A stretch of 64,000 nucleotides of DNA, from the NCBI RefSeq assembly GCF_018446385.1, contig NC_055986.1, positions 26,336,302 through 26,400,301 on the forward strand, read 5' to 3'. The notes beneath the pieces are model-generated. The model saw only the letters and a program-made list of their open reading frames with translations. It made no database searches and was not told the DNA's origin. Position 1 is the stretch's first letter. The number at the start of each line of letters is the position of its first letter. Both the position numbers and the translations under genes were made by a program. This stretch comes from Zingiber officinale. Its lineage: Eukaryota > Streptophyta > Magnoliopsida > Zingiberales > Zingiberaceae. Of the stretch, positions 1-64,000 are shown one piece after another.

Positions 1-386
1 ATAATAAAAAAAAATAATATGGGATTATGACTCACTATTCAATGCAGTTATAGATTCTAAATTTTTAATATTAATATATTGCCAAATGACAGGAATTTCT
101 TTTATCACTTGCTTTTAAAGACAGAAGCTAAAAATTCAATTGTAGTAAAAACAAATGATTAAGCAGGCGTATCTTATAGTCCTTCATCAAATTATATAAA
201 ATAACATAAATTATTGAATCAATTTATAACTGACTGTCAAATGATTGAAAATGAAAAGATTTTTTTTTATCAAAAATCTTTCCCGTTATAGTAAAGTTGT
301 CACCCAAAATTCAAGACTTCCTTGGTAGATGCTATAGACAACATCAATATAGAATGCCCAGGAATATTCAGACATGCATGAAATCA
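1..386. other. AT-rich spacer
   Basis: AT-rich non-coding DNA at the left edge. I see no gene or repeat in it apart from the left target duplication (368-386) of the SINE that follows. Confidence 0.5.
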
Positions 387-557
387 TGTGGTAAAAAGGT
401 GAAATCGCTCGCTCTTAGCGCTCCTACCGCACCCGATCCAAGGTCATCACGAGAGAGATAAATCATAGCATCCTGAGTGAGCATGTGGTAGGTGGGATGA
501 GTTGCACAGGGACCGGGGATTTACACCCCGACTACCCTGAATTTCGACCCCGTGATC
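387..557. mobile_element. SINE-like insertion with 19-bp target duplication
   Basis: A 171-bp GC-richer segment is flanked by a perfect 19-bp direct repeat (368-386 and 558-576, beginning TCAGACATGC). Long duplications of this kind are the footprint of LINE-type priming, so a short non-autonomous retroposon is the best reading. It lies about 1.2 kb beyond the coilin stop codon. Orientation and tRNA ancestry are not settled, because neither strand shows a clean A-box/B-box pair. Confidence 0.7.
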
Positions 558-781
558 TCAGACATGCATGAAATCAAGATCTATATAAAAAGAAAAATGA
601 TTTACAGTAGAAAAAATCTTTAAAAAAATTTCAAAGATAAACACATAAAATGATAGATCCATACAAATAATAATGATGGATCATTATCCTTGAACTTTTC
701 CCTTCTTATTATTATTTATATAAAAAAATCAATTACATTAGATGAATACGATGTATGCGACGTAGGGTGGACAACATATCT

Positions 782-783
<2 letters not shown>

Positions 784-850
<67 letters not shown>

Positions 851-868
851 ACTCACACACACACACAA
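784..868. repeat. (CA)n microsatellite
   Basis: About 30 uninterrupted CA units are followed by a tail interrupted by CACTCA. The His/Thr-rich and Cys/Val-rich reading frames across it are artefacts of the repeat. Confidence 0.97.
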
Positions 869-1813
869 CTAACATCAACACACATCCAAATAAAATAGTT
901 CGTCCATGATTGTTTGCGCCTACAGAAGGTAACAATGGCAGGTTGTGCTTATTCGCCATGATGTCTTGAGCATAAGCAACTTCAAGCTCCTGATATGATT
1001 GATTTCCCAACTCTAGGGCATGCTATTGTAGGAGTGTGTTAGGGATCTGGGACTGCAGAGGGAAGGAGCAAATGCTCTACTTGGCGTGCATGGTTGGCTC
1101 GGTTTGATTCATGAAACCGAAACACATGCTGCGATTACTTTTGAATCGGATCAAAACCAATAGCATTGCTTAAACAACAACGATTTAGTTTCCTACCATC
1201 TTTCCACCAAGTACGTGAGAATTTCACTACTGTTAAGAAGTTCCTTCAATACACTTCTTATAAACACCCACTATTTAGGACCCACTATTCACTTTGATCA
1301 AAATTCTTAGGTACACTCATGCCATCATTATTTAAAGGGTCTATGCGATAGAATTCATTCAATCTTAAGCAGTTTTACCAAAGATACAATTTGCAAGGTA
1401 ATTTGATAATATTCTACTAAACTCCGCAAACATATGTTATAGAATGACTCAGAAAATACAATGCACCTTTCATCTATTTTTCTCCCCTTCTAAAATAAAG
1501 GATTTATCCAAAGTAAAAAAAATTCCAACCAAGAAAATCTCCAGGGCAACCAACTTGTAATATGCAAATTCAGTTTCAGGTTTACGAATTCGAAAAGTAA
1601 ATGCTAGCAGAGCCCGGCATCCCTCTTGATACAGTAGGATGATGCTTGACTAAACCAAAAATCATTACATGATGAAATTCTCAGCCTGGAGTTTCTGTCG
1701 GTTGGAACATGTTCCAGACGCCAAAAGCTAGTTTCATGCTCAGCTACACCAATGATGGCATGTAACGATTTTGTAGAAGTAGCCTAACCATGAAATTTTG
1801 TAGATCAAAGGAT
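869..1813. other. Spacer downstream of coilin
   Basis: AT-rich sequence beyond the coilin stop codon. The 3' UTR of that gene must lie at its right end. No other gene, RNA or repeat was recognised. Confidence 0.5.
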
Positions 1814-4800
1814 TCACTTGGTATTGAAATCCTCAGCTGATGCATTCTCGCCAACAGGACCAGCATCATTCCCATTGTTCCTTAGCAATGCCAAAGTCGG
1901 ACCTAGTGCACTCCTTCTCAGGGCCCTGTATGACCATGGAGCAGTGCTCTCGTGGCTTTGTTTCTTTGGCATCGATGCAACCTCACTGTTCTGAAGTTGT
2001 GACTTTTTCTCATCCAGTGCCAGTTCGATTTGCTCCCAGCCTGTGCTCGGTCCTGCATCTATAAAATAAGAGGTGATGCATAGTCTTCTTCTTAAGTCCA
2101 ATAAAATGCCAACTCATGTTCCACTATCAATTTGGTAATACCTGAAAGAGGTGTGGCTGACTGTTTAGAATTAGTCTCCACAGCCCAGTTGTTTGATCTT
2201 CCTACATCTGACTTTTCATTCTGCAAGCTATCTGGGTACTGTTCCTTGAAGAGACGAACATCAAGAAGTGATGTATACTTGATCTACATTGATAACAACA
2301 ATCAGTTACTATTTTAACCGAGTATTTCAAATCTTATACTGTGATAATTGAACAGACTAGTTTGAGTATACAAACACAAACGGCTACCTCCAAAGAGCCA
2401 TCTTCATTGTATAATGCAGAGTCAGCCTGCAATGGAGATTCCTCTGCGTCTTTGTCCTTTTTGAGTATTGGATATTCTGGAACTAGTACCATTACAATGT
2501 TCTCGGAAATAGGATCATACGATGAAACTTTTCCGACCTGCAAGCAATGTCAACATTATATTTTATCCATCAATAGTAAAATGATTAGTCTTGCCCATTG
2601 TTTGAATTTTCATTTTGATCATTCTAGTAATTTCTGAATCTCAACATCAGTCGGCAGCTAGAGAGAAGTGTTACATGCTCCTGGGCTACAGTGTAGCAAT
2701 AGGGTGCCCATGTAGTCTCCCAAGTACCCATGATTTGATTCCCAACTACGACGCACTACAGGGCATTTTCCTCTAGGGAATAACAAACTTGGATGTTGGG
2801 CTATTGGGCCGCCCGTTACGAGCACTTCCGGATTTACCTTATAGCCGGTGGAAAACTAGGCCGGACCAGGCCGATCATTCCTCGGATGAGTCAGCCCAAA
2901 TGGGCTAGATATTTGGTGCTAGCTAGAGAGAAGTGTTACATATGTAAGCACTTAACAAGCTTTGACACATGTCAAGGTGTGTTGAGATAAATAAATAAAT
3001 AAATTTGAGTAAAGATATCTAGACTAATTTTTGTTAGTTGAGATAGTTGTTATTTTTCTAACTTGTTTCTCCATAATTTTATTTCAATTATCATAATTTT
3101 ATTTTTTAAAATAAACAAGTTAAGTGGAAGGAGATTGAAAAGCCAAAACTCATTTGAATTAATCTCAATATGTTCAAGGAGTAGACACATGTGGGATGTT
3201 GGTATGGGTGTGGGTGTGGGTGTGGGTGTGGTGTGCTACAATAAAATTTTAATTCAGCTAACCATCTCATCGTTATAGCCTTAAAATTGATTAAGTAGAA
3301 GGAAGATCAAAAGAGTAAAATTTATTACAATTCATCTAGGCATGCTTTGGTACATTCTGAAATGTGTCAAGTGTTCACATCATACAGGACAATAAAATAC
3401 AACTAATTATCACAGTTCTATTTTCAAAATTAAATAAATAATGTTGAAGGTAACTAAAGGAGTAAAATCCATTAGAATTCATCTCTAAAACATGTCAAGC
3501 ATTGGCATGGTATATTATTGGAATTGTGCCATTCTGACATAGGATAGAAATCCAAATTATGGAATGATACTTTACCAAGATTTTTCCCAATATTGTTTGT
3601 TAGTTTAGTGGCAGGAAGCCAAAAACTATTTCCTCATGTATGTGTCAATAATTGACTTGGGTATTTGATAAAAACTTACCCGAAAAGGAGAGATCTCAGG
3701 GCACCAAGACGAGGATAACTCAACCAATCGATATACAAGCATGTCACCTTCCTGAAAAAATAAAATATAAAACAGGCCATACCAAATTTATAAAAAGCGT
3801 TCAATCAGTACACAAATACATACATGCTAATTCTTCAGCAAGTAAATACAAAATTAAACCAATTTTAAAATTTTGCATGTCACTGAGCACCGGATTAACA
3901 TAGAATAACATCAACAGAAAGATCAGCCAGGAAAACATAAGTATTCAATTTTGTCTTCACACTGCTGCAAACATGAGGATAAGAGGAAGGCTCCACCGTA
4001 TGTTGTTCCTCATTGGAAATTAAAGGAAAATGACTCTTGAAGCCTTTACCTTTGGTAGACGAGTCAAAGGAAAAAGACTCTCAAAGTTTGTCTGGTCATT
4101 TGCATGTTGTTCCTTATCAGTGATTAAATTGTCACTGGAGGTTCTGCCGGTATATTGGTCATCATTCCAGCCTATTGTTTTCTCCCTTCCCCATTTCTGG
4201 CCCTTCTTTTTGCTAATTGTTCCATTCCATTTTAGAGTCTCCTTCAACGTTAGCAAATAGAAGCTAATTAATCATTAGTAAAAAAAATGGGTAACTCAAA
4301 AATGTAGTGGAAAAAATTAATTAATAATGCATTAGCACATTGCTTTCTTGGGAGCTTGTATGTAGAAACAGGTATGGTGCATTTGGTTCACCGAATCGAA
4401 TAGACAAACAATGGACTAGTCATGACTATGGAATGAAATAGACAAGGACTATAATAGGAGTAAATATTCCTTTAGTTTGTTCTATGAAAATGTAACAAAG
4501 GACTATAATAGGGCAAGGACTATAAGTATATGATAGAGAGATATTTATGCCATGAGTCCATGACAAATTTTAATTTTATCAACCGCCATAGATTTGTATG
4601 TAGCAAATGTTAAAACCTCCTCCATTGAGCACACATGAATAATATTAGACTTCAAATAGTTACAACATCCAGAAGCAGGAGAAAGTTGCCATCTGCTTAC
4701 AGGACTTACGGGTAGTGGATACCTCTACTAAATTTTCCTTTCTTGGTAAACTACTCTAAAGAAGTTTACTTTTCCTTCGCTTAGTTTTTTTTTTAAATTT

Positions 4801-7800
4801 CTCACAAAAGTTGCACATTAAAATTCTCCAACAAGAACGTGATATCATACTACCACATACCAGTGATTTAGCAAAAGGGTGTTTGATGTGCTGATGTATA
4901 ACTGGAAAAAGAAATTGTTTAGGGATGCAAAATAAAGACTCCACGGCTAAAATACATGATCCAAATTCATTGAAATGGGATAGGGATTCCAAGAGTATAT
5001 CAACAACTTTGAATACATGTAAAAAAACACCCTTGTTTTTTTAACCTTTTTAAAAAGGAAATATAAGCAATGTCCCACTTGGCCAACTTCATTAGCAATA
5101 ATCATTAAACTCAAACAAAGAGGTTCTATAACAACATATGAGTGGAGGCACATGATACTAACTAAAGCTTGTAGCACAATGAGTATGAACAAAACCATAC
5201 CCCTGGTCCATTTGAATGTGTGTTCTTATGTTCTTGATCATCTGTAAAATAAATCTCAAGTTAAGCAGAATATAAATATAAAGAAACCAATCTCAACTCA
5301 AGTGCAAACATAGAGCATATATAGTTTAAGGCTTGAAGCATGTCTATATACATGATAGCTAACCATAGGAATTAGGAACTAGCACAAATAATTCCGATTT
5401 CATGTAATCTAGCATAAAGCAAACTGATGGAATAGGATTCTGCCAAACCAGAAATCAGAGCCTTGTACAAAGAGTATTGACTTGCTCGTGTGTGACATGA
5501 ACAATTGCAAATAGGTTCACATCATCTGTGTATGGCATATTTTATGTGTACAGATTAGATGTTTAATGACAAACTGTAGTAGTGTGTCTTCACTCCTTAT
5601 TAAAAGAACACGCATGCAAATTCCAATGTTTGTCGTATGCTTCCTATTAACACTTAAAAGTGTAATTTTCACGTATGAGAAATTTCTACAAAAAAGTTAG
5701 AAATGCAAGAGTGGAATTCCTTAGTTCAGAAAGTGTGGACACTCAGATGTTATACCTTAGTTAGTGAACAGGGCATATCTAGCTTGCAAACAGATTGTCC
5801 TCAGTTGAGTAAAACCAAACCACATAACAAAATAGCAATTTATTCTTGTCAGTGTTAATGGACATCCCATCAATTGCAGACAGATAAATATGTAGGATGA
5901 GAAAATGAATAAGTGCATCTCAAAATGAACAAGAAACATGATAACAGCACTTAGAAAGGTCCTGAAAAAACTTGGAACGCATACAAGATATTTAAAATTG
6001 TATCGTCTATAGAAAATCTTGTTCAAAGCTGTCGTATCAACCCCCTGCAGGAACGAGACAGTGTTGTGTTGTGTCAATGCCTCATGCTAGAGGCACTAAG
6101 GAGGAGGAGAAGAAGAAGATTAGGAAGAGGAGGGGAAGAGGGGGGTGAGGGAAGAAAATGACTTACCTATGAAAGTCCTAGATAATCACTCATTCACTAT
6201 TAGAGAAATAAAATTAGAGTCATTTTATCATTCCACAAATGGCGTTGATGTCATTAAGTGGCATATGTGACTGGTGCTTCCACAAGTGATGGTGCCACAA
6301 TGAAGTCCATAAGTGATGCCTCTACAAACTATATGCCAGCCAGTGACAGTGTCATTGTTTCGTCATTTGTGGCATTGTTTTGTTACTCTCCCTAGCAACC
6401 TAATCGTTGTTCAGTCATTCTGTGTTGTTTCGGTAGTCACACACACAAGCCAAAAAGAAGCATAGCCATTACTGAGGGAAAAGATGTTTCGTGGTCTCGG
6501 AGTTATCATTTGTCATTCGTTGGATTAAATGGTAAATTTTGCAAGTGTCAATCAGAACAAAACCAAATTTTAAACCATGGTCTATGGATAAATAAAAGCT
6601 CATTTGATAAACAAGAGGCAAAAATGCCCGAGGCGTAGAGTAATCAAAATGCTTGCTTAGTTACCGGTTTCAACAAACCATATGGAAAAGAATTACAAAA
6701 AGGAATTTAACACTTGTAGACAGCTACAATCAGCCAACCTTTACTAGAACTGACAAAATAACAGAACATAAAACTTTGCAGAAAGCATATTTCTCCAGAC
6801 AAAAATAACAGAACAAAACAACAGTGACAACCCTAAAAGTGAAGGAAAATGTCAGGGATTAAAATATCAAAGATACCTAGGGATTCAAACCGAATATGAC
6901 CAGGTCTAACAATTACAGGAATGATTTCTTCCTCTCTGTCAGCAGTCTCATCTACTGCTTCATAGTCAGATGATGTATTTTGTTCATCATTTGTTAGTAT
7001 TTGAACTTGCACTTCCTTCAGATCCACAGTAGAGTAATTAAGAAGATATGGTTGCACAATTAGGTAACAGTAAATAAGATCAACCAAACTTCACTTAAAC
7101 AAGAAAACAGTATCCTTCTAATTAAACAATACCTCTACTTTCTGCTCGGCCTGTCTGCGCCATTGTCTTTTAGCTTTTTTACGACGAGCACTCCTACTGG
7201 GAAGCTAATCATAAACAATAATTAAAACAAATTCAAGGATCTCATAAAGCATCAACTGTCAAAAGAAGATTCCTGATCCAAAGATAGTACTATCAGAAAT
7301 GACAAGGATTAAGAAAAAAATCTATGAAGTATAAAAAATTGTTTATTTTTATTGACAGTGGAAAATAATAACAATAAGATCAACCTTCCCTTGATAACCT
7401 AACTAAAGAAGCTAACATGCTTCAAAGATATAACACTAAAAAAGAAATTGCAAAAAATGTATAGAACCAAAATACACATACAATTTTATTCATCTTAGAG
7501 ATCCCTAATCTGAATAAATAAAAAAAAGTAAATTATTTGTCATTTACTCGGTTTCCACCCTGATTAGAAGGTAAAACATCAGAACATCACCAGATAACCT
7601 AGAGAAACAAAATCAATGATGTGGAGGTTATTTTACCAAGAGTTTAGCACAAGGTAGAAATCCAAAGGTACAGTTAGAATAGGCAATTATGGCTTAAGAA
7701 CAGTTTAAAAATTAAGAGGATGAACACACATTCCCAACAACCTATCCAAATCATAGGGAGTTAATGCCTCAGAATTAAGTTCAATTATTAACAGCGGAAT

Positions 7801-10800
7801 TGAATATGTTTCCGTGCAAGGACCATCCTATTTATGCAATTATCATGTATCCTAACCACATCTAGTACAATAGCAGCAAGTATCCTACTTATTCAGGTCA
7901 CATATAAAAGGGCTTTCCTACAGCCCCAAATAACTTAACCGCATGAAAGTGCAATATTTTTAACCAGAATGCTCAATGGTATCTAAAACCTTTACCCCAG
8001 ACTAACCCCAAATCCTCATATCAGGGAGAAGCAAGAGGTTAGAACGAACAGAAGGGATCACCTCCTGTTTCCTTCTGTACACAATCATGCCATGCCTTTT
8101 TTTCAATCTGTGTTTCTTTGTTCAGTTGCACTAACATGCAAAATCCCAACAGAAACATGCATGCAAATCAAAATAATTAAAAGTTTATAGATGTGTTCTT
8201 TGGTTACATAAAACAAACTCCAGATTATACAAAAACGAAAAATTACAAGAACAATTATCTCAATCAAAATAAACATATGTGAAAGAGGCCCTAACCTTTT
8301 TTGTGTCACCAGTATGAAGTTCAGGTGGGATTTTGTGAGAGTTGTCAACATGCTCAGACCTAATACACAATGTTAATACTAATGCATTTCCTGACGCTTA
8401 AACAAGATAGAAGATGCTAGATATAGTAGAAAATTACCCTTTACAAGCTTAAATGTGAAATTTACTGTTAGTGAATTGCCGTATCAAAAGGGAAAGAGTT
8501 TACACTTTTTGTTGCCTCAAGATCTCACAATAGAAATAACCATATGGGATTGGCCACTCTTTAGCACAGTAATAAAGAATAAATTGATCTTCTACAAAGG
8601 CTTTTGTTATGTATAATAATACACCTAAACACAAGAATACAAATACGAATCTGATACAAACCTCAACAGAATAATCATTAAATACATACATCATGTAAAC
8701 CCAAATGCCATATATCCACGTGACACTGAACATCGCTAAACTAGATAACGGGCATAAAATAACCTCGATGTACCGCTAAAGAGGGTGACACTGGAAGCAG
8801 GACCAAGCATAAGGAAGCTGCATAAGAGCTTTAGCCAACAAGTTAAGGCTTGACGTATGGATAGAAAGTGCATAACGAAGTATATCGCTCAGTAGGCCCA
8901 GCTGACATTGCACTACGCTGTAAACCCTATAAATGTCAACCCCTGTGGACTGTGAATTATTAATTGAGAAAGTCTTTAATGATATATGATACGGTGTGTT
9001 ACGAGTGGTCTCAAAGGTAATGTGGGATCGATGGTCAAGATGATATAACAGTCAAAGTCAAGGTAAGGTGGCAGTTAAGGTAAAGTGGTAGTCAGAATCA
9101 GAGTGTATGTATATAGCTGAATGAGTCACTCTCACAGGGGCTCAGCTCTCCAAGACAGCTCTCAGCATGTAGCCGATCGGCCCAAGCGCCAGTCGGACTT
9201 ACAAGACTCAGTTCCTCGCTTCTGCTAAGGTACTTAGCGTATAGATGGTCGACCCAAGAGCTAATCAGACTTATGAGACTTAGCTTCCCATTATTCAAGC
9301 ACAAGTCTCTCAACATACAGTCGTCGACCCCAACACCGATCGGACTAAGGGATTTAGCTCCCCACTTCTCAGAAGCAAGTCTTGCAGAATACAGTCGGTC
9401 GACCCAAACACCAATCAGACTTGCGAGGTTCAATTCCCCACTTCTCATGTGCGAGTCTTCAATCATACAACCGGTTGGATACAAGCTCATGTGCATGCAT
9501 CCTATCATATAGCCGATCGACTACAAGGCCGATCGGATTGCCTCATACAATATTATCAGGGAATTACAACAACCTGTCACAAAATAATAATTACTCATTA
9601 GGGAATATTCCACTGTCATAACATATACATGCAATGGAACCTTCCTCTGAGAGTGGTCGTACAACTTCCCTCATTTGACGTTACTCGACATATTCTAATA
9701 TCAAACATTCTCAGCTGCCTCATTAATGCGGAGATTATGAATGACGATTCATATACATGTAACATAAGCTTCCACTGAGGATGATAGTACATATTATGAC
9801 ACTAGACATTTTCTAACACCTCATTATTATGGAGGTTATGAGACTCAGTATAAAAAGGAATCCTCTTCGTTGGCCGAGTAACTAGAACTTTTACATTACA
9901 CGCACTCACGCATCTACTGTTCATCTTCCTCTCCACTTTTCGTCCATCTAGTATTCTAACTTGACCGTCAAAGTGCCTGCGCGAGGGACCCCCTCCTGGA
10001 TCTCGCTCTAACACTTCCCTTTACTCTCTCTTTGGTGTGCACAGAGAGGTTTGACTAGAGCTATCTTCGAGCTCAGAGTCTTCTCCAAGTCAATGTCAGA
10101 GCCACCTGCCCGCCATCTCCCCCAATTTCAGACAGGATCAAATATAAAACCTCTTACTAAATTATTATTATTATTATTATCCCACAGAAGTTGCTACTTG
10201 CTATCTAAGGATGGAAAATATATTTGTTAATGTTACATCATATTGGAATGATAGTGTTTAAGATATTTATATATCTAAAGTTACTACATGTGATAAATTA
10301 TAAATTCAAATATAGTTCTAAAGTATTTTAATTAAATTGTAAGATCTTACAATTCTATGCTCCAATCCTACTAGACCTATAAACCTCTTTTCATTACTAA
10401 GTAGGATCCCAATCCTTACTACCTTGCATATATGCACACCTTTCCTGCAGAGTGAGTGTTAGAGAAGAGACATCTACTCCTATAGCCCAACATGGGTAGT
10501 TCAGGACATCTTAGGCATACTAAGATAGTAGGAGAGTCCCTGTCAAAATGGGAACACGTGTTGGTAGGGACTCGCCATTCTGCTCTTTGACTCATAATTA
10601 TGCTTGCAGAAATTTTACATAAGAAATGCTAATATTAGAAGATCTCTTAAACAAATAAATTGGATTAAATAAATTAATGAAAACACATTCGAATTATGTA
10701 AAAATTATATAAGACGCGCCAATTATGTACCTCTCTTGTGTGGCAATAGAACAATCATTCTGATCATCATTTTGTGAGGTGGTCTTATCAAAAATTTCAT

Positions 10801-13800
10801 TTCCATTGGACAGGTTGAGTGCCTCATCTAAGGCCAGGCTTTTCTGCTGCTCAGCATGAAGGTTTTCTTCTTGATCGGCAGTTATAATAGTCTTCTTTGA
10901 GTTGTATAGTTTTAATTTCTTCTTTCTACATAAAGAAAAGTGGGAAAGTAAAGCTCCAAAGCCATAAAATAATATGTAATCGAAGATCTCAAATCTACCA
11001 GTAAAAACAGTATACAACATCTTAAGCTTTCACTGCAAAAAAAGAAAAGGATGATAAGGACATAAAATATATATATATATATATATAAAGTTTGAGGAAA
11101 GAAGATCAATTATGTACCTCTTTCCTTTAGTAGTAGACCAATCCTTATAATCATCACTATGTGAGGTAATTAACTTGCTGAATTTTTCCTCCCCACTGGA
11201 CGTGATACATGCTTCCTCTAAGGTCAGGGATTTATGCTGCTCAGGGTGTATGTTTTCTTTCAGGTTAGCAGTAGTATTAGTCTGCTTCAACCTGTGAAGC
11301 TTAGATTTCTTCTTCCTATATCAGCAAAAATAGACAAATTAAACTCCAAAATTAACAAACAGTTCCAGGAATTATTATGTATATAAGGGTTGTCAAAGCC
11401 CTTATGCCATTAGCCAAAATGGAAAATTAAACACATAGCGGGCCAATAATATACAAATATTAGAGGTTGTTAGGTGAATCAAGTATCAAATCATCACCAA
11501 GAAGAGCTATATTGAACCAAAATGTTATGGGTCTTATCAAAAATCAAATAATACTTTATTCACTGGGCCTCCAAAGTAGATCAAAATAAAGCATAGCATT
11601 AGATTGTGTTTACTTGTATGGAAAGATAAGAGGAGTGTTGAAGAAGGAAAGTGATACAACATGTGTAATTTGTAATTCTTTCCTTCTCTCTCACCCCCTT
11701 CTCCCTCATAACTTTCCATACAAGTAAACCCAACCTTAGTTGTCATAGGATAGTGACCTGAATCACTAGTTACTGAGCTAAGCTGTAAATTCATGATTCA
11801 TGTTATTCAAATTTGAAAACTAAATCTCAACAAGTCATGTAGTGTATGAATCAGCACCTGGACAGGCATCATGATGCATATTTGTGACTCATGATTAGTT
11901 CAATAACTGACAGTAATATATAACTAGGCACATGGCAACTACACATTTTTCATTGGTACAAGTTATTAGCATCATCACAAAAGTATCCTACAAATAACAT
12001 GTGTCCTTAAATGAGAATTTAGAGGCTGAATTTGAGTGAAGGACAGACAGTGCTACATTATTGCTTGATTGTCCCTTTGATAGGATTATATCTTTGAATA
12101 CTGAAGGTCAATAAGACAATTAGGACAAGTAGAGAAAATATATTGGAAAATATGCAATAGTCACCAATAAACAATTGTATATGACAACATTATATATTAC
12201 CATTTAGCATTACAAGGGAATTTGAAAAAAAAAATAAAAAAAGGAATCTAGAACCAATAAGTATTTATGGAGGTGCAATGAATAGCATTTAGATAAGGAA
12301 ATGTATCAAGAAACAACATATTAGTAGTTCACTTCATGATTTAAAATTTCGATCCGTGCCGAGATTTCGGTCTCAAACCGGAACGATACGATTTCGGTAT
12401 TGTATCGTACCGTGCTGATACAGTTTCGGTATTTTTTTTATTTATATATAATAATTATTAGATAAATATGTTTATCGTGTATAATTTAAAAATAAGTTGT
12501 ATATTGATTTTATATAAGTTGTTTGAACAATTTAATATGGTTATAAAAAATAATTAAATATAATTTTCTATAAAGATGTATTAATTACTCGAATTAAAAT
12601 TGATACATCATAATTATATAAATTAATTATTTATTCATTTAATTAATTATTAGTTTAAATCTTATATATTTAAAATAGAAAAAATCAAAATATCAATTAA
12701 ACAACAAGAAAATATTAAATAATAATAAAAAATTATGAGAATATAAATATAATTTATTAGAATTTTTTTAGAATTTTTAAATAAATTTTAAAAAATAATT
12801 TTTTATAATAGGGATAATTTAATTGGGGTTTATAAAAGCATATTCAAAATATCACTCTAGTTGGGAATGATTTAATTAATTAAGTCTTTTTTTTTCTTTT
12901 TCAACAGTGATCTCGCGAGTCCCGCGAGCACTGCTCGCACGACACTTCCGCCAACGACGGAGGCGTCACGCGACGCTTCCATCGCCTGTGTTGCGGGGCG
13001 CCGAAGCGTCGCGGGACGCTTCTAGCGGCGCGCCAGAAATGTCACGCGACGCCTCCGTCACCACCGGAAGCGTCCTGCCACTTCTGGCGGCACGGAGGCA
13101 TCGATCACGGGCGGATGACGAAGGCGAAATTTGTCCACCTGCTGTGCCGGTTTCGCTTCCTCATCGGAACGGTAAATTCCGGCAATTTTAGGCGGCACGA
13201 CTTGGCACTTCAAACCCTAGTTCACTTCACTTATTGGACAACATGATTAGATTGACTTTTAACTACCTTTAGTCCTATCACTTAACTATAATGTGCTCCT
13301 CTTCGGAGACATTGCCATAAGAATATTTGATAGGGCATTGGATCCCATATAATGTTCTTGCAAAGTCAAGCATAAATGCATCAAATAATATTATTATAAA
13401 ATTGCTCATCCTGTTTAAATGCATCAAATCATATTATTATAAAATTGCTTGTCTTGTTTATTCATATTCATAGAAATAAGAAAAAACATTTAGAGAAATC
13501 AATAGAAATACACGACATTGTGCAAATAAAGGGAAAAAGATCAGTAAAAATACAGCCATTAAGGTATTGTTATAAGAGTTTCTGAGAAATATGTTAATGC
13601 ATACGTCAATGTGTCAACAAAAAGAGAAAAGACAGTATCGGTTACTTTAAGCCATAAGGATGTAGCTATAAGAAGTTTTATAAGCTATATAAAGTATTAA
13701 AAGTAAATTTCAACAAAGTGAAAATCACTCAAGTTATAGATGAAGATTGATACTTTGAGTTCTGTAGTTCATCCGATTGCTTCCTTTTTCTTTTCAAATT

Positions 13801-15772
13801 TATTTCTTCAGTTGGCATATTGGTTGTTCTTTCCTCTTCTGCATACGCATTCTCTATAGTTTTATTTTTGCAGGGTATAGCTATAAAAAGTCTTATATCC
13901 TCTTGAGAATCTTGAACAGTGAGAAGTTCATCACATAAAAGAATAGGCCTCTTTTCAACAATATCAGAATTTTGTATATGACAGGCTTCACCACCAATCT
14001 CAAGAAGCTTCTTCTTTTTGTCTAGTTTCTTGCTAACCCTGGCAAAGGTAAGAAAAGAGAGAAATTATAATATTTAATGCAATAAGAGTAGCAATATATT
14101 ATTATATAATATGAAGCGTAGAAGGAATGACCACTTCATCATATGCATAGAAAGATGCAAAGCCCTGTCATTATCCTATCTGAGTGAGCTAATTTTAGTT
14201 TCAACATTGAATAATTTAAGTTGTAGAACTCAAAAGGTCTCTAAAATTATCAATATCATAGAAAATTAATGAGATTTATTGGAGAAAGCAGCTAAGCATG
14301 CAAGACAAATCAGAGTGAGGGCGAGAATTATGATGGTGCATTCAATTCTGAGTGCCAGAGGTGGAGATAACCTTCTATTTGAAACTGGAGAAATTTATCA
14401 AAGCATTTTGACTTATTTTTCCAACCTAGATCTTTGCAAGGTTGTTAGATTTAGACATTGATACATCATGATCAACACCAGCAAGGCAAGTAACTACACT
14501 TTCGCATCAAATTTCCAAGGATTGCATTTATGTAACAGGAAACAAAAGATCCTAACTAAAGCAACAGAACAAACGTCCTAAGGATATTTGCAGGGAGCAA
14601 CCATATATAAAACATCTTCCACATGCGTTGAAGAGACACTAATAACAAGGAAAATTTTGCACTGAGTTCAGAAAAAAAATCATGAAATAGTAGTTTAGAA
14701 TCAAATGCAGATGAATGGCATGTGATTCTAATGAAGTCCTGATTTGTATATCCACTAATAAATTAATATCATAGCTTTAAGAATCCAGACTGATAAAAAC
14801 CTTTACAATTCTGTACTAGGATAAAAGCATTGCAGAATGAAGCACTAACTGAATTTATTCTCAAGAGCCAATCATAGGCACTAAACATGGCTGCATATCA
14901 AAATTTTAAAAATAGGATTTGGTGAGCCCAATATAATGATATCCCTAATTATAGTATTATTTAAACTTATCCATTACTTTGTTACTCAGTATAACAAAAA
15001 ATAAATAAACAAGCTAGTAAACAACAGCAACGATTCACTAAATTGAGACCACCTGAACCTTGTGAATCTCAACAATGAAACATTATACACAAATAGTTAC
15101 CTGACTTTATCACTATTCTTGAATATGCCTGTCGATTCAAACAGTGGTAAAACGAAGTCATCCATCTGAAAATAGAGGAAAGGAGTAAAGGGAGTAGATA
15201 AAGTTATTTGTATACTATTTCATATAAAAAAATTCACTGGTATAGATATATCCCACCAAAACTCATTTAGCTGGAAGCGACATTTATCAACATCGTATGA
15301 CATGCGGAGTCAAAGAATATGTTGCGTCCTATATCATACCTTTCTTATCAAGAACTATAGAAAATAGGATTTTATTTGTTTAACCATAGCTCTATTAGTC
15401 ATTTGCAATCAATCCGAAAGGCATTCATATTCCAGAAAATCAATTACCAAAATGACCGAAAAGAACAGAGAATCCCGTTCATTATTTATCACAGCTATGA
15501 AACCCTTTTTTACTCGGAAAACAAAAGTAGCATGAATCGGACAATTGAAGAAGGGGAGCCTGACAGGCGGAAATGCTTACGGAGAGGATGATCCCATCGG
15601 GACAGGTTCCATCGAGGGCGAAGGTGCGAAGGATGTGAGCTGCGACGTCGGAGACGGTGGTAAAATCGGAGCGGACGAGGAGCCAGCAACGGACGAAGCC
15701 TTCCGACTTCTGCGACTCGGTGAGGAGGTGATCATCGAACTCCACACGCAACCTCACGGTGCCTTCTTCCAT
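1814..15772 (-). CDS. Coilin (Cajal-body scaffold protein), 14 exons
   Basis: Coilin organises nuclear Cajal bodies, where spliceosomal snRNPs and snoRNPs mature. I assembled it from minus-strand exons with GT/AG borders: 15772-15581, 15165-15101, 14038-13754, 11315-11118, 10925-10731, 8359-8296, 7204-7133, 7015-6877, 5241-5201, 4241-4050, 3751-3680, 2537-2388, 2283-2142 and 2058-1814. All phases fit, giving 2052 nt or 683 aa; plant coilins are about 600 aa. Recognisable parts are the N-terminal coilin fold (MEEGTVRLRVEFDDHLL; DDFVLPLFEST), the basic signal LPSRSARRKKAKRQW (about 334-348), VRPGHIRFESL, WNGTISKKKGQKWGREK, the Tudor-like stretch EGDMLVYRLVELSSSW through VGKVSSYDP, and WSYRALRRSALGPTLALL near the C-terminus. 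Exons 4 and 5 are tandem duplicates. Introns carry a SINE, a solo LTR and MITEs. Family assignment is firm; individual splice borders are inferred. Confidence 0.9.
2677..2920 (+). mobile_element. SINE in a coilin intron, 21-bp target duplication
   Basis: A 244-bp insertion is flanked by a perfect 21-bp direct repeat (2656-2676 and 2921-2941, starting AGCTAGAGAG). Near its left end are a tRNA A-box-like stretch (GTGTAGCAATAGGGTGCCC) and a B-box-like GATTTGATTCCC, as expected for a tRNA-derived SINE on the plus strand. It sits in the intron between coilin exons 11 and 12, antisense to the gene. Confidence 0.8.
8987..10140 (+). mobile_element. Solo LTR in coilin intron 5
   Basis: A 1154-bp block begins TGATACGGTG and ends GACAGGATCA. 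This matches the LTR ends of the complete element at 39,320-42,064 (TGATCCGGTGG ... GACAGGATCA). It has a TATA box (TATAAAAA, about 9849) and an array of roughly 90-bp tandem units at 9120-9510, read as a false minus-strand frame. There is no internal domain and no second LTR, so this is a solo LTR left by recombination. A clean 5-bp target duplication was not found. Confidence 0.65.
11602..11735. mobile_element. Tourist-like MITE in coilin intron
   Basis: A 134-bp element has about 24-bp terminal inverted repeats (GATTGTGTTTACTTGTATGG / the complement of CCATACAAGTAAACCCAACC) and the 3-bp target duplication TTA (11599-11601, 11736-11738). That duplication length and sequence fit the PIF/Harbinger (Tourist) class. 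It lies in the intron between coilin exons 3 and 4. Confidence 0.75.
12337..13217. mobile_element. Mutator-like non-autonomous element with GC-rich core
   Basis: An 881-bp insertion is flanked by the direct repeat TAGTTCACTTCA (12325-12336 and 13218-13229). Its diverged terminal inverted repeats match at about 16 of 24 positions and end in CCGTGCCG / CGGCACGA. An AT-rich arm leads into a GC-rich block (12,905-13,190) with recurring ACGCTTC/GACGC motifs, which gives a spurious 94-aa plus-strand frame. The long duplication suggests a MULE-type MITE. It lies in coilin intron 3. Confidence 0.55.
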
Positions 15773-16019
15773 TTCCCGGTGAAATGGAGAGATCGGAGTA
15801 GGGTTTCGTTAGAGGCGAACTATCTCCGTCGCCTTCGCTTCGTCCTGCAAAATCTAAAACCCCTTTTTGGGCGAGCTTGCAGTGTTTACCAGGCAGGGTT
15901 TCTGATGATTGTGTTGTCTTAGTCGTGATCATTTTATTATTTATCTCATAATAATTCAAAATTAAGAATTAAAAAATAATAATGAAACTCAAAAAAGAGA
16001 AAGAAAAAAAACTCTATAA
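15773..16019 (-). promoter_or_regulatory. Coilin upstream region
   Basis: This short stretch lies between the coilin start codon and the foldback element. It should hold the 5' UTR and core promoter of coilin. I see no clear TATA box, which is common for housekeeping genes. The foldback element begins within about 250 bp of the start codon. Confidence 0.4.
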
Positions 16020-18597
16020 TTAGATATTAAAAGTTAAAATGGTTTTTTACTTAACCACATAGGATTTTTAAAATTATTTTAAAATTATCAAATTAGGTAT
16101 CCATTTCTCATTTTACCTTTATCAATCAACTAATTTTTTGGATCAATCGAATCGATTTCACTTTGTGTCAAAACTTCAAATTTTGAGCAAATTAGTCGAT
16201 TGATTTTTTTTTAAGTCGATTTAAGGTAAAATCGATTGATGCATCAAATAACTTTGGATTGATATGAATTTATTTCTTATATATTTGACTATCTCTCCTG
16301 ATTATATTCATACCCTCAAATATCAATTTAATGTTTAGTACATCAATCAATTTTACCCAAAATCAGCTGATGGACCAAATGACCTTGGATTTATATGAAA
16401 ATAATTTCTTTGTGTGTTATCTACCTCTCCTGATTATATTCATATTCTCAAATGTCAATTTGACTTAATATATTGAGAGCAATAATTTTTTGAACAATGA
16501 TATGTTTGAAAATTTAATCCATATTAAAAAAATCTGGCTAATGGACTAAACTATCTTGGATTGACATGAAATTAGATCATATATGTTTGGCTAGTTCTCT
16601 TGATTATATTCATGTCTTCAAACATCAATTTGACCCGATATATTGAGAGCAATAATTTTTTGAGGTCAGCTGATGGACCAAATGATCTCATATTGACATG
16701 AAACAAGTTCTTATGTATTTGTCTACCTCTTCTAATTATATTCATTCCCTCAAACTTCAATTTGACTAATATATTGAGAACAATGTTTTTTTAACACGAA
16801 AATATTTGAAATTTTAATTTTTGTTCAAAAAATTTAGCTGATAGGTCAAACGACCTCGAATTGATATGAAACTAAATCCTATATGTTCGGCTAGTTCTCT
16901 TGATTATATTCATATTCTTAAACATCAATTTGACTTAAAATATTGAGATAAATGATTTTTTAAACATAAATTAAAATTTTTAAATATATTCAAATTTAAA
17001 AAATTATTGTTCTTAATATATTGAATTAAATTGACATTTGAGGGCATAGATATATTCAAAAGAGTTAGATGAATATATATAAACTAGTTTTATGTCAATC
17101 CGAGGTCGTTTGGTCCATCAGCTGGATTTTTTGAACACGAATTAAAATTTTCAAATATTTTCATATTAAAAAATCATTACTCTCAATATATTGAGTCAAA
17201 TTGATGTTTGGAAGCATAAATATATTCAATAGAGTTAAACAAACACATAGAAGCTAGTTTCATATCAATCTGAGGTTGTTTAATCCATCAGCCGATTTTG
17301 TATCAAATGACATTAAATTGAAATATAACTAGTTCTTATATGTTCGTCTACCTCTCATGATTATATCTATGCTCTCAAATATTAATTTGATTCAATATAT
17401 TGAGAGTAATAATGTTTTAATATGAATATATTTAAAAAAATTAATCCGTATTCAAAAAATCATTATTCTTAATATATTAGATCAAATTGATATTTGAGAG
17501 CATGAATATAATCAGAAGAATTAGCTAAACACATAAGATCTAATTTTATGTCAATTCGAAGTTATTTGGTTCATCAGCTAGATTTTTTGAACATGAATTA
17601 AAATTTTCAAATATTTTCGTATCTATAAAATTATTACTTTAAATATATTGAGTCAAATTGACGTTTGAGAGCATGAATATAATCAGGAGAGAGAGGTAAA
17701 CGAACACATATGAACTGGTTTCATGTCAATCCGAGGTCATTTTGTCCATTAGCCGATTTTGTCCAAAATCGACTGATGGACTAAATGACCTCGAATTGAC
17801 ATGAAACTAGTTCATATGTATTTGTCTACCTCTCATGATTATTTCTATGCCCTCAAAAATCAATTTGTCTCAATATATTGAGAGCAATGATTTTTTGAAC
17901 ATAAATATATTTAAAAAATTAATTCATGTTCAAAAATTCATTGCTCTTAATATATTGAGTCAAATTGACATTTGAGGGTATAGAAATAATCAAAAGAGGT
18001 AGATAAACACATAGGAACTGGTTTCATATCAATCCGAAATCATTTGGGTCATCAGTCGATTTTAGGTAAAATCGGCTAATGGACTAAATAACCTAAAATC
18101 GGTTGATGGACCAAATGGCTGTGGATTGATATAAAACTAATTCCTATGTATTCATCTACCTATCTTGATTATTTTCATGTTCTCAAATGTCAATTTGACT
18201 TAATATATTAAGAGTAATGATTTTTTAAACACGAATTAAATTTTTTCAACATATTTGTGTTCAAAAAATCATTACTCTCAATATATTTGGTCAAATTGAT
18301 ATTTGAGGGTATAAATATAATTAGGAGAACTAGCTAAATACATAAGATCCAGTTTCATGTCAATCTGAGTTCGTTTGATCCATCAGTCAAATTTTTTTAA
18401 CACAAATTAAAATTTTTAAACATATTCATATTTAAAAAAACATTGCTCTCAATATATTAAGTTAATTTGACATTTAAGTGTATGAATATAAATAAGAGAG
18501 GTAGATGAATATATAGGAACAATTTCATGTCAATCTGAAGTCATTTGGTCTATCAGCCGATTTTGGAAAAATCAGCTGATGTACCAAACGTCAAATT
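16020..18597. mobile_element. Foldback element, left arm and body
   Basis: Its outer part (about 16,020-16,460) is an imperfect inverted copy of 38,111-38,440, including the run around CGATTTCACTTTGTGTCAAAA and its complement near 38,280. The body is built of roughly 150-200-bp units in both orientations, each carrying TCAAATTGACATTTGAG, CATGAATATAATCAGGAGA and GGTCATTTGGTCCATCAG-like blocks. There is no coding capacity. Element A is inserted at 18,598, with AAATT duplicated. The intact element would be near 2.9 kb. Confidence 0.7.
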
Positions 18598-20505
18598 TGT
18601 TGGTGCAACCTTAGGTCAAGGTTGACCTGGTTGACCCGACTCGAGTTGACCTGACTCGAGTTGTATTTTGATGTTTGACGAGAATAGAAAAGTTGTATCT
18701 TGATATTTGACAAGAATACAAACTTGGGAGATTGTGGGTGCAACCTTCGGTCAAGGTTGACCTGGTTGACCCGACTTGAGTTGACTTGATTCGGTAAAGT
18801 CCAAGTATGGAGACTTGGCACGGGAAAAGTCCAAGTATGGAGACTTGGCACGGAAAAGTCCAAGCAGGGAGCTTGGCACAGGGAAAAGTCCAAGTATGGA
18901 GACTTGGCACGGAAAAGTCCAAGCAGGGAGCTTGGCACGGGAAAAGTCCAAGTATGGAGACTTGGCACGGAAAAGTCCAAGCAGGGAGCTTGGCACGGGA
19001 GAAGTCCAAGTATGGAAGCTTGGCATGGGAAGTCGGAGAGGGCTTGGCAGCTCGTTCTCCGGACTAAGTCAGAGAGGGCTCAGGAGCTTGTTCTCTGGAC
19101 GACGAAGTCGGAGAGGCTCACTCGTTCTCCGGACTAGGCCGAGAGGGCTCGGAGCTCGCTCTGGACCGCAGAGTTGGAGAGGGCTCGGTGAGCTCGTTCT
19201 CCGGACTAGGTCGAGAGGGCTCGGTAGCTCGTTCTGGGACCGGATGAAGTCCGAGAGGACTCGGTAGCTCGTTCCTGACTAGGCCGAGAGGGCCTCGTGA
19301 GCTCGTTCTCTGGACCGGATGAAGTAGGAGAGGGCTCGGTAGCTCGTCCTGACTAAGTCGGAGAGGGCTCGTGGCTCGTTCTCCGGACTAGGTCAGAGAG
19401 GGGTAGCTCGTTCTCCGGACCGGACGTGGAAGTCGGAGAGGCACGGTAGCTCGTTCTCCGGACTAGGTCGAGAGGGCTCGGTAGCTCGCTCTGACCGGAC
19501 ATGGAAGTCGGAGAGGGCTCGGTGGATCGTTTCTCCGGACTAGGTCGAGAGGGCTCGGTAGCTGCGTTCTCTAGACCGGGAAGGCTTTAGGATTTAGGGC
19601 GGAAGCTCTATAGGCATTGGTCTGGTGACCGATCAGTGATACTCGAGTTTATCGATCGGCGGTGACCGATCGGTAACCAAACAAAGGGTTCGTCAGGTTA
19701 TCCGATCGGTCCACGGACCGATCAAAAACAATCGTGAAGCTATTATCGTTGCTGATCGGTCCACGACCGATCGGGCTTTAAAGCCAACCTCACGAGATGG
19801 ATGACCGTGCCGGGGACCGATCGGCTAGACTGATCGGTCCACGCCGATCAGGAGCTCGGAACCGATCAGGGTGGAGCCTGATCGGTCCAGGCCTAGCCGT
19901 TGCGACACAACGGCTAGATTTCTGTGTTGTTCTTTGTCTTCTTCACAGGTGCAGCAGGTGCAGGATATATATCGAGGTTGAGGGCCTCTACAGGAACAGT
20001 TCTTGCTCTTCCTCCTTACTGCGATTTGAGCTTTGCTGAGCTCCTCTTTGCTGAAGCTTCGTGTGAGCTTCCCTCGACTGGGTGATCAGCTGCTGTTGAC
20101 ATCGTGAAGTTGCTGCTTCATCGAACTCCAGTCAACGAGAAGGCAAGCAAGGTGTTTTTACATTTATATTGTTCTTGTTTTCTTTCTCTATTGGTTGTAC
20201 TCCATTCTTGCTGTTGCAAGAGAGATTGTGGTGAGGTTTCTCCACCCAGAAGGAGTTCATATTAGCCGGTTATTCGGGGTCTCATCCACCGACGGATTGA
20301 TAGGCTTCGTCCACCTTACGGACACGCCGAGGAGTAGGAGTATCATCTCCGAACCTCGTTACATCATCGTGTTTGAGGTTTGATCTTCTCCACTTTCGTT
20401 TCTACATTGTATTTCCGCTGCGCTAACCTAAATTGTAGGAAGAAACGATAATTTGAGGTCGGCTATTCACACCCCCCTCTCTAGCCGCATCCGAAGGTCC
20501 TAACA
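18598..20505 (+). repeat. Element A 5' LTR
   Basis: 1908 bp, in order: a start segment (18598-18741) that is partly repeated at 18,742; short hairpin units CCAAGT/ACTTGG and CCAAGC/GCTTGG (18,796-19,030); larger tandem units with GGAGA/TCTCC or AGAGA/TCTCT stems (19,030-19,580); GATCGGTC/GACCGATC palindromes (19,620-19,890); and a non-repetitive right part. The repetitive half shows many small losses relative to the 3' copy, while the last ~600 bp is almost identical. Confidence 0.9.
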
Positions 20506-20507
20506 AG

Positions 20508-20519
20508 TGGTATCAGAGC
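20508..20519 (+). other. Primer binding site of element A
   Basis: TGGTATCAGAGC, two bases after the LTR end. It is complementary to the 3' end of plant initiator Met tRNA, the usual primer of copia-type elements. Confidence 0.9.
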
Positions 20520-20642
20520 GAGGTTGCTCTTCGACGGATTAACACCCGGGGGAGCACAAGCTAGAGAATGGATCTACTTTGAGAAGACATCACGATTCCA
20601 CCCTTCTACGATCGTGACGACTTCGCGTATTGGAAGGTAAGA

Positions 20643-22040
20643 ATGAAGTATTTTCTTATGACTAACCTAGTGAATTGGAATTGTGTACGAGTAGGTTTTA
20701 CTCCTCCGGTGGATAAAAAGGGAGAACCTCTCGAGAAGAAGAAGTGGACGAAGGAACAAATCCACCAATCCACAATCAACGACGAGGTAACGAAAATCCT
20801 TGAATTTTCATTACCTAATGATATCTTGTGTAAGATAGGTGGATACAACGATGCCAAGGAGTTGTGGAACAACTTGGCTAAGTTCCATGAGGAGAGCTCC
20901 AATTCAAGTCATGAAGAGGAGTCAAGTGAGTCAAGTAGCTCACATCATGGAGGTATGGAATTAGAAGTTGAGGGCTACTCAACATCTAAGGAAGAAGAGG
21001 AGGAGAGTTCTTCATCAAGATTGGTGCAAGAAGAAGCCTCTACCTCCGGAAGGGATGAAGAAGAGAGCGTATATTCATCCTTAACCCTAGGTAACTCAAG
21101 CAACTTAATTTCAAATAAATTACATATAATGTGCTTTGAGTGTAGGGAATATGGACATTACAAGAGTAAATGTCCAAAGAGGATTAGGAAGACTCCACCG
21201 GCGCCAAAGGTCAAGGAAACCGGAGTCCCGATACGCAAGGGCAAGGAGCACGTGGTGTGCTTCCAATGCAAGCAAAGGGGACATTATAGGAGCCAATGTC
21301 CGAGGGGGAGGCAACCTCACAAGGACAAGAGACCAAGCACATCTATAGTGGGAGCTAAGGCAAACCCTAAGGTACCCTTTAAGGCACATTATTGCAATTC
21401 TAATAAGAAACATGCTAGTAGATTTATTGCAATTGCCAATGATGATAAGCATGATAACCATAGAAACCGATACATGTGCTTAGGTGCCAAACATGTTAGT
21501 CTAGGTAAGGATAATACTAGAAATGCCAACCCTAGAATTAACTCATCTAAGGTTAAGGAAAACCTAGATAGGAATCCCAAAACAACTAGACATATGCCTA
21601 GGAATACCTCAAAGAAAAATGACAAATTAAAACTTGAGGTATTAGAGAAGGAAAATCAAGTCTTGAGGTCAAGACTTGACACCTTAGAAAAGACTCTTAA
21701 GAATTTGGAGAAGTCAACTCTAGGGTCTAAGGGTCAAAAGCAAAAGCCCAAGGACATGAGAGGTTTGAGTCACAAACCTAAGTCTCAAGTGGTCAAGCCC
21801 ACTTATCATAATGTTCCATTCGATTATGGAACAAGACCTAGGGCTAGGAAGACCATCACCAAGGTCACAAGGGGAGTCACCCCTAGAGTTGATCTTGATG
21901 AGTCCCAAATGACCAAGGCTTTAAAGCCTAGGAGGGTCATTAGGAGGGTTGCTAGGGAAGTCATCCCTAGTGAATATTTAGTGAACCCAATGAGCTCAAA
22001 TAGGTTTTGGGTTCCTAGGAGCGTGATTCCATCACGCTAG
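20643..22040 (+). CDS. Gag-like protein of element A, two CCHC knuckles
   Basis: A 465-aa open frame. The N-terminal part carries the hydrophobic/Trp pattern of copia Gag (ELWNNLAKFHEE near 77-88). It is followed by a Ser/Glu-rich acidic stretch, CCHC knuckles at about 164-177 (CFECREYGHYKSKC) and 206-219 (CFQCKQRGHYRSQC), a basic region, a likely coiled coil (LEVLEKENQVLRSRLDTLEK), and a conserved end IPSEYLVNPMSSNRFWVP. An upstream ATG at 20,568 in the same frame begins a better family match (PPFYDRDDFAYWKVRMK), but a TGA at 20,580-20,582 interrupts it. This copy is therefore 5'-broken or starts internally. No pol follows. Confidence 0.8.
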   Translation: MKYFLMTNLVNWNCVRVGFTPPVDKKGEPLEKKKWTKEQIHQSTINDEVTKILEFSLPNDILCKIGGYNDAKELWNNLAKFHEESSNSSHEEESSESSSSHHGGMELEVEGYSTSKEEEEESSSSRLVQEEASTSGRDEEESVYSSLTLGNSSNLISNKLHIMCFECREYGHYKSKCPKRIRKTPPAPKVKETGVPIRKGKEHVVCFQCKQRGHYRSQCPRGRQPHKDKRPSTSIVGAKANPKVPFKAHYCNSNKKHASRFIAIANDDKHDNHRNRYMCLGAKHVSLGKDNTRNANPRINSSKVKENLDRNPKTTRHMPRNTSKKNDKLKLEVLEKENQVLRSRLDTLEKTLKNLEKSTLGSKGQKQKPKDMRGLSHKPKSQVVKPTYHNVPFDYGTRPRARKTITKVTRGVTPRVDLDESQMTKALKPRRVIRRVAREVIPSEYLVNPMSSNRFWVPRSVIPSR

Positions 22041-23583
22041 ATGGGTTAGGGTGTGCCAACCTTAATTGGATAGGTAGTTAACCTAATCATGGCAAAAGGT
22101 GGCATTTTAGGAATTTTCAAGGTGTAATCAAGCCTTGAAAATGAAATTTAAAATTTTACTCATTCCTAAGGTGATTAGGATGTGCCAACCACACTTGAGG
22201 AATTTTCTAGGGTCAATCTAATTGGCACATAGTGATCTAAAAATCTTTAGTATATGATTTTAGATCTATTACACTTAGGAATATAGAATTTATGGCAAAA
22301 TGATCAAAATTATCAAAAATGACAACTAAAGCTAGAATTAGGTATTTTCTATACCTTTATATGTTATTTGCCATATATTGTTTGCCATATGTCATGTCAT
22401 GACATCATATCTAATTTACTATCATTTGAAATGTCATGATAATGCTTAGGTTAGTTATATGTCATGCCTTATTTAAGTTTCATACTTTATGCCATGACAT
22501 CATGACATTGGCACATGTTTCCACTTATGATATTATTTTATGCCATGTCATCATCTCTTGCATGTATGATCAATTAAATTGATTTAAGGATAAAAACACA
22601 ATTTGATATGGAGATCAAATTGTTGTTTAGAAAATGCATGAGAACTTAGCTTAAGATGACCTAAACCCATATCTCACATCAAAATTGACTTGGATGTGTT
22701 TGATACACCTTAGATGTGTGTGAGATATTAGGATTATGAGTTAGGATCAAGGTGCATAGTTCTTGTACCTAGATGAGCCTAATTCGAAATTGAGGATCAT
22801 AGGGAAAGCTTGCGTACAAGTCATGTACACTTAGCCCTAAGATTGTGGTCCTAAATTAAATGGTTTAAAATCATTTCAAAATTGATTTGAAAAACCTTGA
22901 TGAAGCTTTTCTAATGATAGCATTCATCATTGAGCAAGTTGACACAAAGATGGATTAACCTTGAGCTATTTCAAAGTCTTTCGAACTTTGTATCAAGATT
23001 TAAAAATGGAAGTTATTTTCATAGAAAATTATTTTTCCAAGATAATATATGTTATGAGGAATGTATCCTCAAAATTTTACAATTTTTGAAATTTTCTGTG
23101 ATTTTTTAGGGGTTTTTTGAATTTCGGGAGAAAAATCAGAAATCTCTATCAGAGATTTGTGGACCAATCAGAGGGGATCCTGATCGGTCCAGGGAAGTCT
23201 GGATCGGTCACTGGACCGATCCAGAGAAGTGTGGATCGGTCTGGTGACCGATCCAGTGAGGTTCTGATCGGTCTGGTAACCGATCAGAGCGTGCCAAAAT
23301 ACTGATTTTCGATTGTTGTCTGAAATTTCAGCTTTGGAAGTTGGTGTTTTTGATTTCTAAAGGGTTGAAACTCTCCAAGACATTGTTGGTGCAATGGTCA
23401 AGGGGGAGTTGACCTTTAGGGGGAGTTTTACCTATTAGTCAAGCGAGAGTTGACTTTTAGGGGGAGTTTTTACTCGTCAAGATTAGTGATATGGGGATTG
23501 TCACTATGTTGATTGTTGTATTTAGTATCAAGGGGGAAATTGAGGGTTTCAATGAAAGGTATGGGACTTTCATTAGGAAGAAA
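22041..23583 (+). other. Element A post-gag non-coding region
   Basis: AT-rich, no open frame. It contains repeated ATGTCATGACATCAT-like motifs (22,380-22,560), a palindrome cluster at 23,157-23,290 (GGATCGGTC/GACCGATCC with 3-5-nt centres), and AGGGGGAG tracts at about 23,404, 23,419 and 23,460. Equivalent regions occur in C and D. Element B is inserted at its end, and the remainder of the region resumes at 28,502. Confidence 0.75.
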
Positions 23584-23588
23584 CTCTT

Positions 23589-24573
23589 TGTTGGAGCAAT
23601 CCCAATGGTCCACGGGGCCATGTGTTTTGGTGTTTGGGCAAAGGGTTTAAGTTAGGTTTACCCTTGTTATTTGATGTGTACTTGAGTTGTGCAGGACTGC
23701 ATGTGACACATGTGACTCAGGTTGACGGCTTCGGGTTCGGTGAAGGATGGAGTATCCGAGGGACCGTGGACAAGGTAGCGAGGACAAGGGCCGAGGGAAG
23801 CGACTTCGAGGCATACGCGAAGGATGGCATTGGGGACGAGCCGCGGGCTTGGATGCATCCGAGGGACGAGAGCCAAAGGAAGTAAGCTTGAAGGCAAGAG
23901 GTCAAGGCTGCAAAAGAAGAGTCAAATGAGTCGTGAGGGTACGAGTGCATGAGAGATTGTACTCGGAGTAAAATCCTAGTTTTAGGGTTTTACTGTAGCG
24001 GCACTGTAGCAGTTACTGTAGTGCACTGTAGCAGTTACTGTAGCGTACTGTAGCAGTCGACTGGTGTATGGACCAGCCGTTGGGCTGGCATCAGTCGACT
24101 GGTGCAAGGACCAGTCGACTGGTAACGGGCAAATCAGGTTCTGATTTGTTCCAAGCTCTATAAGAAGGAGCTTGGTATGGCCGGCCAAGGCGACGAAATT
24201 AGACTTGGTTAAGGTCTAATTAGTAGTCTACAAGTGCTCAAGTGTTTGTGGAATCCAAGAGGTCTTGGTGTGTTGTGGTGAGGTTTCTCCACCCACAAGG
24301 AGCGACTTGAGATAGCCGGAGTTTGCCGGGGGCTAATCCACCGACGGATAGGGATCGTCCACCTTACGGACAGCCGTGGAGTAGGAGCATCATCTCCGAA
24401 CCACGTTAAACGAACGTGTTATTGGTTTGCTAGTTCTTTTCTTTGTCTTTAGCTTTTGTATTCGTTATTAGTATTTGTATTTCCGCTTGCGCATTAACGA
24501 ATACGTAGGAAGCGAGTATTTGGGGGTGCCGTCTATCCAACCCCCCTTCAAGCCGGCCACCGATCCTCCAACA
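23589..24573 (+). repeat. Element B 5' LTR
   Basis: Starts TGTTGG and ends CCAACA. It holds an array of CTGTAGC/ACTGTAGCAGT motifs at about 23,990-24,055 and copies of CAGTCGACTGG at 24,055-24,125. The right part carries the GTGGTGAGGTTTCTCCACCC block also seen in the LTRs of A and D, so the U5-side sequences of these families are homologous. Confidence 0.9.
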
Positions 24574-24575
24574 AG

Positions 24576-24587
24576 TGGTATCAGAGC
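24576..24587 (+). other. Primer binding site of element B
   Basis: TGGTATCAGAGC, two bases inside the 5' LTR end; initiator Met tRNA type. Confidence 0.9.
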
Positions 24588-24628
24588 GAGGACGCTCTCC
24601 GTTGGACTAACCGCCAAGGAAGCGCAAG

Positions 24629-26143
24629 ATGGCCGGGTTTATTGTCCCTCCAAAATTTGAAGGAGGAAGCCTTGGGGACATCACCTTTTGGATGGTGAAG
24701 ATGAAGAGCTTCCTCGACACGGATTGGGACACAATGATGGTCGTTGAAGAACCATTTGAAGTCCCAAGAGACAAGAAAGGAAAGAAGCTCCGACCACGAC
24801 ATTGGACGGAGGAGCAAACGACACGATCGGAGGCAAATTCAAAGGTAATATCAATATTGATTGAAATTTTGCCTTCTAATGTGATAAGTCGTGTAGGTGA
24901 ATACAAGAATGCCCACGAGTTGTGGAGCAAGGTAAAGAAAATTCTAGGAGAAGAACTTTTGCCTACACATGAGGAGATAGAGCCCAAGGAGATGGGCTTA
25001 GTAGCTCAAGAAGAGGAGGAGGAGCAACCGGAAGTTGAGTCATGCTCAACATCCGAGGAGGAGAAGCAAGATGAGGCATCATCTACATCCTCAAAGGTTG
25101 AAGATGAATCCAAGACAAGTGAAGAGGATGAAGAAGAAATCTTGGAGGAGGTCAACCTAGTGAGCACCTCCGCCGAAGCAATGTCAAAAGATCACATAGT
25201 ATGCTTCGGTTGCAATGAGAAGGGACACTACAAGAGTAGGTGTCCATTGGGTAAGAAGAAGGTAACTCCTAAACCCAATCAAGTTATTTTGAATACTAAC
25301 ATGGGTTGTAGGAATAAAGAAGCCCAGAAGAAGGAGAAGAAATGGCACATAGTGTGCTTCACGTGTGGTGAGCGGGGTCACTACCACACCAAATGCCCCA
25401 AGAAGAGAGAAATCAAGAAGCTTGAATATTTAAAGAAATGGGAGAAGAAGAAGAGGAGCTTGAGTCAAGGGGGAGCTTCAAGGGTAAGGGAGGTATACCC
25501 TAATTTGAAGTGTAATTCAAATTCAAATTCTTATGTTCCCATGCATGCTAGGAGAAATAATGATTATCATTATGTAGCAATGAAAAATTTTGGATTTAAA
25601 TATCATGATAAGAATAGGGTTAATGTAGATCATAACCCTAGGAGACCTATACATGATAGACCTAGACACGTTAAATTCTCATTACCTAAGGAGAAGAAGG
25701 TAATAGAGAACCAAGGCATTAATCCCAAGAAGGTGAGACATATGCCTAGAAAGGGTAGGTCTAGGAATGTCCAAGGTGGACATGTTGACTCTAGGTTTAG
25801 GAACCTAGAAAGGGAGAATCAAGCTTTGAAGGCAAAGCTTGATGGTTTAGAGAAATTCCTTAAGAGATTCACTATTGGATCTAAGGGATTAAGTATGGTG
25901 TTGGGGAGTCAAAAACCCAACAATGATAGATCGGGTTTGGGATACCGATCTAGTCCCTCCAAGGTCAAAAGGAGACCATGTGCTAGGGTGGCACATGATA
26001 AGGGCAAGGGAGAGTCATCCAAGGCCAATAAAAAGAAATATGCTAGGGTTGCATATGATTATGGCAAGGATGATGTGTCCAAGGTCAAGAAGATAAGGAG
26101 ATCTTCTAAGGGACATCATTGTGGCCTAGTCATTGTGGATTAG
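24629..26143 (+). CDS. Gag-like protein of element B, two CCHC knuckles
   Basis: An intact 504-aa frame starting 42 bp after the primer site, with ATG at MAGFIVPPKFEGG. The N-terminal copia-Gag-like part (residues about 1-110, with HELWSKVKKILGEE) leads into a Glu/Ser-rich linker, knuckles at about 192-205 (CFGCNEKGHYKSRC) and 243-256 (CFTCGERGHYHTKC), a Lys/Arg-rich region, a predicted coiled coil (FRNLERENQALKAKLDGLEK) and a basic C-terminus with a repeated RVAYD/RVAHD-GKG motif. Unlike A it has no premature stop, so this copy could still supply Gag. No protease, integrase or RT follows. Confidence 0.87.
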   Translation: MAGFIVPPKFEGGSLGDITFWMVKMKSFLDTDWDTMMVVEEPFEVPRDKKGKKLRPRHWTEEQTTRSEANSKVISILIEILPSNVISRVGEYKNAHELWSKVKKILGEELLPTHEEIEPKEMGLVAQEEEEEQPEVESCSTSEEEKQDEASSTSSKVEDESKTSEEDEEEILEEVNLVSTSAEAMSKDHIVCFGCNEKGHYKSRCPLGKKKVTPKPNQVILNTNMGCRNKEAQKKEKKWHIVCFTCGERGHYHTKCPKKREIKKLEYLKKWEKKKRSLSQGGASRVREVYPNLKCNSNSNSYVPMHARRNNDYHYVAMKNFGFKYHDKNRVNVDHNPRRPIHDRPRHVKFSLPKEKKVIENQGINPKKVRHMPRKGRSRNVQGGHVDSRFRNLERENQALKAKLDGLEKFLKRFTIGSKGLSMVLGSQKPNNDRSGLGYRSSPSKVKRRPCARVAHDKGKGESSKANKKKYARVAYDYGKDDVSKVKKIRRSSKGHHCGLVIVD

Positions 26144-27473
26144 TCACCTAGGGAGGTGACTAAGGTAAAGAGCTCTAGGGGGAGCTCCAAGAGTCAATTT
26201 GGGACCCATGGCCAATGGATCTCAGGTGGGTTCTACTTGGGGGTCTAGAGAAGCCATGGAGTGTGCCAAAAGGTTTGGAGATGGATTTGAGTCTCAAACC
26301 TATGGATTTGGCACACATGGATTGTGTTTCATGCAAGAAATATGACATTTGGGGTCATATAGCATGATAATTGGTTTTGGATGTATAGATGCCATATAAA
26401 CCAATGCTAGGGATGCATTGTGGGTTGGTATGGGCAAATACATCAAAAGGAAGCCAAAACTAGGACTTTAGGTCAAGGTTCAATTGAACCATTTAGCTAG
26501 TTTTGGATTTTGTGTCAATCTTGGGATTGGTGATAGATATATTTTGTAATATATTTTTCCCAAGTAGACAAGAGTACAATAGACCTCTCCACAAAATTTG
26601 GGAATTTTTGGAGGTCTAGGGAATTACTGGTGCATTTCTGAAGTTGGCCTGAAAAGGCTGATTTTTTCAGAAATAGGGTACCAGTCGACTGGTGCAGATA
26701 CCAGTCGACTGGTAACAGTGTTTTTGAGCACAGAATGTCTCTGTAAGCTCATTTTGTCGATACCAGTCGACTGGTGATGATACCAGTCGACTGGTAACAG
26801 TGTTTTTCGACCACAGAATGGTTCTGTAAGGTTCTGTCGAAGGGGGCAGTCGACTGGCACTTAGGGCAGTCGACTGATACCAGCCTGAAAGTGTTTTTTA
26901 GCACTGTTCTTGACCATGTCAACTCGTTTAGATGTATGGGATCCAAGGGGGATAAATACATGAGTTTAGGGTCAATTTAGATGATAAGTTTTCAACAATT
27001 GGGATATTGTTGGAGATCTTTTTGGATGTTAGGCAAAGGGGGAGAATTAAGGTTTAGTTGGGAAAACCTTTAGTGCCTTTGCATAGGGGGAGCCTTGGGA
27101 TATGTTCTTAAAAAGCCCTGTGATAAAATCCTAGCTCAATGGGGAGCGTAGGTGTAGGGGGAGCCTTGGGATAGGTTCTTAAAAAGCCCGTGGTAAAATC
27201 CTAGCTCATTGGGGAGCGTAGGTGTAGGGGGAGCCTTGGGATAGGTTCTAATGCATGTTTGCATTTTGATTCGGCGGTTGCCAAGTGTGTAGCCTTGGCA
27301 ACGTAAGTCCATTCGGCGGTTGCCAAGTGTGTAGCCTTGGCAATGTAAGTCCATTCGGCAGAGTAAGTCCAAGTGTGTAGCCTTGGCATCGTAAATCTAT
27401 TGTATTAGCATGTTTATTTGCTATTTGTTTTCCCTAACTTAAACGAATTGCCAAACACCAAAAAGGGGGAGAT
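26144..27473 (+). other. Element B post-gag region with AGTCGACT palindromes and repeats
   Basis: Non-coding. At 26,681-26,880 the perfect palindrome ACCAGTCGACTGGT and close variants recur about six times. From 27,060 to 27,390 there is a tandem duplication of a segment containing GGGGGAGCCTTGGGATA, then repeated GTAAGTCCATTCGGC/TGCCAAGTGTGTAGCC units. It ends with AAAAAGGGGGAGAT, the polypurine tract directly before the 3' LTR. Confidence 0.75.
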
Positions 27474-28496
27474 TGTTGGAGCAATTCTAATGGTCCGTGT
27501 GACCATGTGTTCTGGTATTTGGGCAAAGGATTTAAGTTAGGTTTACCCTTGTTATTTGATATGTGTACTTGAGTTGTGCAGGACTGCAGGTGACACATGT
27601 GACTCAGGTTGACGGCTTCGGGTCCGGTGAAGGATGGAGCATTCGAGGGACCATGGACAAGGCAGCGAGGACAAGGGCCGAGGGAAGCGACTTCGAGGCA
27701 TACGCGAAGGATGGCATTGGAGACGAGCCGCGGGCTTGGATGCATCCGAGGGACGAGAGCCAAAGGAAGTAAGCTTGAAGGCAAGAGGTCAAGGCTGCAA
27801 AAGAAGAGTCAAGTGAGTCGTGAGGGTACGAGTGCATGAGAGATTGTACTCGGAGTAAAATCCTAGTTTTAGGGTTTACTGTAACGGCACTGTAGCAGTT
27901 ACTGTAGTGCGCTGCAGCAGTTATTGTAGCGTACTGTAGCAGTCGACTGGTGTATGGACCAGTCGACTGATGCACTGTAGCAGAGAGCCGTTGAGATAGC
28001 CGTTGGGCTGGCATCAGTCGACTGGTGCAAGGACCAGTCGACTGGTAACGGGCAAATCAGGTTCTGATTTGTTCCAAGCTCTATAAGAAGGAGCTTGGTA
28101 TGGCCGGCCAAGGCGACGAAATTAGACTTGGTTAAGGTCTAATTAGTAGTCTACAAGTGCTCAAGTGTTTGTGGAATCCAAGAGGTCTTGGTGTGTTGTG
28201 GTGAGGTTTCTCCACCCACAAGGAGCGACTTGAGATAGCCGGAGTTTGCCGGGGGCTAATCCACCGACGGATAGGGATCGTCCACCTTACGGACAGCCGT
28301 GGAGTAGGAGCATCATCTCCGAACCACGTTAAACGAACGTGTTATTGGTTTGCTAGTTCTTTTCTTTGTCTTTAGCTTTTGTATTCGTTATTAGTATTTG
28401 TATTTCCGCTTGCGCATTAACGAATACGTAGGAAGCGAGTATTTGGGGGTGCCGTCTATCCAACCCCCCTTCAAGCCGGCCACCGATCCTCCAACA
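27474..28496 (+). repeat. Element B 3' LTR
   Basis: 1023 bp, preceded by the polypurine tract AAAAAGGGGGAGAT and followed by target duplication CTCTT. It retains an extra AGTCGACT-type palindrome that the 5' copy lacks. Confidence 0.9.
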
Positions 28497-28501
28497 CTCT
28501 T

Positions 28502-28697
28502 GACCTTGATTCACTCTTTTTGATGTGTGTCAAAAAGGGGGAGAAATGTCTAGAGAATGTTCAAGGAAGAACATTGGAGTTTGGGGAGAATGTTCAAGGA
28601 AGAACATTGATTGGAGAACTATTGGAAAACCTAAGTTAGGTTATCGAGTTAACCTAACTTGATTATGGTTTTTGTCAAACATCAAAAAGAGGGAGAT
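28502..28697 (+). other. Element A sequence between B and its 3' LTR
   Basis: The last internal stretch of A. A repeated GTTCAAGGAAGAACATTG pair is followed by AAAAAGGGGGAGAAATG and the polypurine tract AAAAAGAGGGAGAT immediately before TGTTGGTGC. It matches the element D sequence at 62,069-62,260 read on the minus strand. Confidence 0.75.
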
Positions 28698-28841
28698 TGT
28701 TGGTGCAACCTTAGGTCAAGGTTGACCTGGTTGACCCGACTCGAGTTGACCTGACTCTAGTTGTATTTTGATGTTTGACGAGAATATAAAAGTTGTATCT
28801 TGATGTTTGACAAGAATACAAACTTGGGAGATTGTGGGTGC
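28698..28841 (+). repeat. Element A 3' LTR, first fragment
   Basis: The first 144 bp of A's 3' LTR, matching 18,598-18,741, cut at GGTGC by element C. The LTR resumes at 36,272. Confidence 0.9.
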
Positions 28842-30383
28842 TGTTGGTGCAAAATCCCTCAGGTCAAGGTTGACCTGGTTAACCAAGCTGAGTCTTGGTT
28901 TGAGTTTAGATGTTTGACAATAAGATATTGATCGAAGAAGAGTCAAGTAGGTCAAGGTTGACCGGATACTTGACTAGGAAGTCCTAGTGAGTGAAGCTAG
29001 GCAGAAGGAAATCCTAGTGAGTGAAGCTAGGTGGAAATCCTGGTGAGTGAAGCCAGGTGAAAGTCCTAGTGAGTGAAGCTAGGCAGAAGGAAGTCCTAGT
29101 GAGTGAAGCTAGGCAGAAGGAAATCCTAGTGAGTGAAGCTAGGTGAAAGTCCTGGTGAGTGAAGCCAGGTGAAAGTCCTAGTGAGTGAAGCTAGGCAGAT
29201 GGAAAACCCTAGTGAGTGAAGCTAGGTGAACGTCCTGGTGAGTGAAGCCAGGCAAGGAAGGAAATCCAGATGGATCAAGGATGATCGGACATCTGGTGTT
29301 GGGAAGTCCAAGTAGGTCAAAGGATTGACTGGATACTTGGCAAGGAAGGAAGTCCAGATGGGTCAAGGTTGACCAGACATCTGGTGGAAGTCCAAGTAGG
29401 TCAATGGAGTGACCGGATACTTGGCACGACGAGTAAAAGTCCAAGTAGGTCAATGGAGTGACCGGATACTTGGCACGACGAGTAAAAGTCCAAGTGGGTC
29501 AAAGGGATTGACCGGACACTTGGTGGGGAGTCCTAGCAGGTCAAGGGAGTGACCAGATGCGAGGCATGATGTACCAACAGGTCAAGGTTGACCGGATGTT
29601 GGTTAGGGAGGTTTGGGACTTGGTTTTGGGCAAAAACCAAGTTCTGGATCGATCCGTGGATCGATCCAGGCTGTGGATCGATCAGTGGATCGATCCAGAT
29701 TCTTCCCAGCGAACAGAAAGCTTCTGGATCGATCCGTGGATCGATCCAGAGGTCCCGATCGATCAGCCGATCGATCGGGACGATGCTGCTTCGCGCGATA
29801 AGCGCTGGATCGATCCGTGGATCGATCCAAAGCCTCCCCGATCGATTCGGAACATTCGAATCGATCGGGATCCGACCGTTGCGTCGGGTTTAAAGCCGCA
29901 GGCAAGCGTGGTCTTCGGGATCCTTTCACAAGCTCTTCTCAGATTCATTCCAGCTCCTCCACAGCTCTCTACAAGCACGTGATCGCCAGTTCTTGAAGGT
30001 TCTTGGAGGCTTTCCAAGTCAAGAGGCGGATCTATTGCAAGAGGAAGAAGTTAGGGTTAGGGTTTTTACTGCACATCTTGTAAGCTTTTGCTTAACTTGT
30101 ATTTCCCTTTCTTCTTCTTGTATTGAGAGTGTTGTAGGGCTTCTCCGCCTTTGGTAGTTACCATAAAGGAGTGTTATTCATAGTGGAGGGTGTGTGCGTT
30201 GGTGTGGATCCTTGGATTAGTCACCTCTTGTGAGGTGGATACCAAGTAAAATCCTAGTGTTAGCGTTTTGTGTTTGTTTCTGTATTTTCCGCTGCACATC
30301 CAAGAAGAAACAAGCAACGCCAAGCGCACCGAGCGAACGCGACTAGCTATTCACCCCCCCTCTAGCTACTTTTGGTCCTAACA
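28842..30383 (+). repeat. Element C 5' LTR
   Basis: 1542 bp. In order: a start segment shared with A (GTCAAGGTTGACCTGGTT); ten or so units pairing CCTAG with CTAGG or CCTGG with CCAGG (28,975-29,255); longer nested inverted units such as CCAAGTA/TACTTGG around GGTCA/TGACC (29,265-29,590); GGATCGATCC palindromes (29,647-29,875); then a unique right part. Confidence 0.9.
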
Positions 30384-30385
30384 AG

Positions 30386-30397
30386 TGGTATCAGAGC
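30386..30397 (+). other. Primer binding site of element C
   Basis: TGGTATCAGAGC, two bases after the LTR; initiator Met tRNA type. Confidence 0.9.
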
Positions 30398-30459
30398 AAG
30401 ACCGCTCTTCACCGGAATCATCGCCGGAAGGGTCAAGCATAAATAAGAAAAGCTAGAGG

Positions 30460-32274
30460 GTGAAGAAGTTGGAGCAAAATTTTCAAGTTCAAGACTTTAT
30501 CAAGCTCAACTTCAAGATGCAATTCCAAGATGGGCTTGGATTTGACACAAGGGTGGCTCCACCATACACTTCTACGAGTTTCGATTCTTGGAAATCAAGA
30601 ATCGAAAATTTTCTTATGATGGAGATAGAGCAATGGTTTGCTCTAATGGAAGGCTTCGAAGCTCCAACAAATTCCAAGGGCAAAGTTCTAAAGAAAAGCA
30701 AATGGAGCCCGGAGCTAGTCCAAAGGTGCGAGGCCAATAACAAAGTGACCAAGCTTTTGGTCAATCTATTGCCAAGCACCATCCTTTGCAAAATTGGAGA
30801 ATTTGAAGATGCAAAGGATTTATGGAGCAAATTGGCCAAGCTTCATGAAGAGATCCCCTCCACTGTACCGAATCAAGAAGTATCTAAAGAGGGTGACTCT
30901 TTGGAGCAAGACCAAGAGGAGGACTCCGAGGTTGAGAGATGCTCAACCTCCGAAGAAGAGGAAATCCAAGAAGCTTCATCCTCAAGGGAATGCAACGAAG
31001 GGAACAAGGAGGGAGCATACTCCTTGTTTCATATTCAAGATGATGAAGCCTCCACCTCTAGGATTGAGGGGGAGCAATCCTTGGTGACACCGGATCAAGA
31101 AGAAGGAGAAGCTTCTACATCCGGGTCAAGAGAAGAAGAGGAGGAAGAAGCTTCTACCTCCACAAGTCAAGAAAAATCAAATGGAGAAGCTTCTACATCC
31201 AAAACAAGTGCCACCCCTACAAGCAAAGGTATAAATATTTCAATTAATAATAAAAATCATATAATATGTTTTGAGTGTAGGGAAAGTGGGCACTACAAGA
31301 GCAAGTGTCCTAAATTGGCCAAGAAGAAGGGCCAAGTGGCACAAAAGGGCAAGGTGAAGCCCAAGGAGACCATCCCCGGAACAAAGAAGAGCAAGGAGCA
31401 CATTGTGTGCTTTTTGTGCCAACAAAAGGGACATTACCGTAGTCAATGTCCCAAGGGGAAGAAGATGATCAAGGCTCAAGGAGGCACCAGTCAAGGGGGA
31501 GCCTCCAAGGTAAAGAAGAAGGTATCTTTTATTGAGCCTACTCCTTTACATTATGGTAAAAAGCATGCTAGGTCAAATTTATATCATTTCAATGCTATTT
31601 ACCATGAACATAGGAAGCATGATAGCATTAAGGAAAAACATGTAGCTCTTCATGCTAAAACTACCACTCTTAGGGCTAGGAATGTAGGTAAAAGTCTAGG
31701 CAAGAACTCTAAGGATTGTAGCTACAAGCCTAGAAACAAAAATGCTCATGAACTAAATGGAAAAACAAAAACTAAGGACTTAGTGATGGAAAATCAAGTC
31801 TTGAGGTCAAGACTTGATAAAATGGAAAAGACCCTAAAAAGGATGGAAAATATCCTATTAGGGCAAAAAGAGCATAACCTAGGTTTAGGGGTACAAAAGT
31901 CATCCAATGGCCATAGAGGTTTGGGATACAAACCAAAGGCTAAGAAGGATGTGCCCTCTTACCATAGAGTTCCATATAGTTATGGAACAAACCCTAGGTC
32001 TAGTGGTCAAGCCAAAAATACTAGGGAAGTCATCCCTAAGAGTATTTTTGCAATAAATGTGACTAAGGCTTCTAAGAAGTCTAAGAAAGTCACAAACAAG
32101 GTCACAAGGGAGGCTATCCCTAGAGTTGACCTAGAAAGTGTGACCAAGGCCTCCAAGAAGCCAAACAAGGTCACTAGGAAAGTATCTAGGGAAGTTATCC
32201 CTAGTGAATACCTAGAGCATCCAAGGAGCATCAATAGGTGTTGGGTTCCTAGGAGCATCTTCTCTACCCCATAG
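30460..32274 (+). CDS. Gag-like protein of element C, two CCHC knuckles
   Basis: An intact 604-aa frame; a start at the internal ATG (30,517, MQFQDGLGF) is also possible. The N-terminal region resembles the A and B proteins (TSFDSWKSRIENFLMM; LLPSTILCKIGEFEDAKDLW). The middle is highly acidic with repeated EEEASTS motifs. Knuckles lie at about 270-283 (CFECRESGHYKSKC) and 317-330 (CFLCQQKGHYRSQC). A coiled coil (MENQVLRSRLDKMEKTLKRM) and a conserved basic end follow, with VTREAIPRVDLESVTKASKK repeats and IPSEYLEHPRSINRCWVP. It is the longest of the three and shares its C-terminal motif with A and D. Confidence 0.87.
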   Translation: MKKLEQNFQVQDFIKLNFKMQFQDGLGFDTRVAPPYTSTSFDSWKSRIENFLMMEIEQWFALMEGFEAPTNSKGKVLKKSKWSPELVQRCEANNKVTKLLVNLLPSTILCKIGEFEDAKDLWSKLAKLHEEIPSTVPNQEVSKEGDSLEQDQEEDSEVERCSTSEEEEIQEASSSRECNEGNKEGAYSLFHIQDDEASTSRIEGEQSLVTPDQEEGEASTSGSREEEEEEASTSTSQEKSNGEASTSKTSATPTSKGINISINNKNHIICFECRESGHYKSKCPKLAKKKGQVAQKGKVKPKETIPGTKKSKEHIVCFLCQQKGHYRSQCPKGKKMIKAQGGTSQGGASKVKKKVSFIEPTPLHYGKKHARSNLYHFNAIYHEHRKHDSIKEKHVALHAKTTTLRARNVGKSLGKNSKDCSYKPRNKNAHELNGKTKTKDLVMENQVLRSRLDKMEKTLKRMENILLGQKEHNLGLGVQKSSNGHRGLGYKPKAKKDVPSYHRVPYSYGTNPRSSGQAKNTREVIPKSIFAINVTKASKKSKKVTNKVTREAIPRVDLESVTKASKKPNKVTRKVSREVIPSEYLEHPRSINRCWVPRSIFSTP

Positions 32275-34663
32275 ATGGGTTAGAGAGTGTCAACTCCGAT
32301 TAGAAGGGTAGTTAACCCAACTTTGAGGAAATTGACACTCAAGGAGCATTTTCAAGGTTTTTGTTAACCTTTGAAAATGAAATGGAATTATTATTTACTC
32401 CTTGAAAGAGTAAAATGTGCCTAATGGTGGAAAATTGATTTTAATCTTAAATGGCACATATTGGGAAATTCATAAGAACTACCAAGTTGGGATTTTGGTA
32501 TGTTCTTAGTAAATTTAAGGCAATCCGGGCCTTAATTTAAAAGTGCTACTCTTGTGGAAAAATGAAATATGCCAACATTTGAGGATATGCTTACTTTCGA
32601 CTGGCATAAATTAATCAAGGGAATTAGAAATGCCAATTTAAGCTTTGGCATTTTCTTAAAGCACTTTAGGGCAAATCTAGGTTTAAGTTGTAAGCTTAGC
32701 TAAGGTTTTAAGGATACTTAGATAGTTAATCTAGGTATATTTTATTTATGCTAAATCTTGCCATGATTGTTTGCCCATCATATGTCATGACATCATGTCT
32801 ATTTTTGCATTCATGACTTATCATGAAAAATACAAAAATACCATGTCATGCCATACATACATCATGTAGCTATAGGATATCTTTCTTTTGAAAGTTATTT
32901 TATTTTGATGTATGCCATAACATTATCATGCATTAAGTTTAATTCCTTGTAATTAAGGACAAATGGCATTTAACAACACTTATTAACAAGTGACATCCTT
33001 GGTGGATGTCTAATATATATCTAAAATGCCTAGATAGATATGCATGATCCCTAGATTAGGGCAAAACCAAAATCTACATCTCACAAGACCTATAAGATGA
33101 CTTGTATGTGTTTTAGTGCACATTAGATACAAGTGAGATGTTAGGATGATGAACAAAACTCAAGATGTTGATTTAGTGCATTCTTTTGAGTTTTAAGTTC
33201 ATCAAAACACATAGTTATGTGTTTTCCCATCATTGGGAAAGCTAATGTACAAGTCATGTGCATTAAGCCCAAGGAATATGGTGGGATATTGGTTTTGAAA
33301 ATGTTTTCAAAATGATTTTGGAAAACCTTGGTGAAAGCTATCTTTTGATAGTAATCACCATTGAATAGTTAGACACAAACTTGAAGAAAACACTAAAGTT
33401 TTTGGAAGTTTTCAAGTTTGTGTCAATCTTTGAAAATATGATGTATTTTCATAGAAAACTATTTTTCTGGATAGTATATGCCTAACTAATGTCTACACGA
33501 AATTTCATAATTTTTGGATTTTGTAGAATTTTCTAGGGTTTTCAGTTGAGTGAAATGGAATTTCAGCAACTATCGAGCTCGATCGATCCATGGATCGATT
33601 GGAGTTCTGAATCGATCCATGGATCGATTCGGGCGCTTCTGGACTGGCTCATTGGATCGATCGATCGATCGATCCGAGTAGTCTGAATCGATCCGTGGAT
33701 CGATTGGGAAAGGTATTCTGCGACGAGGCAAGCTCATTGGATCGATCGGCCGGTCGATCCAGGTAGTTTGAATCGATCGGTGGATCGATTCACACGCTTC
33801 TGTGTTCTCGCGATCCCATCGATCAAGTTCTGATGCTGGAAAGCTGATTTCAGCACTTTGAACCTATTTTAGTCAATGTAACCTTTCCAAACCCTAAATA
33901 TACATTTGTATACATAAGGAGGGTGTTTTCATGTGAAAACAAGGATGGATTGGTTAAGGAAGGCTAAGTTGAAGTTTAGGTTGAGGTTTGTTTCAAATTT
34001 TGAATATTTGAACCTCAAAACTTCTACAATTGGGTTTCCTAAAGATTTAGGGATTCCAAGTCATTGTTGGTGCAATGACAGAAGTTACCACCATGCCTTT
34101 AGGGGGAGGTACTCTTTAAATACATGAAAAATTATTTTTCATGAACCTTGGAAGGTGGTTTACCTTCTGTTTAAAATATGCTCAAGGTTGAGCATGGGTT
34201 GAACTTGAATGAGGAGTGTATATCCTCATTGTTCAGTGATTTCATTGGATAATGCTCAAGGATGGGCATTTGCCTACATTGGGGGAGAATGTAGGGGTAA
34301 GAATAATGAAGGGTATGGGACCTTCAGTATTGAGTTGATCACAATGAGTGAAATTGTGATCACGATGAGCAACTCTTCAGGGGGAGAGTCTTCAACAAAT
34401 GGAGTTGTTGAAGTGTGTCCAAAGACGGGTTGATGTGTTTTATTAGTAGGGGGTTGATGTGTGCCAATAGGGGGAGAATGAAAGGAAGTAAGTTAGGTTT
34501 TCATTACCTAGAGGGAGTTTGCCCTCTTAGGGGGAGAATGAAAAGCTTAACTTATGTGTTCATTACCTAGTGGCATGAAGAAGAAGGCTATAGGATTAGC
34601 CTAACTTACATGTGGGATTGTAAGTGTTATTGTGGTATTGTCAAACATCAAAAAGGGGGAGAT
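32275..34663 (+). other. Element C post-gag region with ATCGAT palindromes and multiple purine tracts
   Basis: Non-coding, largely AT-rich, with CATGTCATGACATC-type motifs near 32,770-32,860 as in A. A cluster of GATCGATCC/GGATCGAT inverted repeats lies at 33,575-33,800. AGGGGGAG-type tracts recur from about 34,080 to 34,540, and the terminal AAAAAGGGGGAGAT abuts the 3' LTR. Confidence 0.75.
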
Positions 34664-36266
34664 TGTTGGTGCAAAATCCCTCAGGTCAAGGTTGACCTGG
34701 TTAACCAAGCTGAGTCTTGGTTTGGGTTTAGATGTTTGACAATAAGATATTGATTGAAGAAGAGTCAAGTAGGTCAAGGTTGACCGGATACTTGACTAGG
34801 AAGTCCTAGTGAGTGAAGCTGGGCGGAGTGAAGCCGGGTAGTTGGAAATCTGGTGAGTGAAGCCGGTGAAAGTCCTAGTGGTGAAGCTAGGCGGAAGGAA
34901 GTCCTAAGGATAGCGGTGAGAGGCGGTGAGTGAAGAGAGCGGTGAAAGTCCTAGTGAGTGAAGCTAGGCGAAGGAACTCCTAGTGAGTGAAGCTAGGCGT
35001 GAGAAATCCTAGTGAGTGAAGCTAGGTGAAAGTCCCAGTGAAGCAGGCGGTGAAAGTCCTAGTGAGTGAAGCTAGGCGGATGGAAAACCCTAGTGAGTGA
35101 AGCTAGGTGAACGTCCCGGTGAGTGAAGCCGGCAAGGAAGAAATCCAGATGGATCGAGGATGATCGGACATCTGGTTGGGAAGTCAAGTAGGTCAAAGGA
35201 TTGATTGTATACTTGGCAAGGAAGGAAGTCCAGATGGGTCAAGGTTGACCGGACATCCGGTGGAAGTCCAAGTAGGTCAATGGAGTGACCGGATACTTGG
35301 CACGAAGTAAAAGTCCAAGTAGGTCAATGGGTGACCGGATAGCACGAGGAGAAAAGTCAAGTGGGTCAAAGGATTGACCGGACACTGGTGGGGAGTCCTA
35401 GCAGTCAAGGGTGACAGATGCGAGACATGATGTACCAACAGGTCAAGGTTGCCGGATGTTGGTTAGGGAGGTTTGGGACTTGGTTTTGGGCAAAACCAAG
35501 TTTCGGATCGATCCGTGGATCGATCAGCCAGATCGATCGGTGGATCGATCCGATTCTTCCAGTCGATCGAAGGTCACGGATCGATCCGTGGATCGATCGA
35601 GAGTCCCTCGTGATCGCTGGATCACCCTGAATCGATTGCCGCGATCCACGGATCGATCCGTGGATCGATCGGCAGGTCTGAGCAGGCGCTCGGATCGATC
35701 CGTGGATCGATCCAAGCCTCCGATCGATCGGAACATTGAATCGATCGGGATCCACCGATGCGTCGGGTTTAAAGCCATGACGGCGTGGTCTTCGGATCCT
35801 TTCACAAGCTCTTCTCGATTCATTCCGGCTCCTCCACAGCTCTCTACAAGCACGTGATCGCCAGTTCTTGAAGGTTCTTGGAGGCTTTCCAAGTCAAGAG
35901 GCGGATCTATTGCAAGAGGAAGAAGTTAGGGTTAGGGTTTTTACTGCACATCTTGTAAGCTTTTGCTTAACTTGTATTTCCCTTTCTTCTTCTTGTATTG
36001 AGAGTGTTGTAGGGCTTCTCCGCCTTTGGTAGTTACCATAAAGGAGTGTTATTCATAGTGGAGGGTGTGTGCGTTGGTGTGGATCCTTGGATTAGTCACC
36101 TCTTGTGAGGTGGATACCAAGTAAAATCCTAGTGTTAGCGTTTTGTGTTTGTTTCTGTATTTTCCGCTGCACATCCAAGAAGAAACAAGCAACGCCAAGC
36201 AACGAAGCGCACCGAGCGAACGCGACGAGCTATTCACCCCCCCTCTAGCTACTTTTGGTCCTAACA
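34664..36266 (+). repeat. Element C 3' LTR
   Basis: 1603 bp, same layout as the 5' copy. The hairpin-array and palindrome half (34,795-35,790) has many small base losses compared with the 5' LTR, while 35,825-36,266 is nearly identical apart from an 8-bp duplication near 36,200. Confidence 0.9.
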
Positions 36267-36271
36267 GGTGC

Positions 36272-38110
36272 AACCTTCGGTCAAGGTTGACCTGGTTGAC
36301 CCGACTTGAGTTGACTTGATTAGGTAAAGTCCAAGTATGGAGACTTGGCACGGGAAAAGTCCAAGTATGGAGACTTGGCACGGAAAAGTCCAAGCAGGGA
36401 GCTTGACATGGGGAAAAGTCCAAGTATGGAGACTTGGCACGGAAAAGTCCAAGCAGGGAGTTTGGCACGGGAGAAGTCCAAGTATGGAAGCTTGGCATGG
36501 GAAGTCGGAGAGGGCTCGACAGCTCGTTCTCCGGACTAGGTTAGAGAGGGCTCGGGAGCTCGTTCTCTGGACCAGACGAAGTCGGAGAGGGCTCGGCAGC
36601 TCGTTCTCCGGACTAGGTCAGAGAGGGCTCAGGAGCTCGTTCTCTGGACCAGACAGAGTTGGAGAGGGCTCGGTAGCTCGTTCTCCGGACTAGGTCAGAG
36701 AGGGCTTGGTAGCTCGTTCTCTGGACCGGATGAAGTCGGAGAGGGCTCGGTAGCTCGTTCTTGGACTAGTCCGAGGAGCTCGTAGGCGTTCTCGGACTAG
36801 GTCGGAGAGGGCTCGGTAGCTCGTTCTCCGGACTAGGTCAGAGAGGGCTCGGTAGCTCGTTCTCCGGACTAAGTCGGAGAGGGCTCGGTAGCTCGTTCTC
36901 CGGACTAGGTCAGAGAGGGCTCGGTAGCTCGTTCTCTGGACCGGACGTGGAAGTCGGAGAGGGCTCGGTAGCTCGTTCTCTGGACTAGGTCAGAGAGGGC
37001 TCGGTAGCTCGTTCTCTGGACCGGACATGGAAGTCGGAGAGGGCTCGGTAGCTCGTTTCTCCAGACTAGGTCAGAGAGGGCTCGGTAGCTCGTTCTCTAG
37101 ACCGGGAAGGCTTTAGGATTTAGGGCTGGGAAGCTCTAAGGCATTGGATCGGTCTGGTGACCGATCCAGTGATACTCAGGTTTATCTGATCGGTCTGGTG
37201 ACCGATCAGTAACCAAACAGTGGTTCGCTGTAGGTTATCTGATCGGTCCATAGACCGATCAGAAAATGATCAGGAAGCTACTGATCGTTGCCTGATCGGT
37301 CCACAGACCGATCAGAAAACGATCAGGAAGCTACTGATCGTTGCCTGATCGGTCCACAGACCGATCAGGCTTTAAAGCCAACCCTCACAGAGATGGCTGA
37401 CCGGTCTGGGGACCGATCAGCCTAGGGCCTGATCGGTCCACAGACCGATCAGATGGCTCCCAGACCGATCAGGGTGGAGCCTGATCGGTCCAGGCCTAGC
37501 CGTTGCGACACAACGGCTAGATTTCTGTGTTGTTCTTTGTCTTCTTCACAGGTGTAGCAGGTGCAGGATATATATCGAAGTCGAGGGCCTCTACAGGAAC
37601 AGTTCTTGCTCTTCCTCCTTACTACGATTTGAGCTTTGCTGAGCTCCTCTTTGCTGAAGCTTCGTGTGAGCTTCCCTCGACTGGGTGATCAGCTGCTGTT
37701 GACATCGTGAAGTTGCTGCTTCATCGAACTCCAGTCAACGAGAAGGCAAGCAAAGTGTTTTTACATTTATATTGTTCTTGTTTTCTTTCTCTATTGGTTG
37801 TACTCCATTCTTGCTGTTGCAAGAGAGATTGTGGTAAGGTTTCTCCACCCAGAAGGAGTTCATATTAGCCGGTTATCCGGGGTCTCATCCACCGACGGAT
37901 TGATAGGCTTCGTCCACCTTACGGACACGCCGAGGAGTAGGAGTATCATCTCCGAACCTCGTTACATCATCGTGTTTGAGGTTTGATTTTCTCCACTTTC
38001 GTTTCTACATTGTATTTCCGCTGCGCTAACCTAAATTATAGGAAGAAACGATAATTTGAGGTCGGCTATTCACACCCTCCCCTCTCTAGCCGCATCCGAA
38101 TGTCCTAACA
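36272..38110 (+). repeat. Element A 3' LTR, second fragment
   Basis: Continuation of A's 3' LTR after element C. It holds CCAAG(T/C) hairpin units (36,326-36,500), some fifteen GGAGA/TCTCC or AGAGA/TCTCT units (36,492-37,110), about eight GATCGGTC...GACCGATC palindromes (37,147-37,480), then the unique right part ending GTCCTAACA before the target duplication AAATT. Confidence 0.9.
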
Positions 38111-38440
38111 AAATTGACGTTTGGGGACATAAATATAATCAGAAGAGATAATCGAATATATATGAACTAGTTTCATATTAATTTGAGGTCGTTTGGTCCA
38201 TCAACAAATTTTACCTAAAATCAACTATGGGAAAAAAACAAATTAGTCGACTGATTTGCTTAAAATTTCGTCGTTTTGACACAAAGCGAAATTGATTCGA
38301 CTGATCTAAAAAATCAGTCAACTAATAAGGGTAAAATGGAAAATGAATACGTGATTTTGTAATTTTGAAACTATCCTATGTGATTTGGTAATTTTAAAAA
38401 TTTACTTAAAAAACACAATATTAACCTTTGATTTCAAACA
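38111..38440. mobile_element. Foldback element, right arm
   Basis: Imperfect inverted copy of 16,020-16,460, separated from the left part by the nested retrotransposons. It shares the AAATTGACGTTTGG block and the CACAAAGCGAAATTGATTCG / CGAATCGATTTCACTTTGTG pair. The outermost match is around CTTAAAAAACACAATATTAACC. Confidence 0.65.
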
Positions 38441-39319
38441 CAGGAATTTATATTTTTCATTCTAAATATGTTTCGAGATAGATGACGTTTATTTATTTAT
38501 ATATATATATTTATAATCCAATTGTCCTATTTTTCGAAGCGATTAATCTCGAAGATAACCAACCTAACTCCATCATGAGTAGTTCGAATGAGAGTCCATC
38601 CTACCTCTTACATTATGAGTAGTTTGAACACTACGAACTTATGAGGTACTTAGTTATATCACAAGTGGTTCCAACACCATGGTGTATGAGATGCCTAGTT
38701 ACATCGCAAGTAGTTCAAACATCGTGACCATATAAGGTGCTCAAATTTTTGAACCGCTCCACCTTGGTACTAGAACCGTGAGCCACAAACACATGCTAGG
38801 GATAGCTTTTTTTTAGATAATCCAAGTTTTCGGTTCAAATACTAGTTCTTCGAACTACTCCACCTAGGTACTAGAACGTGAATAACAAACACAGTTGCTC
38901 TATAAGGTGAGGCCACCTAACCCCACCTGGGCAATTGTACTCGTGCCACTTGATATAATTTTCCCTTTAAAAGGGAGTATATGCATGCTTTAATCAAACC
39001 GTTGTTCTCTTAAGTGTCCATCCAGCGCCTTACTGTTGCACCATGCCCCGGAGCAAATAGATGACATTTTATTTTATTTTTATACCATATATTCAGATCT
39101 TATAATATGATTAATTCTAGGATAGATGGTCTGACCCTATATTCAGCTCATAATTAAATTTTAAAAATATGATAACTCCTGATATTCCATCCACTTATGT
39201 ATTATCGAACATGGAAATCGAACCCTTGTTGTTGAGGAGCAATGCCCTATCTTTTACCTCAACATGATGCCTAGGGCAGATAGATGACATTTTATGTTGT
39301 AAAAGGTGATATTATTTAT
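38441..39319. other. Spacer between foldback arm and short LTR element
   Basis: Non-coding. TAGATGACATTTTAT-like motifs recur at about 38,480, 39,058 and 39,285, and again after the next element at 42,110. Pieces such as GAACTACTCCACCTAGGTACTAGAAC also repeat locally, suggesting older repeat debris. No gene was recognised. Confidence 0.45.
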
Positions 39320-40162
39320 TGATCCGGTGGTAGGGGGGGCGGGCGCCCGACTGGAGGTCGAGGTGGTCAACTCCCGGCAGACGTTCGACTGGGTGGGTTA
39401 CCTTCCTGATCAGCTGGAGGAACAGCCGACCCGACATTTCTACAGCTCGGCCTGACGCGCGAGTTTCCGACGCTCATAGGGCAAAACGGGGAGAAACGGA
39501 AGATGAGCGGCTGTCACGGAAGCTGAGCGGCGATCCCGCTTGGCTAATAGTGGACACGACATTCGGTCGAGCGGGCATCCGCCTGGAGGGTGTTAGCCGA
39601 CGTGGCCTCTACTCAGCCCAGGAAAGGCGCTAGTCGAGCGATTCCTCCGCTCGGCTCGGTAAAGGACAGAGGGAGGAGATGGCGAGATCTTCCTGGGAAC
39701 CAGTGCCGCCGACAAGAGGCATGACCAGTGGCCTGGTCAGACAGAGAATCGTACGGTGGAAGCTTCCACTGTCACATCAGAGATATGCTCGTGCTATTAA
39801 GGTAGGGTGTCAGACATACTTTTCTGACACGCCCATTCCAGGTACGCTTTGAGGAGCGTGCACGCTTGGGGAAGCGTGCACGTGCCCCTGGGGAGCCCTA
39901 TATAAGGACTCCCAGACTTCGACGGAGGTATGCACACATATATACTGTAGCTACAACCCCCCGTTGCTTCTTGGTTCTACTCCTTTTTTCGTCGGAGATT
40001 TTACTTGAGCGTCGGAGGGCCATCGCCCGGGAACCCCTCCCCGGCTCGGCGTTGTGTTTGCAGGTCCACATCAGTAGGAGACTTGCGCCTTCAGAGTCCT
40101 CAGCCCGTCAACAGGAGCGCCACGTCTCCAGCGTCCATCGACTCAGCTCTCGGACAGGATCA
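39320..40162 (+). repeat. 5' LTR of the short element
   Basis: GC-rich. A TATA box lies at 39,899 (TATATAAGG), preceded by two copies of the palindromic GCGTGCACG motif (39,865-39,895). The TTGAGCGTCGGAG block after the TATA box also appears at about 58,755. Confidence 0.85.
39899..39905 (+). promoter_or_regulatory. LTR TATA box
   Basis: TATATAA inside CCCTATATAAGGACTCCC, directly downstream of paired GCGTGCACG motifs. The 3' LTR has the same box at 41,800. It probably sets the element's transcription start. Confidence 0.6.
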
Positions 40163-41221
40163 AATTGGTCCCGTCTGTGGGCAAGCGGAAGGAATTGGGG
40201 ACGAGCTGGGCGAGCGAGATTCGAAAAAAATTACACACTTCGGTTATGAACGGATGGAGGGGAAATTGAAGACCGACCACGAACTGGTCTCGAAAGAAAC
40301 AAATAGTGTCGGTCGGCGGGTTGTGTGGCCGATCGGATGGTCCAGCCAGGACAAGATCGTGGTCGGGCGGGAGGTCAAAAGCATTGATGAGGTGCGCTGC
40401 GTCGCTCGCATCAAATCTGGTCTCCATTGTGGTATACCAGAGATCAGGAGCCGGGTCGACTGGCTGGGAGGAACTGACCATAATTGGAAAATAGAAGCGG
40501 GGGGAGTCGCTGAGGGAATCGTCGAAAAAACAAAGCGGAGGACCACTGGACAGAATGACGGCGCACGAGAAAACCCTAAAAGGCAAGAAAGGAAGACAAC
40601 GGAACAAAACTCAAAGCTAGGAGAATGGAGTGCCGGAGGAGAGAGTCAGGGATCACTGGAGCACTGAGCACAAACAATCACTGGAGCACTGAACACAGAC
40701 AATGGCCGAAGGACTCGAACACGAAGGTAGCAGTGATGGAGCAGAAGTCGGCGAGGCGGCTTTATAAAGATGGGCACGACCGATTGGGGCCATCCGATCT
40801 AGGTCACAGGAATCGGAGCGCACATTCGATCGTTGAATTATAACCGCCAAATGTCACATCAACAGCTGTCACCTCGGACGTACGGCGATTGCGCCAAAGA
40901 CACGTGGCGTCATCCCATAGGACAACATTTAATGGGCGCGTGCCTGGCCTTAATGAAGGTGATTTGCATGCATCACGAGGAGATTTGGACGGCGTCAGCA
41001 TTAGCTGACCGGCCCGCGCCCCTGCGACAACGATGGGGAAAAGTATCCAAAATAGCCAAGTATAAAGGCACGAATCGCCGACCAAGGGAGAAAGATCAGT
41101 CCTACGGAGACCGAGCTGGATCCAACTCGTCTATTAGCCGACCGACCCACCACTCAACAGGCTATTTGTCCAGTCAGTCGGACTTTCAGCCTCCTTTGAC
41201 TAGACTTGAAGGGAAGGCATG
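40163..41221 (+). other. Internal domain of the short LTR element
   Basis: 1059 bp with a primer-site-like TGGTCCCGTCTGTGGG at its left and a purine tract at its right. The longest frame (40,005-40,667) starts inside the LTR and reads Arg/Gly/Glu-rich protein with no motif I recognise. It is probably not a functional protein. Confidence 0.5.
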
Positions 41222-42061
41222 TGTTCCGGTGGTAAAGGGAGGGCCCGCCCGGCTGGAGGTCGAGGTGGCCAACTCCCGACAGACGTTAGACCGGGCGGGT
41301 TACCTTCCTGATCAGCTGGAGGAACAGCCGACCCCGCATTTCGACAGCTCGGCCTGACGTCGAGTTTTCAACATTCATAGGGCAAAACGGGGAGAAACGG
41401 AAGCCGAGCGACCGTCACGGAAGCTGAGCGGCGATCCCGCTCGACTAATAGTGGACACGACATTCGGCCGAGCGGGCATCCGCCTGGGGGGCGTTAGCCG
41501 ACGTGGCCTCTACTCGGCCCAGGAAAGGAGCTAGCCGAGCGATTCCTCCGCTCAGCCCGGTAAAGGATAGAGGGAGCAGGTGGCGAGATCTTCTTGGGAA
41601 CCAGTTTCGCCGACAAGAGGCATGGACAACGGCCTGGTCAGACAGAGAATCGTACGGTGGAAGCTTCCACTATCATATCAGAGATATGCTCGTGCTATTA
41701 AGGTAGGGTGTCGGACATGCTTTTCTAACACGCCCATTCCAGATACGCTTTGAGGAGCGTGCACGACTGGGGAAGCGTGCACGCGCCCCTGGGAAGCCCT
41801 ATATAAGGATTCCCAGATTTCGATGGAGGTATGTACACATATATATATTGTAGCTACAGTTCCTGTTGCTTCTTGGTTCTACTCCTTTTTTCGTCGGATA
41901 TCTTACTTGAGCGTCGGAGGGCCATCGCCGGGGAACCTTTCCCCGGCTCGGCGTTGTGTTTGCAGGTCCACGTCAGCAGGAGACTTGCGCCTTCAGAGTC
42001 CTCAGCCCATCAACAGGAACGTCACGTCCCCAGTGTCCATCGACTCAGCTCTCGGACAAGA

Positions 42062-42064
<3 letters not shown>
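41222..42064 (+). repeat. 3' LTR of the short element
   Basis: Same length and order as the 5' LTR, with scattered substitutions. The last bases read GACAAGATGA instead of GACAGGATCA, so the terminal CA is mutated. Confidence 0.85.

Positions 42065-42110
<46 letters not shown>
42062..42110. repeat. (AAT)n microsatellite
   Basis: About 15 AAT units directly at the 3' end of the short LTR element. Confidence 0.95.
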
Positions 42111-42112
<2 letters not shown>

Positions 42113-42333
42113 TATGACATTTTAACTTCATACACACATGTATTTATTTTCCATGTATAGATTGCCTATCTTAAAGAATTTTACAAGTAAAAAATTATTT
42201 TCTATATTTGCATTCTTTATGGCCGCCGGCAGCTATGAAAGCCATAGCGAGGACGGCGGTTAGGGTGGTCTAGCCACGGGCGACGTGGCCGGTAGTGCCC
42301 ATGTGGCGCGGGGCTTCTTTCTCTCTAACTTAC

Positions 42334-42517
42334 TGCAGGCGGCGCGGGCAGCGCGGACGACGAGCAGTCTGTGTCGGCGGCGGAGGCTTGGGAAGGAGGG
42401 GGACGAGGAGAGACAACCGGCGGCGGCGGAAGAAGGGAGTTTGGAGGTTTGGGGTTTGGAGTACGTGGAGGAGGCGGAGAGAGATTTTTGTGCGAATATC
42501 GCATTTATCACAAACAT
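42334..42517 (-). pseudogene. Orphan first exon encoding a plastid-transit-like peptide
   Basis: On the minus strand an ATG at 42,517 opens 61 codons rich in Ser, Ala, Pro and Arg with few acidic residues (MFVINAIFAQKSLSASSTYS ... SLRRRHRLLVVRAARA). This is the composition of a chloroplast transit peptide with a VRAA-type cleavage zone. It ends at a good donor (GCA|GTAAGT). The following minus-strand sequence is retrotransposon, and the next gene on that strand is coilin, so no second exon can be assigned. It may be a gene cut off by the insertions or a duplicated fragment. Function unknown. Confidence 0.4.
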
Positions 42518-42544
42518 CGCAAAAGAAAAAGAGAAATGATAAGC

Positions 42545-42745
42545 TGCAACGGAGAACGGTATACAGAAAGATCAACAATGTTATACAGGATGAAAGCACT
42601 GAGAAATCTGCTAAATGGGAAGTCGTTAGCAGAAAGATCAACAATCATAAAGATGAGAGCACTGAGAAATCTGGCAAATGGAAAGTTATTAGCAGAAAGA
42701 TCAAGGATGTTATAACGAAAGTGAGTAGCAGAAAGACGAACAATG
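42545..42745. repeat. About 66-bp tandem repeat, 3-4 copies
   Basis: Units beginning AGCAGAAAGATCAACAAT and containing GAGAGCACTGAGAAATCTG recur three to four times with small length changes. In one plus-strand frame they read a charged repeat (SRKINN...DESTEKS.KW). There is no start context or downstream gene, so I treat it as a repeat rather than a protein. Confidence 0.6.
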
Positions 42746-44580
42746 TTATGAAGGATTGGAAGATGCTTGTTCTCGCTCTTGGGAGTCCTCGGTCCACCAT
42801 CCCCCCTTCCTTTCAGCGGTGAAGCATCACTGACTCATTAACAGAGTCTGGTCCTGGAAGAAGAGGCTTTGGCCCAGTCATGAACTTTGAGCAATAGTCA
42901 CTCTGTGCTGTTCAAAGTTGGGTGTAAGATTCCCATGCTGAGCAATCTCTTTATCTGTGTACCTCAAAGGCATTACTGCATGGTGTTCCACTAAAGGTGG
43001 GACAAGGCAAAGGCCTGTTATCTTGCCTTCCACGCACCGCATCGAGATATCTTGATTAGATTCTTGGCGAATATCTTCTCAACTGTTATTTCTGTTCACA
43101 TTCTTCGATTTTACATTGTATCGACATGATTCAGAAAGTGTCAGTAGTGTAGTTTTGTGATTCCCCAATTTTTCACATTCGGGAAACATTTTTGTTCTAG
43201 TATTTTAACTCTTTTTTTTTCTTAAAAAAAGAGAGAAAAAGATAGCCTAGCAATCTAACTTATCATGATGAATGATATGGAGTTTCTATTGAGAAGTCTT
43301 ATTTGGATGTTTATAATAAGGAAAGTCTTTAATGGTCATTTATTTTTCAACAAAACAGAAGAAATGGCTCTTGCTGTAAAAGCAACCAAAAACTAAAATG
43401 AATCGTTTGAACGTAGAAGAAGAACAAAACGATCGGGGTCAAATATATTGAATCCATAAAAGTACAGTGTTTTTCATGTTACAACCCATGGATGATTCAA
43501 TGATTCAACCACCACAAAAATTCTCCATTAATTCCTATCTCTCAGTATCACTAGCCACCATGCAGGACAAGTTTCTGCAATATATATTCAACTCACTGAC
43601 TGAATATTACAGAAATAAGCCTGACTGAATAGCAAAGATCGTCGGACCAGCAAGCTTGATTCCCCGTCATCATCGCACCAGTAATCCTCAACAAGATGTT
43701 AGGCCAGCAAACCGCCATCTCGACCGAGCACAGGATTGACGTCGACACTTCCGGTGAACTCCTGGGGAGAGGAACACAAGGGAGCCTCCACAAGCTGCCA
43801 TCACTCTCAGCTGGTAAAAGAAGGAAAGATAAAATTTTGTGAGCCAAGTAGAAGTGAAGAGGAGGTGAAAGGATAGATAAGAAGAAAACAACAAAGAGAG
43901 ACGAGTAATATTGTCCTCGGCTGGCTAGCTTTATCTTAGTGCACATTCCACTGCGTTCTCCTAGCACTTCTGTACGCATTGAGATGGAAAGCTACTATTA
44001 TTAAAGGTCGCGCATGCACGGTGAATGGACTTTTCCCTTGGCAAAAAGGGAGGGAGGAAAGTGAGAGGAGCAACGGTGGTCTTGCAGAAAGAGGGCTGGT
44101 GCCCTTAAACTGTGCAAGCATAGTTCCCAGCCATCAAATGGAAGTTAATTAGAAAAAGATTAACTAGATGGTTGAAACAATGACTTACTGACTTGGAACG
44201 ATTGATGATCCATCAAATCTTTACTATGTTTTCCTTTTGCAGCTGGCATTGCTTGGGAAAGAATCTGTTGTAGTTCATTCGACTGAGAGATTAAAGAATG
44301 AATGAAAGTCTACAACTGCAATAAGTCCAAAATAATTGCACTTGGCATCTTCACATTTATTTAACCCAATAATTCTGATCTCTGAATTTCAAGAAGCTCA
44401 GACATTCTACCAGTATTTTTTCCAGGTAATTTAACCCAAATGTGGAAGTAATTACAAACAAGGTGAAGGCAAGATATTGTTTCATTCCTAACATACATGT
44501 AGGAACCAGCAAATAGTAGGGTTAGCATTGGATGTCTGAGAATTTACTAATCATTTTGGAGAGCCTAAAGTAGCAGGCGA
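42746..44580. other. Spacer downstream of the kinase gene
   Basis: No confident gene. A minus-strand stretch at about 43,060-42,884 stays open for some 57 codons (RCVEGKITGLCLVPPLVEHH...), and short minus-strand frames near 43,690-43,980 have Ser/Arg-rich content. None has a recognisable domain. The kinase 3' UTR must lie at the right end. Confidence 0.45.
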
Positions 44581-47500
44581 CTAAAAACACTGGCCAAAGC
44601 AGAAAAATCCTTTGCTATCCCTGGTGGCCTTCGTAGTATCGCCTATTTCATCTCGTGCTGCCATCAAAGAACTAGTGCCGGGTGATTCAGGTGGTAAAAC
44701 CATATTTTCTGAACTGAAGGCATGCAATGGAACAACATGCTCGGGAGGCGAAAGAGTGGAAAGATACTGTAGAAGCATCTGAACTATCTGAGTAAAATTG
44801 GGTCGTGAATTTGGGTCCTCGTGCCAACAAGAGGTTAAGATCAGAGCCAGCTCCTCTGGAAGCTCATCTGCACTTGGCCTGAAGTTCTAAGAAAAGTATA
44901 AGAGAAACAGTTCGATTTCAATAACCTTAAAAGGACTGCAAGGATTGCATATACCAAAAGGTGGGCTACCTTGACAGCAGCTGCATAGGATGCTTGCAGG
45001 TTGGACATGCCTTCGAAAGGAAGCCGATTGTGAAGTAGCTCCCACAGCACAATTGCAAAGCTGTATACATCCACCTTGTGGTTGTAATGCTTCTTCTCCC
45101 CATGCCTTAAAGTAACAGTGCTGTATAACTGTACATAAATTTTTGTCAGCTATCATTTTGAAGATGATACAGTACCCAACAATAGATTATACATCAAAGC
45201 ATTTATGCGAGCATTATGATGCACCTCAGGGGCCATCCAACGATATGTTCCTGTCTCAGCAGTCATCATCTCCGTTAATGTTTCTTCTCTTGCCAAACCA
45301 AGATCAACAAGTTTGACTGTCCTCTGATCTGCGCTCAATAGCAAGTTATCTGGCAAGGAGACAATGGTGGAGATATGTCAAGAGAATTCATTAAAAAAAG
45401 GTTAAATCTCATGCCTGTGCTTAAAAAGGCAGTTAGCATGAACACAAAAGTTGAGTTGATACATGTGACAAAAGGCGCTAGCGCCCCGCCAACCCGTCTC
45501 TAGGCCAACATGGAGCAGGTAAATCATGGGTGACTATTAGTCATTAGTGCAGGTGGCCAAGGTATTGGGGAAGACATGCATGAACCCAATACAGGTCATT
45601 GATGGCAAGCCTTCTACAAGGCAGTCCAAGTGCAAGGGGCTCAAAACAATGCAGGTCTATTTTCTTAGTAGAGTTTATTTGGAAGCCAGCACTATTTTCC
45701 TAAGAAGATCGGCACCATTTTCCTATCCTAAAGGTCCAGCATCCCTAGGAATCATATGTTTAAGGGATCCATCTCTAAATCTTCCATAGTCCTAATAAAT
45801 GACCATACAGCCAAATTAATTATTCAAAATTAGTATTAGTGCACTTATACACTGATCCCAATGCAACAACTAAGAAGATCAATTCTATGGTACAAAGCGC
45901 TGTAGTTCACGTGGAAGGAGCAGAATGCCAAATACTATAATGATCTCATACCTCATGTTTACAATACTGTCACTTAACTTCATGATCCAATTAGGCAGGA
46001 AAATGATACGAAATGAACCAGATAATACAACTTGAAAATGGTCTTAACCTCTAGTGGACGACCTTTACTTTGAGCTGTCTTTATATCATCTACCGAATTG
46101 TTGCTCCCCACATAGAATATAAATTTGTTTCATTTGCTATAAACAAGTATTAATAATTATAACAAGGAAAAGATAGGGAGCATTCATTGATAATGTCACC
46201 CTTACTCAAGATCATGAAACAAAAAATGTAAAAATTTAAATTCCATACACCATAGAACTTGGATTAATAAGTCATTTCGTGAGTCAATGGAATGTCTATC
46301 TATCCATGCCTGTGCTATTTTTTTATGATGGGCCATCTAACAAAGAATGATTTTTTTTATAGCATGAAATGGTCGCGCCTAGTAGCCGCATATCCCACAT
46401 ATCAGATGCCCTTCTCTATGCATCTATTGTATCATCTTTGGCAAAAGCTTTTGGACCTAGAGAAAAGGGCTCTATATCACACTTAATAACACGGAACAAA
46501 AAATGTAAGCGATAAATTTCAATCTCCATAATTTTCATCTTAAATAAAGGATGCTTCTTTGCTCCTAAGTATTATAATTTGATTGATTCAAAGAAGATGT
46601 GACGGAGACAAGTGGCAAACTCCATTAAAAGTCTATAAGAGCATAAATAAAGATTCTAAAACTCCACTATTAATTTGGCATGTCTTGGAATATAATAAAC
46701 CTACTTGGGAAATGATATAAAGTTCATCAATTCCTAAAGGTTGAAGTCAAAAGTCAGAATTAAATGACCAACAATTTCAATATACTTTAATTTCCTATAC
46801 TTGGAAAATTGTAGCATATTTATGAGTCTTTTAAGTTTCCTATGTATGAGTCTTTTAAGTTTCCTATGTATCTTTAAGAGTCTTTTGTGTTTTCAATGAG
46901 TCCATCTATTAGCACTTATCTTGCTTGAGTCATTTGTGAGTCCTACTATACACATGTGTGTACTGCTGTAATGCTGGGACAGAAAAATAGATATCAATAT
47001 TTTGAGAATTCTTTTTGGTTGTGTGATACAATCACCCTATGGTGTGATGCCTCGGAACCCTTAGGTGTGATATCTAAGTTTCTACATTCTTATCACTTTA
47101 TTCCAGATTTCTATTCCCCAAACTGCCCAACACTCAATCTCCTCTTTTGCTGCATCATTTGGTATCAGAGCTTTAGGGCTTTAATATGTCTACAAGATCC
47201 GGGAGGAGCTTTAGAGGAAAGTTGATTGATAATCAACGTGATGAGATACTTATTCACATGATGGAGCAACTTGATGGCATGCAAATTCGTCTAAATGGTG
47301 TTGAAACCATGATTTCTTAATCTAAAGGTGATCAAATCCAAGGAGAGCAAGGTGAAACATCTCAAGCAAACAACTTGATTCAAGAAGGATTTCCAACACC
47401 TCAACAGCAGCAACCTTTTTCTGAGTGGGCTAGAGGATTTCTTGAGGCAAAAAATAATTACAAGATGCTGTTGGAGATATCACAAAGAAGGTTCGAACTG

Positions 47501-50500
47501 AGGTGTCAGATTTCAAAGGAAAAGTGAACCCCACTTTATTTGCTGATTGGCTTGCAGCAATAGAAGAATATTTTGATTGGTATGACATGTTCGATCATCG
47601 AAGAGTCAGGTTTGCTCGAATGAAGCTCATGAGTTTAGCAAAGATATGGTGGATTGGTGTGGAGGCAGACATAGGAGATTAGGGTAACCACCAATCAACT
47701 CATGGTATGAGATAAAAGCCAAGCTACGAGAGAAGTATTTGCCTACAAATTACTATGACAAATTATCTGATCAGCATATTAATTTAAAGAAGAAACACTT
47801 GTATGTGGTTGAGTATATGCAAAAGTTCGATGAGTTAAAGACAAGGAGCCAAATTGTTGAAGATCCTAGACAAACTCTTGTAAGGTTCAAAGCTGGATTA
47901 AGGCCTAAAATTAGAAGGACTTATTAAGACAACCGCTTTAAAGCCTAGAACAAGCTTTCCAAGTTGCCTTAGATATGGAGGAGTATCTGAGTTATTCATT
48001 TGGTAAGAAGCTTGGAGTTTCAACAATGAATAAAAGAATTCATGAAACCAACCAGCAAGCATGAGGTGGATTCATCAACTCATTTAATCAGCAAAGTGGC
48101 TCTAAACTGCCTTTAAAACTAACCAAGTTAAAGAACAAGGGTAGCATATGTTTCAAATGTCCGCAACTGGGTCATATGACTTAGTACTGTCCAAAAAAGA
48201 ATCTACATATTGGGATAGTGCATGAAGATGGTGTTGAAAATTCAAAAGAAAAAGTAGAAGAAAATTCTTTTGATTATGGAGTTTATATTGAAGATGATTT
48301 GGAAGAAGATAAAGACACTTCTTTGGCAAGTGTTGTTAGGCGTATTCTTACTACTCCAAAAGTCGAAGGCGAAGATTGGCAACGAACATCTATTTTTCAA
48401 ATGTTGGTTCATTGAGGGAATCGAGCACATAAGGTTTTCATTGATGGAGGAAGTTGTATGAATGTTGTCTCAGCATCTAGCGCCTCAAGCTTCCTACGCA
48501 GCCACATCCCTAGCCATACAAGGTTGGATGGATCGATAACACATTATTCCGGTAACACAATGCTGGCTTATTTCTTTTTCTTGTGAAAATTTTAATGACT
48601 CTGACTCTATTTGGTGTGATATTATTCCTATGAAAGTAACTCATATACTTCTTGGGAGACCTTGGCTATATGATCGAGATGTGCATCATTATGGCAAGGA
48701 GAACATGTACACTTTTATGTTCAACAACAAGAAAGTATTATTGAAACCAATGCAGATGGCTGAAATGAAGAAATACAAGCAAGAGAAGGCAAAGAATACT
48801 AGAAATAGTGGAAAATCTCTTCACGTGCTAACAACGAAAAAGTAGAGAGAGTTCTACTATATATGCTCTTATAATCAAAGAAGTATATGCTCCTGAAGTT
48901 TCTTTATTTCCTTCGGAAATCACTACGATATTAAATGGCTTTTCTGATGTGGCTCCAAAAGAATTACCTAGTGAGCTTCCACCCATGCGTAAAATTCAGC
49001 ATGCTATTGATTTTGTGCCAGGTTCACAACTACCCAATCTACTAGCCTATCGAATGAATCCAAATGGCCATGCAGAATTAAAGAAGCAAGTGGAAGAATT
49101 ATTATCCAAGGGTTTCATTCGGGAAAGTTTAAGGAAATGTGCTGTCCCTGCATTTTGTTAACACCAAAAAAAGATAGTAGCCAGCACATGTGCATTGACA
49201 GTCGTGCGATCAATAAGATCACTATCAAATATCAATTCCCAATTCCGCGCCTTGATGATATGCTAGATATGTTGGCTGGTTCTTATATCTTTTCAAAAAT
49301 TGATTTGAAAAGTAGGTATTATTAAATACACATAAGGTCGAGAGATGAATGGAAAACGTCTTTCAAGACTAAAGATGACCTTTATGAATGACTTGCCATG
49401 CCTTTTGGTCTTTCTAATGCTCCTAGCACATTTATGCGCTTTATGAATCAGGTACTACAACCATTTATCGAAAAAATTCTTATTATTTATTTCGATGATA
49501 TCTTAATTTTCAGGAAGAATAAAGAAGATCATCTTATCCATTTGCAACAAGTCACGAGGATTCTTCATAGGGAGTAGCTATATATAAATTTAAAGAAATG
49601 TTCCTTTATGACTTCCTTTGTGGTATTCTTGGGCTTCGTGGTTTCCTCTAGAGGATTAGAGGCAGATCCTGATAAGGTAAAAGTCATCCAAGAGCGGTCG
49701 TTGCCTAGGACACTACAAGAAATCATAAGCTTTCATGGCCTAGCAAGTAGCAACATTTTATAGGTGTTTCATCAAAATTTCAACACTATTATGGCCCCTA
49801 TAATTGATTGCATGAAGAAAGACTCATTTGTTTGGACCAACACAGCTTCACAAGCTTTTCAAGAAATAAGAAAAAGATTGGTTGAAGCACCTATTCTTCA
49901 ACTACGAGATTTTTCAAAGGTATTTGAAGTGGCATGTGATGCATCTAATGTTGGAATCGGAGGTGTATTAAGTCAAGAAGGGCATCCTATTGCATATTTT
50001 AGTGAGAAGTTGAATGACGCAAAACAACGATATTGCACTTATGATAAGGAATTTTATGCCATAGTTCAATCTTTGTGTTATTGGCGACACTACCTCCTTC
50101 CACAAGAGTTTGTTCTACATTCTGATCACCAAGCTCTTCAATATATCAATTCTCAGCAAAAACTAAGTCATCGACATGGGAAGTGGGTCTCTTTCTAACA
50201 AAAATATACCTTTGTAATCAAACACAAATCTGGAGTTGAAAACGAAGCAGCTGATGCACTTAGTAGAGTGGTATATATTTCTTTCTTGTATGACAATACA
50301 AGTGGTGGGATTTGAACTACTTAAAGAAAGACTATCCTTTGCGCAAAGATTTCAGCAATATATTTGCTAATTTAATTGCAGGACAGCATGGAAATTTCTT
50401 AGATTTTTCGCTGCATGGTGATCATCTCTTTAAGGGAACTCGACTTTGTTTGCCTAATACTTCTCTTCATGAACCAGTGATATGGGAGTTACATGCTGGA

Positions 50501-53372
50501 GGGGCAGCAGGTCATTTTGGAAGGGATAAAACCATTGCAATGGTTGAAAACCGTTTCTATTGGCCTAGCCTTAAGAAGGATGTGGCAAAGATTGTCTCTC
50601 AATGTCACACATGCCAATTATCTAAAGGAAGAAAGAAAAATACAAGTTTATATATGCCTCTACCGAGCCACACAAAGCATGGCAAGATCTAAGCATGGAT
50701 TTTGTGCTTGGTTTGCCTAAAAGCATTAGAGGACACGACTCTATATTTGTAGTGGTGGATAGGTTTCAAAAATGGCTCACTCCATTCCATGTTCAAAAAC
50801 ATCAAATGTTGTTCACATTACTAAACTTTTCTTCAAGGAAGTTTTTCACCTTCATGGATTACCATTAACAATTGTTTCTGACCGAGATGTGAAGTTCACA
50901 AGGTATTTTTGGCGAACCTATGGAAATTAATGAATACAAGGTTGCAGTTTTCTTCTTCTTTTCACCCATGGTCAAACAGAGGTAGTCAATAGAAGTTTGG
51001 GTGATTTACTTCGTTGCTTGGTTGGAGATCATGCTACCACATGGGATCAAATTCTTCCTATGGTTGAGTTTGCATATAATAGTTCGGTGAATAGATCCGC
51101 AGCCCATTCGAAATTGTTACAGGTATGCTTCCTAAAAAGCCAATTGATTTGATTCCTTTACCATTCGAGACAAGACCAAGTGCTGAAGCTGATGCTTTTA
51201 GCAAACACATAAAAGATATACATGATGATGCCAAGCGAAAAATTGCTCTAAGCAATGAAAGATATAAAACATGTGATGATTAAAAAAGGAAGTTTGTTGA
51301 ATTCCAAGAAGGTGAAACGGTTATGGTTTGAATAAGGTCAGAACGATGTCCAAGAGGGGTTTATAGGAAACTTCAATGGCGGATCTAGGGGGGAGCGGGG
51401 GTGTGCTTGAGCATCCCCTTGCTCCTGGAAAATTCCACTAGTATGTTGTAGTCCAGGGGGCAGCGAGAAGGAAGACAAGCTCGAGCTCCCTTCTTTGAGC
51501 ACCCCTTGCTTTTTTGTCTGAATCCGCCACTGAAACTTCATTTGAAGAATGCTGGACCCTCTAAAGTTTTAAAGGAAATCAGCTCTAATGCTTATGTCCT
51601 TGAGCTACTAGCAGATATGGGTATTAGCAATGTCTTCCAACATTGAGGATCTCACTTTATATTCTAGACATGAAGATGTTGTAGCAAGCAATACACATAA
51701 TGCTCATTTGCCATCAATTCAAACAATGAAAGACAACATTGAAGATGTAATTGATCATAAGATTGTGTCTGAAGAGGGAAGCGGTTATCAAATGTATCTT
51801 ATCAAATGGAAGCACAACCCCTTTCTGAATGCACATGGATTACTGATGATGAATTCCAACAGCTGAATAGAGATCTTTATGAAGGATTCCACATTTTTAA
51901 CTTGCCAGGGATGAGTTTTTCTCCCCCGAGGAGAGTTGATGGAGACAAGTGGCAAACTCCATTAAAAGTCTATAAGCGCAGAAATAAAAATTCTAAAACT
52001 CCACTATTAATTTAGCATGTATTGAAATATGATAAATCTACTTGGGAAATGATATCAAGTTCATTGATTCCTAAGGGCATCTCCAATACAAGGTTTATGA
52101 GAGGTTTGTAAAATCCAAAAAGTTGAATAAAAAGTCTTAAACTATTATAGAGGTAAGGTTTGAGGTTTGAGGTTTGTAGTTTAAGAGCAGTAGTGAAAAC
52201 ACAAACTTGCTTTTTTGTCTTGAATTTGATGCAATATGCATGAAGCCATGCAACTTATACTATGAATGGGATGATAAAAAAACACATTTAGAGCTTTAAC
52301 TATTGGAGATATTTAAATAAGTTTTCATATTATTGATGTGGCATATTGGAATCATGAAAAAAATCTCATTTAGAGCTCTAACCATTGGAGATGCCCTAAG
52401 GGTTGAAGTCAAAAGTCAGCATTAAATGACCAACAATTCAATATGCTTTAATTTCCTATGCTTGAAAAAATTGTAGCATATTTATGAGTCTTTTAAGTTT
52501 CATATGTATGAGCCTTTTAAATTTTCTATGTGTCTTTAAGAGTCTTTTGTGTTTTCAATGAGTATCTATTAGCATCTATGTTGCTTGAGTCCTTTCTGAG
52601 TTCTAGTATAAATGTGTGTACTTGCTGCGTTTGGGTGAGCATAATCAACTTTTGCTACGATAGAATGATAAACATGAAAAAAATAAAATAAAATAAAACT
52701 ACCAGGCTTCAGATCACGATGAATAATCCCATGAGAATGTAAGCACTCCATAGCTCGTGCTACATCCAACGCAAAACTAACTGCAACAAGAGGCTCCAGT
52801 TTCCTAGGCCTCATGTTTATCAGGTACTTGCGCAGGGATCCTCCAAGAAGAAGCTCAGTTACTACCACCATCCGAGGCTCCTTGCAAGCTCCAATAAACT
52901 GCAAATTCCATGGCATCCATTAGCAAATGAAATAAAGAGATCAGAGAGTGGAGAGACAACGCTATTTTTTAAAATCAACCTTCACAAGGTTTTTGTGCTG
53001 AACACGGGCGAGCAAAGTCACCTCCCTCATGAACCTCCCCTCCCTCTTCGTCACTTCCTCGGGGTTGTCCTCTTTGTGCATGACCTTGACAGCCACATTT
53101 TGGTTCTTGTACCTACACACCATGTCGCCGGAAGCACGAAATGCTCGTCAAAAAATTAGATCGGACTAACGAAAAATCCACAGCAAAGCAAACAATTAAA
53201 CAGTGTTGCGAAGAAGCGTTGATCTCAGCCAAACAACTCACTTTCCCTCGTACACCTTCGCGTGAGCGCCTTCCCCGATCTTGGGCCCGACGAAAAGCAA
53301 CTTGGGATCGATGAGCCACTGCGGATCTAGGCGGCACTCCTCGAGAGGAAAGAATCCATTCCCAGATTCCAT
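44581..53372 (-). CDS. Raf-like Ser/Thr protein kinase, 6 exons
   Basis: Minus-strand exons 53372-53242, 53112-52980, 52898-52703, 45349-45225, 45128-44970 and 44886-44581 join in phase to 1050 nt, 349 aa. This is the usual size of the small plant Raf-like kinases related to ATN1. Seen: glycine loop [12 protein letters not shown] (32-43), VAVK lysine (K53), HRDLKPDN with catalytic D150, DLG at 169-171 in place of [13 protein letters not shown] (186-195), [20 protein letters not shown], and the C-terminal tail [17 protein letters not shown]. The protein is almost all kinase domain and probably cytosolic. Intron 3 (45,350-52,702) has been expanded by a decayed chromovirus. The substrate cannot be told from sequence. 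Confidence 0.9.
45350..46599. other. Left part of kinase intron 3
   Basis: Ordinary AT-rich intron DNA. A block at about 45,465-45,560 (GACAAAAGGCGCTAGCGCCC ... AGGTAAATCATGGGTGA) resembles the SINE at 387-557 and may be a diverged copy. Nothing else was recognised. Confidence 0.4.
46600..47157 (+). repeat. Chromovirus 5' LTR
   Basis: 558 bp, matching 51,938-52,074 and 52,400-52,625. It contains an internal duplication of TATGAGTCTTTTAAGTTTCC and ends TTTGCTGCATCA. Confidence 0.75.
47160..47171 (+). other. Chromovirus primer binding site
   Basis: TGGTATCAGAGC shortly after the LTR end; initiator Met tRNA type, as used by most plant chromoviruses. Confidence 0.85.
47185..48200 (+). pseudogene. 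Chromovirus gag relic
   Basis: Starts ATG-TCT-ACA ([12 protein letters not shown]). It contains the retrotransposon-gag region ([42 protein letters not shown]) spread over several frames. A CCHC knuckle at about 48,148-48,190 (CFKC ... GHM ... YC) has a stop codon inside it. Multiple in-frame stops and shifts are present. Confidence 0.8.
48400..51345 (+). pseudogene. Chromovirus pol relic (PR-RT-RNase H-IN)
   Basis: Protease active-site region [12 protein letters not shown] at about 48,437. RT appears in pieces at 48,950-49,640 ([52 protein letters not shown]; and the catalytic motif as YFDDIL). RNase H at 49,764-50,198 has [13 protein letters not shown] and [11 protein letters not shown]. 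The integrase zinc domain at 50,480-50,640 has GHFGRDKT and CHTCQLSKG, followed by core pieces ([24 protein letters not shown]). Frames are broken by several stops and shifts, so no enzyme is made. Confidence 0.85.
51376..51531. mobile_element. Small MITE with 9-bp target duplication
   Basis: A 156-bp insertion between perfect direct repeats GAAACTTCA (51367-51375, 51532-51540). Its ends ATGGCGGATCTAG and CTGAATCCGCCACT are imperfect inverted repeats. A 9-bp duplication points to the Mutator superfamily. It interrupts the 3' part of the chromovirus integrase region, so it came later. Confidence 0.75.
51541..51925 (+). pseudogene. Chromovirus integrase tail and chromodomain relic
   Basis: After the MITE the reading resumes with [19 protein letters not shown]-like sequence. 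It continues into a chromodomain-like stretch (about 51,740-51,890): [21 protein letters not shown] in one frame and [18 protein letters not shown] after a frame change. This C-terminal domain identifies the element as a chromovirus. Confidence 0.75.
51938..52625 (+). repeat. Chromovirus 3' LTR, interrupted and truncated
   Basis: Matches the 5' LTR from TGATGGAGACAAG to GTGTGTACT, with the MITE in the middle. The last ~180 bp of the LTR is missing and host intron sequence resumes at about 52,630. Confidence 0.75.
52075..52396. mobile_element. Tourist-like MITE in the chromovirus 3' LTR
   Basis: 322 bp with terminal inverted repeats GGGCATCTCCAATAC / ACCATTGGAGATGCCC and target duplication TAA (52072-52074, 52397-52399). 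The 5' LTR lacks it at the matching point (ATTCCTAAAGGTTGAAG), confirming the insertion. PIF/Harbinger class. Confidence 0.85.
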
Positions 53373-54512
53373 CTCTTCGCGAAATTAAGAAGATCCAGCA
53401 TCAATTGTTCCTCACAGTAAATCCTACCAACAGACAAAGAGCAGCTGAGACGCCGAACACGAGGAATCCATCTACAAAATCACTCCTTTTCCACTCTCCT
53501 TCACGCCGTAGATGCTACTTCACCGGATTTAGGCAAGAAAACAAGACGTCAAAACAAGCTCTGCGCCTCTGCTCGCCTCCGTTCCGAGTCCATGCCACTG
53601 CCTCCCTCAGAAATTCTATCTCAAGTACAATCATCCAGCGTACCTCCATGACCCCCAAAGCCCATGACAAGGCCGAATAACACTGCCAGAACCAATCCAC
53701 TCCAAGCTCCCCTCTTCCCCCTTGTACCGAGAAGATTGGAACAGAAAACCTCTCCAAGGGAGCCAGGTGTGGTCTCGGAGCAAGATGAAGGCGGCAGGTG
53801 AGGAGCAGACGACGAAAAGAGGAATCGAACCCTGCAACATCCCTTCACCCATTAAAAACAACCTGTGCCTCGCCCTTGCTGTCCGTACCGCTTATATTAT
53901 CGAAAGAATTTGAGATTAATTCAGAAGTCAAGTAGACTTCTGCCAAGAGTCAACATAGTCAAATTGGCCTCAATGAACGCAATTGCATATTTATTATTAA
54001 AAAATGAATTTAATTATAGAAATTGAGCCAATGTTAAAACACTAATAATCACTAATCAAACACTAATGGTAAGGAGAATCAAATACTAGCATTTTTTTAT
54101 TTTTCGAATAATATGATACAAATATCTTCCCATCAATATTAATATAATATGACAGGAGTTTTATTATATTTGAAATTTTAATTTTTTTTTCTTCAATAAC
54201 ACTTAATTTTTTAAAATTATTTTCCGAAATTTAATACATGTGCGAATCTTATTCTCGAAATAAATACGAGAACGGGGAACAAACGGTTACCTGGGCTGGC
54301 GTATTACGTCGTTTTTTTTCCGTTCCTTTTTTTCCTCTTAAACTAGTTGTTTTGCCTTTATTTTTCCTATTAAAGTGAACGAAACAGCCTGCCAGTCTAC
54401 CAGAGCGAGGAGCATTGAGGCAAGAGTTGCAGTTTTCCGGTTTCAACCTCACCCCCTGCATCTGCAACCACATCAATCCCTAAGCGAAAAGAAGATACCA
54501 GGATTGGCAGCC
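53373..54512. promoter_or_regulatory. Shared upstream region of kinase and PB1 genes
   Basis: A 1.14-kb space separates two head-to-head start codons. The first ~500 bp next to the kinase is GC-richer and probably 5' UTR/promoter; the middle (53,920-54,250) is AT-rich. Frames in it on both strands look spurious. I see no distinctive operator. Confidence 0.45.
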
Positions 54513-55299
54513 ATGGTGGGAGCCTCCACCTCCTCCTCCACCTCCTCCTGCGCCTTCTTTGGTTCCTTCGTTGAAGGCGTCGGCCCTTCCGCCGCCTCCA
54601 AACCCTCAGCCGCCTCCTCCGCTTCCTCGGTCTCCAGACTCAAATTCGTCTGCAGCTACGGTGGTAGGATCCTGCCCCGATACACTGACGGCAAGCTCCG
54701 CTACTTCGGCGGCGACACCCGCATCTTCGCCGTCGACCGCTCGGCCGCTTTCTCAGGTACGTGTTTACCCCCTCGCTCTCAATGATCTCCGAATACCTTG
54801 ATCGGGGAAGGAAATGATTCGGAAATTGGTGGGAATTATCGCAGAGCTGCAGGAGAAGATGCGAGATTTCTGCGGGTGGACCGCGGTGGGCGTCCGGTGC
54901 CAGCTGCCGACTGAGGATCTAGACGCCCTCGTGTCCATCAAATCCGACGAGGACCTCTTCAACCTCGTGGAGCTGTACGATCTCGCCGGCCGCCAGAAGA
55001 TACGGGCGTTCTTATTTCCCCTGGCGTCCAAGCCTTCATCCCCTCCTCCGGCAGCCACATCAGGTGATGATCGGAGCACCCCGGTTACATCCGATCGGTA
55101 CGTCCAGATCCCCCGGCCCGCCAAGTTCGTGGGTCGGTACGCCGGCTATCTAGGGGATGCCCATCGCCACGACCATTATCACCACCACCACCACCACCAT
55201 CAAAATCACGGCCACAATGTGGCGCCATGGCCGTGCAATTACCACCACCACCACCGCCAACACCACCACCTCGTAAATCCTGGAAGCCACTGTAAATAA
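54513..55299 (+). CDS. PB1-domain protein with histidine-rich tail
   Basis: Two exons, 54513-54756 and 54845-55299, spliced at TCTCAG|GTACG and ATCGCAG|AG, give 232 aa. After a Ser/Ala-rich leader, a PB1 fold spans about 42-135: RLKFVCSYGGRILPRYTDGK with the basic-face lysine, LRYFGGDTRIFAVDR, FSELQEKMRDFCG, and the acidic OPCA-type loop SIKSDEDLFNLVELYD. PB1 domains pair head-to-tail with other PB1 proteins; plant members are mostly small adaptors or kinase N-termini. The C-terminal third is low-complexity with runs of His (HYHHHHHHH; NYHHHHRQHHH). I chose the ATG at 54,513 because it heads the conserved leader; an upstream in-frame ATG at 54,375 is probably in the 5' UTR. Partner unknown. 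Confidence 0.8.
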
Positions 55300-55878
55300 C
55301 GAGGAATCCAGAAGCATAAGGATCAAACGCCCTCCGCCGCCGTCGCCGTAGCCGGACGAGAATGAGGTGACGAAAAATAGGAAAGATAAATCAACGACCG
55401 TTAGATCGTAATCGAAGGGTCAAACTGTACTGTTCAATTTTGAACGCGAATTTGAACCGTTCGATCTGTTCATCCGCTGCATCTGGAGGCGTACAATTGT
55501 CTGCTTCCGTCGCGATCCACCTGGTCCAGACGGTGAGTACGCCATTGCGTTTCCGTCTCCACCTCGTAACCTCCGAATCATTCTGAGCCCTTCAATTGCG
55601 TGTAACGCAATTAAGTATGCTCCGGTACTTTCACGCCAGCCGTTTGATTACGTCGTCTTCTGAATTGTTTCTCTGCCGGTGGCAGGTTGCTTAATGGCGA
55701 AGGCAACCAAGAGATCTGATCGGCACCGGCAAATCGAATGCAACAAATTCGGCGTTCACACCGAATTTCAATGAAAAAGGCTTTGGTTAATTATCATATT
55801 GGAGAAAACGATTTATCTGGGAGGGGAAATGATTATTGTGTTTTATTTAAAAAAATTCGTTTTTTCCTTTTTCTCACA
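55300..55878. other. 3' region between convergent PB1 and CML genes
   Basis: Should hold the 3' UTRs of both genes. No further gene recognised. Confidence 0.45.
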
Positions 55879-56409
55879 TCAAAAGACCAACTCCATGAGC
55901 CTTACAAACTCCACAAAATCGATCCTCCCGTCTCCATTTCGATCATGAACCTGGATCATCCTCCTGCACGTAGCAACTTCCAGCCCCTCTCCGACTCCAA
56001 GCGCCTGGAGAACCCTCCGCAGCTCCAGGTCGTCGATGAAGCCGTCGTCGTTCTCGTCGAAAACCGAGAAGGCCTGTCTCAACTCCTGCAAGCTCGGCTC
56101 CTCCTCTGCGAACAAATCAGGCAGTGACACAGCCTCCTCGTTCATCTCAACTTCATCTGGGCTTTGAGCCAATCCCATTCTCCATAAAATGAACCCCAAG
56201 TCTCCTCGTTCAAGTGTTGCTGCATTGCTCTCTTTAGCCTCCTCCTGCTGATGGTGGTGGTGGTGGTGCTCTTCCTCATGAAAAATGGAGGAGCATGAAG
56301 AAGACAATCCAAAGAACTTCTTGACGGCGATCAAGATAAAGACGAGCAGCTTGTGGATGAAAGGGAGCGAGGTTGACTCTTGAAAAAAGTAGACGAGCTT
56401 CTTCTCCAT
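55879..56409 (-). CDS. Calmodulin-like protein, two EF hands, membrane-anchored N-terminus
   Basis: An intronless 176-aa frame. Residues about 16-36 (PFIHKLLVFILIAVKKFFGL) form a hydrophobic segment that could anchor it in a membrane. A His/Glu-rich linker follows (EEEHHHHHHQQEE, 45-57), then two consecutive canonical calcium loops: D118-E129 (DENDDGFIDDLE) and D156-E167 (DRNGDGRIDFVE), each with acidic residues at positions 1, 3, 5 and 12 or accepted substitutes. The pattern matches the small plant CML group with two C-terminal EF hands (CML45/46-like). Likely a calcium sensor; its target is unknown. It is transcribed towards the PB1 gene, with a TATA box 53 bp upstream. Confidence 0.85.
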   Translation of the reverse strand: MEKKLVYFFQESTSLPFIHKLLVFILIAVKKFFGLSSSCSSIFHEEEHHHHHHQQEEAKESNAATLERGDLGFILWRMGLAQSPDEVEMNEEAVSLPDLFAEEEPSLQELRQAFSVFDENDDGFIDDLELRRVLQALGVGEGLEVATCRRMIQVHDRNGDGRIDFVEFVRLMELVF

Positions 56410-56461
56410 GGCTAATTACTCGGTTGTCAATTTGTTCATCGGAGAAAGGCGTTGTGCAGGC

Positions 56462-56471
56462 TATTTTTATA
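56462..56471 (-). promoter_or_regulatory. TATA box of the CML gene
   Basis: TATAAAAATA on the minus strand, 53 bp before the start codon at 56,409. The spacing leaves a very short 5' UTR. Confidence 0.5.
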
Positions 56472-56969
56472 GCAGATGAATGCATGGGAAAGATTAAAGG
56501 GGGAAATGAAACTCAACTACTCAAGTATGGACGGATCGCAATTTAGGCGAAGGAAAATTCGAGGGAAGTGTAATCAAATATTCAAAGAGGCCTGCCTTAA
56601 TTTGCTTGGAAATTTCTGTTTATTTGTATTCGAGTAAAATAAAAGCTAAGGACAATTCAAATCACTTGACTCAGTCGAACCTAAACGCGCATTGCCATAT
56701 CGTGTATGTAAGCTGCTTCCTCATCTGGGTTGTGAAAATCCTTGGATGTCAATAAGAAAATACTCTAGCGATTTCAACGCAGGATTGGTTGAATGAATAT
56801 TTTGAAGGTCGACTTTGACTATGTTTAAACTGTACATCAATTTTATCCGGCGAATCGAGGGGAAAGAATGATCAGGGCAACTGAATTTCTTTTTATTTTT
56901 TATTTTTTTACAAAAACGCCTTGGTCACTCCATTAACGGACGCTGGCCACTGTTCAACGGACGTTTAGA

Positions 56970-57068
56970 CTATGTTTGATTGAGTGTAATGTAATTTAAC
57001 TTGTAATGTAATCAAATTTGTAATGTAATGTAATCTTGATTACAAGACAGATTACGTCCTACCAAACA
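56970..57068. mobile_element. Possible small MITE
   Basis: About 100 bp with imperfect terminal inverted repeats GTTTGATTGAGTGTAAT / ATTACGTCCTACCAAAC around repeated TGTAATGTAAT. No clear target duplication was identified. Confidence 0.4.
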
Positions 57069-58239
57069 CAACCTTACTGTCTACGCGCCGAAGCACAAAA
57101 CTGAGAAGATTAATAAATGATCGATGTCCACCAAACGCCATTGATACGGGGAAAAGGTGACGTCTCCAGGTGTCCTTCCCAAATCAAAATATTTAACCGT
57201 AGACGGCAAAGTTAAAAATGAACTCAACGGACTAATTATTTAGTCAATCGGCATGAATATCATTCGGACTGGCTATTCAAGGGACAATCTAGGTAGTCGG
57301 CTGATAAGATTGATTATCCAAGCTAGTTGTATAAATACTCGGCCGATAAGATTTGTTTGGACGATAGTAAAAATATAGGTACACTATTGACCGGGGATAA
57401 GGGGTTCTGTCAGTACTCTACCGCCCCCGAATGAGGGGTTACATGCAAAGCAACATTAATAGGAGGGGACTTGAGGAATTAGATATTGAAGTTAACTATT
57501 ATACATGTTGAAGGCAAAACAATGATGAACTAATAAAATAAGAGAAGGAAAAAAGACAAATATATTTAATAAAAAGAAAAGGAAAAATAAAGAATATTTT
57601 ATTTTTAATTAATAATGGCTCCATTAAATGTAAAGAAGTCAAAGTAAAGATATCTTTTGATAGTTAATACTGATTTCCTTGAAAGTGAGGAAGCTAAAAT
57701 AAAATAAAGGTGACTGTAATTAATATAAATAAATAAGGTGGTCCCAACCAAAAGTTGAGTCGGATGGAGATACTGATGATGATGGCAAGAACATTGACGA
57801 AGAGAGGAATCGGGGGCCCGGGGGAGAGGATCGCTTATAGTACCCCACGACCTTATAAACACCACCAACCAAGCACCCGGGAGCGTTAGAGCGAGAACTA
57901 GGAAAGAGATCCCTAGCATAGGGCCTTCGAATCTTAAGTTGGAAGAGAGGCGAGCGAAAAAAGATGAAGAACAGTAAATATGTGCGCGTAAGTAAAACTA
58001 CTGTTTAGCGTGTACCTGGCCAATGGAGAGGATCTTCCTTTTTATACTGCCTTTTGTAACCTCTGCAATCATAATGTATCAAAGAATGACCAGTGTCAGG
58101 GGGGTGTTGGGTGAAAGAAGATGTACAATAGACTTCATTGGGTAAAGGTTTCATGGTTTGTATGTGACAGAGTATCAAAATATTTTTTGATGGATTGCGG
58201 TTATCCTCTAACAAGTTATTGTGATTCATTGACAGTGTT
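57069..58239. other. Spacer with no recognised gene
   Basis: Non-coding by appearance. A minus-strand frame at 57,605-57,919 begins with a hydrophobic stretch but runs into AT-rich sequence and has no recognisable domain. Motifs such as CGGCTGATAAGATT are repeated at 57,298 and 57,342. Confidence 0.4.
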
Positions 58240-58860
58240 GTCCCCTTAGGGGTCTAACTAACTAAGAGGTCAACTGGGAGTAAGGCTGAGACGGTGCTCA
58301 GGAGAAGTAAGGGAACTGAGCTTTGGAGGTCCGACTGACATAAAACCAGTCGAGATTAGATAGAGAGTCTTACCCATGAGAAGTGAGTGAATTGAGTCCT
58401 GAAGGTCTGACCAGCATAAAGCCCACTGGGATTAGATTAAGAGTCTTGTCCATGAGAAGTGAAAGGACAAAGCCCTAGAGGTTCAACCTACATAAAGCCG
58501 ACCAGGATTAGAGGAATGGACTATCTAGATGCATAGTCCTTAACTCTGACCACCACCTCCTCTTGACTTTTGAATGTCATGTCATCTTGACTATCATTTC
58601 CGCCCTTTCACAAGGCCATCCACTATTTCCCACATCATAGGGGGAGATGTAGGGTCATAAAAAAAGGTATAAAATGATATGTTGAGTATGAAGAATGTAG
58701 CTTTTAATCTCTAATTCTATTTCTTCAATTCCTCTTCCTATTATTACTTCTGACTTGAGCGTCGGAGTGCAAACGTTCGGTCCCTTCCTGACGTCTTTAT
58801 TTGCAGATACTCTTGGTAAGGGTGATCCTTTCTTTTCTCAATGATCATGGTTAACTTACG
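58240..58860 (+). mobile_element. LTR-like fragment with ~85-bp tandem units
   Basis: Three units containing GAGAAGTGA(G/A)... and TAAAGCC(C/G)AC lie at 58,290-58,520. A TATA-like GGTATAAAATGA at about 58,668 and the block TTGAGCGTCGGAGTGC at about 58,755 follow. That block also occurs after the TATA box of the LTRs at 39,986 and 41,907. This suggests a solo or partial LTR of a related gypsy family. Borders are uncertain. Confidence 0.45.
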
Positions 58861-59326
58861 TGCCATCTCACTAGCGAGTCACCACTACAACAAAAAAGGT
58901 AAAAGACAAAGGATTTTATTTATTATTTTTGTCCTTCCAAAACCGTTGTAACTGATGGTGTTGTTAAAGACCCCCCTCAACGACAATGATTTTTAAACCG
59001 TTGTCTTTTAATACCAACAACAACAGTTTTGTAATATTTAAAAACCATTGTCCTTAAAATGCGACAGACAATAGTTCTGTAATAATTTTAAATTGTTCTC
59101 TTTTAATACCATAGACAAATAGAATATCAATGAAAATCAAATCTACTTCAATCAACAACATATTATTAAATAAACAACCAATATAAGTATACAAATTATC
59201 ATTCTTACACTTCTATAACAAATATAATTACTCACACATAAAGAAATTTTAATTAGAAGACACTCAAAACTACTCCTCTCGATTACATTTTATTACATGA
59301 ACTTAAAGGATCTTGATAGATGCTAC

Positions 59327-59492
59327 TTATCCTCTTGTCTTGAATGTTATTTGCTCATTAGCTTTAACCATCTTCTCGCTTAAATCCCAAAGCTTCTTGC
59401 TAGTTCTTCATACTTGGCGTGGTTACTCGTATCCTCCTCATTGCAATTATCAAAGTACTTGCCAGTCACACCCTTAAGGTTAGATGCAATCC
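59327..59492 (-). pseudogene. Fragment of a short-chain dehydrogenase (TIC32-like)
   Basis: The minus strand reads NLKGVTGKYFDNCNEED and then, after a one-base shift near 59,388, KLWDLSEKMV. Both match the C-terminal end of plant TIC32/retinol-dehydrogenase-like SDRs (GKYF.DCNE ... LAKKLWDFS). Only the last ~50 codons are present, and the catalytic YxxxK and the Rossmann half are missing. The frameshift and truncation make it a relic, either captured by the CACTA element or left from a broken gene. Confidence 0.65.
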
Positions 59493-60239
59493 TTCAGGTT
59501 AACTCCATTATAGCGAGTACACTCAGTAAATTTCTTACTTTGCAAATTAAAGAGAGTTTAGTTCTTAACACAATATAGTTATGATATAGATCTATTTCAA
59601 GTAGTTATCTTACCCAAGGATGACTTTTTGCATCAATGGTGTATCTAAAAACAAAGACAACTGAAGCAACAACTAGAGATGACAAGAATATGAGGCATCC
59701 ATAATCTAACAAGCTCAACTAGAAAATGTCCTAGAACAAGGAACTAGATGATTATTATAGTCAACTAGCTGTGATTCAAAAATATCAAAAGAAATGCAAT
59801 GTAAATCAAATATTTGTATCCATAAATAACAATTATTAATAATAAAAATGCACATCACACCTCAACCAATCAGAGAGTAACAAGGAGTAAGTCCAACATA
59901 ATCTTAAGCATCAATGCGAACTTATGGAGTACATATTGTTTGAAGGAATGTATAATGAGTTAAAAAATGTGAAACCATTGATTCACCATTTTTTCTTATT
60001 GAACTAGAATTACAAAAATGACTTTTACTAATGATTTCTCATAAATTGTTTATCAAATTAAACAGTAGTTTAAGAATCATGGCATGCATGACTAATACAA
60101 ATCATAAACTGATACATATGACACATAAATTGATGTGGCATGCACGAGCAAATGCAGCGATAATTATACAAACAAATTTGATGCATAAAATGAAGCAATT
60201 AGTAGCAGTGCAATATCAATTCTTCTTAACAGTAAGTGA

Positions 60240-60366
60240 TGAAGATAACAAATTGAGGAAATGAACCTTGTCTTTCCAGAATATAGCAGAGCTCTTGCAG
60301 CATAACCCAATGCATAGCAATAGTTGGCATCAAAATTTACTGGCAAGCCACATCTTCCTTCATATC
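60240..60366 (-). pseudogene. Fragment of PFP alpha-subunit gene
   Basis: The minus strand reads YEGRCGLPVNFDANYCYALG, then YAARALLYSGKT and ISSI. This matches the C-terminal part of the regulatory alpha subunit of pyrophosphate-fructose-6-phosphate phosphotransferase (cytosolic glycolysis). Only ~40 codons are visible. The upstream side is cut by the LTR of element D at 60,367; downstream the sequence soon loses resemblance. It could be a CACTA-captured fragment or the remnant of an interrupted gene continuing beyond the window. Confidence 0.65.
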
Positions 60367-62068
60367 TGTTAGGACCTTCGGATAGCGGCTAGAGAGGGGG
60401 GGTGTGAATAGCCGACCTCAAATTATCGTTTCTTCCTATAATTTAGGTTAGTGTAGCGGAAATAAAGAGTAGAAACGAAAATAGAGAAGATCAAACCTCA
60501 AACGCGACGATATAACGAGGTTCGGAGATGATACTCCTACTCCTCGGCTTGTCCGTAAGGTGGACGAATCCTATCAATCCGTCGGTGGATGAGACCCCGG
60601 AAAACCGGCTAATAAGAACTCCTTCTGGGTGGAGAAACCTCACCACAATTCCTTTTGCAACAGTAATAATGGAGTACAAAGAATAGAGCAAGAAACAATG
60701 GACAATATGAATGTAAAAACACCCTACCAAGTTTGCTTGTCTTCTCGTTGTTTACTGGAGTCCGTTGATGAAGCAACAACTTCACGGATCCAACAACAGC
60801 AGCAAGAAAACCAGCCGATGGAAGCTCACACGAAACTTCAGCAGTGGAGAGCTCAACAAAGCTCAGATCGCAGGAGCAAGAACCGTAGTTAGCAAGCGTT
60901 ATCTTTCTTTCTTCTACTGTAGCGGCCTTATATCCTGCACCTGTGAAGAAGACAAAGAAGAGTCCAGAAATCTAGCCGTTGAGTCACAACGGCTAAGCCT
61001 GGACCGATCAGGCTCCATCTTGATCGGTCCAGGAGGACCCTGATAGGTCCACAGACCGATCAGGCATCGGTCCTGTATCCCTGATTGGTCTGTGGACCGA
61101 TCAGGATACAGGTGGATCGGTCCACAGACCGATCCCCCCTTCTCTGAATCCCCTCGCTTCCTTAGATAACATCGCTTCCTGATCATTTCCTGATCGGTCT
61201 GGTGACCGATCAGATACCTTACAGTGAGCCACTGTTTAGTTACTGATCGGTCACCAGACCGATCAATAACCCATAGTATCACTGGATCGGTCTGTAGACC
61301 GATCCAATTTCCCAGCCTTAAACCTAAAGCCTTCCCGGTCTAGAGAACGAGCTACCGAGCCCTCTCTGATCTAGTCCGGAGAATGAGCTACCGAGCCCTC
61401 TCCGACTTCCTCATCCGGTCCAGAGAACGAGCTACCGAGCCCTCTCTGACCTAGTCCGGAGAACGAGCTACCGAGCCCTCTCTGACTTCGTCCGGTCCAG
61501 AGAACGAGCTCCCGAGCCCTCTTTGACCTAGTCCGGAGAACGAGCTACCGAGCCCTCTCCGACTCCATCCAGTTCAGAGAACGAGCTACCGAGCCCTCTC
61601 TGACTTCCCATGCCAAGCTTCCATACTTGGACTTTTCCCCGTGCCAAGCTCCCTGCTTGGTCTTTTCCCGTGCCAAGCTCCCTGCTTGGACTTTTCCGTG
61701 CCAATTCTCCATACTTGGACTTTTCCGTGCCAAGTCTCCATACTTGGGCTTTCCCCGTGCCAAGCTCCCTGCTTGGTCTTTTCCCGTGCCAAGTCTCCAT
61801 ACTTGGACTTTTCCGGTGCCAAGTCTCCATACTTGGACTTTTCCCGTGCCAAGTCTCCATACTTGGAATTTTCCCGAATCAGGTCAACTCAAGTCGGGTC
61901 AACCAGGTCAACCTTGACCAAAGGTTGCACCCACACTCGCAAGTTCCTATTCTTGTCAAACATCAAAATACAACTTCTCTATTCTTGTCAAACATCAAAA
62001 TATACCTCGAGTCAGGTCAACTCGAGTCGGGTCAACCAGGTCAACCTTGACCTAAGGTTGCACCAACA
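60367..62068 (-). repeat. Element D 3' LTR
   Basis: 1702 bp, starting TGTTGGTGCAACC and ending GGTCCTAACA on the minus strand. It has the same modules as A: CCAAG hairpin units (61,612-61,870), GAGAA/CTCTCT units (61,325-61,610) and GATCGGTC/GACCGATC palindromes (61,000-61,310). It also has the duplicated start segment (61,905-62,068). Confidence 0.9.
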
Positions 62069-63775
62069 ATCTTCCCCTTTTTGATGTTTGACAAAAACCA
62101 TAATCAAGTTAGGTTAACCCGATAACCTAACTTAGGTTTTCCAATAGTTCTCCAATCAATGTTCTTCCTTGAACATTCTCCCCAAACTCCAATGTTCTTC
62201 CTTGAACATTCTCTAGACATTTCTCCCCCTTTTTGACACACATCAAAAAGAGTGAATCAAGGTTAAGAGTTTCTTCCTAATGAAAGTCCCATACCTTTCA
62301 TTGAAACCCTTAATTTCCCCCTTGATACTAAAGACAACAATCAACTTAGTGACCATCCTATATCACTCATCTTGACGAGTAAAAACTCCCCCTAAAAGTC
62401 AACTCCTGCTTGACCAATAGGTAAAACTCCCCCTAAAGGTCAACTCCCCCTTGACCATTGCACCAACAATGTCTTAGAGAGTTTCAATCCTTTAGAAATC
62501 TAAAATACCAACTTCCAGCTGAAATTTCAGACAATCAGTCGAAAATCAGCATTTTGGCACGCTCATCCCTTTATTGGATCGGTCACCAGATCGATCCACA
62601 CTTCCCTGGATCAGTCCAGTGATCGATCCAGACCTCCCTAGACCGATCAGCATCCCCTCTGATCGGTCCACAAAGCTCTGATAGGAATTTCTGATTTTTC
62701 TCCCGAAATTCAGAAACCCCTAAAAATTCACAGAAAATTCCAAAAATTGTAAAATTTTGAGGATACATTCCTCATAACATATATTATCATGAAAAAATAG
62801 TTTTTTATGAAAATAACTTCCATTTTCAAATCTTGATACAAAAAGTTAGAAATAGCTCGTTAAGTTAATCCATCTTTGTATCAACTTGCTCAATGATGAA
62901 TGCTATCACTAGAAAAGCTTCATCAATGTTTTCAAATCAATTTTGAAATGATTTTAAACTTTTCAATTTAGGACCACAATCTTAGGGCTAAATGTACATG
63001 ACTTGTACACAAGCTTTCCCTATGATCCTCAATTTAGAATTAGGCTCATCTAGGTACAAGAGCTATGCACATTGATCCTAACTCATAATCCTAATATCTC
63101 ACACACATCTAAGGTGTATCAAACACATCCAAGTCAATTTTGATGTGAGATATGAGTTTAGGTCATCTTAAGCTAAGTTCTCATGTATTTTCTAGACAAC
63201 AATTTGATTTCCATATCAAATTGAGTTTTTATCTTTAAATCAATTTAATTGATCATAAATGCAAGAGATGATGACATGTCATAAAATAATATCATAAGTG
63301 AAAACATGTGCCAATGTCATGATGTCATGCCATAAAGTATGAAACTTAAATAAGGCATGACATATAACTAACCTAAGCATTATCATGACATTTCAAATGA
63401 TAATAAAATAAATATGATGTCATGACATGGCATATGGCAAACAATATATGGAAAATAACATATAAAGGTATAGAAAATACCTAATTCTAGCATTAGTTGC
63501 CATTTTTGATAATTTTGATCATTTTGCCACAAATTCTATATTCCTAAGTGTAATAGACCTAAAATCATATACTAAAGATTTTTAGATCACTATGTGCCAA
63601 TTAGATTGATCCTAGAAAACTCCTCAAATGTGGTTGACACATCCTAATCACCTTAGGAATAATTTTTAATTTCATTTTCAAGGCTTGGTTATACCTTGAA
63701 ACTTCCTAAAATGCCACCTTTTGCCATGATTAGGTTAACTACCTATCCAAATAAGATGGGCACACCCTAAACCAT
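62069..63775 (-). other. Element D post-gag non-coding region
   Basis: Closely parallels 22,041-23,583 plus 28,502-28,697 of element A, but without the B insertion. It holds purine tracts (as CTCCCCCT on the plus strand at about 62,390-62,450), a palindrome cluster at about 62,576-62,670 and ATGTCATGACAT motifs at 63,270-63,430. Confidence 0.8.
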
Positions 63776-64000
63776 CTAGCGTGATGAAATCACTCTCCTA
63801 GGAACCCAAAACCTATTTGAGCTCATTGGGTTCACTAAATATTCACTAGGGATGACTTCCCTAGCAACCCTCCTAATGACCCTCCTAGGCTTTAAAGCCT
63901 TGGTCATTTGGGATTCATCAAGATCAACTCTAGGGGTGACTCCCCTTGTGACCTTGGTGATGGTCTTCCTAGCCCTAGGTCTTGTTCCATAATCGAATGG
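63776..64000 (-). CDS. C-terminal end of element D Gag (partial)
   Basis: The last 74 codons plus TAG of a Gag nearly the same as that of element A. It begins PFDYGTRPRARKTITKVTRG and includes IPSEYLVNPMSSNRFWVP. The N-terminal part with the knuckles lies outside the window. The reading frame is open throughout the visible part. Confidence 0.85.
   Translation of the reverse strand, partial: PFDYGTRPRARKTITKVTRGVTPRVDLDESQMTKALKPRRVIRRVAREVIPSEYLVNPMSSNRFWVPRRVISSR

Follow-up and report, generated by a model that had tools for sequence, protein, structure and literature searches.

The window, a 64,000-nucleotide stretch of contig NC_055986.1 of Zingiber officinale, harbors elements A, B, C and D, which are Sirevirus-type LTR retrotransposons. 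Element A (18598..38110, forward strand) is delimited by the target duplication AAATT (18593-18597 and 38111-38115) and is interrupted by B and C, the former inserted in its linker and the latter in its 3′ LTR. The 5′ LTR of A (18598..20505) is followed by a PBS (TGGTATCAGAGC at 20508) and a stop-to-stop gag open frame (20583..22040) with zinc knuckles and a weak Retrotran_gag_2 match, while the 3′ LTR is cut by C into two parts (28698..28841 and 36267..38110), the second starting with the five bases of the C target duplication. Clusters of short boxes are located in the LTRs and in the linker, all on the forward strand. The 5′ LTR cluster (19627..19887) contains nine exact GATCGGTC/GACCGATC half-sites (starts 19627-19880) and precedes a TATA-like TATATA at 19966, the linker cluster (23157..23290) contains six (starts 23182-23266), and the 3′ LTR cluster (37147-37490) contains fifteen (starts 37147-37483), with TATATA at 37569.

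The nested elements share this orientation. Element B (23589..28496; target duplication CTCTT) has LTRs at 23589-24573 and 27474-28496, sharing 97.9% identity, and a gag open frame (24611..26143) with two zinc knuckle matches. Its box, CAGTCGACTG, occurs three times in the 5′ LTR cluster (24054..24123), upstream of TATAA at 24159 (CTATAAG), six times in the linker cluster (26680..26876) and four times in the 3′ LTR cluster (27940..28046). Copies of the polypurine tract (PPT) AGGGGGAG are found across 27037..27471 (at 27037, 27085, 27156, 27226 and 27464), with another at 26177. Element C (28842..36266; target duplication GGTGC) has LTRs at 28842-30383 and 34664-36266 (92.7% identity) and a gag open frame (30457..32274), likewise with two zinc knuckle matches. 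Ten copies of its box, GATCGATC, form the 5′ LTR cluster (29647..29870), followed by only the TATA-like TTTAAAG at 29889, while six exact copies are located in the linker cluster (33575..33800) and eleven in the 3′ LTR cluster (35504..35740). AGGGGGAG tracts extend over 34101..34661 (at 34101, 34379, 34469, 34529 and 34654). On the reverse strand, the 3′ LTR of D (60367..62068) includes a cluster of twelve exact A half-sites (61000-61310), and its linker cluster (62570..62680) combines three exact A half-sites with two copies of GATCGATC.

As in Sireviruses, the final AGGGGGAG copies of B (27464) and C (34654) begin 10 bp 5′ of the 3′ LTR (27474 and 34664, respectively) and upstream copies are present in A, B and C; the terminal PPT of A is AGAGGGAG, one base off AGGGGGAG. 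In the same three elements, an exact inverted repeat of 11-14 nt spans the PPT/3′ LTR junction and poly-C runs of 6-7 C occur near the 3′ end of the 5′ LTR, two further Sirevirus landmarks. No ENV frame was found in the A, B and C linkers, where the longest ATG-initiated ORFs are 48, 72 and 74 amino acids, respectively, and no pol match occurs in A, B or C or in the portion of D covered. TR-GAG elements are defined as having LTRs, a PBS, a PPT and gag while lacking pol, and the elements described here have likewise kept the former features and lost pol. To our knowledge, the description of TR-GAG elements includes no family-specific pair of palindromes.

Form and placement of the RM boxes

Each element carries a family-specific dyad box, namely GATCGGTC-n4-GACCGATC in A and D, CAGTCGACTG in B and GATCGATC in C. 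The boxes cluster at two sites, one preceding the TATA-like site within the LTR and the other 0.5-0.9 kb 5′ of the 3′ LTR, within the linker, and exact motif counts in A-D confirm that the paired clusters lie where the original prediction had placed them. Measured from the coordinates, the linker cluster is situated approximately 0.50 kb from the 3′ LTR in A (with the B insertion removed), 0.59 kb in B and 0.50 kb in D, in agreement with the predicted 0.5-0.8 kb, while the 0.86 kb of C slightly widens this range. None of the parts of A, B or C examined contains the motif of another of the three; the D linker has two GATCGATC copies besides its own half-sites.

The palindromes were also predicted to centre on CG throughout, which holds for B and C but not for A, where the unit is an inverted repeat flanking a variable spacer, usually of 4 nt, in which the axis falls. 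In all three B and all three C clusters, 8-nt palindromes outnumbered those of every shuffle (500 shuffles each). The A 5′ LTR cluster, with six (reached by 2/500 shuffles), is the sole exceptional one among the five A/D clusters: the A linker and D LTR clusters contained zero 8-nt palindromes, while the A 3′ LTR and D linker clusters had two each (reached by 195/500 and 48/500 shuffles, respectively). The A/D clusters are mostly unexceptional because the A half-site is not itself palindromic, and this test rules out a simple CG-centred palindrome as the A/D box. Genome-wide, with the same pattern read backwards as control, ACCAGTCGACTGGT occurs 22,812 times forward and five times backwards, while GGATCGGTC-n4-GACCGATCC and TGATCGGTC-n4-GACCGATCA occur 55,303 and 72,726 times, respectively, and never backwards. 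The CpG observed/expected ratio is 0.70-1.69, at a GC content of 0.50-0.60, in eleven LTR and linker clusters, several of them shorter than 150 bp, as compared to 0.18-0.42 in three gag genes and 0.00-0.13 in three pre-cluster linkers.

The palindromes are the repeated motif (RM) boxes already described for plant Sireviruses. In the available text of Bousios et al. 2010 (PMC2829016), RM boxes are located in the LTRs of Sireviruses and, together with an ENV gene, in the linker, and the earlier assertion that no equivalent had been described must be abandoned. The same text describes RM boxes as high-copy and dyad-symmetric, of one type per element, with LTR copies just before the TATA box and clusters forming CpG islands, in elements that carry repeated AGGGGGAG PPTs (PMC2829016); the high-copy dyad boxes, pre-TATA LTR and linker placement, CpG richness and repeated PPTs are all found here. 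Published examples include CGGTCGACCG and ACAATCGATTGT, and the published CGG-CCG core is present in the A box but absent from those of B, C and the pol-bearing element G, as it is from the published RM of Tnd-1 (PMC2829016). Among the 13 published elements with boxes, linker copies accompany ENV in 9/9 and are found in 0/4 without ENV (PMC2829016). In contrast, the linker boxes described here occur in gag-only elements without ENV or pol, which the ENV link of that published sample does not predict, and the unusual part is as such the matching linker set kept by elements shorn of most genes. Family-specific repeats 5′ of the 3′ LTR are also known from the Retand/Tat lineage (PMC11963269), although these are gypsy elements with tandem arrays between the coding region and the 3′ LTR, and the consulted portion of that source mentions no matching LTR array.

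Gag-only copies, pol-bearing relatives and a candidate promoter module

Matching LTR and linker clusters are present in 16 of 18 gag-only copies, bearing out the prediction of a family-specific cis signal at two fixed sites that agrees within an element. The linker of L033, whose 3′ LTR starts early, has no cluster, and an inverted A-type LTR interrupts that of L034 and supplies the A boxes there. In the 16 matching copies, none of the three box types occurs within 2.08 kb downstream of the PBS, the gag region thus being box-free, and a pol query gave zero matches in the 18 stretches, each covered up to 3.7 kb past the PBS, a point short of the 3′ LTR in L025, L028 and L030. Box type tracks gag family in 18/18 copies, and L036 has B boxes with a Gag just 49% identical to that of B. 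As the 18 copies represent three families, they amount to three family-level cases of matching rather than 18 independent ones; copies I and J moreover form part of one LTR-gag-LTR-gag-LTR array and are hence non-independent. The 18 exclude G, L026, L027, L029 and L031, none of which is a gag-only member of the three families; on the joined stretch, H (at 185.7 kb), the box clusters at 161 and 262 kb and the partial gags at 243-264 kb were kept out of the classification. A conserved TATA following the linker clusters was rejected, a strict TATA within 220 bp past the cluster being found in 1/16 gag-only copies (copy E).

Among the pol-bearing relatives, the A-type L026/L035 encodes copia gag, integrase and RT (RVT_2) domains and carries GATCGGTC boxes in the LTR and in the linker, followed by a 295-amino acid ENV-position ORF and four PPT octamers. 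Its Gag includes a full copia gag domain and one knuckle match below the cut-off. The two LTR ends match at 74% over 217 columns and pol is split across several frames, suggesting that the copy may be chimeric and is not necessarily active. A strict TATA is absent from the first 670 bp past the L035 linker cluster. L027, another relative, contains GGCGCC three times in its LTR, not at all in gag and five times in the linker, where the canonical TATA box CTATAAATA lies within the cluster, directly past the fourth linker box, and is followed after ~0.2 kb by an ORF. Both ENV-position ORFs weakly match Pfam Transposase_32, each below its cut-off. Homology between them was rejected for lack of a significant match (E 0.41). 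G encodes copia gag, integrase and RVT_2 domains and has boxes in its LTR, while its 7.2-kb internal region contains no GAGGCGCCTC (≤1 mismatch) and no exact AGGCGCCT.

We consider it probable (roughly 0.7) that the RM boxes constitute a duplicated promoter module, the linker copy of which has been kept in gag-only derivatives without ENV or pol. The LTR cluster would be a promoter-proximal part of U3, immediately 5′ of the TATA-like site, and the linker cluster a second copy inherited from pol- and ENV-bearing Sireviruses, in which it may precede the ENV-position gene as a putative internal promoter or enhancer. The gag-only derivatives would have lost pol and the ENV-position gene and retained the linker module, still LTR-matched, the most likely reason being that one trans-acting machinery recognises the two clusters alike. 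The presence of linker boxes without ENV further suggests that the module is separable from the gene that it is thought to serve. With a strict TATA rare after linker clusters, L027 is the only element whose sequence points to an internal promoter, and its linker TATA box is a concrete case of the kind that the 2010 authors could not identify (PMC2829016). The missing CGG-CCG core in B and C and the published association of linker boxes with ENV argue against the promoter reading. Other candidates considered were an antisense promoter arising in the AT-rich hinge and a promoter element specific to plant mitosis.

The dimer initiation signals of BARE and of retroviruses are palindromes sited in the 5′ leader, where they are proposed to join two RNAs. 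The boxes described here should be absent from that leader and occur only in the 3′ U3, since the LTR cluster is located upstream of the TATA-like site from which the start site is predicted. The proposed role in RNA dimerisation, in its usual 5′-leader form, accordingly fits poorly, and the broader reading, in which the boxes serve RNA dimerisation, packaging by Gag or pairing within the LTR during strand transfer, is highly improbable overall, even though boxes of self-complementary sequence close to the 3′ end of the RNA could join one molecule to another and the agreement of box type with gag family would suit a packaging code. Nor is the two-knuckle Gag, proposed as the packaging partner, specific to the signal, as A boxes occur at both sites in L026/L035, which has a different Gag; the divergent Gag of L036 and the absence of both motifs sought from the internal region of G similarly argue against packaging.

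Arm symmetry, RNA folding and the origin of matching

All seven cluster stretches folded are more stable as RNA than their shuffles (z -4.8 to -10.7; 0/200 shuffles as stable for each), the linker stretches giving z-scores of -8.7 (A, 23165-23300), -9.7 (B, 26678-26815), -7.7 (C, 33575-33720) and -7.3 (D, 62560-62690). The box arms furthermore co-vary, both in a local tally that took every place in 264 kb, including a few unrelated to the boxes, and genome-wide, where 55,303 G-C and 72,726 T-A outer pairs compare with mixed ones numbering 6,664 and 6,816 (odds ratio 89, uncorrected for shared ancestry). For maize Sireviruses, Bousios et al. in 2016 reportedly described palindrome clusters of the LTR cis-region, which are said to have strong predicted structure and to be small-RNA hotspots. 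The clusters of the window share the LTR cis-region position and the strong predicted structure, and those in the transcript 3′ part (linker and U3) may form hairpins that feed or resist small-RNA silencing, any promoter role being secondary, an alternative that we regard as possible but rather unlikely. It would accord with the folding, the covariation and the small-RNA hotspots at maize Sirevirus LTR palindromes (PMC10760457, PMC5311732), accounts whose consulted portions differ from the present case in mentioning no linker clusters for maize.

The mismatches within the boxes speak less uniformly for RNA. Flanking pairs 1-5 of A are richer in G.U than in A.C (62 versus 36), as hairpins would favor, but those of C are even (27 versus 26), and within the arms the counts disagree among families (15 versus 28 in A, 11 versus 1 in C and 0 versus 1 in B). 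As families and positions disagree, an excess of G.U over A.C was rejected as proof of RNA-level selection, and a hairpin mismatch tally was dropped, its mismatches being too few (9 G.U, 5 A.C). The spacer is 4 nt in 67/93 A and 57/59 C units (range searched 3-6 nt), a constancy unnecessary for a loop. The coupling of the arms makes hairpin and protein-site models directly testable against each other.

Concerted evolution without function, in which template switching among repeats keeps arms and sites alike, could alternatively account for the pronounced symmetry of the arms and the varying number of boxes, and hairpin-templated correction would yield the same covariation. This is nevertheless improbable, as LTR and linker units show no element-level similarity: within versus between elements, their similarity is 0.821 versus 0.812 in nine A copies (reached by 880/5000 permutations) and 0.849 versus 0.846 in five C copies (2235/5000). 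Recent copying between the sites is thus not seen, and LTR-to-linker gene conversion was rejected. The first arm base of C also differs between the sites, with A favored in the linker (12/21 units) and G in the LTR (31/36), and in A, B and C alike the LTR cluster keeps its place 5′ of a TATA-like sequence.

Extending the duplicated promoter module, we tentatively suggest, as a rather doubtful proposition, that the linker cluster outlived its gene and is held by selection without ENV or pol, that selection acts on the symmetry of the two arms, as a hairpin or dyad and not on single boxes, and that both clusters are read by a trans factor particular to the family, which a pol-bearing partner may supply. 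Box type would then be the key by which an autonomous element is assigned the non-autonomous family it serves. The three exact patterns total ~150,000 occurrences, which gives whatever reads the boxes a substantial part of the genome to act on.

Organization of the nested elements and their boxes

The plus strand between 18.6 and 38.1 kb of the window comprises a nest of three LTR retrotransposons, the ends and target duplications of which were checked. Element A (18598-38110; duplication AAATT) harbors element B (23589-28496; CTCTT) in its linker, the internal part between gag and the 3′ LTR, and element C (28842-36266; GGTGC) in its 3′ LTR, all on the plus strand, while the 3′ part of a further A-family copy, element D, occupies minus-strand positions 60367-64000 and continues past the window. 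The LTR pairs share 97.9% identity in B, 92.7% in C and, for part of the LTR, 94.3% in A, and the PBS TGGTATCAGAGC lies two bases past the LTR in all elements. A, B and C each contain a single long frame with zinc knuckles, those of A and C matching copia gag weakly, under its cut-off, while the pol query gave no match in any of the three. The longest ATG-initiated linker ORFs are 48, 72 and 74 amino acids in A, B and C, respectively.

Exact counts of the family-specific dyad repeat, or box, in the 5′ LTR, linker and 3′ LTR are 9/6/15 for A, 3/6/4 for B and 10/6/11 for C, and the motif of another element is absent from all three in the parts examined. The palindrome positions in the original prediction were correct; its statement that all centre on CG holds for B and C, where the half-site is a palindrome by itself and units are often paired (spacing 20 bp in B, 12 bp in C), but not for A, the unit of which is an inverted repeat flanking a variable spacer. 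Exact genome-wide searches recovered the B half-unit 22,812 times (reversed control: 5), the full B pair 5,237 times (control: 0) and the A unit 55,303 times with a G-C and 72,726 times with a T-A outer pair (control: 0), while the LTR/PBS junction YAACAAGTGGTATCAGAGC occurs 15,848 + 16,038 times (control: 0). The linker clusters lie up to 0.86 kb from the 3′ LTR. An AT-rich, non-coding stretch right ahead of the linker cluster shares 71% identity between A and C (22796-23115 versus 33229-33542). Elsewhere in the window, an open frame with a PB1 domain (54802-55296) is probably a piece of a host gene.

Relation to the RM boxes of Sireviruses

In their published description (Bousios et al. 2010, PMC2829016), Sirevirus RM boxes are palindromic, of a single type per element, associated with CpG islands, and clustered in the LTR shortly ahead of the TATA box; ENV-bearing members also have them in the linker, ahead of ENV. 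Among the 13 elements with boxes in that account, linker boxes occur in the nine with ENV and in 0/4 without it. The landmarks it describes were tested here. In B and C the PPT octamer AGGGGGAG begins 10 bp ahead of the 3′ LTR, A has a version with one base changed, and further copies are present. An inverted repeat spans the PPT junction in all three elements. Poly-C close to the end of the LTR, a TATA-like site past the LTR cluster and CpG enrichment in the 11 clusters measured were also found, while a CGG-CCG core is present in A only. The boxes therefore belong to a known kind, the Sirevirus RM boxes, contrary to the view that they have no described equivalent. What is new is the retention of linker boxes in gag-only copies without ENV, whereas the four published ENV-less elements have none. 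The remaining interest lies in this linker module, in the linker TATA box of a relative (L027) and in the symmetry of the box arms.

Matching boxes in further copies and relatives

Eight gag-only copies (A-F, I and J) were sampled from the 264 kb joined stretch formed by the window and the 200 kb that follow it, along with 14 further places from the LTR/PBS junction list, ten of which (L025, L028, L030, L032-L034 and L036-L039) are likewise gag-only and belong to the A, B and C families. Gag-only denotes a stretch, read to 3.7 kb past the PBS, without a match to the pol query; pol was found in 0/18 such stretches, while the same query detects it in the relatives L026 and G. The family-specific pairing of LTR and linker palindromes initially proposed was confirmed, with the same box in both parts and a box-free gag in 16/18 copies; the exceptions are L033, which has lost its linker cluster, and L034, where an inverted A-type LTR occupies the linker. 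The LTR box type tracks the gag family in all eighteen copies: A-like gags (74-97% identity to A) accompany GATCGGTC, C-like gags (73-87% to C) accompany GATCGATC, and B and L036 carry CAGTCGACTG, the L036 gag being just 49% identical to that of B in the best stretch. As the copies belong to three families, they represent three independent cases. One to four GATCGATC are also present in the A-family copies D, I, J, L032 and L037-L039, and by eye the LTR tandem arrays of E and I are C-like with A-type boxes. Within an element, LTR and linker units are no closer to each other than they are between elements, placing box sharing at the family level.

Copies I and J form an LTR-gag-LTR-gag-LTR array (L021-L022; 228.0-240.4 kb of the joined stretch) that probably arose by recombination of two elements. 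Two more C-type clusters appear by eye to be linker-like (161.4-162.0 kb) and LTR-like, adjoining a TATA box (262.5-263.0 kb), and other inverted-repeat clusters, of the kinds CACACGAC and CACACGGC, are located at 79.5-80.0 and 104.5-104.8 kb; these may relate to plant Del elements, for which LTR CpG islands are reported (PMC4029996).

The relatives suggest an origin for the linker boxes of gag-only copies. The L026/L035 copy encodes copia gag, pre-integrase, integrase and RT domains. Boxes of the GATCGGTC type occur in its LTR and form a linker cluster (6572-6938 of its joined stretch), which is followed by a 295 amino acid ORF (7629-8513) and PPT octamers (8877-9086). This ORF, in the ENV position, weakly matches Transposase_32. 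The downstream part of the 5′ LTR shares 79-83% identity with A, D, E, I and L032; as the LTR ends match at only 74% (217 columns) and pol is spread over several frames, the copy may be chimeric, and its activity is putative. L027, in the stretch read, has no pol-like frame of 110 amino acids and no pol match, and contains three GGCGCC boxes in its LTR, none in gag and five in the linker (~+2934 to +3040 from the PBS), where the canonical TATA box CTATAAATA directly follows the fourth. An ORF ~0.2 kb beyond weakly matches Transposase_32 and extends off the stretch. The pol-bearing G has GAGGCGCCTC boxes in its LTR, while its 7.2-kb interior contains no GAGGCGCCTC (≤1 mismatch) or exact AGGCGCCT, and the last 1.0 kb of the interior no plus-strand frame of at least 120 amino acids, in agreement with the rule published for Sireviruses that lack ENV.

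Putative function and arm symmetry

The LTR cluster sits 5′ of the TATA-like site, the usual position of promoter-proximal sites. The interpretation of the boxes as a cis signal is supported; its RNA dimerisation form is not, since the first RNA base is expected downstream of the TATA-like site and the cluster should thus lie outside the 5′ leader. The L027 linker repeats this order, with boxes, then TATA, then an ORF, and the simplest reading of this sequence is that its cluster is a candidate internal promoter. A strict TATA motif within 220 bp past the linker cluster occurs in only 1/16 gag-only copies, and none is found in the first 670 bp downstream of the L035 cluster; with the linker TATA mostly missing, the cluster outside L027 would be a relic, an enhancer or an RNA-level element.

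The outer pairs co-vary. Across the 264 kb, counting distinct units, the second outer pair of A-type units is complementary in 36/50 (15.6 by shuffling) and the first outer pair of C-type units in 39/46 (24.3), values reached in 0/2000 shuffles. With a longer core in the element set, 61/93 A units (expected 29.9) and 49/57 C units (expected 31.1) have a complementary first outer pair, values matched by 0/5000 shuffles in both families; pairs beyond the outer ones fade to chance level, and B, with only eight units, shows no covariation. Genome-wide, G-C (55,303) and T-A (72,726) outer pairs exceed mixed ones (6,664 + 6,816) with an odds ratio of 89, which is not a count of events as the copies share ancestry. 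The predicted folds of seven cluster stretches have z-scores of -4.8 to -10.7. G.U versus A.C pairs number 15 versus 28 (A), 11 versus 1 (C) and 0 versus 1 (B) inside the arms, and 62 versus 36, 27 versus 26 and 3 versus 2, respectively, in flanking pairs 1-5, which does not settle between RNA and DNA.

Close to the LTR boxes (19893-19917, 24073-24088 and 29872-29887; also in the D and E LTRs) is a small hairpin in which CCGTTG is constant and the stem differs by family; it resembles a plant mitosis-specific MYB site. The A version, CTAGCCGTTG-n5-CAACGGCTAG, is placed between boxes and TATA, and the B version, CCAGCC-gttg-GGCTGG, among the boxes. By eye, the upstream half of the C LTR (29260-29600 and 34930-35440) consists of arrayed imperfect hairpins whose stems differ, such as CCAAGTA...TACTTGG and CCAGATG...CATCTGG, as if compensatory change had shaped much of its U3.
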